From: Lactarius indigo
Taxonomy: Eukaryota > Basidiomycota > Agaricomycetes > Russulales > Russulaceae
Direction of reading: 5' to 3'
Assembly (NCBI GenBank): GCA_025766275.1
Contig: JAFKAC010000011.1
Coordinates: 806,001-870,000, forward strand
Length of the DNA: 64,000 nucleotides
Shown one piece after another: positions 1-64,000 of the stretch. Position 1 is the first letter of the stretch; each line of letters starts with the position of its first letter. The notes beneath the pieces were generated by a model that worked only from the letters and a program-made list of their open reading frames with translations, made no database searches and was not told where the DNA came from. The translations under genes were made by a program, and so were the position numbers.

Positions 1-554
1 ATGCAAAGAGATTAGAGGAGCGCCTGTCAGTGTCAATTTTTCCGCACCCGTGAACACCTCGTGCCCGCAGACAGTTCGAATCGACGCCGCCATACAGTCA
101 CGTTGGTAGCTTACATCCTGGCGCTTGGCTAACCCTTTCGCCTTCTTGAGGGCTATGTTTCGGTAATGGGTACACCAAAACTGGAATACACTGGCACTTG
201 TTCGATGTTCATGAAACGAATCCACTGGGTTCCACCCCGTCGAACCCCCACTGGCATGTACCGCTTTTCTCCTTTTACACCCTCCACGAGGAAACTGTTT
301 TGCCTTCTGCCAGGTTTGTGTCATGTCATTCAATGTTGACAGCGGACGAGTACCCTATCTTTGGGCACAGAAACCGCACGGTTATGTCGTGTAAGGCGCG
401 TCTTTCTTATTCTCTCCTTTTCAAAAACCTTTGTACCTGGGACAGCAGCCCTCTGCAAGGTAGTTTTTCTATGCACGGATGCGACTCTAATTCTCGACGC
501 CAGGTCGGTATTGTTCCTCTTTGGTTAACGTAATGGGTGCAAACATAGTCCTAA
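1..554. other. No supported gene
   Basis: Short open frames occur on both strands but none shows a recognisable domain, a convincing intron chain or conserved motifs. It may contain the 3' end of a gene lying left of the window. Confidence 0.3.
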
Positions 555-1287
555 GTGACTATGAACTGCGTCCTGGCCAGCGAAGGTTTCCCGCAGTTTC
601 AAAGTAGCGCGACTCGTCCACAACTCTCTCACTTCCCGAATACGTCGCTGAGGCACAGCAATAATGGATTAATCTTTGAAACGTATGCAGCTAAAGAGCG
701 GAGTAGGCTCATTTTTGCGGCATTCAGTAGTCCGCTGGTCCAAGCGCTGGTCCGTATCATGCAAGGTTTGGACTGGGCTGATTCTTCAGATCTCAGATGC
801 CAAACATCGGGCTCAGGTTTACAAAAGCTTCCACTACAGTTGACGCACATTGATGAGGAAGATTTCACCGTTCGAGTAGCGATCCAATTCACAGGGGATG
901 GGCGATAGTAGGAGTCCGTTCGTATGCGATAATGGCCAAGAGATAAGTAGCCCTGTTTAGGCCCTCGTCGAAGAGGAGCTCAGTGACGACGGCGACGGCG
1001 CGGCATTGACCAAAAGACGACAGCGCCTAGTCCGAAACCAACGACGAGTCCAGCAATTGATATTTCCTAGTAAAGATACAGAGACCGACCCGTCAAACAC
1101 GTCAGATTGGGAAAGGGAGACGAAATGCTCCGTTGGGCAACTCGGTGGGGCAACACAGAAGAGGCGAGCCGCGCCCAGCGCTAAACGGGCTGCCTCCCAG
1201 ACCTTCGGGCGCTCCAGAGGATGGTCCTCCCCAAGGTCCTCCCGCCGTGGAGGCTGCCGCAAAGAATACGAGCTCAAACAGAGGTGA
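555..1287 (+). CDS. Possible two-exon hypothetical gene
   Basis: I do not recognise this. An open frame at 555-908 is followed by a possible intron ending in the acceptor at 958-960, and a second open stretch 961-1287. The second part starts with an acidic run (EEELSDDGDG) and continues with a basic one (TKRRQRLVRNQRR), then becomes Arg/Ser/Gly-rich. The acid-then-base pattern could belong to a nuclear protein, but no leucine zipper or zinc ligands follow. Start and donor are uncertain, and overlapping minus-strand frames exist. It lies just downstream of the 3' end of the convergent C1 gene. Confidence 0.25.
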
Positions 1288-1497
1288 TGGAATGGTAGCT
1301 CGCATTGCACCATTGAGTCATATGTAAAGATATTTCCCTTTCATATATCGTGATGGTAAATAAATAAGTACGTATCGTGTGACCTTAGTTCGTGAATGGA
1401 ATCTCGTGATCTCGGAGAAGAACATGACTGTCGTACATGAACAACAAGAACAAATGACGCAACGTACAAGTCGTAAATGTAAATGCATGAAAGGGCC

Positions 1498-4400
1498 TCA
1501 GACAGCGACAACATGAACGTCCACTCTCTCGCGATCGGGGATCCGATGTAAGCTGCCACCAGAGTGGCCGTATGGGAGCGAAGATGGATTCCCCCGACGT
1601 AGAATCAATGAGAAAAAGTCGTTACGCACGCTGTGGACATGTTCCAGCGCATTCGTAATATATGGTAGGAATCTGTCGAGCCACACTCCCTTTTCTTCAC
1701 TGGATTCCCAAGCACTTCGGATGCACCACACAATCAGGGCAGCTACAACGACCGACGTCACAGCGACGGAGATTCGTGTTGACAGGTTCGAGATACTGAA
1801 GCAAAGCAATAGCAGAGCGATGGAAAACATCACCATCCTGTCGTCCGTGTCCGAGGAAAGAAGATTCATAAATGAGCTCGAAGACCAATAAATCAGAAAC
1901 GACCTACGCCCACATCAGCAGCGCCCATGGAAGACTGAAGATAATGGCCATCGGCTCAAGACCGAAGAGTCGGTGAGTATTTTGGTAGAGGTAAGTCGAC
2001 TGCAGAAGTGCACTCAGCCAGAAATAAAAACTTGGGTTCTACTGTTCACTCACCGCGCCTGCCGGGTCTTCCTTCTGCTTAGTACGATTGTGGCGAACCA
2101 AGAGCATGCCGATCACAATGCTTCCGGCGCTCGCCTCTACCGACATGCAGCTGGCGATCTGCGCGGCAGACGTGAAGATTTTAAGATCGCTTGCCCTCGA
2201 TAAAGGATTGTTGATATTAGAAATGATAACGCCAGGTATGGCGAGGAAACCAACGTTCGCTGTAAGCATGACGGTCGACTGCAAAGTCGAGGAACTGAGA
2301 AATCTAGGATTGGTGGCAGTGCAATGACATACCCAGAGGATCAGTTCTCCCCATTCCTCTAACAGCTTGGTCATGAAGCTTTTCCAGACTGTCTCAATGA
2401 TAACCTCATCAGTCCACAACTTCTCCAAATCTCGTAGATGAACCTCCGGTGCCAGGAAAAGCAAAGGGGAGAGAAACGTGATGAGTGCCGTTCTTTCTCG
2501 GCCTGGATTGGAATATACTGTTTTGTTCCTTTCTAAACGGGCGCTCTTCTGTCCGTGGAAATATAGAAATCTCCAATGTGCTAAACACACACATCAGTGA
2601 ATGAAGATCACCTTTGATCGTTCCGAATTTACCAAAAAAAGAAAGCAATCGAGCTTGAGGTCCCTATTAAGAACAGAACAAAGCAAATATTGCTCTGGAC
2701 TCACTAATTGCAGCAGTGTGGTACACCAAACCAGTATCGGACCCTGGGCCATAAAGTTAGCAAAGCACTGCTCACTGTCACAATAGGTGCTTGAATGTAC
2801 CCTTAGCATTACGGACAAGTCTGATCATTTGCTGCATTGTATCGGCATCGTATGGCAGAGTCGAAGACTTTGAGGTCATCACATCTGTGGTTTCAGCGGT
2901 TGAGCCCTATGAAGAGAGTACTGCGGTAATACAAATTCACCCATGCAGCCATGCGACAAGATCCCCACGAGTTCATCATAGACGGCCTGCACGAGACGGC
3001 GACCATCGAAAACGGCTGGAAAGAGAGACCAGTGGGTCCTATGAGGAGAATATCAGTGCTTACATAAAGTCTAGCCTACTTTATACCCGACGTACCAATA
3101 AAGAGCCTCTAATCGATGCCCTGTGCACCAGGTTAGTGAGAACATAGAGCGTATTGAGGATTAAAATCTGCGACGCACTGACATGAGCGGGTGACTCGAC
3201 ACCGAATAGTTCAGATATCATGTGAGTCGCGTCGTACGTGTCCAGCCAGAACAAGCAACGGGTTTCGTGGCAAGCGTAGTAATAAGACCACTGTATCCGC
3301 CCGTCTTCTGAGGGCATAATGTCGAGCGTCAAGTCATAGTTCTGTGATGGGATGACTACTTCCTCTTGACCCAGGATCCTCTGTAGGTAGTGATAGAAAT
3401 CGTCCATTTCATCCCTTAAGACAGGGTCATGCATGTCTGTGTCGGTGAATAACCTCTTCAATTGCCGGTTGGTCGTAATTTATTGTTTGTCAGGACCTGA
3501 TGCACGCACCCTGTCTTTATCGAAGAAGTAGAGAGCACCATCTGGATGTGTTGCTGGTACCCAGGGTGCACAATCCTCTTTGAGAGAGCCTTGATCACGG
3601 CTCGTCTGCTCTGGGACACTGAGGAGCGGTCTCCGTTAGATATCGATAATCACGCAAGTCTCATACGTACTAAAGGAACGTTCTTGCCAGAGGTGGGATC
3701 TCAAAGAATGTTCTTTCGCGGGGCCTGCCAAAAGGAAGATTAAACGTTTTGATAGTCGTAGATAATGTAGTCTACTTGCACTGTGACGTCCTTCGTGTAT
3801 CTTGGAACTTGTTCGGAGTTTATCAATTGCAAGAAGCGACCAGTGGGTAGATCAAAGTTTGAACTAGCAGAAGGGGAGGAGGCCGTAGGACTGTTTGTTG
3901 ATGCCTCACGTGTATCGGGGGCGTCAGTGACGGGAGATGACTGGTCAATTGGAGAGCCTATGTCGTACGGCTCATCTGTCAGCGGCGGTAGGTTTGTCGA
4001 AGGACTGAGAGGGAGCGAATCTGTTGATGGGTTCACTACTCCCACGATCACACTCGTCGAAGACTGCCTTCTGCGATGTCCGTGGAGACTTGGTGGACTT
4101 AGCGGCGCATGGGCGGGGGAAGAAACCGAAGGGGTATCTATGGGACTTTTTCTGTCGTCGACGTGCGTCGGAGGATGCAGGTTCGTGGTAACGACTTCGA
4201 GTCGAGGAACTCGAGGAATCCTATCTGTCGGGGAGGGTGATCTAGACGGGCGCTCTCTTGACGGCGACGGAGACGGAGACGGTCCACGTCCAAATTGGCG
4301 ATGAGGGGCTCTTGGAAAAGATCGTGCTGTCTGACGACCGAGTGGCGTGTGCAGGGATTCGCGTGAGTGCGTTTGGATCATGGAGAGCCTATCACTGGCA

Positions 4401-4843
4401 CTGGCGCGGCTGTGAATGCTCAAGTTGGCGGAGCTACGGTTAGGGTGAATCCCTGTGCTGACGACAATCGTCGGGTTGGCATGATCTCGATGAGTCGGAG
4501 GTTCCACTGTGAGGCTGGCTGGAGGACTGGTGCGAGAGGATGATGGTTGTTGGCCCGACACGTCATGTAAGTCCGGGTGGCCCGCCGATGTTGGAATGTG
4601 ACTTGCAGCCACCACCCCCTCCCCCAACTGTAAACGGGCCTCCGTCCGGGAAAACGACCGTTCCGTCTGCGCGGGTTTATAAGATGCATCCCGTTTTCCG
4701 CCATGCCACAGGTGGTTCACGCCCAATTTGCGACCGAGGAAGGCCAAAAACAAAGCCCAACGCTTGAGGTGATGCCGAATGGTACCCTTTGTAAGGCGTA
4801 ACTTGCGCAAAAGATCGAGAAGGAAACTGAATATGGAGGCCAT
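1498..4843 (-). CDS. WW-like domain membrane protein, copy C1
   Basis: Multi-exon gene of an Agaricomycete family often annotated as WW domain protein; function unknown. I start it at the ATG at 4843 (MASIFSFLLDLLRKLRL), because all paralogues start at the equivalent MASILxLF; an upstream in-frame ATG at 4981 is not conserved. Exon 1 has a basic amphipathic N-terminus ending LAFLGRKLGV, a long Ser/Pro-rich disordered part and the conserved tail LINSEQVPRYTKDVTVQVD. Then come PRERTFFEIPPLARTF, the WW-like PWVPATHPDGALYFFD, KRLFTDTDMHDPVLRDEM, LEALYWTHWSLFPAVFDG, AHWRFLYFHGQKSARLER, and about four membrane segments near the C-terminus (VMFSIALLLLCFSIS is one). Downstream exons look intact. One splice site is odd: where C3 has a GT donor after the QVD-coding region, C1 has CT. 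It is the only copy on the minus strand. Span 3346 bp. Confidence 0.72.
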
Positions 4844-6379
4844 GCAATGTGCGCAAGGCTCATAGGACCAAGGAGTGACGGGCCCTTGCAGCAAGTTCTT
4901 GAGCAAACGCGGAGGCGCTGGTGCCTCATGCCGGTCATCGCCACCTATCGCTACAGCTCGTGTATTCGGGGCGGATTCCACCAGTTCAGTCGTTTAATAC
5001 AGCCCTACAGCAGAGGGCTCTTGTTCTCATGGTGCTTATCCCTGGCCTTTATTATTTGATGCGTTGTCTACCCCAAAGAGTATCTCTGCTGGAACATGGG
5101 CCGCCGCTGAAGGTACGTTCATTATGTCTAGTAGTACTTGTAAGGTTCTATCTCAAGTAAAAAATTCTCAAACATCTTTCGTCGAATGTTACTTTGTCGA
5201 AACAGACTCCCCAGGGAGTCCTTTCGAGTCCTGTGTCGTGCTCGTAAGAGACAGCTACTTACAGCACCGCTCACGTAAATATTTCTCACGATCGACTAGG
5301 GTTATCATTATGTAAACCTGTCTGTTCATTTCGGGAAATTCAACCAAAGCCGTCTGTAAGAGCCCAATACTGTGCACGATACAGTGGCGTGAAGACCGAG
5401 ATGTGTGTGCCATATATGCCGGTGTAATCACCTCACAAGCCTCTGTTAGCACCCCCAGTATGTGCAGTTGTAAAAAAGTCTGTAAGTGATTGCTCTGGGG
5501 CTTGGCGAGCTTGGCGAACTTGAACGTCTCAAGAACTATTTCAATAACTGCCTCGTGTGCACACATGGTGAGACTATCTTCGGTCAACACGCCTTCATTC
5601 GGCCTTCAGGCGACGCCGTCCTTATCAGCAGTACATTTCATAATCCAGATCCCCACGGTAGGGTAGTGTGGGACTCGGGCTGAGTCTACCCCAGCTCTGG
5701 CGTAGATCGTTATCTCGGGTCCCCCCAGTTCTCTTATACCACTCCAGACCAAAACCTAGGACAGACACATAGCCTCAAAAATGCAGTCCACTAGTACAGT
5801 TTGGCCGTAAGTGACAGCAAGCTACCCCTTATGTACCAGATAAGAGCCGATCACCGGCAGGAATAGCGATGCCGTCTCGGGCGAAATATCGGCCAGTGTT
5901 GCTAACAACAAGTCGAGCGCCCCTACTTATGGGACCGACTCAGCCGTCGAAGCAGAGTAAGTACTCTTTTCTATCTCCACCACAGCTCAGAATTGATGCT
6001 CGGCCTTTCAACTCATTATGCATTAAGTTTGGAACAGGCGATGAGGCGCTTTGCTGAACGAGGCCCGCCATCCGGTCCTGCACGTGGTCCGCCGTCCCAC
6101 CCTGCACAGTACCCCTCACGCGACTCAGCCTCGGGCACTTCCCATACCGCTCCTCCCGCCTCGACTACTGGAAACGGTCGCAAGCCCGCCCAGACGGCTA
6201 TTGGGCATACTACGTCGTCGCAGAAGAAGGCCCGGAACTGAGGCGTGGGTTGGGTGGTGGAGTCGTGTATTAAGTCGGGCTATTGTTTTCCTCTCTCACA
6301 TGGAATGCTGGGTTCAAGTTATGCTTCGGCTGCGTTCGTATAGTGGAGTTAGTGAATGCGTGTTGTGATCTCGTATAGG
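4844..6379. other. Intergenic, no firm gene
   Basis: Contains short frames only. A minus frame at 5255-5590 (contains KFAKLAKPQSNHLQTFLQ) and a plus frame at 5993-6241 (Pro/Ser-rich, ending QKKARN) are the best of them, but neither has introns, family motifs or a paralogue in the window. The first part is probably the promoter of C1. Confidence 0.3.
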
Positions 6380-6560
6380 AGCATAGTTGTACATGAATGA
6401 AGAAAACAGACGACGCGGCTCCATTGTAAATGCAGGAAAGCCATAGTAACTATGTATTACGGTGAGTATTCTGGTAGAGGTTACATGGTAACACAAGTCG
6501 CATGTACTCAGCAAGAACTTGCCCAAGCCAATGGTAGTAAAGCTCTGGAGCCCGAACATT
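6380..6560 (-). pseudogene. Relic of a WW-like family gene 3' part
   Basis: Two short blocks resemble C1 at the DNA level in the same order and orientation. The first (about 6390-6440, gtacatgaa...gtaaatgcaggaaag) matches the end of C1 around 1434-1495. The second (about 6459-6515, ggtgagtattctggtagagg) matches C1 around 1972-2010. In C1 these are about 480 bp apart but here they adjoin, so the relic has an internal deletion. No coding frame survives. The match was made by eye. Confidence 0.4.
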
Positions 6561-6901
6561 GGAACTGAGATCTGACACATCGATTCTATCTAACATGCAC
6601 CGAAGCTATGTGTGGAACGTGTGAGACCCGACATTGACTATGTTCGGGGTAATTTGAGTCTAGAGCTGGCTCGCAGTCGTAGTACGTAGTAGGCTCAAAC
6701 ACTATGTGGGTTCTAATCGGATTGACGACCGATGACATCAGATAAATGGTCGACCGCAGACGAGGCCCGCACCATTTCTCGGGTTGATTCGGGTCAGATG
6801 GCCTATATATACTGTATGACTGTAACCAATAGACCTCCAAGCCCTTTCAATTCATACCTTACGCTCGCTCTAACCCCCAAATTCTCTTATACCGTCACGA
6901 C
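6561..6901. other. Intergenic
   Basis: No gene seen. It probably holds the promoter of the small gene starting at 6902; a TATA-like stretch (cctatatatactg) lies near 6800. Confidence 0.3.
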
Positions 6902-7279
6902 ATGTCAACACACCATGACCATGAGTCCACCCACACTGTGAAGAGCTTCACGGAGCACACAGAAGAGGTTCGGGAGGAATCAAGCGTCGGAAAGAAGGTC
7001 GGAGAGGGTGTCCAGTATGGCATTTTCGCAACAATATAGACCGCCGCACATGCTCACTTGGTTATCTAGTGGCGCATTGAACATTGTCCACGGTACAGTA
7101 CATCGACCTAGACAACCGGTTTCCGTCTGACTCGCTTATCAGGAATCGGAGAATCGATACGAGGTCTTGCGATAGACCTCGCCGATTTTGGCAAGGGATC
7201 CGGAAAGGATATCGCTGAAGATGGTAAAGCGGAAGTCAAGCAAGGTGTGAGAAAACTAGAAGAGAGCGTCCATCGGTGA
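6902..7279 (+). CDS. Small conserved basidiomycete protein (VHGxGExIRG type)
   Basis: Three exons, 6902-7014, 7070-7092 and 7143-7279, join in frame through GT-AG introns of 55 and 50 bp. The product of about 90 residues has a charged N-terminus (MSTHHDHESTHT), then GALNIVHGIGESIRGLAIDL and a charged helix-prone tail (GKAEVKQGVRKLEESVHR). Small proteins with a central VHGxGExIRG motif followed by an Asp/Glu/Lys/Arg/Gly-rich tail are common in basidiomycetes and have no known function as far as I recall. The 23-nt middle exon is short but is needed to complete the motif, which supports the model. Confidence 0.6.
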
Positions 7280-8868
7280 TGACGCGACGCCATGATCAAG
7301 TCAGGTGCATTTCCTTATTTTCTTTGTGATGATGCACGTTTAAAGTTTCGTTAGTCCGCAGGACACTCTGTCGTTTGTTCATTCCCTCTCGTACTAGTTG
7401 TATTTGGTCGACAATTGCTTGTTGCGGGCTTGGTTGCAACTTGCAAGAGCAAAGTCTGGATGATATGATGCATTTATTGTGTAACATTTACTGTAATAGG
7501 ATTAATTCGAGCTTTACCATTGTTCTCATCCGATCCGTGTAGTGAGGGCGCTCCGCTATGGTCATGATTGTGTTGTGTTCTTCAAGCTCGACCGTTTCCT
7601 TCCTTGGGTAAACACGTGACGGCCCGGCTTCAGGTTGTCCGACTTATTGCCTCCCAGTAGTGCCTTGCGCAGCGCCGTTTCTCTATCTAGTGGTTAACAA
7701 AAATTGACGTTACTGTTCCGTCTCCCTTGGGGTCAAATGCGCACACATACCGAGAAAGTAAACTCTTGTGATCTGGTGCGTGTGAAGACCTGCACTTGGT
7801 GCCCTGCATGCAGACGCCGAGATTGTAGAACGGCCTGAGAATTCCATTCCGCTCGCGGTTCCAATCACTCGGAATCCAACTCGACCCAGTAATGGGAACA
7901 CTTGGTCAAACGCGATAGACCCATCATCCTCGTCGGCGTCGTTGCGTTCAGTCTTGACGCATAACGTCTCAAGCGTCTTCCCTCCTTCAGTGGACTCCAG
8001 ATTCCGAATCTTGTTGGACGAGGGCCTCGAATATGCCAGCACTTGTTCTTAGCGGCTCTACTTGGCGCGATGACACGGGAAGTAGCACGAGCTAATGTGT
8101 CGCATAGAGCTGGAGGCTCCCTTTGCGCGCTCGGCCACGACGACCACGCGCATTCATAAACATCGGATCGAGGACGAAGGCGCGCAGAGCGCAGTGCTCT
8201 GAAACGCCGTATCTAGAAACGTAGTTGCATATCATTGGCCCACGGAACCATGCAAAACTCACACTTCCACCTTCAACTATGCCGCGGCCGTGTTCGAGAG
8301 GTAGATGATTTCAAAGATAGCGACGAAAAGGAAATGAAACTTACCAGTGCACGTCCCTACGCGAGTTGAAGCCACTCTGAGAAAAGCCCGTATACGTGAC
8401 CATACGGCGTGTAGCGCGGCCGTGGTGAGAGCACAGGATATCAAAAACGAGGTCGAAGAAGATCGTCAGAACGATTTGTGAAATGGGTGCCTATTCGCTA
8501 TTAAATGTCACTGCGTCCAGCCGCTGCCGGAAGCTGTACGGTGATTAGAAAGTACAACTGATCATTATACGGACACAGCTCACATCGGGGCTGGGCTCAG
8601 TGCGGTCAACAATGGGCTGGATGGCACTGAGCTAAACGGCGATGACTCAGGGTGTCGACGACGATGACGCCCCACGGGGTGACATAGCTGCACACTGCTG
8701 GTGACGGGGGCGGTAGCGATGGCGGTGCGTGTGGGAGTGACACAGGTGAAGGCAAGAGTTTTGTGGAATTTTGCCCAGGGGCGTGGTGTCGTCCCGGTCT
8801 TGTGACCGCCGGAGAAAACCGAAACGGGGTGGGAATCCGGCCCGGTAAACCAGGACAAGGACATTAAC
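7280..8868. other. Intergenic with ambiguous minus-strand frames
   Basis: On the minus strand, roughly 8480 to 7710, one can chain open stretches through possible introns. One chain reads ISCALTTAALHAVWSR and continues Arg-rich; an overlapping chain in another frame contains DGSIAFDQVFPLLGRVGF. They exclude one another and neither is a family I know, so I do not call a gene. The minus frame at 8580-8870 overlaps the promoter of the F-box gene and looks like chance. Confidence 0.3.
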
Positions 8869-11476
8869 ATGGCTCGGGGACGTTCCGCTAAAAAACGAAA
8901 GCTCGATCGTGGGGGATTGCCGTCGCGAGAAGCCCAGACGTCGCGCTTGGATATCGTCCCTGTCGAGATCCTGGCTGAAATCCTCTATTATGTCCCCTCT
9001 CCCAAAGACGTCCTCTCTGTTGCACGTTGCAATAGGAGGTTATGCACGACCCTTCTCAACCCCTCCAATGTAATGATATGGCGTCGCGCTCGCAGTCATT
9101 GCATCGTACCAGATCTTCCTCCACCTCCACCGGGCTGGAGTGAGTCCGCATATGCTGCGTTTATATTCGACGCAGGAAATTGTTATGTGTGTCGCCTCTC
9201 GTTCCTACTCGTTCTTTATGCCCATAGTCGACTAGGTCTGCGGTATGCGGACGCAACGAATGTTTCTCTCGTTCGTCATCAGGGCTCGTTTATGTGGGAA
9301 GGTGTGTATTATGCATATGTCATGTCAACATCTGGCTCAGGCTCTCTCATTCGTAGCACGAATGTCGCAAAACATTCTTAAAGTATGTCATGCTAATAAC
9401 TCTTATTCTCTCTACCCCTGATTTCTGTCGGTATCAAGTGAACATCTCGTTATCCGAGTCTTTGCATACAATATCGAATCGAAAGAGTTCCTTCTTCAGC
9501 GCAGACTGAGACAATTAGATATGCGCCCTTCTGCTGGCTCTGTTCCTCCGTGGCCCTCAGATCATACCTATTACTATTGTCAGTTTCATTTTCCCTTGTG
9601 ATCGAATCATTTCTGGACCTCCTGACTTGAATTGTTGATCGTCAGGTCTTCGGACTGACTTGGAAGAGGTCACGACAGAGTACGAGGAGATGGTTGCAGG
9701 GGGGATACCTCGGGATGACTATTTACTGGTTCGTCTTTCGAATCTAACAATTATGATCACCCTCTAACGTTGCGCACCAGCTTCATGAAGCTGATATCCA
9801 ACTCCAACGTCGTGTATTTGAGGTTCGTGTTCACATGTTCAGGCAGAGAGACCTCCGCTGACGGGTTGGCAGCATGCGAGCTTACTATTTGAGTGGCGCC
9901 AAATGTGGAGCCGCAGATACCGATTGACGCAGGCATCAAACACGGCTTTGTGAGTATCGTGTCTACCTCCTGATTGTCTCCCCAGTTAAGTCCCCCTTAC
10001 GATTAGTGCTCGGAACTTTGCAAGGGCAGCAGGCTGGGACCTCCATGATTTTCTGAACAACCCTACCTACCTTTCCCTGCACCGAAGTCACAAACATTGT
10101 CTCGAGACCATTCCAGAAAGCGGTATATTTTGATTTTGACCCTTCAGTGAGAATTAGCTAATGGAGTCACAGTCGTGTGCTCACTTACGACAAGAATCGA
10201 TGCTGAGATTCTCTCTCAAATGGAGAAAAAGGAGCGAAAGCGGAAGGCACATGCCCAACAAATTAGAAGAGCCGATATCGCCCGGCACTACGATCGCCTC
10301 GTTGAGGGAAAGAGTCACTCCATGCTCCCCACCTTGGCCGAGTTTCGAGGACTGCCAATTATCAAAGCACTACAAGACCGAGATGATACCGCACCCCTTC
10401 CATCGGATAGCGCCAATTCTTCCTCTGCTGGGCCGGTCGAAATATCACGAGTACTGAAGTCCGAGTTAAAACGCCCACAGCTAATCGGTGGTATGATCAA
10501 CAGCGACCTCAAACAATGGGCCGATACAGCGCTCCGAGAATTCGACGCGATTCTGGGGCGACCAAATTGGAAACGAGCATCGACGAAGTTGCTCCACCCA
10601 TCCGAGCGGGTCGATGCCCGTTTTATTTGCATCCTGTGTCACAGCACACCTAAGGGGCAGATCACCCCGGAGTCACTAGACCTCCGTAGGGCATGTGCAC
10701 ATAAGTGTGCGAATCATCACAGGAAGACAACAGCGAGGAGGAAACCAAGGACCGAACAATTCATCCCAGATCAAAAGGTGCACGTCAGCTCCCCGAGTCG
10801 CAGACGAAGTACACTAATCTTCCCCTCTATAGGCCATAGACGTGCTTTCTCAAGCTCTGAGTCTAGTAGGGCTCAGGGCAGAAAATCGAGAGACTGAGGG
10901 CGAAGTAAATTCCATCGGCGCAAGATTTCTCTGTAAATCGTGTGATTCGCCAACGATCATGGACTTCTGGCGTCTAGTATTTGTCATTTTACTCTTAGGA
11001 TTTCCTCGCTCTCCTGACCTGTCCGCGATTAGGTTGGGCATTGCCGCAGGCATGATAAAATGGAAGTTGCGCTGATTTCTACGGCCGAAGCCGTTACACT
11101 GATGGCCGGGCACCAGTACGATGCGGGGTCCTTTGCATTGTACACCGCCCGTACAGACGGAGCGAACAAAATGAGGCAGACAAAGACCTTCGGTTGTCGC
11201 CATTGCCAACCTGAAATTCTCAAGCCAACAAGAGCGCGTCGTTCGCAGAACCGCGGTGACCGCGTGGAGAAGCGATTTACTTTCGATGGCTTGGTGTCTC
11301 ATGCCAAAGAAAAGTGAGTTTTGGATCTCTTTCTACCGTGAGCATGCGGTGAATGAGTCATGTACTGTTACAGGCACGGGATATATCCCATGGGCGAAGA
11401 AGATTTCTATAGAGACACCCGCGTCGCGAAGGAAGGGGAAGTACAGAAAACGGCCCAAAATAATACGATGGAGTGA
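8869..11476 (+). CDS. F-box protein with Cys-rich segment
   Basis: Multi-exon gene for a predicted substrate-recognition subunit of an SCF ubiquitin ligase. Exon 1 has a basic N-terminus (MARGRSAKKRKLDR) and an F-box at about residues 28-75 (LDIVPVEILAEILYYVPSP, then VARCNRRLCTTLL, IWRRAR). After an intron at about 9187-9235 the frame reads CYVCGMRTQRMFLSFVIRAR and LCGKHECRKTFL, a Cys-rich possible zinc-binding part typical of Agaricomycete F-box proteins. Later exons are charged (RLRQLDMRPSAG, EMEKKERKRKAHAQQIRRA) and carry further CxxC pairs (FICILCH, CKSCDSPT, GCRHCQPE). The last exon ends NNTME at the TGA 11474-11476. I count about ten introns of 45-60 bp with a clean frame throughout. 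The target is unknown. Confidence 0.75.
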
Positions 11477-12037
11477 AGGCGGCCGTCGATGCAGTCTTCT
11501 GGGAAAGCGAAGACCAGCCGTCTACCTTATTCCCTTGGAATAGCGGCCTTGACCTAATAAATAACTGAGTAATAATTGGCCCTCGGTTAGTCAACACGGA
11601 GAGCGTCGTGCTCACACACTGGCAAACTTCGCTTCTAATGCTACTATATTGGTGCATGAACATATGAGCAGGCATTCCTGGTTAGGTCACTGGGTGATTT
11701 ACGTAAGTTCTTGTTCTCAGTGGCATGGCACAGTAACTTTAAGTTGCGGGGATCTTGTCCGTGGTTACGCGAATCACCAATGCACTTCACTATGGCCACC
11801 AAAAGAAGTCAACCTTCAGGGAGCTTTTACGGTGTTATATCGGTCCTGCGCGGCCGATACTTACCTGAGTCCTCTTGTATGGTGGTGAACCGTGGCCGAA
11901 TGTTCGGATACGCGCTCTACCATTACCGTGAAATACGCGGATTGTCTGGCTGACTATTGACTTTCCCGACTATAAAACAACGTCACCGGGTGCCATGGCC
12001 GAAGCTTTTCTTGCCATCCGCGAACTGCTTTTTCGTC
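11477..12037. other. Intergenic, promoter region of first GH47 gene
   Basis: No coding chain seen. An upstream in-frame ATG at 11957 could lengthen the next gene, but I prefer 12038 because it gives a proper signal peptide. Confidence 0.35.
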
Positions 12038-14378
12038 ATGTTGCTGGCTTGTTTGACGATTATTGGCCTCGTCTCCACCCCTGCTGCCGTGAAGGCGGGC
12101 TCTGTACAGCTTCCTGGTCTTACGATCCCGGCCAGCGCTGCCGCTGACCGCGCATCGGTCGTCCAGATCTTCAACGACAGCTATAGCACCTACAGGTAAG
12201 TGCCGGGGCTTCAGAGGCGTGGTTCCCAATGCCGAACGTGTGATGTTTTTCCCAGGGAATTTGCATGGGGTCATGATGAAGTGGCTCCATTAAGCCAAGA
12301 ACCACTGGACCCTCTCAACGGGTGGGGTGCTTCCGTAGTAGACGCGATGTCTACGATGGTTTGTTTAACTTTGTTGTATCTTGTCTCTCTGTCCTTTTGC
12401 TGACCCCACGACCTTACCAGTACATCATGGGCTTGACAGTAATTGTTTTCTGTCGCTTTTCTTGCGCTTTTTGATCGATATCACGGATTACCTAGGACTT
12501 CTTCGACGAAGCGCTCAATTTCACGCAACACATTGACTTTACCAATTCGAACACCACCGACACTGTCAGGTAAATACCCAAACGACCTATGTGTTTCAGG
12601 CGCTATTGACGTCCCGTAGCGTGTTTGAGAGCACCATTCGTTACGTTGGAGGACTCATTAGCGCGTACGAGCTCAGTGGGAAGCAACATTACTTCCTGGT
12701 TGACAAAGCGAAGCAGCTTGCCGATCGCTTGTCGCTTGCGTGGTCCAAAGTGAGTGCATTGAAAGCACTAATTGAGACCACGGTGACCTCAAGATGATGT
12801 TCCAGGGAAATGTCGTTCCCTTTGGCCACCTGGACTTCAGTACTAACACGGTGGTCAACGAAACTGTGCGTCCTTGCACGACAGACTTAACGCGCACTGA
12901 CGTCGATAAATGCAGTCAAATATCGCAGAAGCTGGGACTGTGAGTCGCGACTTTGATAGTGCCTGTCAGCAGGCTGACACCGCCTTTAGCTCACCTTGGA
13001 GTGGTCCCGTCTAAGCAACTATACCGGAAACGACACTTACAGAAAATTGGTGGAAGATTCAGTGCTCAAGATAATGGCCAACGTGAGCCCATTCGATTAT
13101 CCGGCCGTATCTCTGGCCTCTAATGCGTCAATTAGTCAGCGCCTCTTCCAGGTAAGATTCACTCAAATAAAGTGAACATTTCCGGACCTATGCACTCACA
13201 CACTCAGGCCTTCCTGCCCAAGCTATAGCCCCCACCACTGGTCTTCCCGTCGGCGGATACGTGGTATGACGGTCGACTCGAAACGCAAACGCCTGCTCAA
13301 GTCCGTTTCCAGAGCTGGGGCGGGGGATCTGATAGCTATTTCGAATACCTCATCAAGTACGCACGACTGACGAACACGAACGATAACACGTTCGCGGACT
13401 CCTGGTCAGCGGCAGTTGATACATCTATAAGAACTCTGATCAAGGTCAGAAAATCTATGGATTTCTACTTGGCCGAATAGCTGACAACTGGGAAGACGTC
13501 TGCTGTGGGGAACCACGTATATCTGGCGGACTATGACAGCAAAGGACGGATCCGGCATGTAGGGTCTCATCTCGCTTGCTTCTATGCCGGGAACTGGCTG
13601 CTCGGTATTCTTATTTTTACAGCCTCTTTTCCCATATTTAAGTTCATCGGGCAGGTGGAAAATTGACTAATAATGATACTATCGTCCGACTTGCTTTACA
13701 GCTGAACGATGGTTGTTGGAACACTTACACGAGTGACGCGTACGTATGGATATAGCGCGCTGTGAATTCACGCTCACCGAGCTAATCTTAGAACTGGCAT
13801 TGGCCCAGAGGCATTTGCATTCAGTTCCGCAGACGGAAACTTCAGTGGAAATGGCAATCCCTCTGCTGCACAACTAGCGTTTTATAACCGACATGGTTTC
13901 TACATCACCGACCCATTCTACGTTCAGCGTCCGGAAGTGCTTGAAAGCAACTTCTACGCGTGGCGTGTGACCGGAAACGTTACGTACCTGAAACGTGCTC
14001 GGACTGCGATTGCCAGTTTCAACAAAATTTTATCCACGCAGCCGGGCTACGCAGGGATTTATGACGTCAATGACCGTACAACTCCGAGGGTCGACGAAAC
14101 GGAGAGTTTTTGGTTTGCGGAGGTGCTCAAGTACCTGTAAGTAAAATCCCTGCTACCGAAATACTATGATCTGTCTCACGTAGGTGGTTCCATTCCCATA
14201 GATATCTCACCTTCGATGACCCAAATCACATCAGTCTCGATGAATGTGCGCATAATCATATTAGAGTCCTGAATTACTTTTGCTCACGCCCCGTCAAGAC
14301 GTTTTTAATACAGAGGCGCATCCATTCTTAGCACCACCGGCCAAGGCAGTATATGGCAGTGGCCGGTATCGCCGCTAG
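12038..14378 (+). CDS. Secreted GH47 alpha-1,2-mannosidase, first copy
   Basis: Glycoside hydrolase family 47, class I alpha-1,2-mannosidase, which trims mannose from N-glycans with inversion and needs calcium. The ATG at 12038 gives a signal peptide (MLLACLTIIGLVSTPAAVKA). Family segments follow in order over about a dozen small exons: EFAWGHDEVAPLS, LDPLNGWGASVVDAMSTM, YIMGL, SVFESTIRYVGGLISAYEL, NIAEAGT, LTLEWSRLSNYTG, GGGSDSYFEYLIKYARLT, GNHVYLADYD, HLACFYAGNW, TGIGPEAFAF, RPEVLESNFYAWRVTGN, DETESFWFAEVLKYL, and the last exon FNTEAHPFLAPP ending GSGRYRR. Introns are about 50-60 bp with GT-AG ends and no break was found. Secretion or an ER/Golgi place is implied by the signal peptide. A second copy follows 0.6 kb downstream in the same direction. 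Confidence 0.88.
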
Positions 14379-14981
14379 GCTTGTCTCACGCTGGAGTCTC
14401 TTCCCACCGTAGAAAGACCAGGAAGCTCACGGCGTATGAGGATGAGGGGGAGGATGGGAGAAATCACAACAATGTTACATATGACTATTAGACTCGCAGG
14501 CTACTGTAGATTTGTTGGCCCTAGAACGAATTCGGGAGTCACCCAGCAACGCGAGAAGCGGAAGCAGGTGGCACATGTCACTGAAGATCAAATATAGTTA
14601 AGCGCTGTCAGAGACGCAAGCGACACAGGCGAGGACGCCACAGAGACCAGCCATTGACTCAGGCTAAAATCTAACGCTCACAGTAGCAACATCGTGACTA
14701 CGAATACTAAACACCCTTTTGTCTCTCTGATGGTCGCTGGGGTGCGCACAGCCGTGCTAGGCGTGCGCTCGAAGGAAAATTTGTGACGTCAATGTTTGTA
14801 ATCGAAGTTACTCGGCGAAGCCCATCTCCCGAGCGATCCTCTAATTTGAAATGACGTCTGCCATATTTAGATATACTGTGTCCTAGTTAAGGCTAGTCAC
14901 TTCCTAGCTCATATCATCGTCGTATAAAATGGCTGTCTCGTGCACGCTAGCTTCGTCAGCTGTGGACTTTAGACCGTTACT
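14379..14981. other. Intergenic between the GH47 genes
   Basis: About 600 bp with no open chain; it should hold the terminator of the first and the promoter of the second GH47 gene. Confidence 0.4.
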
Positions 14982-17475
14982 ATGAGAGTAACACTCACAT
15001 TCTTTTCGTCACTCCTTTTTCTCTCTTTCGCCGCTCGGGCTGCTCAGGTGCAGGACCCCGGCCTCACACTCCCTTATAACACAACACAGGACCTCGCAGA
15101 CGTCGTCAAGATATTCACCGATAGCTACAGCGTGTACCAGTCAGTGTTTATTGAGTAGAGTTTTCAGTTTACTGGTTGATTTTGGCCTATTGACAGTGCG
15201 TATGCATTTGGTCACGACGAGGTCGCGCCATTGAGCAAAAAGCCTTTGGACCCGCGTAACGGTTGGGGCGCCACAATAGTCGACGCGATGACCACCATGG
15301 CAAGCACCCTTCCACTCCCGTAAAGCGTGTTGTCCTGCTAATGCACGCGCCCTTGTAGAAAATCATGGGACTGACTGTAGGCCAATACCCTTCCACTTTT
15401 CAAAGTTACGTTCTCACAAGGGCCCTGCAGCCACAATTCAATGAAGCCCTCGATTTCGTTAAAAATAAGATTGATTTTTCGAAGTCCAACACCACAGATA
15501 CCGTCAGGTATGATCATCGAGGCTACGCGCGTGCACGCGCACTAATCTGGCCTCTGATACCTAGCGTTTTCGAGAGCACCATTCGATACATTGGCGGCCT
15601 TCTGAGCGCGTACGAACTAAACGGTCGGGAGGATCAGTTTCTAATAGATAAAGCAAAGCAACTTGCCGACAAGCTCTCCGCGGCTTGGGTCCAGGTTAGT
15701 ACGGTGGCCTTTAGGTGCGACGGTACCCTGTTTTAATTGTTTCAGGGAAACGATATCCCATATGGCTTTGTGGACTTCAACACCAGTTTGCCTGTCAAAG
15801 CTACTGTAAGATTTGCCTTACTCCTATGCCCAAATATTGATGGGCTCTTGAGCAGTCAAATATCGCTGAAGCAGGCACGGTATGTGTTAATGCAACTGAC
15901 ACAATTCTGGTACTTACCTCGCTCAGCTCACCTTGGAGTGGGCACGCCTTAGTCAGTATACCAGGGATGATAAGTACAGGCAGCTTGCAGAGGGAGCAGC
16001 CCGGAGAATAGCAAGTAACGTGAGTCCGACAGACAAAGCGCGTGCCATCTACTGACCCTTCATCAGCCTGCCCCACTCCCAGGTGAGTTGAAAGTTGGTC
16101 AGGAAGGGAAGTGCTCATACTTTCTCCATGGAAGGTCTTCCTGCACAAGGCATTGATCCTTCAACAGGCAAGCCCGTCGGAGGATATATAGGTGGTATAA
16201 TTGATCTCTCTGCCTGCCGTCCAACTTACCGGCCTTCCGTAGACCTGGGGAGGTGGTTCAGACAGTTACTTCGAGTATCTGATCAAATACGCTCGTCTTC
16301 CGAACACGACCGATACCATATTCGCAGATTCTTGGTTCACAGCCGTCGACTCGTCCATCAAGTCTCTGATGAAGGTAAGTTTCGTCTAATCCTTGGTTCT
16401 CCCCTCTTACAGACGGATGTCTCGGCCAGACGTCTACCGTCGGAAACCATGTGTACTTGGCAGATTTTGATGATACTAGATCGATCCGACCTGTGGGCTC
16501 ACATCTTGCCTGTTTCCATGCAGGAAACTGGATGCTGGGTGAGTATTTGTAGGGACACCGGTTCTCGAATATTTACCACGACCATCCAGGCGGCAAGCTA
16601 CTCGATAACCAAACAATCGTTGATTTGGCCCTGGAGTTAAACGACGCCTGCTGGAATACCTATGCAAAAGACGCGTAAGCAACAGCCTGTGTCTCAGCCA
16701 CATTAATTCCCATCCAAATTGCTCTATCATAGCACGGGGATTGGCCCGGAAGCATTCGCCTACGTGACCAAGGATACCGAAATTGCCAACGGCGTGACGC
16801 CGGAACAAGTATTATTTTATGGCCAGCACGGATACTATATTACCAGCTCGGATTATATTCAACGCCCAGAGGTCTTGGAAAGTAATTTCTATGCTTGGCG
16901 CGTGACCGGAGACCGAAAGTACATAGATCGTGCCAGGAGCGCTGTAAAGAACTTCAATAAGTATCTCAAAGTTTCCACTGGGGGTTTCGCAGGGATCGAC
17001 GATGTCAACGACCAACACACAACAAAAATCGACCGAACTCAGAGCTTCTGGTTCGCAGAAGTATTGAAGTATCTGTGCGTGCTTTTTTGCTCGGCTGCCC
17101 TTAGATAGAGGTTGATCGGCGCTCGTTCTCGTTGCAGCTACCTGACATTCGATGAGCCAAGCCATATCAGCCTCAACGATTGTGAGCACTTCATGAGCTC
17201 GTAAGCTGAACTGTATTTGATCGATCATAGATGTTTTCAACACGGAGGCTCACCCTTTGCTCGCCCCGCAGGAGGAGAGCTCCCTCAGGAGCGGCCAGCT
17301 GCGACCGTCAACCACCGAAAAGTTTGTCTACAAACCAGGACCAATTCCTCAACCCAGCCCGAAGTCCAACATTGTAGGAGACATTTTGAATAGCGTGCTC
17401 CAGGGCACTCGCCGCCGAACACTGTCCAAGTTTCGTGCTGGACATAGAACACATAGTCCATTAGATACCCTCTGA
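14982..17475 (+). CDS. Secreted GH47 alpha-1,2-mannosidase, second copy
   Basis: Tandem paralogue of the gene before it, with the same exon plan. The ATG at 14982 opens a signal peptide (MRVTLTFFSSLLFLSFAARA). Family segments include AYAFGHDEVAPLSKKPLDPR, GWGATIVDAMTTM, KIMGL, SVFESTIRYIGGLLSAYEL, LTLEWARLSQYT, GLPAQGIDPSTGKPVGGYI, HLACFHAGNWMLG, TGIGPEAFAY, RPEVLESNFYAWRVTGD and RTQSFWFAEVLKYL. The intron after TTM appears to use a GC donor (ATG then gcaagc). Unlike copy 1, whose C-terminus ends soon after HPFLAPP, this one continues about 65 residues past HPLLAP with a basic, low-complexity tail (TRRRTLSKFRAGHRTHSPLD) to the stop at 17475. Either the tail is real and specific to this copy, or an original nearby stop was lost. 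Confidence 0.86.
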
Positions 17476-17569
17476 CTGTACATGGACATGTGGGGATCAC
17501 TGAATGGATTCCATTTTTTGAGTAACAAAAAAATTGATGTGCAATATGAGATAGATTACGGCAACATTT

Positions 17570-18594
17570 TTACTTGCTGCTGCCAGTCCTGCGCGCAGCG
17601 ATGCCCACGAGTGCCTGCTTACCAGTGAGGAGGGCGAGTGTGGCAGCAGCCAGAACCATATAAAAGGATATGACCGAGACGAAGTTCGACCCAATACCAA
17701 AGCAATAAGCCCTCGATGAGAGCGAGAGAGAGGACAAAAGAAAGAATGCTCGGCGATAAAAGGTGAGGCACGCTCGGCTTAACAGCACCCCACTGTGTAG
17801 TCGCGCGCAAGAAGAGGGCGTGAATCAGCGATACATAAAGGCCCGGGGTTCGATCGATACACGCACCAGACCAAAGAGAACGACCCACGGGGCGAGGACG
17901 AGCGCGGCGAAAAAGGCCGAGACGAAGCGAGGGGGTAGCTTCGGCTCAGGGCGGAACTGTATGTGCGAGCTCGGGGCGCGGGTGGTAGAACGACTCGTCT
18001 GGGTGCACGGGCGCAGGCTGCGGATGGCGGGACTGTGGAGGTCGAAAAGGTCGAGCGCGGCAGGGCTGTGCACGAAAGAGCCGAGGAGAAGGGAGACGCG
18101 GAGCGGGGCTGCGCCGGAAGGCGGGAGAGAACTCGGTGGTTTGGCCATGTTCTGCGGGAATTTTTTTTGAGGTTAGTTAGAGCGGGGCGAGAGGAGGAAA
18201 GGACGCACCAGTTCGAATTTCGCCTTGCCGGAAGGCGTGACTTTGACGGGCTGGATGCCCTCTTCGCCCGTCGTCGAGTCGAAGAAACGCAGGAAGGTCT
18301 GGTGCGGCTGCACGCCGCTGTCGGTCGTCTGGTCCTGTAACTTGGAAAGTGAGCTTCAGGGTATCGCTCGAGCCCAAGACGACGGGGTCTGCGCGTTTTT
18401 GGAGAGAAATCCTGTTTGGACAGTCCGATTCAGCATGGAGTCGCAGATTATAGGCATTTCGCGTACGGCTCTGAACGCAGTTTACCCCCGTCGGGTCCAA
18501 TAACAGTCAGCTTGGGAGATTGAAGGGATAGTTGGCCAGCATGTGCGGCGGCGATGAGGCAAAAAAGGACCGAAAGGAGGATTTGAGGGCCCAT
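17570..18594 (-). pseudogene. SWP1: Oligosaccharyltransferase subunit Swp1/ribophorin II-like, frame broken
   Basis: The order of motifs fits Swp1/ribophorin II, a subunit of the ER oligosaccharyltransferase that N-glycosylates proteins. It starts at 18594 with a signal peptide (MGPQILLSVLFCLIAAAHAG), then QLSLQSPKLTVIGPDG, an intron, PVVLGSSDTLKLTFQ, SGVQPHQTFLRFFDSTTG, EEGIQPVKVTPSGKAKFEL, MAKPPSSLPPSGAAPLRVSL, GSFVHSPAALDLFDLH, PAPVHPDESFYHPRPELAHT, RPEPKLPPRFVSAFFAALVL, and C-terminal membrane segments (LSFVLSLALIEGLLLWYWV, then VLAAATLALLTGKQALVGIA). These do not stay in one frame: shifts are needed near 18345, 18025, 17963 and 17664. Either it is a decayed copy or the sequence has small indel errors here. 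Because the subunit is normally an essential single-copy gene, base-level errors are a serious alternative. Confidence 0.65.
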
Positions 18595-19615
18595 GTGATG
18601 TGCCAGTGAAAGTCAGGTCGGTGACGATGGTCAATTGAGGAAACGGCAACGAGCCACGTCAGGTCACGCAAGGTCACATGTTCACAGCCGGTTGGCCAGG
18701 GACTCAGCGTATGTTTTCTCTCACTTCTCTCTTTGGCGTTAAACGATGGCATTCGCGTTCAGGAATGAGTGTCTGAGTGAAGGCGCTTTCTCAACTTCAA
18801 CCGTACGAATCCGTGTCACTTCACTTCAATCTTTTAAAACCACATCTGATTCTTTTACTCACGCCGCCCTCTCTCGAGCAGCTACAACTGACCGTCTGGT
18901 TACCTCCGTGGGAGTCTTCGATGCCCCCTGGCCCTCTTCCAGGCAACGCTCCTCCGAAAATACATCTATCCCTCGTGCGACACTAGTACTACTATGAGCA
19001 AGACTTATTCAGTTGTGCGTCTTTCCCTAGGTGTCCGGCGTCGTCATCTCCATAGTCGTACATGGGGCCGTATCACGCTCCACAGAGGTCATGTTGATGA
19101 TGAGTCGGGTGGCAAGGGCAAATACACTCAGTGACTGTATAGTCTCATTGGCGGGTGATAACGTAGCTTTCGGTTCGGACGTCCGAAATGCTGGGTCGAA
19201 AATTCATGCGAGGCTATGCGAGCTATATTGGTCATAGCTAATCGACAGAATCCCTTTCGTTCGGACTTCTTGAAGTGGCTCAGATACCCACTGCATGAAA
19301 ATCCAATCCCAACTCTGGACGAACAGCTGTAAGAGCCAACTGAACTGACTCGCAGTGAATGGCTATAAATGGGGACAACGCACCAAAGGTTCGTAACAGC
19401 TAGAAGAGCGCAGCGACAAAACAAGCAGTGCAACAACACAAAACCCAGAGCGAAGACTCAGGCTATGCACGCACTGCCCCCATTACTGTTAGCAATTATT
19501 ATTACAGTAAGTATTTAGTCGAAGAATCTACGAAAATAAAAGCCCCTTCCAAAAAGAAAAAGAAAAAAGAAAACTTTTCGTTCGCGTTGCACTCTGAAAG
19601 CTCATTCTCAGTGCG
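18595..19615. other. Intergenic, no gene seen
   Basis: Short unrelated frames only. A purine-rich run of A and G lies at about 19546-19575, close to the next gene's start. Confidence 0.4.
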
Positions 19616-21480
19616 ATGGCGTCGCAGAGGTCTGACACACACGATCTCAGAGGCTTAACTGAGGCCGAGTCAATGCTGATCCTTCCAGCTGCCCGTTTGT
19701 GTGCAGCCCTTAATTATCTGGCGTACAATCCGGGGGGTGACTCCCTCTACTATGCTGAGAAGACATCTGGTGAATTGGTGCGCTTCTTTCTTCCTTTACT
19801 CCATTGAAATGCTAATCTGCGCCGCAACAGCAATTGGTCACCGACATCTCCAGGGAATATCCATCAACTCAAGAGGCGCCTCACCGCATCCACCCGGTGC
19901 TTAGGATCGTTGGTAAAAGGTGGAGGCGCACGGCGTGTGGAGGCAGGTCCCCAAAGCTCGAAGACATCTCACTTGAGTCTATCAAGAAGAGTTGCGCAAA
20001 TCTGGCGAAGAGAGATCCGAACCAGCCCCCTGTTTTCTATTCCACCGATCTGTCGACGCTCGTGGATCGTATTCCTAGGGTGCAGCATTGGTGGAAGACA
20101 GATGCGAAGCAACGTGAAGGTGAGTGATTGTGTTGCCTCCCAGAGAGTGCTTATAGTTCTTACACGACCTTCCGCCGTCGCCGTCGCCGTCACGTCCCGT
20201 ACGCCCGCCCGCATCTCCTCCATAACGCGTCGCCCCACTCAGGTCGGTCGAACAAGGGGAAGACCAAGGACAAGGCTCCCGTGCCCCTTGATCCCAACAC
20301 GGATGTCGATCCTCCGCCCCTACGACCAACTGCCTCGTGGCACCAAGCGCTCTGCTGCGGCCGTGGATCAAGGTCGAGGAGGTGTCAGATGAAGAAGACG
20401 ATGGAGTAACTGAGATCACCCCCTGGAAGTCAGGAAAGGCCGTCGCCCTACCGTGTGCGTTTTCAATCCCCGGATGCTCCTCCCAAGCAGCGCCGCCGCC
20501 TTGGAGATGTCCCCGGCAAGTGATGAGAGTGGATGACGAGCCAGTTTAACTGTGGGTGGCAAGAGGGGAGGTAAGTCGCAGTAAAAAAACGTAAACATTC
20601 GTATATTTCTGCGTGCTCACCCTCTGTATAGGACCGCTGCGATGCGTGCAAGCAGAGGAACGTACCCGTCTGCGAGCCACAGTGGGATGCTCGAAGGTCC
20701 TTCGCCTGCAAGACTTGTGCCAGAAGGAAAACGGCCTGCCGCACCACCAGAGTATGGCAGACCGAAATCACTAACTGGTTCCAGTGCATGCCCCAGGGGC
20801 CCCGCCATGTCCAAGGTAAGCCCGCGATGCTCCAAGTCTATCACGACATCCCTGACGATCCCATAGCGGATGTGACAAACGTCCCTGCACGACCTGCGAG
20901 TGGCGCGCCGGCGGTCCAGGCGGATGATGTTCCAGGTACATCTAAATTGACTTATTTTATGTCCTTATGAGATTGCGATCCCTCAGTTCTCTTAGAAGGT
21001 ACAGTGGCGATGGGTGCGGGTGCGGGGCACGGACGTGCAATAGGCCCCAATGGTAGGGCAACACGCCTTCCATTGTATAGTACAAATGCTGACCCTTCCT
21101 TAGCTGCCCCGCCAGCGGTGGACACCAACTCCCGCCTTTCAGCAATAGAAGCCAGCCTCATTGCATTGAATGTGCGCCTCGACAGAACGGATACCGATAT
21201 CTCCGCCATTAAGGGACACCAGACAAAGCAGGTAGAGATCCTGGCCGCGCTTGAGCGGACCCAGGACGATCTGAAGAAGATGGTCCTCATGCTGTGCGGC
21301 TATCATGCCGTTTCCGCAGCACCAGGGCGAGCTGGTAAGTATTCTTTCCTATTTGGAGTCTCGTATTCATTTAACTACTCGGCAGTTCAACACAGTCCGC
21401 CGGCCAGCCGGAAATCCGAGACAAAACCCGCGAGTAGGTTTGGATTGCGTTCGTCGCCCAGGTTGAATCGACGTGCATAG
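19616..21480 (+). CDS. Cys-cluster protein with C-terminal coiled coil
   Basis: Multi-exon gene, family not firmly identified. Exon 1 from 19616 reads MASQRSDTHDLRGLTEAESM and SGEL; the next exon contains QLVTDISREYPSTQEAPHRI and RIPRVQHWWKTDAKQREG. After further short exons comes a cysteine-rich block at about 20632-20815: CDACKQRNVPCEPQW, then FACKTCARRKTACRTT. The spacing (CxxCx6C and CxxCx6C) resembles a half Zn2Cys6 cluster repeated, as in Agaricomycete proteins thought to bind DNA. The last exons hold a heptad-rich stretch (SRLSAIEASLIALNVRLDRT, LAALERTQDDLKKMVLML) that should form a coiled coil for dimerisation. Exon joins between 20128 and 20580 are uncertain, since two frames compete. 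A transcription-related role is inference. Confidence 0.55.
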
Positions 21481-21977
21481 GTGCTCATATAATATTGGGA
21501 TTCAGTGCAGCAGGAAATTAGTATTACGGGGACGCGCGAGCGGTTGGTGGTCGGATCAGAGTAGAGCGTATGCTCCCGTCTCCGCAATATTATTCACAGA
21601 CAACCATTTAACTACAGTAGTATAATAATCATCTAATACTTGGGTCTAGCCTTGGAACTTTCCTTGGTGCTTTCCGGGCTGTGGTGTCTCCCAAATTTGT
21701 TTACACACACAAGATTTCTCTGTATTTATAGAGAAATAATATACTATTGCCTTCCCATGAACTGATTCTCCAGACGTGACATCTACCAATTCGACACAGG
21801 ACGAGCAGAATGGTCATCAAGGTGGTCATCTCGTTGGAAACTTGATGCCGGGAACGTACGGCGTCAAGGACAATTAAACGACAGAAACAAGACGAACCGT
21901 ACCTTGGAAGAAAGCGAGGAGGGAAGTGAGGATACGCATAGGAAAGACGGGAAAATACTAGTGACCCGCAAAAATAA
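21481..21977. other. Intergenic, AT-rich
   Basis: About 500 bp between the Cys-cluster gene and the tRNA; no coding chain seen. Confidence 0.4.
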
Positions 21978-22048
21978 GACCCGACCGTGGTTCGAACACG
22001 GGACCGCACGATCTGCAATCGTATGCTCTACCACTGAGCTACCGAGTC
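21978..22048 (-). tRNA. tRNA-Cys (anticodon GCA)
   Basis: Read on the minus strand, a 71-nt cloverleaf folds fully. The acceptor stem GACTCGG/TCGGGTC has two G-T pairs. The D arm is GCTC-AGTGGTA-GAGC, the anticodon arm TACGA-TTGCAGA-TCGTG with GCA at the anticodon, and the T arm CCGTG-TTCGAAC-CACGG. The D loop and T loop carry A box- and B box-like sequences (internal RNA polymerase III promoter). There is no intron. On the transcribed strand a T-run (cttatttttgc) follows the 3' end and may act as terminator. It lies 100 bp upstream of RPN3 in the opposite direction. Confidence 0.93.
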
Positions 22049-22150
22049 GTTATTGTTCGCCTTGACACATACCACTAAATTCGACCGACGATATTAGCAG
22101 AGAGTGACGCGTCGTGGGTAGACGCGTAACTCTGCAGCAAACTATCCACC

Positions 22151-23853
22151 ATGGCCGATGTCGAAATGAAGGACGCGAAGACCAAAGGCGATGCCGTGGA
22201 TGAGACTACGACCCCTCCGCCTCCGCCTCCAGCTTCACCCGTCTCCGAGATTAAATCCAACGTCACGCTCATCGAGAGAGCCGTCTCCACTCTCGAGCCG
22301 TGGTTTACTATCCGTGTCTTGCGCTCGTTGACCGCACTCCGGAAGCGTCTCGATGATAAGGCACTATCGGATGCCATTTCGGAGGTATACCCTCATGGTG
22401 CGTGAGTGCCTTCTCCGGGGATTCTATGCTCCTCATCCGTTGCAGATTCTCCGGTGAGAGCCTCTCTACTTTTGTGGCTCCCTGCTGCACCCCCTCCGGA
22501 CGAGTCCATGGAGGTCGATCCCGCTTCTCCGCCGAAACCCCCGCCAGAGACCGTACCCGAAACCGAGATCTACTTCCGCCTTCTCATCCTGCACCACCTC
22601 CTTACCTCGCCAAGTTCCTACTCCGAAGCCATCGACCTCGCCAACGAGACCGTACAGAAGATACAGTCACTGAACCGCAGAAGCCTGGACCCGATTGCGG
22701 CTAGGGTCTGGTTTGCGCTTGAACGTGCTTATGAGCTCGGTGGCGAGCTCTCTGATGCACGACCGTACGTCCTTTGACCTTTCTACCTTTTGTCATTGAC
22801 ACCTCTCTCTTTAGCCTGTTCCTTGCTGCCCAGCGAACCGCTTCCCTCCGCCACGACGACGAGACGCAAGCCTCGCTGATCAACCGCCTTCTCCGCAGTT
22901 ACCTTCATTACAGCCTCTACGACCAAGCTGACAAGCTGATCTCCAAAACGAATTTCCCCGCCTCCGCTCCTAATTCGCAATACGCTCGTTACCACTACTT
23001 TCTCGGTCGGATCAAGACCGTGCAGCTTGACTATACCGCGGCGCACACTAATCTACAACAGGCGATCCGCCGTGCACCAGCACCCAAACTCGCACCAGGG
23101 TTTTACCAAGCCGTGCACAAGCTGTTCGTGGTGGTAGAGCTCCTCATGGGCGACATCCCCGAACGCAGCCTTTTCCGGCACCCCGTGCTCGAGAAGGCAT
23201 TACGTGGATACTTTGACATCGTTAAAGGTCCGCTTTTTGTCGTGCAGGTCTTTTCCACAGGCTGACAGACATTACCTACGTTAGCGGTCCGCACTGGCTC
23301 TCTTTCGCAATTCCAGTCGACGCTTTCGACGCACGCGGCTGGCTTTGAAGCCGACAAGACCTACACGCTCGTCGCGCGGCTGCGGCAGAACGTAATCAAG
23401 ACGGGAATTCGTCGTCTCTCACTCTCGTACTCCCGTATCTCGCTGCGCGACATATGCGTCAAATTGCACCTCGATTCTGAAGAGGACGCCGAGTACATCG
23501 TCGGTAAGGCGATCCGCGATGGCGTTATTGAAGGTCGCATCGTACACGAGAAGGGCTGGATGGAGTGTGGTGGCCAGAAGACGGGATATGGCCCTGAGGT
23601 CAGCGAGATGTTTTCGCGGCGCATTGGGTATTGCTTGGAGTTGCACAACCAGAGCGTCAAGGTACGTGGTTGCCCTTGCAGTGCGCTTGTCAAGTGGAAG
23701 TTCACCCCCTACCAGGCGATGCGTTTCCCGCTTAATGCCCATAGGAAGGATATCGCGGATGCCGAAGGAGCCCGGGAACGGGAAAAGGAGCTAGCAAAGG
23801 AGATCCAGGACGGCGAAATAGACGAAGAAGATGCACTGGGCGGCGATTTCTGA
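22151..23853 (+). CDS. RPN3: 26S proteasome regulatory subunit Rpn3 (PSMD3)
   Basis: Non-ATPase subunit of the 19S lid, a scaffold protein of the proteasome. Exon 1 from 22151 begins MADVEMKDAKTKGDAVDETT with a Pro run, then LIERAVSTLEPWFTIRVLRS. Helical repeats follow (FRLLILHHLLTSPSSYSEAI, LINRLLRSYLHYSLYDQADK, YARYHYFLGRIKTVQLDYTA, LRGYFDIVKG). The PCI domain comes next (LRQNVIKTGIRRLSLSYSRI, LRDICVKLHLDSEEDAEYIV, KAIRDGVIEGRIVHEKGWME), then AMRFPLNAHRKD and an acidic tail (GEIDEEDALGGDF). Introns at about 22399-22445, 22765-22815, 23227-23283 and 23660-23714 restore the frame. Length and order match the family. It is the clearest housekeeping gene of the window. Confidence 0.92.
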
Positions 23854-24100
23854 TCCCTTTGTATGTACGATGTCACCAGCGAAAAACCTTTTTGAGGACA
23901 AATGATTTAAACATCTCTAATCTGCAGTGACTAGTCATTGGCCACCGGATGAGATCGTGGAACAGAACAAGCACTTTGTGTTGAACAATATTCGTCGCTA
24001 CAGAATTTGAACGTTTGAACCTCTGATGATAATCTTACTCTGCTCGCTTCATTCTTATTTCCAGTTCGACCGTCTGTATAACTCCAAGGACGGCTCCGAG

Positions 24101-25540
24101 TCAAGACGAATCTTTACCCCCATCGAGCAGCCAGCGCAGTCCGGTTCTGACGTCTGACTGGTATTGTTCGGAGGATTTCAGTGTCGGGTAATTCGCATGG
24201 AAGACATGCGGGAGACCAGGGTAACTGTCAATTCGTCAGACGGAAGCTTTGGCGGAGAGAGCTGCTAGTAGCTCTCTGCTGGAATCGCACGTACACTTTC
24301 ACAAACGTCTTGCACCCTGCTTCCCGCAAAAGGCGGTCGTAAAGGAAGCTTTCGTCGCGGAGTGGATCCAGCCCACAGATCTGGAAGAACGTAGGTGGAA
24401 GGTTGGCATGCGAACTCGCCAGAACAGGCGAGAGCTCTGGGTCCATGGGGTCTGGTGCCCCAATGGTCTCTGTCAAAAAAAGGGGGGGATCAGCGGTCAT
24501 CCCATGCGATTTCGGTACGATCGAGCCCTCACTGAAAGTCCAGAGTATCAGTTCTTTGTTCAGATATGGAGCGTTTTTGTTTTGCTCCAACGAAAGCAGC
24601 TCGTTTGGGAACCTCGTTCTCATGTCAGCATATTGGCGTGATTGGACGAACACAACGCGCCCCACCGAGAATATGCATCGGCGTGCACCAAAAGCGGGGC
24701 AGCGAGGTATTGACCAGTGACAGGCGTATCGGCAAACGAGGGGTCATCGCGCACGCGAATTGAAAGGCCCGCTGAGAGTGTCCCCCCTGCTGAACAGCCT
24801 CCAAGAAGGAATCCCTTCTTGAGAGATACTGACAGTGCATCGACGTTCGCAACAGCCTACCAAATACGTTTCAGAGGTGGTCAAGGGACATTCCGGGGAC
24901 CAGAGAGTCACCCATTTCAAAGCCGCATGGCTGTCATTTAACTGAGTCGGGAACAGGTGACCCGGCGCGACGCTTTTAGCTAGGCGCTGAACCCCCCAAA
25001 AATGGAGAAGGGTATTCGAAGACAAACCGATATTCGACGTTCAATGTTGTCACTTGAAGATCCGTAGAAAGGTTCCGCATAAAATAGTCGTCTTGATCAA
25101 CATTACCGAAGATCATCCCTGAAAGTAACGTCGGGTTAAACAAAAGAAAAAAACAAGAAAATGTATAAGAACTGACCTCCACCGTGCAGCCAAAATAACA
25201 AAGGGTATGTCTGTCCTTCGTCTCCCGTGCCTGGAATCACCGCACGGACGGTGATCTCCCCCCCTTCAACTGGGACTTTGAAATCCTGAACACGATATTT
25301 GGCATCTAATGTGCCAGCTCGGTCCGGGATCACGAAACAAACAGATCAGGGGTACTGACCAGGGTGAAGACGCGCTTTCTCCTGAGCCGCATACGGCGGC
25401 TGGCCATGCTCTATCCATGCTTGCTGTGCTGCAGCGACGTCGACCGGCGGTGCCTCTAAGGCAATTGCTGGTCGATCGACCTTCTCCAACAAGGCAGTAA
25501 ACTCGGGATCTGGGTTTGACAAGTGCGCGTACTGCGACAT
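24101..25540 (-). CDS. Alpha/beta hydrolase, hormone-sensitive-lipase type
   Basis: Esterase/lipase-like gene with several introns, start chosen at the ATG at 25540 (MSQYAHLSNPDPEF); an in-frame ATG lies at 25555. The oxyanion motif is PLLFWLHGGG. Then come NVDQDDYFMRNL, LNVEYR, LNDSHAALKWV, the nucleophile elbow GGCSAGGTLSAGL (catalytic Ser in GxSxG), RDDPSFADTPVT, FPNELLSLEQNKNAPYLNKE, LPPTFFQICGLDPLRDESFL with the likely catalytic Asp, and after the last intron YPGLPHVFHANYP with the likely catalytic His. It ends LLDGGKDSS at the stop 24101-24103. The triad therefore looks complete. Substrate is unknown; family members hydrolyse short-chain esters or act in secondary metabolism. No signal peptide is seen, so probably intracellular. 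Confidence 0.75.
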
Positions 25541-25664
25541 CGCGGTCCACGTCACTTGATAACAGGGCGGATTTTACACACGGTGCACAACTGTTTACAG
25601 TAATCATGATAAGGTCGGATCAGCGCTCGGGAAAGCCGTGGCAGACATCCACACGTCTGAAAGA

Positions 25665-27487
25665 CTCTGAATTGGGGTACCGGGCCGGGTTCCACCAGCG
25701 CTCGGACTGCACAGCCACATTTAGCTGAAGCCCCATGTCATTGCTTTGAATATTTTGGCAATCCATATATAGTCCTGTGCTCTTCTACTCCTTTCCAGAG
25801 GGATAGTCAGTCTTTTACGGCGCTACCTCGTTGGTTGGAAGGGATCTACAAAGCGTGGAATTTCTCGATTGTTCAACTGCCAAAACCTTGGCCGAATATG
25901 CGTCGGAGAGTTCAACACAGGGTGTGCGGAGATGTGTGGGACTATAGTACATGTAGGTAGTTTCTCGTGTTCGTATTGGTTTCCCTCTGCCATGAGCTGA
26001 CTCGTCCATAGTTTGAGTCCTCCGAGTGTAGTCCAACAGGTCTCATCTTTACTACCACTTTTATACTCTCTTCAGGACCCTGAGGTGACCTGGAGAGTCA
26101 ACGACGCATGCTCCACACCGCGGCTATTCTTCGGGCCAGGGATCAGGGAGAGCGTGGACGCCATAGATTACTCATGGCTACAGAGGCCAACCTTTCGCCA
26201 GCCCCGCCGGACCCCGGTTTGGATCCTTCCTGTCTTCTGTTGTCACAAGGCTTATTCTATAGTCCTTGACAGCTTGACCCCCGAGACCGAGTCACTTGAA
26301 CCTCATTGGACCCACACACATAATTCGCCATCGACGAAGATTGACTATTCAAGTTCTGGATTTTATCTCCTACTTTTTCTCAGAGCGAGATATTTTACTT
26401 CGGGGCATTGTGTATTTCTCTTGTACGCACTCGAAACCCTCAAAGCTTTCCGCCGCAATTTTTGGAAGCCACACAGTAGGTTAAGCTAAAGACGTTCCCT
26501 CGCATTGATCAGTCATTCTACCGTGTGATCTTAGTCGTGAAGCAACCACGTGAGCGACTCAGGTCTACTTCCACTGACGTTTCGATGCCCCCCCGGACAA
26601 CCCAACCCCGGATACCATATCCCCGAGACTTCCATGCTACAGGTGGCGGCCGCACGAGATATTGAAGAACAAATATGCGCGCAGTCATTCGCGGACGCTC
26701 GGAATTGGAGCGGCTGATTGTAGCTGCGCGCTCATTGTTACATCAATGTCGCGACTAGCGTGCCAAGTAGTCGCAATAGCTTGATACGAATAATGGAGAA
26801 GATAGAAGAGTAGTATGGCCCCGGGTGGATGTGCCGTTGTGTGCGAAAATAGTAAGCTGCTGAGATATGCCTGAGGGACGTCATCTGGTCGGCCGGATAG
26901 CTATTATAGATTTCAAGTGCTACAGCTGCTGAAGAAAGACTGTTCGACACTCTTCTGAACACTCGGGATCGATGTGTTAGGACTTTTAGCAAAGACAGTG
27001 ACACCAGTGTCATCATCGCAAACACGTGAAACGTGGTTCCATGAACGCCGACCACATCCGAGGACAGAGTCCTATTGGCGCACTGCGTCCGGAGCCTTTG
27101 CGTACGGTACCTCTTTGTCCGAGTCCACCATTTCGTCGTGCGCCCGGCCTCTAAATCTCCTGGGCAGCTTGTACCATTGGTCCTGTCTCTTATGGCACGG
27201 GGCGTTAGTAGAGGCTGTGGAGCATCACGACCAAGGTAGCAAGAGGCAGCGAAGACACGATTGACGGCCTGTAAACTAATGCCAGATGGGGCGCGAATGC
27301 ACAAAAACGCTGCCGTCATCCTTCACTCACTGGTCCTAGGGTCATGCCGGCCGCAGCTAGTCGACAGTGTGGTCAGGGACAACACCGTGACAGTGCTAGC
27401 TTACGACATGGGGCGCCCAAATATTCAGGAGAAACAAAAAACACCGCCCCCGCCCTCGCTTCCTAATTTGGGTTTGGCTCACTTCGC
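25665..27487 (+). repeat. Upstream segment of tandem unit A (before C2)
   Basis: DNA homologous to the segments before C3 and C4. It begins near 25675 with ccgggccgggttccaccagc, found also at about 49898. The match continues through the small-gene region at about 26070-26170 and a later part (about 26560-27300) that has parallels at 51160-52050 and 57480-58290. The later part may hold a minus-strand exon (reading GGIETSVEVD here, QEAIEMSAEVD in the next unit), but I cannot prove it codes. The last 200 bp should be the promoter of C2. Confidence 0.55.
26075..26273 (+). pseudogene. Decayed copy of the small ADLERQRRVL gene
   Basis: Reads GDLESQRRMLHTAAILRARD and QGERGRH in one frame, equivalent to ADLERQRRVLHNAAVLQARD of the best-preserved copy at 56827. 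The rest differs, lacks the conserved PEAWTPQ end and soon meets a stop. Likely dead. Confidence 0.4.
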
Positions 27488-28793
27488 ATGGCCTCCGTAC
27501 TCAACCTTTTTCGTGATATTATCTACAAGTTGTGCTCTACAGGAGGTTTTGTTCGCCTTTTCATCGGGCCTTGGAACTTGTTTTTAGCCTTCCTCGGTCG
27601 CAGGTTGGGTGTTTGGCGCCTGTGGGACAACAGAAAACGGTGATCATTCCCGAAAGCTGAGCAGACACAAAGTTCGTCTCCCTACACTGGGAAAAGCCTG
27701 GACTTGCGGGAATGTGCGGCAGCAGCAAGTTACATTCCAGTGTCAGCTCAGCGACAAGGTCGGCAAGTCACCCGAGTTCATATTACATATCGAGTGCAAC
27801 CCAGCAACCATAACCACAATCACCAACCGCATCAGATACCCTTCATATATCCCCTGCAAACCTCACAGTGGAGCTTCCGAGTCACCGAGATCATGTCAAC
27901 CCTTCGCCTGTCTTTGACGCGAGGGTCGACCCTAACCGTAGATCTACCGATTCGAGCATTCGGAGACGCTCAAGCGACAGGCCCTCTATCATCCAAACAC
28001 ATTCGTGAGAATCTTTGCCCACGCCAGTCAGTCAACCAACGCAATTTCCTAGGGCTCACCATCGCCACTTTGGACGTGGGCCTTCTGTGTCGCCGTCAAG
28101 AACGTCATCGAGATCACCTTCCCCGACGCCTCAGCTCCCTCGTTTTGAAGTTGATGTCACAAACCCACATCCTCAACTGCAGGTTGACAGAAGAGACAGT
28201 CCAATACACCCTCCCTCAGTTACTTCCCACGGACATACGCAACAAAACCCACCAAGTATGCGCGGACAAGACAGGAGGCAGTCTTCGATGAGTGTGGTCG
28301 TGGGAGTAGTGAATCCGTCGACAGATTCGCTCTCGGTCCCTCTCAGGATTTTAACAGATGGACCACCACTGACAGAGGAACCGTACAACATAGACTCTCC
28401 AACTGACCATTTGTCCGTCCCCGACACTGTCGATCTACGTGAAGGATTACCCCAATACAATCCGACGTCCTCGTCCTCTTCTGTTTCATCGAACTTGGAC
28501 CCGCCTGCTGGTCGCCCCTTACAATTAATAACACCCGAACAAGTTCCAAGATACACAAAGGATGTCACAGTGCAGGTAGATAACATTATTGCGACTATCA
28601 ATCGCTTACGCCTTTGGCAGACCTCGCGAAAGCACCTACTACGAAATTCCGCCTTTGACAAGGACGTTTCCTCAGTATGTATGTAACTAGATAGTTTTCA
28701 ATGTCTAATGAAGACCCCTCCTAGCATCTCACGTCAGACTGGTCACTTGGAAGATCAAGTGGAAGATTGCGCTTCCTGGGTGCCGGAAACCAA
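27488..28793 (+). pseudogene. WW-like membrane protein copy C2, 5' segment
   Basis: Begins MASVLNLFRDIIYKL at 27488, as in C3. After LAFLGRRLGVWRLWDNRKR an in-frame TGA follows, where C3 continues. From about 28000 the homologous reading (RSPSPTPQLPRFEVD, LQLITPEQVPRYTKDVTVQV) is in another frame, so at least one frameshift has also occurred. The donor used in C3 after QVE (GT) is AT here. The final exon reads CASWVPETN and stops where element 1 inserts, between the N codon's first bases. It is the first of three pieces of one gene. Confidence 0.75.
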
Positions 28794-28808
28794 CATCAGC
28801 AAATTCCC
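28794..28808 (+). repeat. Left terminal inverted repeat of element 1
   Basis: CATCAGCAAATTCCC, identical to the reverse complement of 39716-39730. Target duplication AA precedes it. Confidence 0.85.
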
Positions 28809-28829
28809 TGCGAAATTCCAATGCCATCA

Positions 28830-29060
28830 TGATGGAATATAATATCTGTTTTCACATTATAATATCCGTTTTTCCTGTATAATGTCCACAATCCCTTATT
28901 TAGCATAATGTGTCTGGCTCGTATATTATATTATTTTAGTGATGCCATCATTACAGCAGAATAGTCACATTGTAAGCATGTTGTTACAGAGCGACAAGGT
29001 GGTTATAAGGGGGTTATAATATAATTATATCATAGCCACACACCCGTTATTGGCTGATTC
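28830..29060. repeat. AT-rich subterminal region of element 1, left
   Basis: Short motifs such as tataatatc followed by gtttt recur at about 28840-28875, and ATAAC/GTTAT words recur here and before the right end (39510-39715). Subterminal repeats of this kind bind transposase in CACTA elements; that role is inference here. Confidence 0.45.
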
Positions 29061-29524
29061 TGATCGTGTTGTGGTCGGGTTAGGGGGTAATAGTAATCAA
29101 ATTTTGATTCCGCTGCACATGAATTGCGAGGGACCCACGATGTGGTTATAAGTTTATTGTGAGGCCATAGGGATTAAGTTGCTATCAGATTGTACACTCA
29201 TTATGTGTTGGTTTCAGTTTCACTGTGACCTGATTGGGAGTGGGTCATAACGGAGGCCTAATGCCATAGTAACGCGTTCACGAGATGCACACAGAGGGGT
29301 TGCTGTATGATTACGACGGGATTATATGGTCCTTGTAAATGGTTCATCGTATGATTATGATGGGGGTATTGTCGAGTCGTGAGCGTATTGTCACCTCAAT
29401 GCTATTGTATCATATATTTCATCACGCCGGCAGCCTTCTCACAACCGACTTAGGGAACAGCCTGAGACCAAATCTGAAGTTCATTATATCTATCGAGAAC
29501 AAACTACTAGTATAGAAAACGAAT

Positions 29525-31245
29525 TTACTCTGAGGTATTTCCCATGGCAATCTCACGGGCAGCACGTTTTGCTTTTCCCTGCTCCCGCATGATCGCCCCT
29601 GCACTGTGCGAGTTCACATCCTCGCTGTTACCGTAGAGTGAGCGAGGGAAAATTTTCCTGGCATTCGGATTAGTGCATAGACTAGATAGAAAATAGGAAA
29701 ACCACTTACTCGTTCCACCACTGGAGGAGGCTTTCTAATTCCTCATCGACCGCCATGAAATCCTTGTAGACAAGGAGTTCACGATAGAAGCCACGGTATG
29801 GAAAACCAGTGTGCTGTCCTGTCACTGGGTCTTGGCTGCCAGGTACAAAGACGGGGTCGGTGGAGAGCGCAAAACGAACCTACATGTCATTGAGTTTAGT
29901 TCACAAACATAGAGAGCTCACTTACCAACGTTGCAATGTAGGCGATCGATTCGAATGTCACCCAGTCTATGTTATGTAAGGCTGCATTTCCTCCACGCGA
30001 TGATCTGTTTGCCACTCTTGCAGAACTTGGGGAAATAAAGACGTGTTTGTATGCCTAGAACACATCATTAGTGTGGTGAATCCACAAACGAATTTAAAAG
30101 CTTACCACAATGAGCAAATTGCTACGCAAAAACCCCTTGTAATAGTCATTAATTTCGAAGACTCCCTTTGGCCAGAGGAAGGAAGGAAGGTCAGCGGCAG
30201 TAATTTCTCGCATGCCACGACGAAGTTCCTCACAAACGCTAAGGACTTGAGTGAATACGGTGTCTAAGCCAATAAAAAAAAACTCACTTGACGTTGTCCC
30301 AATCGAATGTGATAGGACACAGGAGCCTACCAGACGTAAGGTGGTTGAAACCCAGGAGGTGACGCGAACGAGGAAACGCAGGTTCCCAGTCGATGCAAGG
30401 CCACAGGCCAATAGAACTTCGGATGCCGCTCACATCTGCGCGGCGCGCTTGCTTGCGACCAATGTCAATCTGTGATGACAGAAAGTCAGCGAAACAATAC
30501 GAGGCGATTAACGACTTACTATATAGTCAAGGTTGATGGAGAACTCGGGGCAAGCATAATCCCCAGCCCTCCAAATCAGCTTGTTCATCTCCGGTGCTAC
30601 CTTGGTGAGGAGGTGATACTTCCTGTATTGCTGGTTCGAACTAAAGCAGTTGGTCAGATGTTTCAATGACTATGAAAACGACTTACTGCTCAGTGTGTAT
30701 GTCGTCTTCGTCAGTGGTAGGGTCGCGGGACACAGCCTCATCGATCATCACGTTAAACCTGTCCCACATCTCCACACAACGACCAAGAATCATCCCTTTC
30801 TTCTTCCAGTGCTTGTCATTGATGAGAGCTAACGCGTCCTCATAGTGGTCAATAGGACTCCTATAGGCTTACATCAGGTTTTTGTCTGTGAACGGGAAAT
30901 AAAAGTCTTACTCATTGTCTGAGTCCCCCGACCCCTCCCTCTGTCTCTTCCTAGGAGAGGGATTGTCGTCGTCACCGGAACCAGGGTTTGGAGGTGGAGA
31001 TGTCTGGAAGCGTGGGCGACTCTGATGGTGGGGTCCACCGTGTTTCTGAAGGTGCACCCAATTTGTCTGCGGCAGTGGCGGCCACAGTCTTGAGCAGGGA
31101 GACGCACATCTATTTTCTGACTCGTTTGGCCGTATGCACTTTAGAGACATCGGGATAAAGCAAGAGAGGGATGCAAAAGGACTCACCAATGCTGGCCGTC
31201 TATATGTGGTCGCTGCAGCGAAATTGGTGCCGATCCAGTGGTCAT
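29525..31245 (-). CDS. DUF6698 protein inside element 1
   Basis: Seven or more exons on minus, joined by short GT-AG introns, give a DUF6698-like protein, a family expanded in Agaricomycetes with unknown function. The N-terminal part is Pro/Asp/Arg-rich (SPPPNPGSGDDDNPSPRKRQ). Then come DHYEDALALINDKHWKKKG, HLLTKVAPEMNKLIWRAGDY, RADVSGIRSSIGLWPC, RHLLGFNHLTSGRLLCPITF, ADLPSFLWPKGVFEINDYY, KGFLRSNLLIVVAYKHVFI, SPSSARVANRSSRGGNAAL, VRFALSTDPVFVPG, FYRELLVYKDF and ESLLQWWNEKIFP. It ends AMGNTSE at 29525. Frames and splice sites look intact, so it may be expressed. The start is uncertain (31245, or 31266). It lies within the inverted repeats and points away from the transposase, so it travels with the element. 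Confidence 0.72.
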
Positions 31246-32640
31246 GAGCACCAAGTTAGTGACCATGGACGGGAGAGCTAATAGGAATTGTACACTGAGT
31301 TAGTCCTGATGAGCACTCGTCCGAAAGGTCTGACACTGGCACGAGTTGCAAACTGAATTGGTGGCCCATACTAGTACGGTTGTGACATGTGATCCATGCG
31401 TTATGCCATCACAAACTCGTCGTAATTTCGAATTAAACGCTCAAGTTCATTCTCACCATTCATTCGACATTTCTAGGACTCGGCTTCTGTTGAGCACGAT
31501 TGTGCGGTCATATCCTTCTGGGGCTTGCCATCTCTCTTCTCAGTCGCTCAATTTGATTGCTCTGAGCACCAGAAATGGACAATACACATAAATTTATCCG
31601 AGTCAACGTTCCTCTCGTCTCTGCATACTTCTAGTCCCTCTATTTGAAAGTCTCTCTGGGAAATGGAAGCGGGAAAATACTTATGTGGTATGGTGCTGCA
31701 TTGGTGCGTGTTTCATGCTGCAATGACAATTCTTACTTAACTCCCCCCATAGCTCAAGTTTCATGACCCATCGTCACCCTCAATCGCAATTTGTCCAAGG
31801 TACTGGCTGGTGAAATGATTGGATGTTGGGAGCGGTCCAATTTACTAGGTTTGGTTACGAGTGCCAGTGCATTGCGTCAAGACATTTTGCGTCCTTTGTA
31901 TTGACTATTTCTTTTTTGCTTAGCCGATGCTCACCATGTGCTATCATGTCTCGTGGTGCTTAGGGGTAAGGGGGCGAGAAATTAGTTGGGTGAGGGAAGT
32001 CGCTGAGAGGGGAGGTGCGTGTACTCCTCCAATTCACGTTTCGTGACCTACTAAGGTCCCCCAACGGTCTCCCTATTTTCTCCTCTTCGATTCACGAGAA
32101 GAAGCTCAGACATGTGAAGGCCGTGTCCCGGATCGTCTCCATTTTCCTTCCCATTCCCGGCCTCCGTCGACATCTCTGTCTCATCGTCCCCAATTTGTCT
32201 CTTTTACACCAATTTGTTTTCTCCCATTTCTCGCGTTGACAAGGCACACTCGTCTTGCTACTCACTTGCGTGTCAATAGTATTCACCGCGTACGCTGTTT
32301 CTCAGCGGTTCGGCCAGAGGAGAAGCAGTGGCGACTCCCTATTCACTGCAGAGCCCTCAACACTCATTTCCGGGTGCAGAGGGCCAAGCGGAGGCCTGCA
32401 GAAAATATGGCAGTGGGAGATTCAAAGTGGACATTATTCCAGTAGTGGAGATTGTACTTTTTTTTTTTTTTTTTGTAGATTGGGGTCCGCAATAGATGTA
32501 TATAAGCTCCTGTAGTTGGCGACCTCAAATTTGACTGGGACGAGTTGGAGTCAGTGCGTGAGAAAACTGAGTCTGTATCTTGAATCAACAAATGTTGATC
32601 AACAAACTGTCAATACGTCTTTCGGTCTACTACACCCATT

Positions 32641-34405
32641 CTAATGTACACAGACCTGGTCAATTTCCCCTTCATCCCCAGCACTCTTGCCACCAACATT
32701 GCCATACACATCCCCATTGAGGGCTACCACTGCCCCAAAGTGGCTTCTCCAGGAGTCTCTGGGCACTAGCCCCTCATCGCTTTCGCCCCTTTCCCACGTT
32801 TCACAACGGTTCTGTGTTATCGTTGCGCCCTGAGTACAATAATGAGGATACGACTTTGGAAAGTGAGCCTTCGGGAATAACCTGTATATAGAGAGATGTT
32901 TGATTGCTCTAGATGCCCGAAGTACATGTTTCTGCAAAAGAGTCTGGTTGGAATCTTCGTTACTCCTCCCACCTTACCCAATTGCAGTGTAGTTCCCTGC
33001 ACCTTGAGAAACGCTTGATCTCAGAAGATTTTAGAGCATGAAATCATAGAGTGCACCACCCGTGCAGTTACCACCTTGCACTGTTATATGGATCAAGTTG
33101 GTGTCCTCATCCCTGATATAGAGCACATAGCCGCCTCCATTATGTTTTCGGAGGTCAGTCTTAACCTCTTTTTTGCAAATCCACGCCACTTAACACGCGT
33201 TGACAGGATGGCGACTCACAGGATGGTGACGCAAGCAACTCACAGGATCAGACTTTAGAAGACGCAGCCATTTCCGAAAGGGTGCCCCGGTCATGACTTG
33301 TAAACAGGTCTCTTTCTCACTGGCACTTACGGACCGTCTCGCGCAGCACCTTGCGTACCTGCGCTGGCGAAAAGCCCATATCGGCCAACATACCCACTTG
33401 TTCTGCACTTCAAGTTGGCTCTGTACCGCCGCCACCAGCACCACCGTTCGTGACACACTGCAACTCTCAGCTGGCTCGCTCTGGTGTATCGAGAATTATC
33501 GTGCTATAGTTGTTGATATGCAGGTCATCACGTGATATCTTGCCCCTGTCTGAATCTGGATGATGCGCCACCAGCAAGATAGCAGAGATGTCGGGCCATA
33601 CACCCAACAAATTTCTTTGCGGTGAGCTTGGAATTGTGACTGTTTTTATTAAATTGGTCGGAGGACTGCCGGAGGTCTCGATCGTTTCCCCCACTTACCC
33701 AGCGCAAGGTATTGTCGATGTAAGTATTGCTCGCAGCGAGCGCAGGATGGTCACTATTGGCACCGTCGTGGAAGACGGTGCCAATAGGAAAGGATATAGC
33801 TGCCATGTTCACGTAGCGAACGATGGGTTCTTGTCAAAAATCCGCAAACTTGGGGTAAGATCATTGTTTTATCTACTAGATGCTCTAATCAACCTCCTAG
33901 CACCACTTCAGACCTGGTCTGCGCCTTCTACCACCCTTGGGACCGCCTCGCCGTAGGACAACTCGAATTGAATCGGTTCAAATGACCGATCGATCTCGTC
34001 GCCCGATCCATTCGCAAGGTTCAGGTGGACCCTTAAGTTCATCCTGATATGCCATCCTGCATATATCTATGGAAGAGGTAAGTTAGCGGTTTTTATAGCG
34101 CAAAGGGAGGTACTCACCCTAGCTACAAGCGACCCAATGGCTCCCTTCAAGCCCTTCCACACCGCCTTTAGGAGTGCGCGCAAGAGCCTACTTGCAAGGC
34201 CAAGTAACATACTAAACGAATGGTAAGTCGTTTGTTTGCGACAATGCGAGGGATAACTCACATTTGGAATCTGTTTTGAGTAGGGATGATTGGGGAGTTG
34301 ATGGTGATGAGTGAGTGGGTAATCGAGCGCCGTCGTCGACGCGTACGGGTAAACGAGCGCCGGCGTCGACCCGCGCGGCACCGGCATTGCTTCAAGCAAA
34401 ATCAA
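32641..34405 (-). CDS. Possible cargo gene of element 1, not recognised
   Basis: Exon-like stretches on minus, each bounded by plausible splice sites. They include LLGLASRLLRALLKAVWKG near 34160, EPIQFELSYGEAVPRVVEGA near 33930, VGMLADMGFSPAQVRKVLRE near 33370, NLIHITVQGGNCTGGALYDF near 33090 and WRSHFGAVVALNGDVYGNVG ending at a stop at 32641. The ADMGFSPAQVRKVL part looks like the first two helices of a UBA domain. I could not join all pieces into one frame, so this may be a decayed or fused passenger gene. Confidence 0.25.
33754..33787. repeat. Perfect 14-bp inverted repeat (hairpin)
   Basis: The arm ctattggcaccgtc at 33754-33767 is exactly repeated in reverse complement at 33774-33787, with the loop gtggaa. 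It lies in the unassigned interior of element 1. It could form a stable hairpin in DNA or RNA, or bind a dimeric protein. Confidence 0.7.
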
Positions 34406-35180
34406 CTTGCAGGCTCACATTTTTACGCACTGGCAGCAACCAGAACTTGAAGGGCATTAAGGACTCAGACTCGAGAGTTTTTTTTCGCACCATGCCACCG
34501 CCGCTGCGCCGACTTCGTGCCATATATTATGATTACTACAATACTGTTAAGTCCGAGTCGTTTACAAAAATCGGCGGCACATGCACCGCCAGTCTTGAAC
34601 GCGCTGTGCCCCCCCAACTTCGTATTAGCCTATTAGGATACAGATATTACATTAAATATTAAGTATTAATATTACACAACCATATCTATTGCACTTATTC
34701 TTGACAGATGAGAACTCCAAATTTCAAAAGACCTAATTTATATTTTTTATTCCCGTCTGGTGGTCTGGCAAGGTGGCACAACCCGGAACGTGATCCGAAT
34801 CTCGATTTAGCACAGAATCTAATTACTCGATCATCCCCCCCTCCAAAAAAAAAAAATGCTCGATCATTTGGGAAGCGTTCAGAGCAGTCAGAGTGTCAAA
34901 ACGGGCTCACTTAGGCCACACTCACATTTTACAGATGTATTTCACACTTCCCTCCTTCCTGCCTCTCCGGTTTTCTTGTCCGTACATGCATATCGCTCCA
35001 CATGTTGTCCACTGTTCTCTTTAAACTCTTACTGTTTTAGCGTAATATTGAACAATCCTAGTGAACCAAGAGTTCAGTTCAAGTTACAGCCACGGTTCAG
35101 TTTGGTTCACGGTCCATTTTGGCTTTTGACGAGGCGGCATCTTACATCACTCACCACCCATTTTTCGCACTCTTTCCACC

Positions 35181-38100
35181 ATGGCAGAAACAGGCCGGTG
35201 CTATGCATGTGGTCGGTTCTTTGCACATGAGGGTAACCTCACAAGGCACCTTCGTAATAATTGTGAGGTTGCCCTCAGACGCTCACGAGAACAGTGGAAG
35301 CGTGGCAATCACAATTTGGCAAAGCTCATTCGCTCCTCAAGGAACAATCAAAGCCATATACAAGATGAACCTCTTTCTCGTGGCCACTCATCTCATGTCG
35401 AACCAATCGACTCGCCCCAGCACACAACAATGGTATGTGTCACAACCTATCGTTTGTAGCATCAGGGTCGTTCTTAGGTTTTGTCTAGGATGTCATACCA
35501 GAGGGTGTCGATGCAATGGACGCCTCTGATCCACCTCCTGATAGGCGTATCCGACGACCAACCTGGAAAATAAGAGAGAGCATGCGAGACGACCTGCCTG
35601 AGGGGCCAGGCGCGCTCACCTCACCAGCCGTTGCTACAGCCAACAACACTGGACCCATGTCAACAGACTCCGGACCTGCATCACCGCCACCCACCTCCCC
35701 ACATATACTCTCTAAAGTATGCACCATCGCAAACCAATTTGCACTTGTACGGGAATACCAACAACACCCTTCGGCGATACCAGATTCCCAGATTTCATGG
35801 GAGTCACTAGTTCCCAATCATACTGACGTACTTCCCAGGAAACACAGGAAGGTATCCGACATCATCTACCCATACCCCAATATCAGCTCATTTTTGTACA
35901 ATTACACCTGGAAGCGGATGGGCGGTATCATGTCAGCCTCAAGCCAGGTATCGATGACAAAGACTTTGAGAGACGAACGCTTCAAGACATGCGACCTTGA
36001 AGGCGTCAATTTCCTTGGAATAGAGAAGAAAATTACAGATGACGTCCAGTTGCCGTGGGGTGGTAATGGGTGGCGTCGTACTAACATCATTATCGAAGTC
36101 CCTACAGGAAAGAAGCCAACTATAGCTTCACGCCGTACAGAGGCAAACACACGTGCACGAATGCGACGACACGACCAGGTCGACCCCGATGCTGACCCCT
36201 ATCCACGACACAAAATTCCAATTCACAATGTCCGCACACGATCTCTCCTCCATTCTATGGTCGAAGCCGTCCAGGAAGATTTACCGAGTAGAGAGGTACA
36301 CTGGCATGGCTATGAAGAACGTTGGCAACCTCCCTATCCTGGTTTTCCCTCTGAATGTGTTTGGGGCGATCTCTACACTTCAGATGCGTTCTTGAGTGCA
36401 GAACGTGACCTCCTTAGCTCACAAGTCGATCCGTCGCGCCTTTGCGTCATCGTTGCCTATATGTTCTGGTCAGATTCTACCCACCTCGCACAATTCGGAC
36501 AAGCCAAGGCATGGCCCATCTACGCATACATAGGGAATCAGACAAAGTATACACGTTGCAAACCCTCTGCGCGATCGGTTCGAGTTATTGGCTATATTCC
36601 TCCAGTATGTGTGTTTTACTTTCCGATACTGATCTAATGTAATATTGTTTAGCTCCCCGATTCCTTCGCTGAGGAGCTAAAAGCTTGCGGTGTCCCACAA
36701 ACACCCTCCCTCCTTACACATTGTCAGCGCGAACTATTCCACTCAGTCTGGAGGCTTATATTGGATCCAGATTTCCTCAATGCGTATGAGCACGGTGTAC
36801 CACTCACATGTTCTGATGGTATCCTTCGTCATGTTTACCCTCGAATATTCACATATTCAGCCGATTACCCAGAGAAGTAGGTCGCTTCACTTTAGGCCAT
36901 ACTTCATTCACGCCAATACATAGGGTCTTGATTGCGACAATCCGTGACATGGGGGGATGTCCATGTCCACGGTGCACAATCAAAAAAGAGAACTTCTACG
37001 CTCTTGGGACAACGGGTGATACTTCTGATCGCATCTCCAAGGTTCGACGTGACAATGACGACTTTCGGTCCATTGTTGAAGAGGCACGCGACAACATCTA
37101 TCGAAAGGGGTACACGCTCCAGAGTGAACCTGGCGTTGAGCGCCTCCTCAAGGGGGACTCTCTTGTTCCAACCCTCGTAAGTTAGTTGATTCCGGATGCA
37201 GGGTATTATGAGCTCATTTCAACACCAGAACGCATTTTCGCACTCCCTCAAGGACTTCAATTTTGACATCTTCCTCACCCTTGTCATTGACATCTTGCAC
37301 GAGTTCGAGCTCGGAGTATGGAAGGCCCTCCTCACCCATCTTATACGGATCCTCCATTCTCTTGGCGCGAAGCAAGTCCAGGAGTTCAATTCTCGGTATG
37401 TACGCAAATTCTCGTGTTGCACTACCTGACCCTCACTGTTATATGAGCTTTCGAGAAATTGTGCCGTTTGGTCGCTCGACAATCCGTCGTTTTACTCACA
37501 ATGTCGCGGACTTAAAGAAGCTTGCTGCCCGAGATTTTGAGGACATTCTTCAGGTGAATCTGCTTTATCTGTTCGTATATTCGGCGACTTAATTACTCTT
37601 ATCAGTGCTGCATCCCATGCTTTGAAGGACTACTACCCACCACGCATGACAAGACCACTGCCGAATTATTATTTGTTGCGTCGTACTGGCATTCGCTTGC
37701 CAAACTACGCCTTCACTCGGAAACTACACTCAATATACTCGATAATGTTACCATCGTCTTTGCCAAGTTACTTCGCCACTTCGCTGGAGTTACCTGCCCA
37801 TCCTTTGATACCATCGAGACTGATCGTGAGTACAATGCAAGACGCAGGGCAACTGACAAGGTGTCCTGTCAATCAACCTCCTCTGCCAGCGCTGGTGGCA
37901 AGCGACCGAAAACATTCAATTTGACTACGTTCAAACTACACTCTCTTGGGGACTATGTCAAGACGATCAAGATGTTTGGTACAACAGACTCCTATAGCAC
38001 CCAAATTGTGCGTTTGTGTGTGACCCATATGAACAGTTCTAACTTTGCGATAAACAGGGTGAGCTCGAGCATCGCACAGTCAAGAGGCGCTACGCACACA

Positions 38101-39310
38101 CGAACAAGCAACGATTTATTGATCAGCTGGTGACTATGGACACCCTTGAGGCAGTTCATGAGCGAATGCACGCCGAGTTGGCCAATGCCGGGAGTGATAC
38201 AACAGCAGCTGGGCTGAGCGACACCGCAGGCGACACTATTGGCACTAAGGAGAATTTTGGCAAGCGGTATCACATCGCTCAAGATCAGTCTAATATGATT
38301 TATCTCCCTGCTTTTCTCAAGGACCCCAAAAATGCCACTGAACCCGCTTTCAAGGTATGTACCAACACGCAGAAAATATATCATGTCTAACCATGTGACT
38401 GACAGGATTTTGTGCACAAATTATTACGCCATTTGCTTGCCTGTCATCTCCAGCAAGTCAGCGTCAGCGATGAACCCGAGTACTCAAATGCGGAACTTGC
38501 TGACATACATATACAATATAACACGATTTACTCACACGCAACAGCCAGAATTAATTACACAACATACGACATAAGGCGAGACTTCGACGTGATTAACTGC
38601 AACACTGGACAATGCGATGTCATGCTGAAGGCCTGTGACGACACCCCAACTCAGCACCCATTCTGGTATGCACGGGTCTTAGGCATTTACCATGCAAATG
38701 TCTACTTTGGTGGCCACTTCGGGAACCAATCGGAATGGATCGACTTCTTCTTTGTACGGTGGTTTGGGCTTGACCCAGACTGGAAGGGAGGTCCCGCCAC
38801 TCGTAGGCTGGACCGTATTGGCTGGGTCCCAGAGCACGATGCGTCTGGCGCATTTGGCTTCCTTAACCCGGCTTGCGTTGTACGGGCGTGCCACCTAATA
38901 CCAGCTTTTACTGAGGGGAAGACAACACGCCTACTTGCTCCTTCTCAAATGTGGGATTCGTGGTCGGGCGATTGGGTCAATTATTATGTCTCGAGGTCAG
39001 TTCTCTGAGGTTTTGAGACTGTATGTTACTGAGTTACACACTTAGGTTCGTGGACAGAGATATGATGATGCGCTTTCTCGGTTGGGGCATCGGGCATCTC
39101 AATCCACCTGATTTCCCTCATGAGGCCAATGAACTTATAGCGTCAGACAGTGATAGGGTACTCATTCAATATGAAAACGCAGTAGCAATGGGGCACACTG
39201 GAGTTTTTGAGGATGACGGCGAAGGCGGCGACGATGATATTTCCAGCACTGAGAGTAACGGCGACGGCTCAGATCAGGGCTCAGATGTTGACTTCGGTAT
39301 TGGACATTGA
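35181..39310 (+). CDS. Plavaka-like transposase of element 1
   Basis: Multi-exon transposase. Exon 1 from 35181 (MAETGRCYACGRFFAHEGNL) has an N-terminal zinc finger (CxxC...HLRNNC). After a Pro-rich linker come KHRKVSDIIYPYPNISSFLY, then SLLHSMVEAVQEDLPSREVH and VWGDLYTSDAFLSAERDL. The catalytic-core motif is FWSDSTHLAQFGQAKAWPIY, where the Asp of SDSTHL is a likely metal ligand. Next come GGCPCPRCTIKKENFYALG, VIDILHEFELGVWKALLTHL, FKLHSLGDYVKTIKMFGTTD, YSTQIGELEHRTVKRRYAHT and a late region CDVMLKACDDTPTQHPFWYA, VYFGGHFGNQSEWIDFFFVR. It ends acidic, DFGIGH. Frames are open through at least nine exons and I saw no clear lesion, so the element could be active. Confidence 0.8.
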
Positions 39311-39509
39311 TTGTAAATGGACGACTCAAATATGAATAGCTACGTTCCCCATGACTGGTACAATACAATGAGTAACGACCGAGTGGGGCCCAGCAGTCGC
39401 AGCAGCCATTTGTAAGGCAAAAAAGGAGGTGCAACGTCGGGGGTCCGATGTCCAATATGGCAGCTAGCCACGCAGAGATGACCCAATGCGCCAGCCCAAA
39501 TGGGTCAAA

Positions 39510-39715
39510 AATTATATTCCGTTATAAAGGCATTGTGACCACAGTATAACAAGTAAAATCTTGGTATAACGGCAGTACAAATGTTATGAAAACCACAAAG
39601 CAATATATTGATGACATATAGGTATTACAGATGTTACACTCGTAGATTAGTAATTATATTTTCGACGAAACCGTGACAATAACCGTGATCCGTTATATTG
39701 CGTCATAACTTTCAC
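39510..39715. repeat. AT-rich subterminal region of element 1, right
   Basis: Repeated GTTATA/TATAAC words (cgttataaagg, agtataaca, ggtataacgg) precede the right terminal repeat, mirroring the left end. Confidence 0.45.
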
Positions 39716-39730
39716 GGGAATTTGCTGATG
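39716..39730 (-). repeat. Right terminal inverted repeat of element 1
   Basis: Reverse complement reads CATCAGCAAATTCCC, identical to the left end. The target duplication AA follows at 39731-39732. Confidence 0.85.
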
Positions 39731-40658
39731 AATCCAGATGGGGCCCTTTACTTCTTCGACCAACAAAGGGTGCGTCTGTTAGCGCTCTTACAACTATGAA
39801 CTATGACCAACCCGCAATTGAAGAGGTTGTTCACTGATACAGACATGTTCGACCCCTCGTTAAGGGAGGAAATGGAAGGGTTCTATCAGTACATACAGAA
39901 GATTCTGCCCAACGATGGGGCTGCCATCCGCTCACAAAGTTGCGATTTAGTGCTTGACATTTTGCCCACGGAAGATGATCAGGTTGTGTGGTCTTATTAC
40001 TACGCCTACCACGAAGCAAGATGCTTGTTCTGGCTCAAATCGTATGACGCGTCCCACATGATTTCTGAACTATTTGGTGTCAGTTCGCCTGCCCATATCA
40101 GTGTGTCACAGAGTCATCTTCAATCTTCAATCTGTTTACTCTAATTTGATGCGCAGGGCATCGATTAGAGGCACTCTATTGGTATCAGCTATATTAGGTT
40201 AGAATCTTTTAAAGTGTTGTTCCTCTTTTTAGGACCCACTGGTCTCTCTTTCCGGCCGTTTTTGAGGGCCGCCGTCTTGATAGTGCGGGCGTCGATCTTG
40301 TCGTATGGCTGCCTGGGTAAATTGTGTTTCTTTCTCTCTTTTTGCCGCAGAACTCAGCACACGTATCACAGATGTGATGACTTCAAAGTCCTCGACTCTG
40401 CCATTCGATAATGATACGATGCAAAACATGCTTGCACTTGTACGAGATGCCAGAAGTAGATCAGAGTACTACGAATGTGACCCGTGTCACTGACTCGGAC
40501 CTTGTGGCTCAGAATTAAATGCCGGTTTGGTGTACCACACTGCCGGATCTAGTGAGTCACAGTAAAGATAGTTGACTTGTTCTTTACTTATTGAGTTGTA
40601 TGTTTCTTAGCTCGATTGCTTTCTTATTTTGGTAAGCCTAGAACGATCGCTGTTGCAT
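39731..40658 (+). pseudogene. WW-like membrane protein copy C2, middle segment
   Basis: Continues C2 after element 1: NPDGALYFFDQQR completes the WW-like motif. Then KRLFTDTDMFDPSLREEM, LVLDILPTEDDQVVWSYYYA, EARCLFWLKSYDASHMISEL, LEALYWTHWSLFPAVFEGRR, and PFDNDTMQNMLALVRDA. Relative to C3 (VDELVGVLSHGCM) a 14-nt deletion after the GVD codons at about 40295 shifts the frame. The segment ends in what is an intron in C3, where element 2 is inserted. Confidence 0.75.
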
Positions 40659-40694
40659 CATCAGGAAAAACCTCCCACGCTAGCGAGAGATAAT
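40659..40694 (+). repeat. Left terminal inverted repeat of element 2
   Basis: 36 bp, CATCAGGAAAAACCTCCC then acgctagcgagagataat. It matches the reverse complement of 48360-48395 with one difference (a/g at position 19). Confidence 0.9.
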
Positions 40695-40960
40695 AAGCGA
40701 TAATTTATTGAAATTATTGAAATTATCTCGTTTATCATGCATTATGTTGCCCCCCCATAATTTATTAATAATCTCGTGATAATTTGTGATAATCTCGTGA
40801 TAATGGGCAGGTATTTTCAAATAAATTATCAATAATCAACCTTCGGATTATCACCATTATCAAACGTCAAACGTCCAAATGTTTTTTCAAATTTCACAGA
40901 TTATTCAAATTAAATTAGGTAAAGATAATGTGATGATAATGTGATAATATAAAGAATGGG
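40695..40960. repeat. AT-rich subterminal repeats of element 2, left
   Basis: Dense gataat/attatc words, among them two direct copies of ataatctcgtgataat at about 40770-40805. Likely transposase-binding sites, by analogy with CACTA elements. Confidence 0.55.
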
Positions 40961-41167
40961 CACGCTGCACATGCAAGTGGACAAAAAACGAGCAGACAAA
41001 ATAGAGAGAAAAGACAGGAACCACAGGGATTTAGGAATCACGGTTGACTAATAAAGGCGTGTTAGTAGTGTTAATTACAATTGAAGGTGACAAACTGACC
41101 GTGAATTCATTTGCTGTAACTTGCCAGTGGACAGCGTGTTGAAACTGCTGGTGCACATGTTCAGTCC

Positions 41168-43638
41168 TCAGTCCTCAAGATCGTCGAGATCAAGATCAGC
41201 AATCTCAACATCAGGTGAATCATCATGTCCGGTGTTGGAACTGTGGCGACCTAGTCAGAGTAGCAATCATTTGATAAAAAGTGACTCACCTGGCTTGGGT
41301 ATATATATCGGCCATCATAACATGATATGCATTTGGCCGGCTGTTCAGGATATAGTTGAGTGTACCAGCATTGCAGCGGTACACATCCAAATAGGTGTTG
41401 GCGGAGAATTCAAACACCTGCGGTGCACCAGTACGCCACTCATGAAGTGTGGCATACATCTAATCAAAAGAGTTAGTAGTATGTGACTTATATCATATCA
41501 ACTTACCGCAGTTGCAACCAGTGCAACCATGGGCACTGGGACCTCACGAGCTAGTATTCCGTCATGGCCTTGATGTACCGGGAAAAGGTGTTCAAAGCGT
41601 GATGCAAAAGATGACTTCCCACCAGTGAAAAAGAGGTCCCGTATGACCGAAATGATGCATTCATTACGGTAGGGGTGTGTACGTGGGGGAGTTCCGACAA
41701 GGAGGCCTCTCTGACAAAAGGTCAGATCACATCAGCGCAGCGTTTTACACTTACCTTGGTCGGAAATGTGTAGTTGAAATTATGCAGCTGCAGACGAACA
41801 GCTTGAGCGATGTTGTTCACCGACCCAAAGGCAACCAATGCGGGTACACAGATAGCATTGCAATGGTCCTTAATTTCACTCCGCATAAGTGGGACATGAA
41901 CGCGAACCTGTTACACAATGTCAGTACCCATCGCGCACACACCCGCCTGTACGCCACAACGCCGACACGCCTGCCAACCCACCCCTATCCCCAAGCATAC
42001 AACAACCACGCGTGTGACCGCAAGCCATCACCGCTGACACTGTGAGCCGTCGCCGCCGACACTGCGAGCCGTCACCGCCGACACTGCAAGCCATTGCTGC
42101 CGACACTGCGAGCCATCGCCGCCGACACTGCGAGCCGACACTGGAGGCATGCCACCTCTGCAAGCCATCGCTGCCGCCTCCGCGAGCACCATCACAACAT
42201 TAATGACACTTACCAGTGGAACTACTTTTGCTAGGTAGTCTTCGTCTTGCTGGAGTCGGCGTTGTATGTGTACAGCACCAGGTTTAAGTTTCTCGGCAGC
42301 AGTGATGAGACTCTCCTTGGTGAAAGCAAACGCGATAGGTGCAGTCGGGAATGCGTGATTGAACATGAGGGACGCTCGCAAGTGCTCGATCGCCTCTTGA
42401 ACCACATTGCGGACTAATGGGTACTGGTTGGTCAGCAGAAGTTTATTCGCACCGAGAGGTAATAGGTCCGTATCAGTGGGCCACATGGCCCCAGAGTAGT
42501 CGGTTGTCGCCTCCGTCTGTGACGTGGTTGCGGCAGCTGATTAATGTCAGCCACGCGGCAGATGGTTGGCGAGTCATTACTCACCTGACAGATCGATAGT
42601 GAGTGCCCCGAGCTCAGCCACGCGGCAGATGTTCGGCGAGTCATTACTCACCTGACAGATCGATAGTGGGTGCTCCAAGCTCTGACAGAGTCCCGGAGCG
42701 AGGAGTAGACACCGCAGACCCATGGTTCTTTGCACTACCAGACGCATCAACATCCAGCACATTCCTGTTGGGAGTCTGCACGGTTCCAGGTGGAGCGACA
42801 TCCACTCCCAGCCAGGAGGGCCTCTGCGAAGTAGTCATCAGTTTTTCAGATGTATTCGAGGCTGTTGTGGACTTACCTCTGTTACGGTGACTTCAGAGGT
42901 CTTTGCCGAGACCTTGCGAGTGACGTTGACTGTTTGTTCATCTTCCAACCAGTCATCTTCATTTTCGATGTCGTCCTCGTTGAGATCAGAGTCACGGGAA
43001 AATTGGTTGCCGGGGTCGACTTGAAGAGACGTAAGGGAATGGGTGTTGTCACCGCGGCCAGGGTAAAAAGACGACGCTGAAAATTTTCGTAAGTTTGTTG
43101 ATTGTTTGGTAGGCCAAATATGCTTAGTAATTACTGCGTTTCAACTGTCGTTTGCCCTTGTCCATCACAACGCCATCACTCACTGGCGCACCCATCGTTT
43201 CTCCTTCGCTGGGTAACTGGAGCGGCATCGGACGGGCATTGGTAGGCCCTTTTTTCTCAGGTGAGCTTTCTCCACCTGCATTTCTATCAACCACTTACCG
43301 GTGACTCGCGCTCGCTTTGAAGGTATTCCTTGTAGGGCTTCAGTCGGAACAGGGGTTGGGGACGGGACAGTAGCGGTATCGCTTGAAACAAAGGTACGTT
43401 TCCCACGTGCTTGTTATCGTGAGCGATAAGCCTGACTCTATGAGGTTTTAGACTTACTTGCGCGGATGCCAGACAAATCGGGGTTGTTCTGGTTTACTGC
43501 GGTGCGTTGAGTCGATGTAGATGTAAGATCCGGACTCTGGGAATCAAGGACATTTTCACTGTGTGCCCCATTTGTCTGAGAGAGTGCGGCTCTAATATTG
43601 GCCGCGATCAGGCGCGAACGGCGGGTGTTTGGAGCCAT
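41168..43638 (-). CDS. DUF6532 protein inside element 2
   Basis: Multi-exon minus gene. The N-terminus at 43638 reads MAPNTRRSRLIAANIRAALS and a low-complexity Ser/Thr/Pro linker follows over several exons. The conserved domain starts at about 42480 (LLLTNQYPLVRNVVQEAIEH, LRASLMFNHAFPTAP). It continues after a 306-bp intron with RVHVPLMRSEIKDHCNAICV, LHNFNYTFPTKRGLLVG, YRNECIISVIRDLFFTGGKS, SSFASRFEHLFPVHQGHDG, PMVALVATAMYATLHEW and FSANTYLDVYRCNAGTL. It ends with an acidic tail (SPDVEIADLDLDDLED) at 41168. DUF6532 proteins are numerous in Agaricomycetes with no known function to my knowledge. Sequence and splice sites in the domain look intact; exon joins in the linker are uncertain. It is divergent from the transposase gene and enclosed by the same terminal repeats. 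Confidence 0.7.
42021..42152. repeat. 22-bp minisatellite in an intron
   Basis: About six imperfect copies of a 22-bp unit (gagccgtcaccgccgacactgc). It lies inside the 306-bp intron (about 41908-42213) of the DUF6532 gene, which is far longer than the usual 50-60 bp and is lengthened by this array. Confidence 0.7.
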
Positions 43639-43739
43639 TTACGAAGCACAAGAAGACGACAAGACTGAAAGCAAAGGTAAATGAGAGACTTAACGTGTCC
43701 AGTAATGACAGGAATGGGGATGGGGATTCAGGACGAAGG

Positions 43740-44975
43740 TATGTGGGTCTTTTATATCCAAATTTCGTTGGACTAACTAAAAGTGTTGTCCGCCTGCCGT
43801 CCTCTGTTTACAGTTCGAAATCCATCGCACTAACCAAAAGCTTGCTGGTTCATTGAAGCTTTACCTTGCAACGTTCACCCGGTTTGGCTCCGATCTCGAT
43901 GCTTCGATGCGCTACCTTCGTGCACGTGGTGCTTGCTTGACTGGGCTTCTTGCCGTCTTTTTTACAGTCCAAATTCGTTGTACTAACTAAAAGACTCTGC
44001 GCCATCCTCAGCCATTCAAGCTTACTGGTTTACCTTGCAGCGCTCGCTCGGTTTAGTGCTGATCTTGATGCTTCAACGCGCTTCCTTCTCACACGTGGTG
44101 CCCGCTTGACCGAGCTTCTTTCCGTCCTCGGCCGTTCAAGCCCGCTGGTCCACTGAAGCTCTACCTTGCTCATTACCGTCAAGTTGCAGCATTTGCTCGG
44201 TTCGATTCCGATCTCGATGCTTCGACGCGCTTCCGTCTCACACGTGGTGCCCGCTTGACTGAGCTCTTTGTCGTCCTTGGCCGCCCGCTAGTTCACTGAG
44301 GCTCTAGCTTACTGATTACCGCGAAGTTGCAGCATTCGCTCAATTCGATTCCGATCTCGATGCCTCAACGCTCTTCCGTCTCACACGTGGTGCCCGCTTG
44401 ACCGAGCTTATTGTCGTCCTTGGCCGCCCGCTGGTTCACTGAAGCTCTACCTTGCTCATTACCGTCAAGTTGCAGCATTTGCTCAGTTCGATTCCAATCT
44501 TGATGCTTCGACGCGCTTCCGTCTCACGTGGTGCCCGCTTGACCGAGCTTATTGTCGTCCTTGGCCGCCCGCTAGTTCACTGAGGCTCTAGCTTACTGAT
44601 TACCGCGAAGTTGCAGCATTCGCTCAATTCGATTCCGATCTCGATGCTTCAACACTCTTCCGTCTCATGTGGTGCCCGCTTGACCGAGCTTATCGCCGTC
44701 CTTGGCCGGCCGCTGGTTCACTGAAGCTCTAGCTTACTCATTACCGCGAAGTTGCAGCATTTGCTCAATTCGGTTCCGATCTCGATGTTTCGACGCGCTT
44801 CCTCTCGCATGTGGTGCCCGCTTGACCGAGCTTATTACCGTCTTTGGCCGCCCGCTAGTTCACTGAAGCTCCAGCTTACTCATTACCGCGAAGTTGCAGC
44901 ATTCGCTCAATTCGGTTCCAATCTCGATGTTTCGACGCGCTTCCTCTCGCACATGGTGCCCGCTTGACCGAGCTT
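43740..44975. repeat. Satellite of about 142-bp period between divergent genes
   Basis: Tandem copies with the landmark aagttgcagcat at 44181, 44324, 44467, 44608, 44749 and 44891, that is periods of 143, 143, 141, 141 and 142 bp. Each copy contains cgatctcgatgcttc, cacgtggtgcccgcttgacc and ccgctagttcactga or close variants. Two more degenerate copies extend left to about 43860. Before them a shorter repeat (aattcgttgtactaactaaaag and variants) occurs at about 43760, 43820 and 43968. The array ends 35 bp before the transposase ATG, so it fills the shared promoter region. Confidence 0.8.
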
Positions 44976-45008
44976 CTTAAGCAGGATCGTCTACCCTTAC
45001 CCCAAGCC

Positions 45009-48000
45009 ATGAATACCGTACAGATCCTTTGTCCCGGATGTAAGAAGGTATTCAACCCGCGCGGTTTTTCTCAGCACCTTAGCAGATCTCGGCGTGCAGA
45101 CTGCCGTGTTGTGCATGCGGCGTTACAAACACCGTTGACATTTCAAACTGTCAATTCTCCGCAGGCGCCCACTCCAACTCCAGCACCACAGGACACGCAA
45201 GGCGACACTGGTGACGATACAATTTCTGAGCACGATATAGGTATCGTCCGACAATGTGCATGAGACTATCCACTCATATGTATACTTCAGATACTCTGCA
45301 TGCCGCTCACACCACGCATGACGCCGGCACTACCCGAGCGATGGACGTCACAGATGATGGCGGCTTTGTGGATGCCGATGTTTGGGAAGCACTAGTTCAA
45401 GAGATCGAAGCCACAGTCGACGCTGATCAAGGACACGCTAGCGGGGTACAATCGTCGGCTCCACCCCCGTCTGAAACTCTGCGGCCATTGACTCCACCAC
45501 CAAACCCACCCATACGCGACGACAGCGATGGTAACACTACTGGCAGTCGGGCTCAAGTGATCATCGACAGCTTTCCGCATGGTATCCCAGGCACCCCAAT
45601 GCCTAATCCGTTTCAAGGACAATCAGACTATCGGTCCCATGAAGATGTGCTTCATACTTCGGTCTGGGCCCCCTTTCACTCCCAGTGTGATTGGGAGATT
45701 GCGCTTTGGGCCAAGATGCGCGGGCCGACATCGTCAGCTCTGACAGAACTCCTTCAAATTCCCGAGGTATGAACACCGCACCATTCAATTCACATTCTTA
45801 CTGACGTCAAGGAAGGTTACCGACAGGTTAGGAGTTTCGTATAGTTCTGCTAAAGAACTCGATCGCATTATCGACACTTTACCTGGCCGACCACCATTCG
45901 AGTGCGAAGACTTTACCATTGGAGGTGAAAGGCTGTCTTTCTATTTCCGGAATGTAATGCAATGTATTCGGGCCCTTTTTGGTGACCCTGAATTTGCGCA
46001 TGAGTTGGCATTTGCACCAGAGTGCCACTACTCGGATCCCGAGCGCACGTGCCGCATCTATAGTGAAATGCATACCGGAGACTGGTGGTGGGCAGTGCAG
46101 GTGTGTATTCTTTCTCAGACGGATCCAAATACTTACATATCACGGTGACAGACATCCCTCGAATCGCAACAACCCGGCGCGACATTGGTCCCACTGATAC
46201 TGTCCTCTGACAAGACGCAGTTGACCCTCTTCCGAGGGAAGGCTGCGTATCCGGTCTATCTCACCATCGGCAACATTCCAAAGGCCGTTCGTCGAAAGCC
46301 GTCACGTCACGCCCAGCTGTTGATTGGCTACATCCCAACCACCAGACTAGAAGGGGTCGCCAATCAGGCAGCTCGCCGCCGCGCTCTGGCTAATCTATTT
46401 CATTCTTGCATGCGTAAACTACTAGCCCCAGTCACACACTACAGTGAAAGCGGTGTCGTGATGATGAGCGGGGATGGGATCTGGCGCTGGTGCCATCCCA
46501 TCTTTGCCGTCTTTGTTGGCGACTATCCTGAACAGACATTGGTAACATGCACGTACAATGGCCGTTGCCCAAAGTGTACGGTCCCTCTTGACAGACTAGG
46601 CGAGTACGCTAGGTCCCCTCCACGCAGCTATGACAAAGCCATCGACACATTTCTCTTGGCAGACGAGGAGGTCCGCACGTTCCACGCGGCTTGTCGTGAA
46701 GTGGGCCTCAAGCCCGTATTCCATCCATTCTGGGAGTCTTTCCCACTTTCTAATATATTCGTCTCCATTACGCCAGACATCCTGCATCAGTTGCTGCAGG
46801 GCGTCATGAAGCACCTGATGGCATGGCTGAGAAGTGCGTTCGGACCAGCCGCAATTGACGCACGCTGTCGATCACTGCCTCCTAATCACCATATCACTAC
46901 GTTCGCGAAGGGTATATCAGGTCTTTCTCGTGTCACAGGCCTGGAACACAAGAACATGTGCCGAATACTCCTGGGTCTGATCGTCGACCACCCTCTTCCC
47001 TCTGGACAAGCACCTTTGCGGCTAGTCCGAACTGCACGCGCGCTACTTGACTTCCTGTATCTTGCTCAGCTTCCTTCCCAAACAACTGACACCCTGTGCC
47101 GTCTTGAGGATTCCCTGGCTAGCTTCCATAGCAATAAAGATGTTTTCGTCGATCTAGGCATCCGCGATCACTTTAACATTCCAAAGGTACACAGCCTTAT
47201 TCATTACTCATCCTCGATCACGCTATTCGGTACCACGGACAACTACAACACGGAGCAGACTGAGCGCCTTCACATCGACTTCACCAAGGATGCTTACCAT
47301 GCGACAAACCACAAGGATGAATACCAACAGATGACCACCTGGCTGGAGCGCCGTGAGAAGGTGCAACAGCGCATTGCCTTCATCAGACGGCGACAGGGGA
47401 CCGACCAGGCGAACATGCAAATTCCCCAGCCAAGTGGACCTCCACAGCCCGCCACACGGTGTCTAAAGATGACGCTACACCCATCTACGAAGGCAGCATC
47501 ATTTGATGACCTTGCCATGAGGTATGGCGCTGTCGAGTTTCAGGACACGCTTGCCGACTTCATCGCCCAGATGAATCACCCTGATGCTTCAACAGCCAAT
47601 GTAAGGGCTCTGGCCGAAGATACTTTGATTCCTTTTCGCTCAGTGCCAACATATCACAAGATTAAGTTTCAGTCGAATGGCTGCCCAGAAGTAGCGGACG
47701 TGATTCATGTCCGGCCGGAACAAACGGACTCACACGGGCGCCGAATACCATCACGCTTTGACACTGTTCTCATTCGCGATGGCTCTCAAAATAGCACACG
47801 TGGAAATAATGGTCAGTTCCAATTATATCAACGCCCTGATCAATCTAATTGGTACTTAGGCTACCGAATAGCACAAGTCCGTGTTGTATTTCAGTTGCCA
47901 AATAAGGCAATCCCAGAGGTGTTTCCGTCGTTGGACACTGCACCTCCGACCCATCTTGCATATGTCGAATGGTTTTCTCCCATTCCCACCAGGCCCGATG

Positions 48001-48221
48001 CGAATCACTTACTGTACAGAGTGTCTAGGTTGATGCACAATGGTCGCCGGCGTGCTAGTATCATTCCGGTCAGCTCTATCCTTTCTAGTATACATTTATT
48101 TCCTCGTTTCGGTCATCGTATACCTCAGGAGTGGAACACTTATTCAGTACTTGAGCTATGTCACACATTTTATGTAAATCCCTTCAGTGATCGAGATACA
48201 TATCTCAGATTTTTGTCGTGA
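45009..48221 (+). CDS. Plavaka-like transposase of element 2
   Basis: Exons: from 45009 (MNTVQILCPGCKKVFNPRGF, a CxxC...H zinc-finger start followed by SQHLSRSRRADCRVVH), then 45340-45770, a short one at about 45817-46100, and a long final exon from about 46151 to 48221. Motifs: QCDWEIALWAKMRGPTSSAL, SKELD-type RIIDTLPGRPPFECE, the catalytic-core motif LSSDKTQLTLFRGKAAYPVY, IGYIPTTRLEG, MMSGDGIWRWCHPIFAVFVG, GRCPKCTVPLDRLGEY, SITPDILHQLLQGVMKHLM, IPKVHSLIHYSSSITLFGTT and TERLHIDFTKDAYHATNHKD. The Asp of SSDKTQL matches that of SDSTHL in element 1. The 678-codon final frame is free of stops, so the enzyme may be functional. Confidence 0.85.
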
Positions 48222-48231
48222 CTTTCGATTA

Positions 48232-48359
48232 TATTATCATTATATTATCATTATATTATCTCACAAGCGATTATGTCAATTAGTGCCAATTACTAGCGAT
48301 TATCGCCAATTACTAGTACGCCTTCCGCATTATCTGAATTACTAATAATTTAGCGCGGC
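48232..48359. repeat. AT-rich subterminal repeats of element 2, right
   Basis: Three tandem copies of an 11-12-bp unit (attatattatc) at about 48232-48261, and two copies of gccaattactag around a gcgattatc word. It mirrors the left side in content. Confidence 0.55.
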
Positions 48360-48395
48360 ATTATCTCTCGCTAGCGCGGGAGGTTTTTCCTGATG
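48360..48395 (-). repeat. Right terminal inverted repeat of element 2
   Basis: Reverse complement starts CATCAGGAAAAACCTCCC; 35 of 36 bases match the left end. AT target duplication follows. Confidence 0.9.
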
Positions 48396-49504
48396 ATCCG
48401 CTAATGGGTAATGGGTGCGTGTGGTCAGCACACTGGAGATTCTTATGCTTCCATGGTCAGAATAACGCCCTGTTAGAAAGGCACAAGACAGCCTACGCCA
48501 ATACAAAGCAAAAGCGATCACTACTTATCACGTCACTCCCCTGCGCTTTGCTTGGCGCCGGAGGGCTATCTGCGAGAACTGGAGAAAGTGTGGGTAGATG
48601 AGGTCATCATTGAGGTGACTCGGAGAAACTTTATTTCGGGGCTATTGAAAGAATGGGAACAACTGATTCTCTCGGTATGTCATGATTGCGCTACATCCAA
48701 ATTAGAATCCTTATGATTCACGCTAACGGTGTCACAGTCGACTGTGGTACTTTCAGTAAATGTTGGTTTCCTCGCCATCCCAGGCGTGGTCATTTCCAAT
48801 CTAAACAGCAACATAACGAACACAAGCCAGGTCGTTATTTTTACTTCTCCCGCACAGATTGCCAGCTGCATGTCGATAGTGGCCAGCGCAGGGAGCATTG
48901 TGATCGGTTTGCTCTTGATTCGCCACAGCGGTCCCAAACAGAATGAAGATCCAGCAGGCGCCGTAAGTGAGCAGTAGCATTGACGCCTCCCTGCCCAGCT
49001 AAGCGCTCCACGGCAGTCGGACTATCTCTGCAAGAATACTCACCATATCTTCGGTCTGGAACGGTTAGCCATTATCTTCAGTCTCCTGTGGGCACTGCTT
49101 ATGTGGTCGTGGGTCGTCTCCCGTCTCCAACAGCTTTTTAACCCTCTCCTCCGACTCTGGGAAACAGGATGATGACATTTTTTATCGCGCTATTACTCTT
49201 TTGCTTCTGCATCTCAAATGCCTCGACAAGAATATTCGTTGCGGTGACCTCTGTTATCGTGGCCGTCCTTGTTGTATGGTGCATACAAAATACTTGGGGA
49301 TCTAGTGACGCTATGGAAACGTGGTTCAGTGGCCTACTACCGTCCATCATGCGTACGCTAGACAACGCCTGCGCTACGTGCCACCGAATTTTGGCTTCAA
49401 TATACTTCAGACCACGCTCGGAATCTCTTTCTTCAGCTGCACTAGATCGCGCTGGAAGTGTGCCCGCGACATCCTATCGTGGGGGGGTGGGCGTTGTTGT
49501 CTAG
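48396..49504 (+). pseudogene. WW-like membrane protein copy C2, 3' segment
   Basis: Resumes C2 with AHWRFLCFHGQNNALLERHK, where C3 has HWRFLYFHGQASARLERHK. A 2-nt deletion in the TSLSP codons (about 48535) shifts the frame, so LFLAPEG of C3 is lost. Later parts are well kept: STVVLSVNVGFLAIPGVVIS, AQIASCMSIVASAGSIVIGL, MMTFFIALLLFCFCISNAST and the C-terminus to the stop at 49504, giving the four usual membrane segments. Third and last piece of the split gene. Confidence 0.75.
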
Positions 49505-49864
49505 CGCACCATGCTACGATTCGTACGCTGAGTCATTTGATCCTGCATGGCGCCCACTCTCATTGCTTCGCGCAGCTAGACCTTCAGCGCGTTCTTTCCT
49601 GGCTTTTATTTTTTTTGGCCCGGTGTTCGGGTGTTGTCAGGTGTTTGTATGAGATACGAGGGCCCGAGTAGGTTGAATCTCGCAGCCGTAGGACAGTTAT
49701 CTAGGTGGCAACATTCAGTATCGACGAATTTCGTGTTTTCATTTATTAAATTTTGTATTCTGAACTTCCGTTTCTAACAACAGACCCAAACCGTTTGATC
49801 ATGTCAGAATTGAGCATATGCTGATGCGCGGAAAGGATGCACGACGAGTGTCAGGAAAGCGCCG

Positions 49865-52193
49865 AATGGACCGAGTTACCGAGTCTGAATCAGAGTCTCG
49901 GGCCGGGTTCCACCAGCTCTCAAAACCGCACAGCCACCCACATTCAGCGCTCATGTCCGACTCATTGCTAGGAATTTTTTCAGCAATCCATCTATCGCAC
50001 TGTACCTTTCTTCTTATTCTCTCAAGACGGTCTCCAGCCACTCTCTTGAAAAGTGCCACCTTTTTAGAAGGTACCTACAAGGCAAGCTACAAGGTGTAGA
50101 ATTTCTCGATTGTTCTACTGCCAACACTGAACACATTCCCCAAACCAACCAAGAAAGCAATAGGCTCTAGGTTACTCGTAACCTAGTCTTTCTTTTGACC
50201 CTCATATGCCGTGAGTTTTTAGGCCCGGGCCGACTCCAGATACACAGAGAGTTCAGCACAGAGTCCACGAAGACGTGTGGCGCCACGTAGGTGGTCTCCC
50301 ATGTTCCTGTTGGTTTCCCCAGGCCATTTTCCCACGGTCTGAGTGCTCCGAGTGCAGTTCTGCGGGTCTCTTGGCCCTCACATACCCGGGGCGAGGTTGT
50401 ATCACCATTACTACCAACTTTTATACACTCTTTAGGAGCTCAGGCTGACCTGGAGCGCCAACGACGCGTCCTTCGCAATGCGGCTGTTCTTCAGGCCAGG
50501 GGCCAGGGAGAGCGCGCATGCATCTCCGTTCCCTGGCGCCCTCAGTGAATCCTCCTTTGAAATTGCCGACTACGAAAAACACCCCAATTGGGCAAAGGGT
50601 TGAGGACTCGCAATCAATTGGCACTCCAAAGCTATCACACAACCTCCCCACCCGATAGACAGTCCAAGACAAGCCTCGCGTCCCACCCCCGATTCGAAGC
50701 TGCTTCCTATTGGAAAATATTGGCCCGAAGCGTGGACGCTGCAGACAACTCATAGGCACAGAAGTTACCCTCCGGCCACACTGGCCCGGTTTTGGGGTCC
50801 CTCCTTGGTTCCTCCTCGGTTTTGTCGTCAGAAGGCTTGTTTTATGGTCCTTAGATCGAGTCATTTGTGCCTCATTGAACCCACATACATGGTTTCACGA
50901 TTAGCAAAGGTTGACTATTCTCAATTTTATCTCCTACTCTGAGTCTTTCTTGGAGCGGGATCTTCTGCTTCGGGATAGTGTGTATTTTTCTTGTACTCAC
51001 CCGAAACCCTCGAAGCGCCGCCATTGTTGGAAGGCGCACAGCAAGTTAAGCTAAATTCTCTCCCTCACATTGGCCAGTCATTCAACACGTGCACATTCCA
51101 CCGTGTAATCCCGGTTGTGAAGCAGCCTTGTGAGCACATTGGATCTACTTCCGCTGACATTTCGATGGCCTCCTGGACGATGCCACCCCAAATCCCATAT
51201 TTCCAACGCCTCCCATACCACGGCGGCGATGACCGAGGCAAAAAGGACGGCCAACATGAAAATGTGCGAATGCACAGACAACCGCGGCTATCGTCCGGAA
51301 GACCTTGAAAAGGAATATCTGAAGATACCGAGGAACAAACATGCGCGCAGTCATTCAGGGACACTTGGAATTGGACTGATTGTGACTGCGTGCTCATTGC
51401 TGGATCAAGGTCACTGCCAGCGCAGAATGCTAAGCATAAGTTCTAGCCCAATTTTGACGTGGATAATGGAGAGACTAGAAGAGCATATTAGGCATTGCAT
51501 CGGTCGGAAGGGCGTACCACTCAGTGAGTTGCTGAGAGATATGCGTGGAGGAACGTCAAGAAGAACGTCGTCTGCCAGTTGTCACCCGGGTTGGCAGATA
51601 ACACTCTTTAAATTTCAAGGACAAGTGGTGCTACGGTTGCGGAAGGAGGTGATCGCCGTTCTTCTGAATGCTTGGGGTTAGTGTGTTAGTACTTTTAGCA
51701 ACAGTGATATCATTGTGGTCGTCTTTCCAGACTTCTCAAACACGTGGAACGTAGTTCCATGCCTTCCATCCTGGTCACATCCGGGTTCTATCTGCCGAAG
51801 CTCGATGCACTGCTGCCGTAAGGTCCTTCCTCGTCTACAAGTCGTCTGCGCCCTTTCGTTGTGCGCCTTGCCTCCCTGAACAGCTGGTACTATTACTCCC
51901 ACCGTTTCTTATGGAGCGTCAGTGGAGCATTATGAACAAGGGACTAACTTGTAGCAAGATGCGCAATTAACAGCTGGTTATGCGAAATGGGGGACGAATG
52001 CACAAAAACCTTGCCGATGTCCTTCGTTCACTGGCCCTATGAATTTCTGAGATCATGCCCGCCGGCAGCCCGCGACAATGTGGCCAGATACAGCATAGCG
52101 CTAGCGCTCTCTTCATGACATGAGGCGCCCAGACTACAAGCAAAACACTATCATAGCCCTTTGCACCCCAGTCCAGAGTTTTGCTCACCTTGC
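49865..52193 (+). repeat. Upstream segment of tandem unit B (before C3)
   Basis: Homologous to 25665-27487 and 55700-58435. Starts with cgggccgggttccaccagc at about 49898. It includes a decayed small gene (separate entry) and, at about 51080-52060, a region with a possible minus-strand short gene (reading DCAHVCSSVSSD and GGIVQEAIEMSAEVD); the equivalent reading in unit A is NDCAHICSSISR. Overlapping plus frames compete, so I do not call it. 49505-49864 holds the 3' flank of C2. Confidence 0.55.
50433..50770 (+). pseudogene. Second decayed copy of the small ADLERQRRVL gene
   Basis: Reads AQADLERQRRVLRNAAVLQA and then ends RPQ at a stop at 50548. The equivalents of the later parts (DSQSIG, and WPEAWTLQTTHRHRS near 50730) are present but in other frames, so indels have broken it. 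Confidence 0.5.
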
Positions 52194-55100
52194 ATGGCTT
52201 CCATACTCAACCTTTTTCGGGATATTATCTACAAGTTACGCTCTACAAGAGGTTTTGTTCGCCTTTTCATCAGGCGTTGTGCCTGGTTTTTAGCCTTCTT
52301 CGGTCGTAGGTTGGGTATTTTGCGCCTGTGGGACGACAGAAAACGTCAGGGTACGTTCTCGAAAGCCGACCAGGCTAAACGTTCGTCTCCCAGCACGGAA
52401 ACCAACTTAGAGTCGACGGGATACGTAATCGTCGCTGCAAGTTCCGTCCCAGCGTCGGCAAGCCAAGCGAGTTTACGTGACGTGTCGGATGCGACCCAAC
52501 AATCACAACGAGCGGCTTCAGGCACTACTCCTCCAAGTGACCGGGATCATGCCAAGCCTTCGTTCGCGTCCTCCTTTGACGCGAGGAGCCGCCTCAGACG
52601 TAGATCCACTGACTCAGGCTCGAGCGTTCGGAGCCGCTCCAGTGACAGGCTATCTATCATCCAAACACATTCGCGTGAATCTTCGCACGTGCCAGTCGGT
52701 CAGACAACACGATTTCCAAGAGCACCTCATAGCCAATTTGGACGTCGACCGTCGGCATCATCCTCAAGGGAGTCATCGAGATCACCTTCCCCGACAGATC
52801 GCGGTCCTCAGCCCCATCTTGAAATCGACTTGCATCCTCCAACGCAAGTTGACAGTGGAAACAGCCCCATAAACCCCCCTTCGGTTACTTCCTATGCAGA
52901 TGCGCAACTAAGCTCACCAAGTATCCTCGGATCTCGCAGCAGGCGGTCTTCGACGACGAGTGTGGTCGTAGAAGTGGTGAATCCATCAATAGATTCGCTC
53001 CCTCACAGGTCTTTCACAGACGGTCTACCACTGTCAGAGGAACCACACACTACAGTGCATTTTCCTTTCGTCGATACCCTCGGTGAAGGGGCACCCCAAC
53101 ACGACCTTGACCCTACGACCTCTTCCTCTTCTGCTACGTCAAACTTCGACCTGCCTAATGGTCGCTTCTTGCAATTGATAAACTCCGAACAAGTTCCAAG
53201 ATATACAAAGGATGTCACGGTGCAAGTAGAGTATATTATTACGACTATCAAACCATTAATTGTTTTTTGGCAGGCCCCGCAAACGAACGAACTTTAAAAT
53301 TCCACCTCTGACAACGACATTTCTTCAGTACGTATGAGACTTCCATTGTGATTGATGCCTAACGGAGACCACTCCCCAGTATCCCAGAGAAGATGGGCCT
53401 CGAGCAAGGCTCTCTCGAGGGGGACTGTACACCCTGGGTGCCAGCTACGCATCCGGATGGCGCTCTCTACTTCTTCGATCAAGACAGGGTGCGTGCATCA
53501 GGCCCTTACAAATAATAGATTGTGACCAACGGGAAATTGAAGAGGCTATTCACTGACACAGACATGCATGACCCTGTGTTAAGGGAGGAAATGGAGGACT
53601 TCTATCACCATCTACAGAGGATTCTGCATCACGTGGGGCAAGTCATCCCATCAAAGAATTACGACTTGGTGCTCGACATTTTGCCCACGAAAGACGGGCG
53701 GATATCGTGGTCTTATTACTATGCTTGCCATGAAACCCGGTGCTTGTTCTGGCTCGATTTGTGCGATGCAACCCAAATGACATCTGAACTACTCGGTGTT
53801 AGGTCACTTGCCCATATTAGTACGTCGCAGATCTCGTCCCCAGTCGAAAGTCTGCTCACTCTAATTTTGGTGCGCAGAGCATCGATTAGAGTCACTTTAT
53901 TGGTACGTGTGCTGTCTTGGGGCTAGATTCAATTGTAAGTATTGATATTCCCCAGGAACCACTGGTCTCTCTTTCCAACCGTTTTAGAGGGTCGCTGTCT
54001 TGACCCTGCGGTCGTTGATGAACTCGTGGGAGTCTTGTCGCATGGCTGCATGGGTAACTTTGTGTCTCTTGTCCTGCTTTCACCATAAATCTCAAACATG
54101 GATATCACAGATGTGATGACTTCGCAGCTTTCGACTGTGCCATACGATGCTGATACAATGCAGAAGATGCTTGAACTTGTACGAAATGCCAAGGGTAGGC
54201 CAGAGTGCTACGAATGTGACATGTTTTACTGATCTCGTGGCTTAGAATCTGATGCCGGTTTGGTGTACCACACCGCTGGAGTCAGTGAGTCGCAGTAAAG
54301 ACATTCGATTCGTTCCCTGCTGAGATGTATCCTGAGCTCGATTACTTGGTTATTTTGGTGAGCCAAGAATGGTTGCAGTTTCATCGTAACCCACTCATAG
54401 GTGTGCACGTTCAGCACACTGGAGGTTCCTATACTTCCATGGACAGGCTAGCGCCCGCTTAGAAAGGCATAAGACAGTCTATACCCATCCAGACCGAGAA
54501 AGAACTTTACTCATCACGTCACTCTCCCCTGTGCTTTTCTTGGCACCGGAGGGCTATCTGCGAGAACTAGAGAAAGTGTGGATAGATGATGTCGTCTTTG
54601 AGAGGGTTTGGAGAAAATTCATTTCAGGGCTGTTGAAAGAATGGGAACAACTGATTCTCTCGGTATGTTATTGCGCTACATCCAAACTAGAATTCTTATG
54701 CTTCACGCGAACTATATCACAGTCGACCGTGGTGCTTTCAGTAAATGTTGGTTTCCTTGCCATCCCAGGCGTGATTGTTTCCAACATCAGCAGCGACATA
54801 ACCAGCACAAGCCAGCTTGTTATTTTCACATCTCCCGCGCAGATCGCTAGCTGCATGTCAATAGTGGCTAGCGCTGGAAGCGTTGTGGTCGGTTTGCTCC
54901 TAGTTCGCCGCAACAGTGCGAAACAGAACGAGGACCCGGAAGGCGCGGTGAGTGGACCAGAGGAGCTGAGTCTCCATGCCTACCAACTAAGAGCGCTGCG
55001 ACAGTCTACCTACCTCTTCCAGATTACCCACCGAGTCTTTGGCCTGGAACCGATGGCAATTGTCTTCAGTCTCCCATGGGCATTGCTTATGTGGTCGTAG

Positions 55101-55507
55101 GTCGTCTCCTGTCTCCGGCGGTTCATCTTCGAACTCATCTATGACCCTCACCTCTGGCCCTTGGGAACAGGATGGTGACATTTTTCGTCGCACTGTCGCT
55201 TTTTTGCTTCGGGACCTCAAATGCCCCGACAAGAAAGTTCGTTGCGGTGACTTTTGTTGCTGTGGCAGTCCTCGTTGGATGGTGCATACGATGCACTTGG
55301 GGATCTAGTGGCGCTATGGAGGCGTGGTACGGTGGCCTACTACCATCCACCACACACGCGCTAAACAACGCCCGCGCTGCGGGCCACCGAATTTTGTCTT
55401 CAATCGACCCTGGCTCATTTCAGGGATCTCGCTCTCCAACTGCACCAGATCGCGCTGGTAGTGAAATCGCGAGGCCGTATCGTGAGGGAGAGGATTCCAT
55501 AGTCTAG
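52194..55507 (+). CDS. WW-like domain membrane protein, copy C3
   Basis: The best-preserved paralogue. ATG at 52194 (MASILNLFRDIIYKLRSTRG), then a basic LFIRRCAWFLAFFGRRLGIL and a long Ser/Pro/Arg-rich linker with repeats like SRSPSPTDR, ending LINSEQVPRYTKDVTVQVE. An intron with a GT donor (GTATAT) joins to PRKRTNFKIPPLTTTF, then a second intron, then the WW-like PWVPATHPDGALYFFDQDR. Only the first Trp of a canonical WW domain is obvious. Next are LFTDTDMHDPVLREEMEDFY, ISWSYYYACHETRCLFWLD, LESLYWNHWSLFPTVLEG, HWRFLYFHGQASARLERHK and EKVWIDDVVFERVWRKFI. The C-terminal third has about four membrane segments (STVVLSVNVGFLAIPGVIVS, CMSIVASAGSVVVGLLLV, PMAIVFSLPWALLMWS, then MVTFFVALSLFCFGTS). 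Function unknown; a membrane anchor with a disordered N-terminal arm is inferred. Confidence 0.8.
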
Positions 55508-58435
55508 TGCACCATGCTACGATATGTACGCTGAGTCATTTGTTCCTACCCGGTGCCTACCCTCATTACTTTACGCTGCTAGACCTACAGCGCGTAACTT
55601 CCTGTATTTATGACCCGGTGTTGTTATATGTTGGCCTTGTTCTCGTTTATTACTCAATTGTATTCTGAATTCCCGTATAGCGACGCTGGCTGCTGTGGCG
55701 ACGATGATGATTTCTTGATCCTGGCACCTTAGTAATAATTTAACATCCGCATCCGCACTGTAGTGCCATCCCGGCTCGTTCGTAGTAAATCGAGAATGCG
55801 CTCAGGACCCTTTGTACAGGGTGGTGGGAACTGACCGAGTGCATGCCGGACGGAGTGAGGAATCAACGTTAATCAATGGTGCCAGCAGCTGTTATCAGAT
55901 AATAAGTTTTATAGGCCCCTTCGTCAGAAGTGCGACTTTCGGTGCAACATTTCGGAATAGTGTACAACCAAATCAAGTTCGGCCCAAACAAATCGGAGAT
56001 CTTGTGTACCGACTAGGTCGAAGGCGGGCTCTCTCGTGAACTGCATGCGGCGGCTGAGTACCCTCAGTCCATGAAGTTCTCGTTGCCAGTGAGCAGCAGT
56101 GACATTGTACATGATTTTACATGGTAGTGAGGGGCCGATTATTCCGGTTCACAAACGTGGCAGACCATTTTCCTTGACCAACGACTAATCATCGAACAGG
56201 CAGGTATGCGTCCACTCCTAATAGTAGGCAAATGCCGAAGTAGCGGTAATCCCGGACCGGGTGTGAGCGGCTATTGATGTTCAACTGCCAACACCATGTC
56301 CTTCTTGCGAAAGTTCTGGCAGTCCATCTCTCGTCCTGTGCGTCTTCAACACCTATTTTCTCTCCAGAAGGCATTCCATCTCACTTTCTTGCACAGCGCT
56401 ACCTTGCTGGAAGGGATCTAGAAGGTGTAGGCGATTTCCCAGCTGTTCTATTGTCAACACTGTAACATTTCCCCCAAGGCAATAGGTTCTATGAGTACCC
56501 TAGTCTTTCGGACGGTGTGTTTCGATTTTCGTAGGCCGTGAGTTGTCAAATTTATTTGAACCTAGACCCACTCCGGACGCGTCGGAGAGTTCAGTATAGA
56601 GTGTACGAAGACATGTGGCATTACATAGGTGGTAAACGACGTCTCCCAGGTCCGTGTTAGTTTCCCTAGGCCATGAGCTGACTCGACCATTGTCTGAGCG
56701 CTCCGAGTGCAGTTCAGTGGGTCTCTTGGCTCTCACATACCCGACCGGATCCACCCACTTTGGAGGTTTGTGATTACATTTCGGGGCGAGGCTGTATCAC
56801 CTTTATCGTTTCTACACTCTCTTCAGGAGCTCCAGGCCGACCTGGAACGTCAACGACGCGTACTCCATAATGCGGCTGTTCTTCAAGCCAGGGACCAGGA
56901 AGAACGCGCACACATCTCCGCTGCTTCGGTGCCCTCGGTGACTGAAACTCCTTCACCAACTCCAGAAAATATCCCAATGGGGAAAAGGGACGAGAACTCG
57001 CAGTCGATTGGAGCTTCGGAGCCGCCACCGCATTCCTCGCGCCCCTCTCCTGATTCGGAGCTGCCTCCTGTTAGAAAAGATAGAGACTGGCAGCCTGAAG
57101 CGTGGACGCCGCAGACTACTCGTAGGCGCGGAAGCTAATGGCCCTGCCGGGCCCGTGTTTTGGGTTCCCTCTTTGTGTTCTTTTGTCGAATTCATTTCTA
57201 ATCTACAAATACTCCTCTCCCCACTTCGGAGTCAGTGCGAATTTTCCTGTTCTCACTCAAAACACTCGGAGCCCTTCACGAAGCTAGCACTTTGGTGTTT
57301 GTAACTAGGTGCTCCTAGTCAGATCATACAGGAGTTCGTTAAGACAAGATATGAACAACTGCATTTACTGGAAACCATCATGGCGAATTAAGCTGAAGTC
57401 CTTCGCGTTAGTCGGTCTTTCAACATATACACCCACCACCGCGTGACCCTAGTCGCAACGCAGCTAGTTCTACTCCCGCAGATGCTGAAACAACCCCCTG
57501 GATGATGTATCTCATAGCCCATACTTTTGTCACTCCGCCACTTACAGGCAGCGGCGGTCGAGGATAGGATAGATAGGCAGGATTATGAGGAACGAATATG
57601 TGCGTACTCGTTCGGAACGCTTAGAATTAAAGGCGGCAGTCAACTGCATCTGCGTGCCCGCTGTTGCCCCAATGTCGCAGCCAGCGCAGAATGCTCACAA
57701 GGCACTGCGGCCACAATAACCTGACGCGAATGGAGAGATTAGGCATGGCTTCGGTGGGATGGATGTGCGGCTCGGCGCAAAAATAGAGAGCTGCTGAGAG
57801 ATATGCCCAAGAACGTCCTCTAGTCACCTAGATCAGAAGATAATACGTTATAGATTCCGAGGACAAATGACTGCGGTTGCGGAAGAAGACTGCTCGTCGT
57901 TCATCTGAACGCTCGGGATCAGTGTGTTAGGATTTGCAAAAAAAAAAAAAAAAAACGGATAGCTTTTCCGCCGTCTTTCTAGACAACCGTGAATTGTACT
58001 TCCCAGTCCCCACGTATCCCGACCACATCCGAGTACTTGGTGCACTGTTTCCAAGTCTGAAGCCGTCTGAAGGTGGTACAAGAGTCTTTCTTAGTTCACA
58101 CACCTTCGTTATGCGTGCGCTTGGCGCGGGTGGCATGATTAATCCCACCGTATGTTATAGAATACCAGTAAAGGATTACGGCCAAGGGGCCAACCTGTAG
58201 CAAGTGGCTGCTGTGAAGACGCAGTTAATAGCGGGACGGGGCGCGGATGTACAAAATCCATCGTCCTTCACTCACCGGCCCCATTTTTGCTAGGATTACG
58301 TCGGTGTCAGCTATGCAGCCACGTGTCTGGGGGGCGACAATACAGTGCTGATGGGCCTCGTTGACATGAGACGCCCAGATATAAAACACTGCTCTTGCCA
58401 AACTGCTTCCTGGCGCTAAGTTCTGCTCACCTCGC
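55508..58435 (+). repeat. Upstream segment of tandem unit C (before C4)
   Basis: Contains the 3' flank of C3, then DNA homologous to the two upstream segments before it. The small gene in it (about 56827-57138) is open here. The region 57430-58290 corresponds to the uncertain minus-strand gene of units A and B; a run of 18 A lies at about 57937. No further gene is supported between 55508 and 56700. Confidence 0.5.
56827..57138 (+). CDS. Small coiled-coil protein, intact copy (last exon)
   Basis: Open frame of about 104 codons after an acceptor at 56826: ELQADLERQRRVLHNAAVLQ, ARDQEERAHISAASVPS, a Ser/Pro-rich linker, and a C-terminus DWQPEAWTPQTTRRRGS. The first part is charged and heptad-like. 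An upstream exon is likely (AVQWVSWLSHTRPDPPTLE, ending at about 56765) but the true start is not seen. Two broken copies lie at the same place in units A and B, so the gene was duplicated together with the WW-like gene and has survived only here. Function unknown; always being next to a WW-like membrane gene suggests a link. Confidence 0.5.
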   Translation, partial: ELQADLERQRRVLHNAAVLQARDQEERAHISAASVPSVTETPSPTPENIPMGKRDENSQSIGASEPPPHSSRPSPDSELPPVRKDRDWQPEAWTPQTTRRRGS

Positions 58436-61400
58436 ATGGCCTCCATACTCAAACTTTTTCATGATATTGTCTGCGAGTTTCACTTTGCAAGGGGTTTTGT
58501 TCGTCATTTCTTCAGGCGTCCGATCTTCAAGTGGTTTTTAGCCTTCCTCGGCCGCAGGTTGGGTGTTTGGCACCCGTATCGCGACAGAGGACGTGGTACG
58601 TTCCAGAAAGCCGAGAAAGCTAAATGTTCGTCTTCTGGTATTGGGACCCGCTTAGAGTCAAGATGTAGGATGGCTGCAAGTTACATTCCAGCGTTGGCGA
58701 GCCACCCGAGCTTACATAATACGTCGAGTACAATCCAGCAACCACAACCAGCAATAACCGCATCGAATGCCAGTCCTTCGGCCCCTGCCGACCCCACAGT
58801 GGAACCTTCGAGTCACGACGACCATACCGATCCCTCGTCCGCCTTTGACCCGAGGATTCATTCCAACCGTAGATCCACCGACTCGAACCTTCGGAGCTGC
58901 TCCGGTGACAGACTCTCTATCATCCAAGCACATTTGCGCGACTCTGTTCACACCTCAATCGGTCAGCCGACACAAATTCCTAGAGACCCTCTCCGCCAAC
59001 CCAGACGCGGGCCTTCTGCGTCGCTGTCAAGAGAGCGCCGATCGAGATCACCTTCCGCGATAGATAGCGTTTCTCAGCCTCGTCTTGAGGTCGATGTCAC
59101 AAACCTACGTCCTCAAACGCAGGTTGACAACAGAAACAGTCCCATAGATTCTCCCTCGGCTACTCCCCACGCAGATACGCAACTAGGCCCACCAAGTATC
59201 CCCGGATTTCGTAGCAGGCGGTCTTCGACGACGAGTGCGGTTGTGGAAGTAGAGAGTCCGTCAACAGATTCGCCGTCTCCCAGGTTTTTTACGGACCGAC
59301 CACTGCCTGAGGAGCCATACAACATAGAGCATTTTCCCGTCGTCGACACCCTCGACCTACCTGATGGTCGCTTCGTGCAATTGATAAACTCCGAACAAGT
59401 TCCAAGATACACAAAGGAGATCACAGTGCAAGTAGAGCATATTATCGCGACTATTAAACTACTAAGTCTTTTGGCAGGCCCCACAGAAGAACGTACTTTG
59501 AGATTCCGCCTATGACAACGACATTTCTTTAGTACGTATGAGACTTGCATGGTTATTGATACCTAACGGAGACCACTCCCCAGTTTCCCAGAGAAGATGG
59601 GCCCCGAGCAAGGCTCTCTCGAAGGGGACTGTACACCCTGGGTGCCAGCTACGCATCCGGATGGCGCTCTCTACTTCTTCGATCAAGACAGGGTGCGTGC
59701 ATCAGGCCCTTACAAATAATAGATTGTGACAGACCGACAATTGAAGAGGATATTCACTGACACAGATATGCATGACCCCGTGTTAAGGGAGGAAATGGAG
59801 GACTTCTATCACCATCTACAGAGGACTCTGCATCACGTGGGGCAAGTCATCCCATCAAAGAATTACGACTTGGTGCTCGACATTTTGCCCACGAAAGACG
59901 GGCGGATATCGTGGTCTTATTACTATGCTTGCCATGAAACCCGATGCTTGTTCTGGCTGGACACATACCACGCGAACCACATGATATCTGAAGTATTTGG
60001 TGTCACATCGCCCGCTCATGTTAGTGCGTCGCAGATGTTAATCCCTAACATGCTCTCTGTTCTCACTAACCTGTTGCACAGGGCATCGGTTAGAGGCTCT
60101 TTATTGGTACGTCGGCTATTAAGTAGGATAGGATAAGACTTTACGTAAGCACTGATGTTCTCCTTGTAGGACCCACTGGTCTCTCTTTCCGGCCGTTTTC
60201 GATGGTCGTCGTCTCGTGCCAGCCGTCCACGACGAACTCGTGGGGATCTTGTCGCATGGCTGCATGGGTGAATTTGTGTTACCGCGGTACTCTCGTCATA
60301 GGGCTCAACCGCTAAAACCACAGATGTGATGACCTCAAAGTATTCGACTCTGCCATACGATGCTGAGACAATGCAGAAAATGATCAGAATTATCCGTAAT
60401 GCCAACGGTACGCTCAGGAATATTGACAGTGACCAGGGTTTTACTGAATTCATGGCCCAGGATCCTATACCGGTATGGTGTACCACACTGCTTCAATTAG
60501 TGAGTCACAGTAACGATGTTTGATTTGTTCTTTTCTTAATGAGTTCTGTTTCTCAAGCTCGATTGCTCTCCTTTTTTGGTAAATCCAGTACGATCACAGG
60601 TAGCCGTCCTTGACTTACATGTTCAGCACATTGGAGATTCCTACATTTTCACGGACAGAAGAACGCCCGTTTGCAAAGGCACAAGACAGTCTACCATTCA
60701 TATGGAGAAAGAAGTCTTCTCATCACGTTGCTCTCCCCTGTACTTTTCTTGGCACCGGAGAGCCATCTGCGAGAACTGGAGGGCGTGTGGGTAGATAAGG
60801 TCATCATTCAAGAGAATTGGAGAAACTTCATTTTTGGGATATTGAAAGAATGGGAACAACTGATTCTCTCGGTAAGTCATTGCCTACGTCCAAACTAGAA
60901 ATCCTTAAGCGTCACGCGAATGGTACCACAGTCGACCGTTATGCTTTCAGTGAATGTTGGTTTCCTTGCCGTCCCAGGCGTGGTGATTTCCAATCTCAAC
61001 ACCGCAACGAGCCCAAGCCAAATTGTTATCTTTACATCTCCCGCGCAGATCGCCAGCTGCATGTCGATAATGGCCAGCGCTGGAAGCATTGTGATTGGCT
61101 TGCTCCTAGTTCGCCGCAACAGTGCGAAACAGAATGAGGATCCGGCAGGCGCGGTGAGTGGACAAGAAAAGCACCTGGGTCTCCGTGATTAGCTAAGCGT
61201 GCTGCGGCAGTCTATCTACCTCTCCCAGAATACTCACCAAATCTTTGGCCTGGAGCCGATGGCTATTGTCTTCGGTCTTCCATGGGCATTGCTTATGTGG
61301 TCGTAGGTCGTCTCCCCCCTCCCAGGGCTCTTCGTGCTCATTTGTGAACCTCTCCCCCCCGACTTTGGGCAACAGGATGGTGACATTTTCCATCGCGCTG

Positions 61401-61709
61401 CTAATCTTGTGCTTCCGCATCTCGAACACCTCTACACGAATTGTCGTTTCAGTAACCTCCGCTTTAGTAGCCACCACCATTTGGTGGTGTATAGGAAGTG
61501 CTTGGGAATCTAATGACGATATGGCGGCGTTTCTCTGTGAACCGCGACGATTCTTCTCGCGTACGCTAAATGATGCCGGTGCCACGTCCCACAGAATTTT
61601 GGCTTTAATCGACTTCATATTTAGTCGGGGGTCTCACTCCTCAGTCGCACCAGGTTATGTTGGCAATGTACGCTCGACGCCTGGTCGTGAGGAAGGAGGG
61701 GTCGTCTAG
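58436..61709 (+). CDS. WW-like domain membrane protein, copy C4
   Basis: ATG at 58436 (MASILKLFHDIVCEFHFARG). Same layout as C3: basic N-terminus, Ser/Pro linker (shorter here), LINSEQVPRYTKEITVQVE, RRTYFEIPPMTTTF, PWVPATHPDGALYFFDQDR, RIFTDTDMHDPVLREEMEDF, CLFWLDTYHANHMISEVFG, LEALYWTHWSLFPAVFDG, DELVGILSHGCMG, HWRFLHFHGQKNARLQRHK, VNVGFLAVPGVVISNLN, MSIMASAGSIVIGLLLVRR, GLEPMAIVFGLPWALLMWS and MVTFSIALLILCFRIS. The donor after QVE is GC (GAGCATAT) where C3 has GT. From the WW-like exon through the FTDTDMHDPVLREEM exon it is almost identical to C3, while the linkers differ. The frame is otherwise open. Confidence 0.8.
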
Positions 61710-63045
61710 CGCTTCATGATACCATGAAATGTATGCTACGTCGTTCCTTCCCTGTTCGTTTTTTTTTTTGATCCATGATTATTCCGGGATACATAACAGA
61801 GTTACAGACCTGTCGTAGCAAGATCCACTACATTTATGAAACGCGAGTAGTCCATGGGAGGTGCCCCCGAGTCGCACGTAAATAACCGAAGCTCAGAGAA
61901 TAGTCAAGGGAAGAGCCACCACGTGGGGGACGGCCTACAGTCGCACAAGGCAAAGTTAATATAGGCGGAGTTTGTCCGCACGTTTGGCAGTCACGAATGA
62001 GACGGAAGAGGAAACCTGATCGGGTTCGGGAGGCACGTTCCGTGGGGGGACCGGATTCCGGCTTCGAGAGCGCGCGAGTCTGGTCGAATTCCTTCCCTGT
62101 TCCTGCCCTCCTTTCTTCCCATCGTTGGACCTACAGAGTATACTTTCCTGATGTTTTGACCCGGTGCTGTCGGATATTCGCTGTGGAATACGGAGATAGC
62201 TTGTATCTTGTGGTCGTAAGACAGTTGTCTAGGTGGAAAACCCATTAAGTGTCGACACTTTGCTGTGTGACGTCTTCATCCCGTTTTCTTTGGGGCACCT
62301 AAGTGACATTAGGGCGTGTGCACAGCCCTTTTCACCATTGATTTATTGGTGATCTGAACTGCCCTATCATTGGCCTTCGCTATTCGTATTGTCCAAATTA
62401 TCAGGGTACTATAAACACAAAGCCATGGCCTTTGGCAAAAAATAATGCAAAGAGCAGGCTCGGTCAAAGAAAATGGGCCGAAATTGCCCTGAATCCTGGC
62501 GAAGCAAAAGTTTCACGTACCACGGCCCGCGCCAATCGAGTCAACGTCTTGACTCACCTGACTCTGGCGCAGCCCAGCGTAGAAAGCCAGGATCCTGACC
62601 ATAGCTTTCTCTCCCAGAGTCTTGTGACAGGTTAAGATGACCACAGCTCTGCTCAGCACCTGCTCAGCACGGCCCACTTCCTGTTAACCAGTGGTCGATG
62701 TCACGCGGACTCAATGGAGGGTCAAAAGCTTATAATGGACAGCGTTATGAGAGGGTGCTCATAGATCTGGCAGAACGGATTCGTCTGGTGGACAACGGCA
62801 ATTCTAAGGGTCCAGTAGACGGTCCTTTTGAGGACGCTAAGCACCAGAACGCATCAGGGTGGAAGCAGGTCCGGTTTCAGGTGACCATCGGTCCATGATC
62901 GGCGGAGTGTGCTGAATAGGAGAACCCAGGTGACTTCATACGGCAGAGCTGGTGGACGCTCGGGAGACATGAGGCTTCAATGTGTTCAGGTAAAAGAGAC
63001 GCCATAGCCCTTTCCCCTTGACCGCATGAGTTCTGCTCGTACTTC
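61710..63045 (+). repeat. Upstream segment before C5, shortened
   Basis: Only 1.3 kb here, compared with 2.3-2.9 kb in the units before. It has a T-run at about 61760 and some match to earlier units near 62050. The small ADLERQRRVL gene is not seen. A short plus frame at 62432-62635 and another at 62698-62898 show no recognisable domain. Confidence 0.4.
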
Positions 63046-64000
63046 ATGGACCGCATACTCAAACTGTTTCTCAAATTTCTGTGCAAGTTACCAAGCAAGT
63101 TACGCTTTACAAGAGGTGTCATTTACCATTTCTTCAAGCGTTGGGCCTTGCTTTTAGCCTTCCTCGGTCGCAAGCTCAGCGTTTGGCACCCGTGTGGCGA
63201 TGGAAAAGGGGATACTGTGACGTCTCGGAAAATTGAGAGGGCTGACTGTTCGTTGGGAGGCACTAGGACCCGGTCCGACTTGAGGGAATGGGCGGTGGCT
63301 ACAAGTCGCATTCCAGAGTCGGCACGCAAACCGAGGCCGCGTCACGTATCGAATGCTACTCAGCCGGCGCCATCTACCGTGACTCCCGAGCACCTCGTTG
63401 CACATCACCCGGGTTATGCGGCCTACCCGTCAAGGTCACCTTCCCCGAGCAATCAGCTTCTTCAGCTTCTTCCGTCCTCACATGCGCCAATCCCGCCAAG
63501 TGACCCCGGAGATCCCAGGAGGCAGTCTTTGAATGTGTCCGTAGCCTTCGAGAGCCCTTCGACCAACCCACTGCCGTCGACGGAGGATCCATCTTCCACA
63601 AGTTCTTCGACTGCCCATTCGTCCATCACCTCGGATGCCCCCCGTCTACACTCACTCCAGCTCTCAACTGGGACCGCTTCTACTCAACTGGACTCCGACC
63701 TGACTAGTCGTTGCCCTGCGAAACCTATGAACCCCGACCAAGTTCCGCGATATACAAAGAGGAATACGGTGCAAGTAGATATCATTACTCCTGCCAAACC
63801 CATATTTACGTTTGTGATCAGACCCCGCAAAGGGACAGACTACGAAATCCCGCCCTTGACAACCACGTTTCGTCCCGAGCAAGGTCCAGAGGATGACTGC
63901 GCTCCTTGGGTCTCGGCTACTCACCCCGATGGTGCCCTTTATTTCTATGATTCAGCCAGGGTGCGTGCATTATCACCATTCTAGATATTTGATCATAATC
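63046..64000 (+). CDS. WW-like domain membrane protein, copy C5 (5' part)
   Basis: Starts MDRILKLFLKFLCKLPSKLR at 63046 and runs off the window. The basic N-terminus (FFKRWALLLAFLGRKLSVWH) and a Ser/Pro linker are followed by DQVPRYTKRNTVQVD, RPRKGTDYEIPPLTTTF, and the WW-like PWVSATHPDGALYFYDSARV. Unlike C1-C4, the stretch from QVD to the WW-like motif is one continuous open frame: neither of the two introns seen in C3 is present. A donor (GTGCGT) follows at about 63960. It is the most diverged copy of the array. Confidence 0.7.

Follow-up and report, generated by a model that had tools for sequence, protein, structure and literature searches.

The stretch of DNA analysed here (the window) comprises 64,000 bases of Lactarius indigo, bases 806001-870000 of contig JAFKAC010000011.1 (contig C13 below), and carries a tandem gene family made up of copy C1 on the minus strand, copies C2, C3 and C4, and a partial fifth. 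Named relatives of C1 come from Lactarius, Russula and other genera of the Russulales, and we found no Pfam domain in C1 or in its 120 listed relatives. A tRNA-Cys gene lies on the minus strand at 21977-22048. Copy C2 is divided into three pieces by two transposable elements, E1 and E2 (Table 1). The initial annotation had given 3339 bp for the copy freed of both, and the arithmetic bears this out, as 27488-49504 minus the two elements and one copy of each target duplication leaves exactly that length. Joined in this way, C2 is 70.2% identical to C1, 76.3% to C3 and 73.4% to C4 in alignment.

Table 1. Features of gene copy C2 and of the two elements within it (positions are those of the window)
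Feature	Position	Strand	Basis or remark
C2, 5' piece	27488..28791	+	holds TGA 27641-27643; frame change ~27748-27763 (against C4)
E1 target duplication, left copy AA	28792..28793		
E1, PlavakaB-type transposon, 10,937 bp	28794..39730	+	terminal inverted repeats, AA duplication, Plavaka domain, sibling on contig C216
E1 left terminal inverted repeat, 15 bp	28794..28808	+	perfect
E1 open frame with partial Plavaka transposase domain PF18759	35489..36634	+	Pfam
E1 right terminal inverted repeat	39716..39730	-	perfect against left arm
E1 target duplication, right copy AA	39731..39732		
C2, middle piece, E1 to E2	39733..40656	+	
C2 candidate intron holding E2	~40632..48428	+	GT..AG by eye, common to C1, C3 and C4; from sequence alone
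E2 target duplication, left copy AT	40657..40658		
E2, PlavakaB-type transposon, 7,737 bp	40659..48395	+	terminal inverted repeats, AT duplication, element-free allele on contig C16, 11 further paired members
E2 inverted arms, including the duplicated AT	40657-40694 / 48360-48397		97% complementary over 38 bp
E2 transposase, first coding block	45368..45769	+	96% to P0121 residues 1-134
E2 transposase, remaining blocks	45789..48221	+	open frames within 45744-46145 and 46149-48221
E2 target duplication, right copy AT	48396..48397		
C2, 3' piece	48398..49504	+	

Both elements had been described from the sequence as complete and Plavaka-like, with the family named from motifs; each has terminal inverted repeats and a 2-bp duplication (AA for E1, AT for E2), and the Pfam model PF18759 (Plavaka transposase) is found in both, so that the description and the family assignment are upheld. 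E2 gives the stronger matches to this model, with E-values of 5.8e-25 and 9e-85 in its frames and 285.2 bits for the long frame. Its transposase matches P0121, a 904-residue L. indigo protein, in two blocks at 89 and 96%. The motif CPKC is at residue 140 of the second transposase frame, and the transposase also contains LHQLLQGVMKH, whose spacing, read by eye, is wider than that of H(3-4)H, a PlavakaB motif placed between the second D and the last E. A match to DUF6830 (2e-05) is barely over the Pfam cut-off. Upstream of the transposase, E2 holds a minisatellite (44061-44975) with a 141 bp unit in 6.4 copies.

In E1 the match to PF18759 covers profile positions 83-162 of 325 in one open frame (3.3e-12, 46.7 bits), the region resembling E2-type transposases is 36359-36877, and a CPRC motif can be read by eye inside the frame 36817-37182. 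E1 matches four E2-type proteins at only 26-28%, from which it would follow that two distant Plavaka lineages are present within one gene copy. Within the 6-kb 5' part of E1, ~32356-35312 matches contig C113 at 92%. The possibility that the elements had captured host genes was considered and rejected: among 21 open frames of E1 and E2, the only match over the cut-off outside the transposase frames is one to DUF6698 (2.2e-07), in an antisense frame of E1 at 30097-30429.

How well do the related gene copies define the ends of the two insertions? The initial annotation had treated the paralogues as natural empty-site controls for both elements, and for E1 this is sound: the insertion point is exonic, the alignments with C1, C3 and C4 are all ungapped across the junction and, as had been claimed, the codons for VPETNPDGALYF join exactly once E1 is removed. 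For E2 it does not hold. The alignment with the paralogues is gapped to the left and to the right of the junction, and the length of the intron interior varies among the copies, and because the E2 site is in this variable intron, C1, C3 and C4 do not fix the ends of E2.

These ends are fixed instead by an allele that has neither element. On contig C16 the gene copies of C13 recur in unchanged order on the opposite strand, and C16:86200-92900 (L085) matches the flanks of C2 at 98.3-98.5%, the 5,632 bp aligned holding 83 mismatches and five indels; by these features C16 is the allelic contig, with both haplotypes present in the assembly. At the E2 site C16 reads GCTGTTGCATCCGCTAATGG, with exactly one AT, and therefore the ends of E2 and its 2-bp duplication are fixed. 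The ends of E2 are thus better supported than the evidence of the initial annotation allowed, and its expectation that the flanks would be contiguous where an element is absent is borne out at this site. It is not borne out at the E1 site, where the 11 bp between GTGCC and CAGATGG are replaced in C16 by AAT, a net loss of 8 bp and the largest of the five indels between C13 and C16 (the other four are of 1-3 bp). Since the paralogues C1, C3 and C4 keep the full length, the 11-bp length is ancestral and the C16 deletion derived; and because C16 lost 8 bp across the insertion point, the single target copy of E1 rests on paralogues that are 70-76% identical.

The host gene itself appears to be in decay. 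The frame of C2 that starts at 27488 is closed by a TGA at codon 52, upstream of E1, the similarity of C2 to C1, C3 and C4 shifts frame, also upstream of E1, and C16 lacks the 5' part of C2 together with the region upstream of it (window 26534-27790), having there ~880 bases that are unmatched in the window. Because of the stop codon, the frame change and the missing 5' part in C16, C2 in its present state is probably a pseudogene in both haplotypes. The earlier picture of one gene split by two transposons is accordingly right insofar as E1 breaks the coding sequence, but E2 is intronic and C2 as it now stands is probably a pseudogene.

It had also been proposed that the ends and target duplications of other copies of each element be compared across the genome. 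We searched all 90.3 Mb (291 contigs), the searches scoring best candidates only, compared the ends of E1-family and E2-family copies, left and right, each together with 1,500 flanking bases, and paired ends by matching contig, order and strand. Among the best candidates, and with the insertions of the window included, this gave 12 paired insertions of the E2 family, whose spans range from 2.5 to 78 kb and reach 29 kb or more in three pairs, and two of the E1 family. The CATCAG..CTGATG termini of E1 and E2 recur in the paired siblings. Identical flanking dinucleotides, for which a chance match is expected in ~1 in 16 cases, are present at 9 of the 12 E2-family insertions (AT, AA, GG, AA, TG, TC, AC, AA, AT) and at both of the E1 family, namely AA in the window and GT at the sibling on contig C216, which has the same ends as E1; this count covers paired ends and omits the unpaired left-end loci (L010, L011, L013, L024-L038, L041-L045) and right-end loci (L048-L050, L061, L068-L070, L075, L079-L084), while L051-L054, L071-L074 and L076-L078 match internally or in part. 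The three mismatches in the E2 family are on C234 (AG/AA), C112 (GG/CA) and C60 (CA/GC).

Joined flanks were then searched against the genome and short stretches of the matches read for empty sites. Counting the window's own, 11 of the 12 E2-family sites have insertion-free counterparts, although those for C35, C40 and C243, and those for C216 of the E1 family, are repeat copies or 82-96% identical and not clear alleles. Exactly one dinucleotide is present at seven empty sites (C13/C16, C237, C68, C243, C232, C228 and C35, the counterparts of the last being two repeat copies). The counterpart of the C40 site has one dinucleotide with a substitution, and that of the site on contig C1 is of equal length with two adjacent substitutions at the target. 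Two of the three dinucleotide exceptions are explained by their empty sites, which show a 2-bp target plus one or two extra bases: on C234 (L016/L063) the target is AA and the left junction carries one additional base, and on C60 (L022/L067) the target is CA and the right junction carries two. For C112, two rounds of the joined-flank genome search found no insertion-free counterpart. In the E1 family, two of the three repeat counterparts of the C216 site have a single GT and the third has GC. The result is a set of base-level pairs of filled and empty sites for PlavakaB elements in a milk-cap mushroom, and sites whose junctions are off by 1-8 bp are places where the precision of the transposase could be studied.

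To what group do these elements belong? Passages of Kojima (2025; PMC12730594) give PlavakaB termini as CATCA..TGATG with target site duplications of 2 or 3 bp. E1, E2 and their paired siblings end in CATCAG..CTGATG, which fits; 2-bp duplications are found in E1, E2, other paired insertions and insertion-free counterparts; the matches of both elements to PF18759, the model by which autonomous Plavaka elements are defined in the relevant part of the Marasmius oreades genome paper (PMC8290104), are all over the Pfam cut-off; and the C(2)C motif of PlavakaB, located between the second D and the last E, has likely equivalents in CPKC of E2 and CPRC of E1, as judged by eye. PlavakaA shares the transposase lineage and 2-bp duplications but has TGT..ACA ends, according to the same passages. 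From domain, termini, duplications and motif, we consider E1 and E2 to be very probably of the PlavakaB type. Some PlavakaB elements are described in that source as carrying a TET/JBP gene; a Pfam search with 21 open frames from the two elements gave no match to TET/JBP, and short exons could be missed by such a search. The PlavakaB elements covered there are from other Agaricomycotina, and the word Lactarius is absent from its main text; our search for literature on the L. indigo genome together with transposable elements found none. What is new, then, is E1 and E2 as further PlavakaB-type members in Lactarius, the family itself being already known.

Our reading of the locus, to which we give a probability of about 0.93, is that E1 and E2 are separate, recent cut-and-paste insertions of PlavakaB type into the same degenerate copy of a tandem gene. 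Observed directly are the termini and 2-bp duplications of both elements, their transposase domains, and an allele that lacks both insertions and is clean at the E2 site. We infer the chemistry of transposition, the former autonomy of E2 and the order of events: the transposase of each element would presumably excise it at the CATCAG ends and join it to a target whose strands are cut 2 bp apart, and filling of this stagger by the repair system of the host would leave the 2-bp duplication. That the elements are instead EnSpm/CACTA proper, or of another superfamily of the CMC type, is very unlikely. They do have a CMC-type transposase and CA..TG ends, and in the sections of PMC12730594 on these lineages most have CA..TG ends and duplications of 2 to 5 bp; however, fungal EnSpm elements are given there with CAC..GTG ends and 3-bp duplications, whereas E1 and E2 begin CATCAG, not CAC, have duplications of 2 bp, not 3, and both score over the 26.3-bit cut-off of PF18759. 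It is still harder to believe that the two-element structure is an artefact of assembly, for while the many related copies of both families could mislead assemblers, each element has a matching 2-bp duplication and the flanks agree with the allelic contig at almost every base. The comparison of two haplotypes within a single genome supports the short duplication published for PlavakaB; otherwise, E1 and E2 are ordinary transposon biology.

The age of the insertions could not be read from total divergence. When the stretch 46149-48218 and the end regions of both elements were compared with siblings on C35, C101, C46, C244, C221, C135, C216 and C26, CpG transitions formed the majority of the differences in nine of the ten comparisons (the exception being E1 against C26, with 10 of 36), and dating by total divergence was dropped. 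The changes from CpG to TpG or CpA are mostly on the side of the sibling, C216 excepted, a pattern that suggests methylation-linked decay of older copies through deamination of methylated CpG. Between E2 and its C35 sibling there are 70 differences over 2,066 positions of the transposase frame, which is open in both (dN/dS 0.58); 57 of the 70 are CpG in E2 and TpG or CpA in the sibling, with three the reverse, and because these are CpG losses in the sibling, E2 looks recent. E1 shows no strong CpG depletion (observed/expected 0.86), while most sibling copies decay at CpG. Over the 2,975 positions that were aligned, from both ends of its 10,937 bp, it differs from the C216 copy at 24; CpG transitions account for 21 of these, 10 on one copy and 11 on the other, which leaves three non-CpG differences. 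The flanks of C13 and C16 differ at 83 of 5,617 positions, 20 CpG and 63 non-CpG, although three of the 83 coincide with the lesion at the E1 site and could be products of the alignment. Non-CpG divergence is thus ~tenfold lower between E1 and C216 than between the haplotypes, a figure that tells when the two copies separated and not how long E1 has been on C13. Taken together, these comparisons suggest that both elements are recent arrivals.

What, then, made the 8-bp lesion at the E1 site of C16? Most likely it is an independent small deletion in a pseudogene. It is conceivable, if rather doubtful, that C16 once held E1 and lost it, so that the deletion would be an end-joined excision footprint and C13 and C16 would represent the filled and the excised state. 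The change from 11 to 3 bp spans the insertion point of E1 exactly, the full length of the paralogues makes it the derived state, and the largest of the five indels would lie no more than 10 bp from the E1 junction by chance in ~0.4% of cases (~2% for any of the five). However, E1 seems to postdate the separation of the haplotypes, with 3 non-CpG differences in 2,975 positions against 63 in 5,617, and its CpG depletion is not strong; the lesion shows no evident remnant of the E1 ends; and C2 is a decaying pseudogene whose C16 allele also has a large 5' rearrangement. Given how few non-CpG differences separate E1 from C216, we keep a footprint as a rival and not as the leading explanation. Excerpts of the literature on Plavaka and on CACTA or fungal excision footprints yielded no description of PlavakaB excision, and a Plavaka deletion in Marasmius is, in the passage concerned, said by its authors not to be an excision. 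If the lesion were a footprint, it would be a natural trace of PlavakaB excision, in an allele whose E2 site is untouched.

Some of the unpaired ends share their flanks. Twelve E2-related left ends (L027-L038) have a common 15-base flank, identical in 11 and with one change in the other, and four matches with this flank (L027, L033, L036 and one without a locus number) are each 2,874 bases from the start of a contig, for which reason the shared flank may well be a repeat duplicated at contig ends. The E2-type left ends L010 (C221) and L011 (C135) likewise have the last 15 bases of their flanks in common, although their 1.5-kb flanks are only 40% identical.
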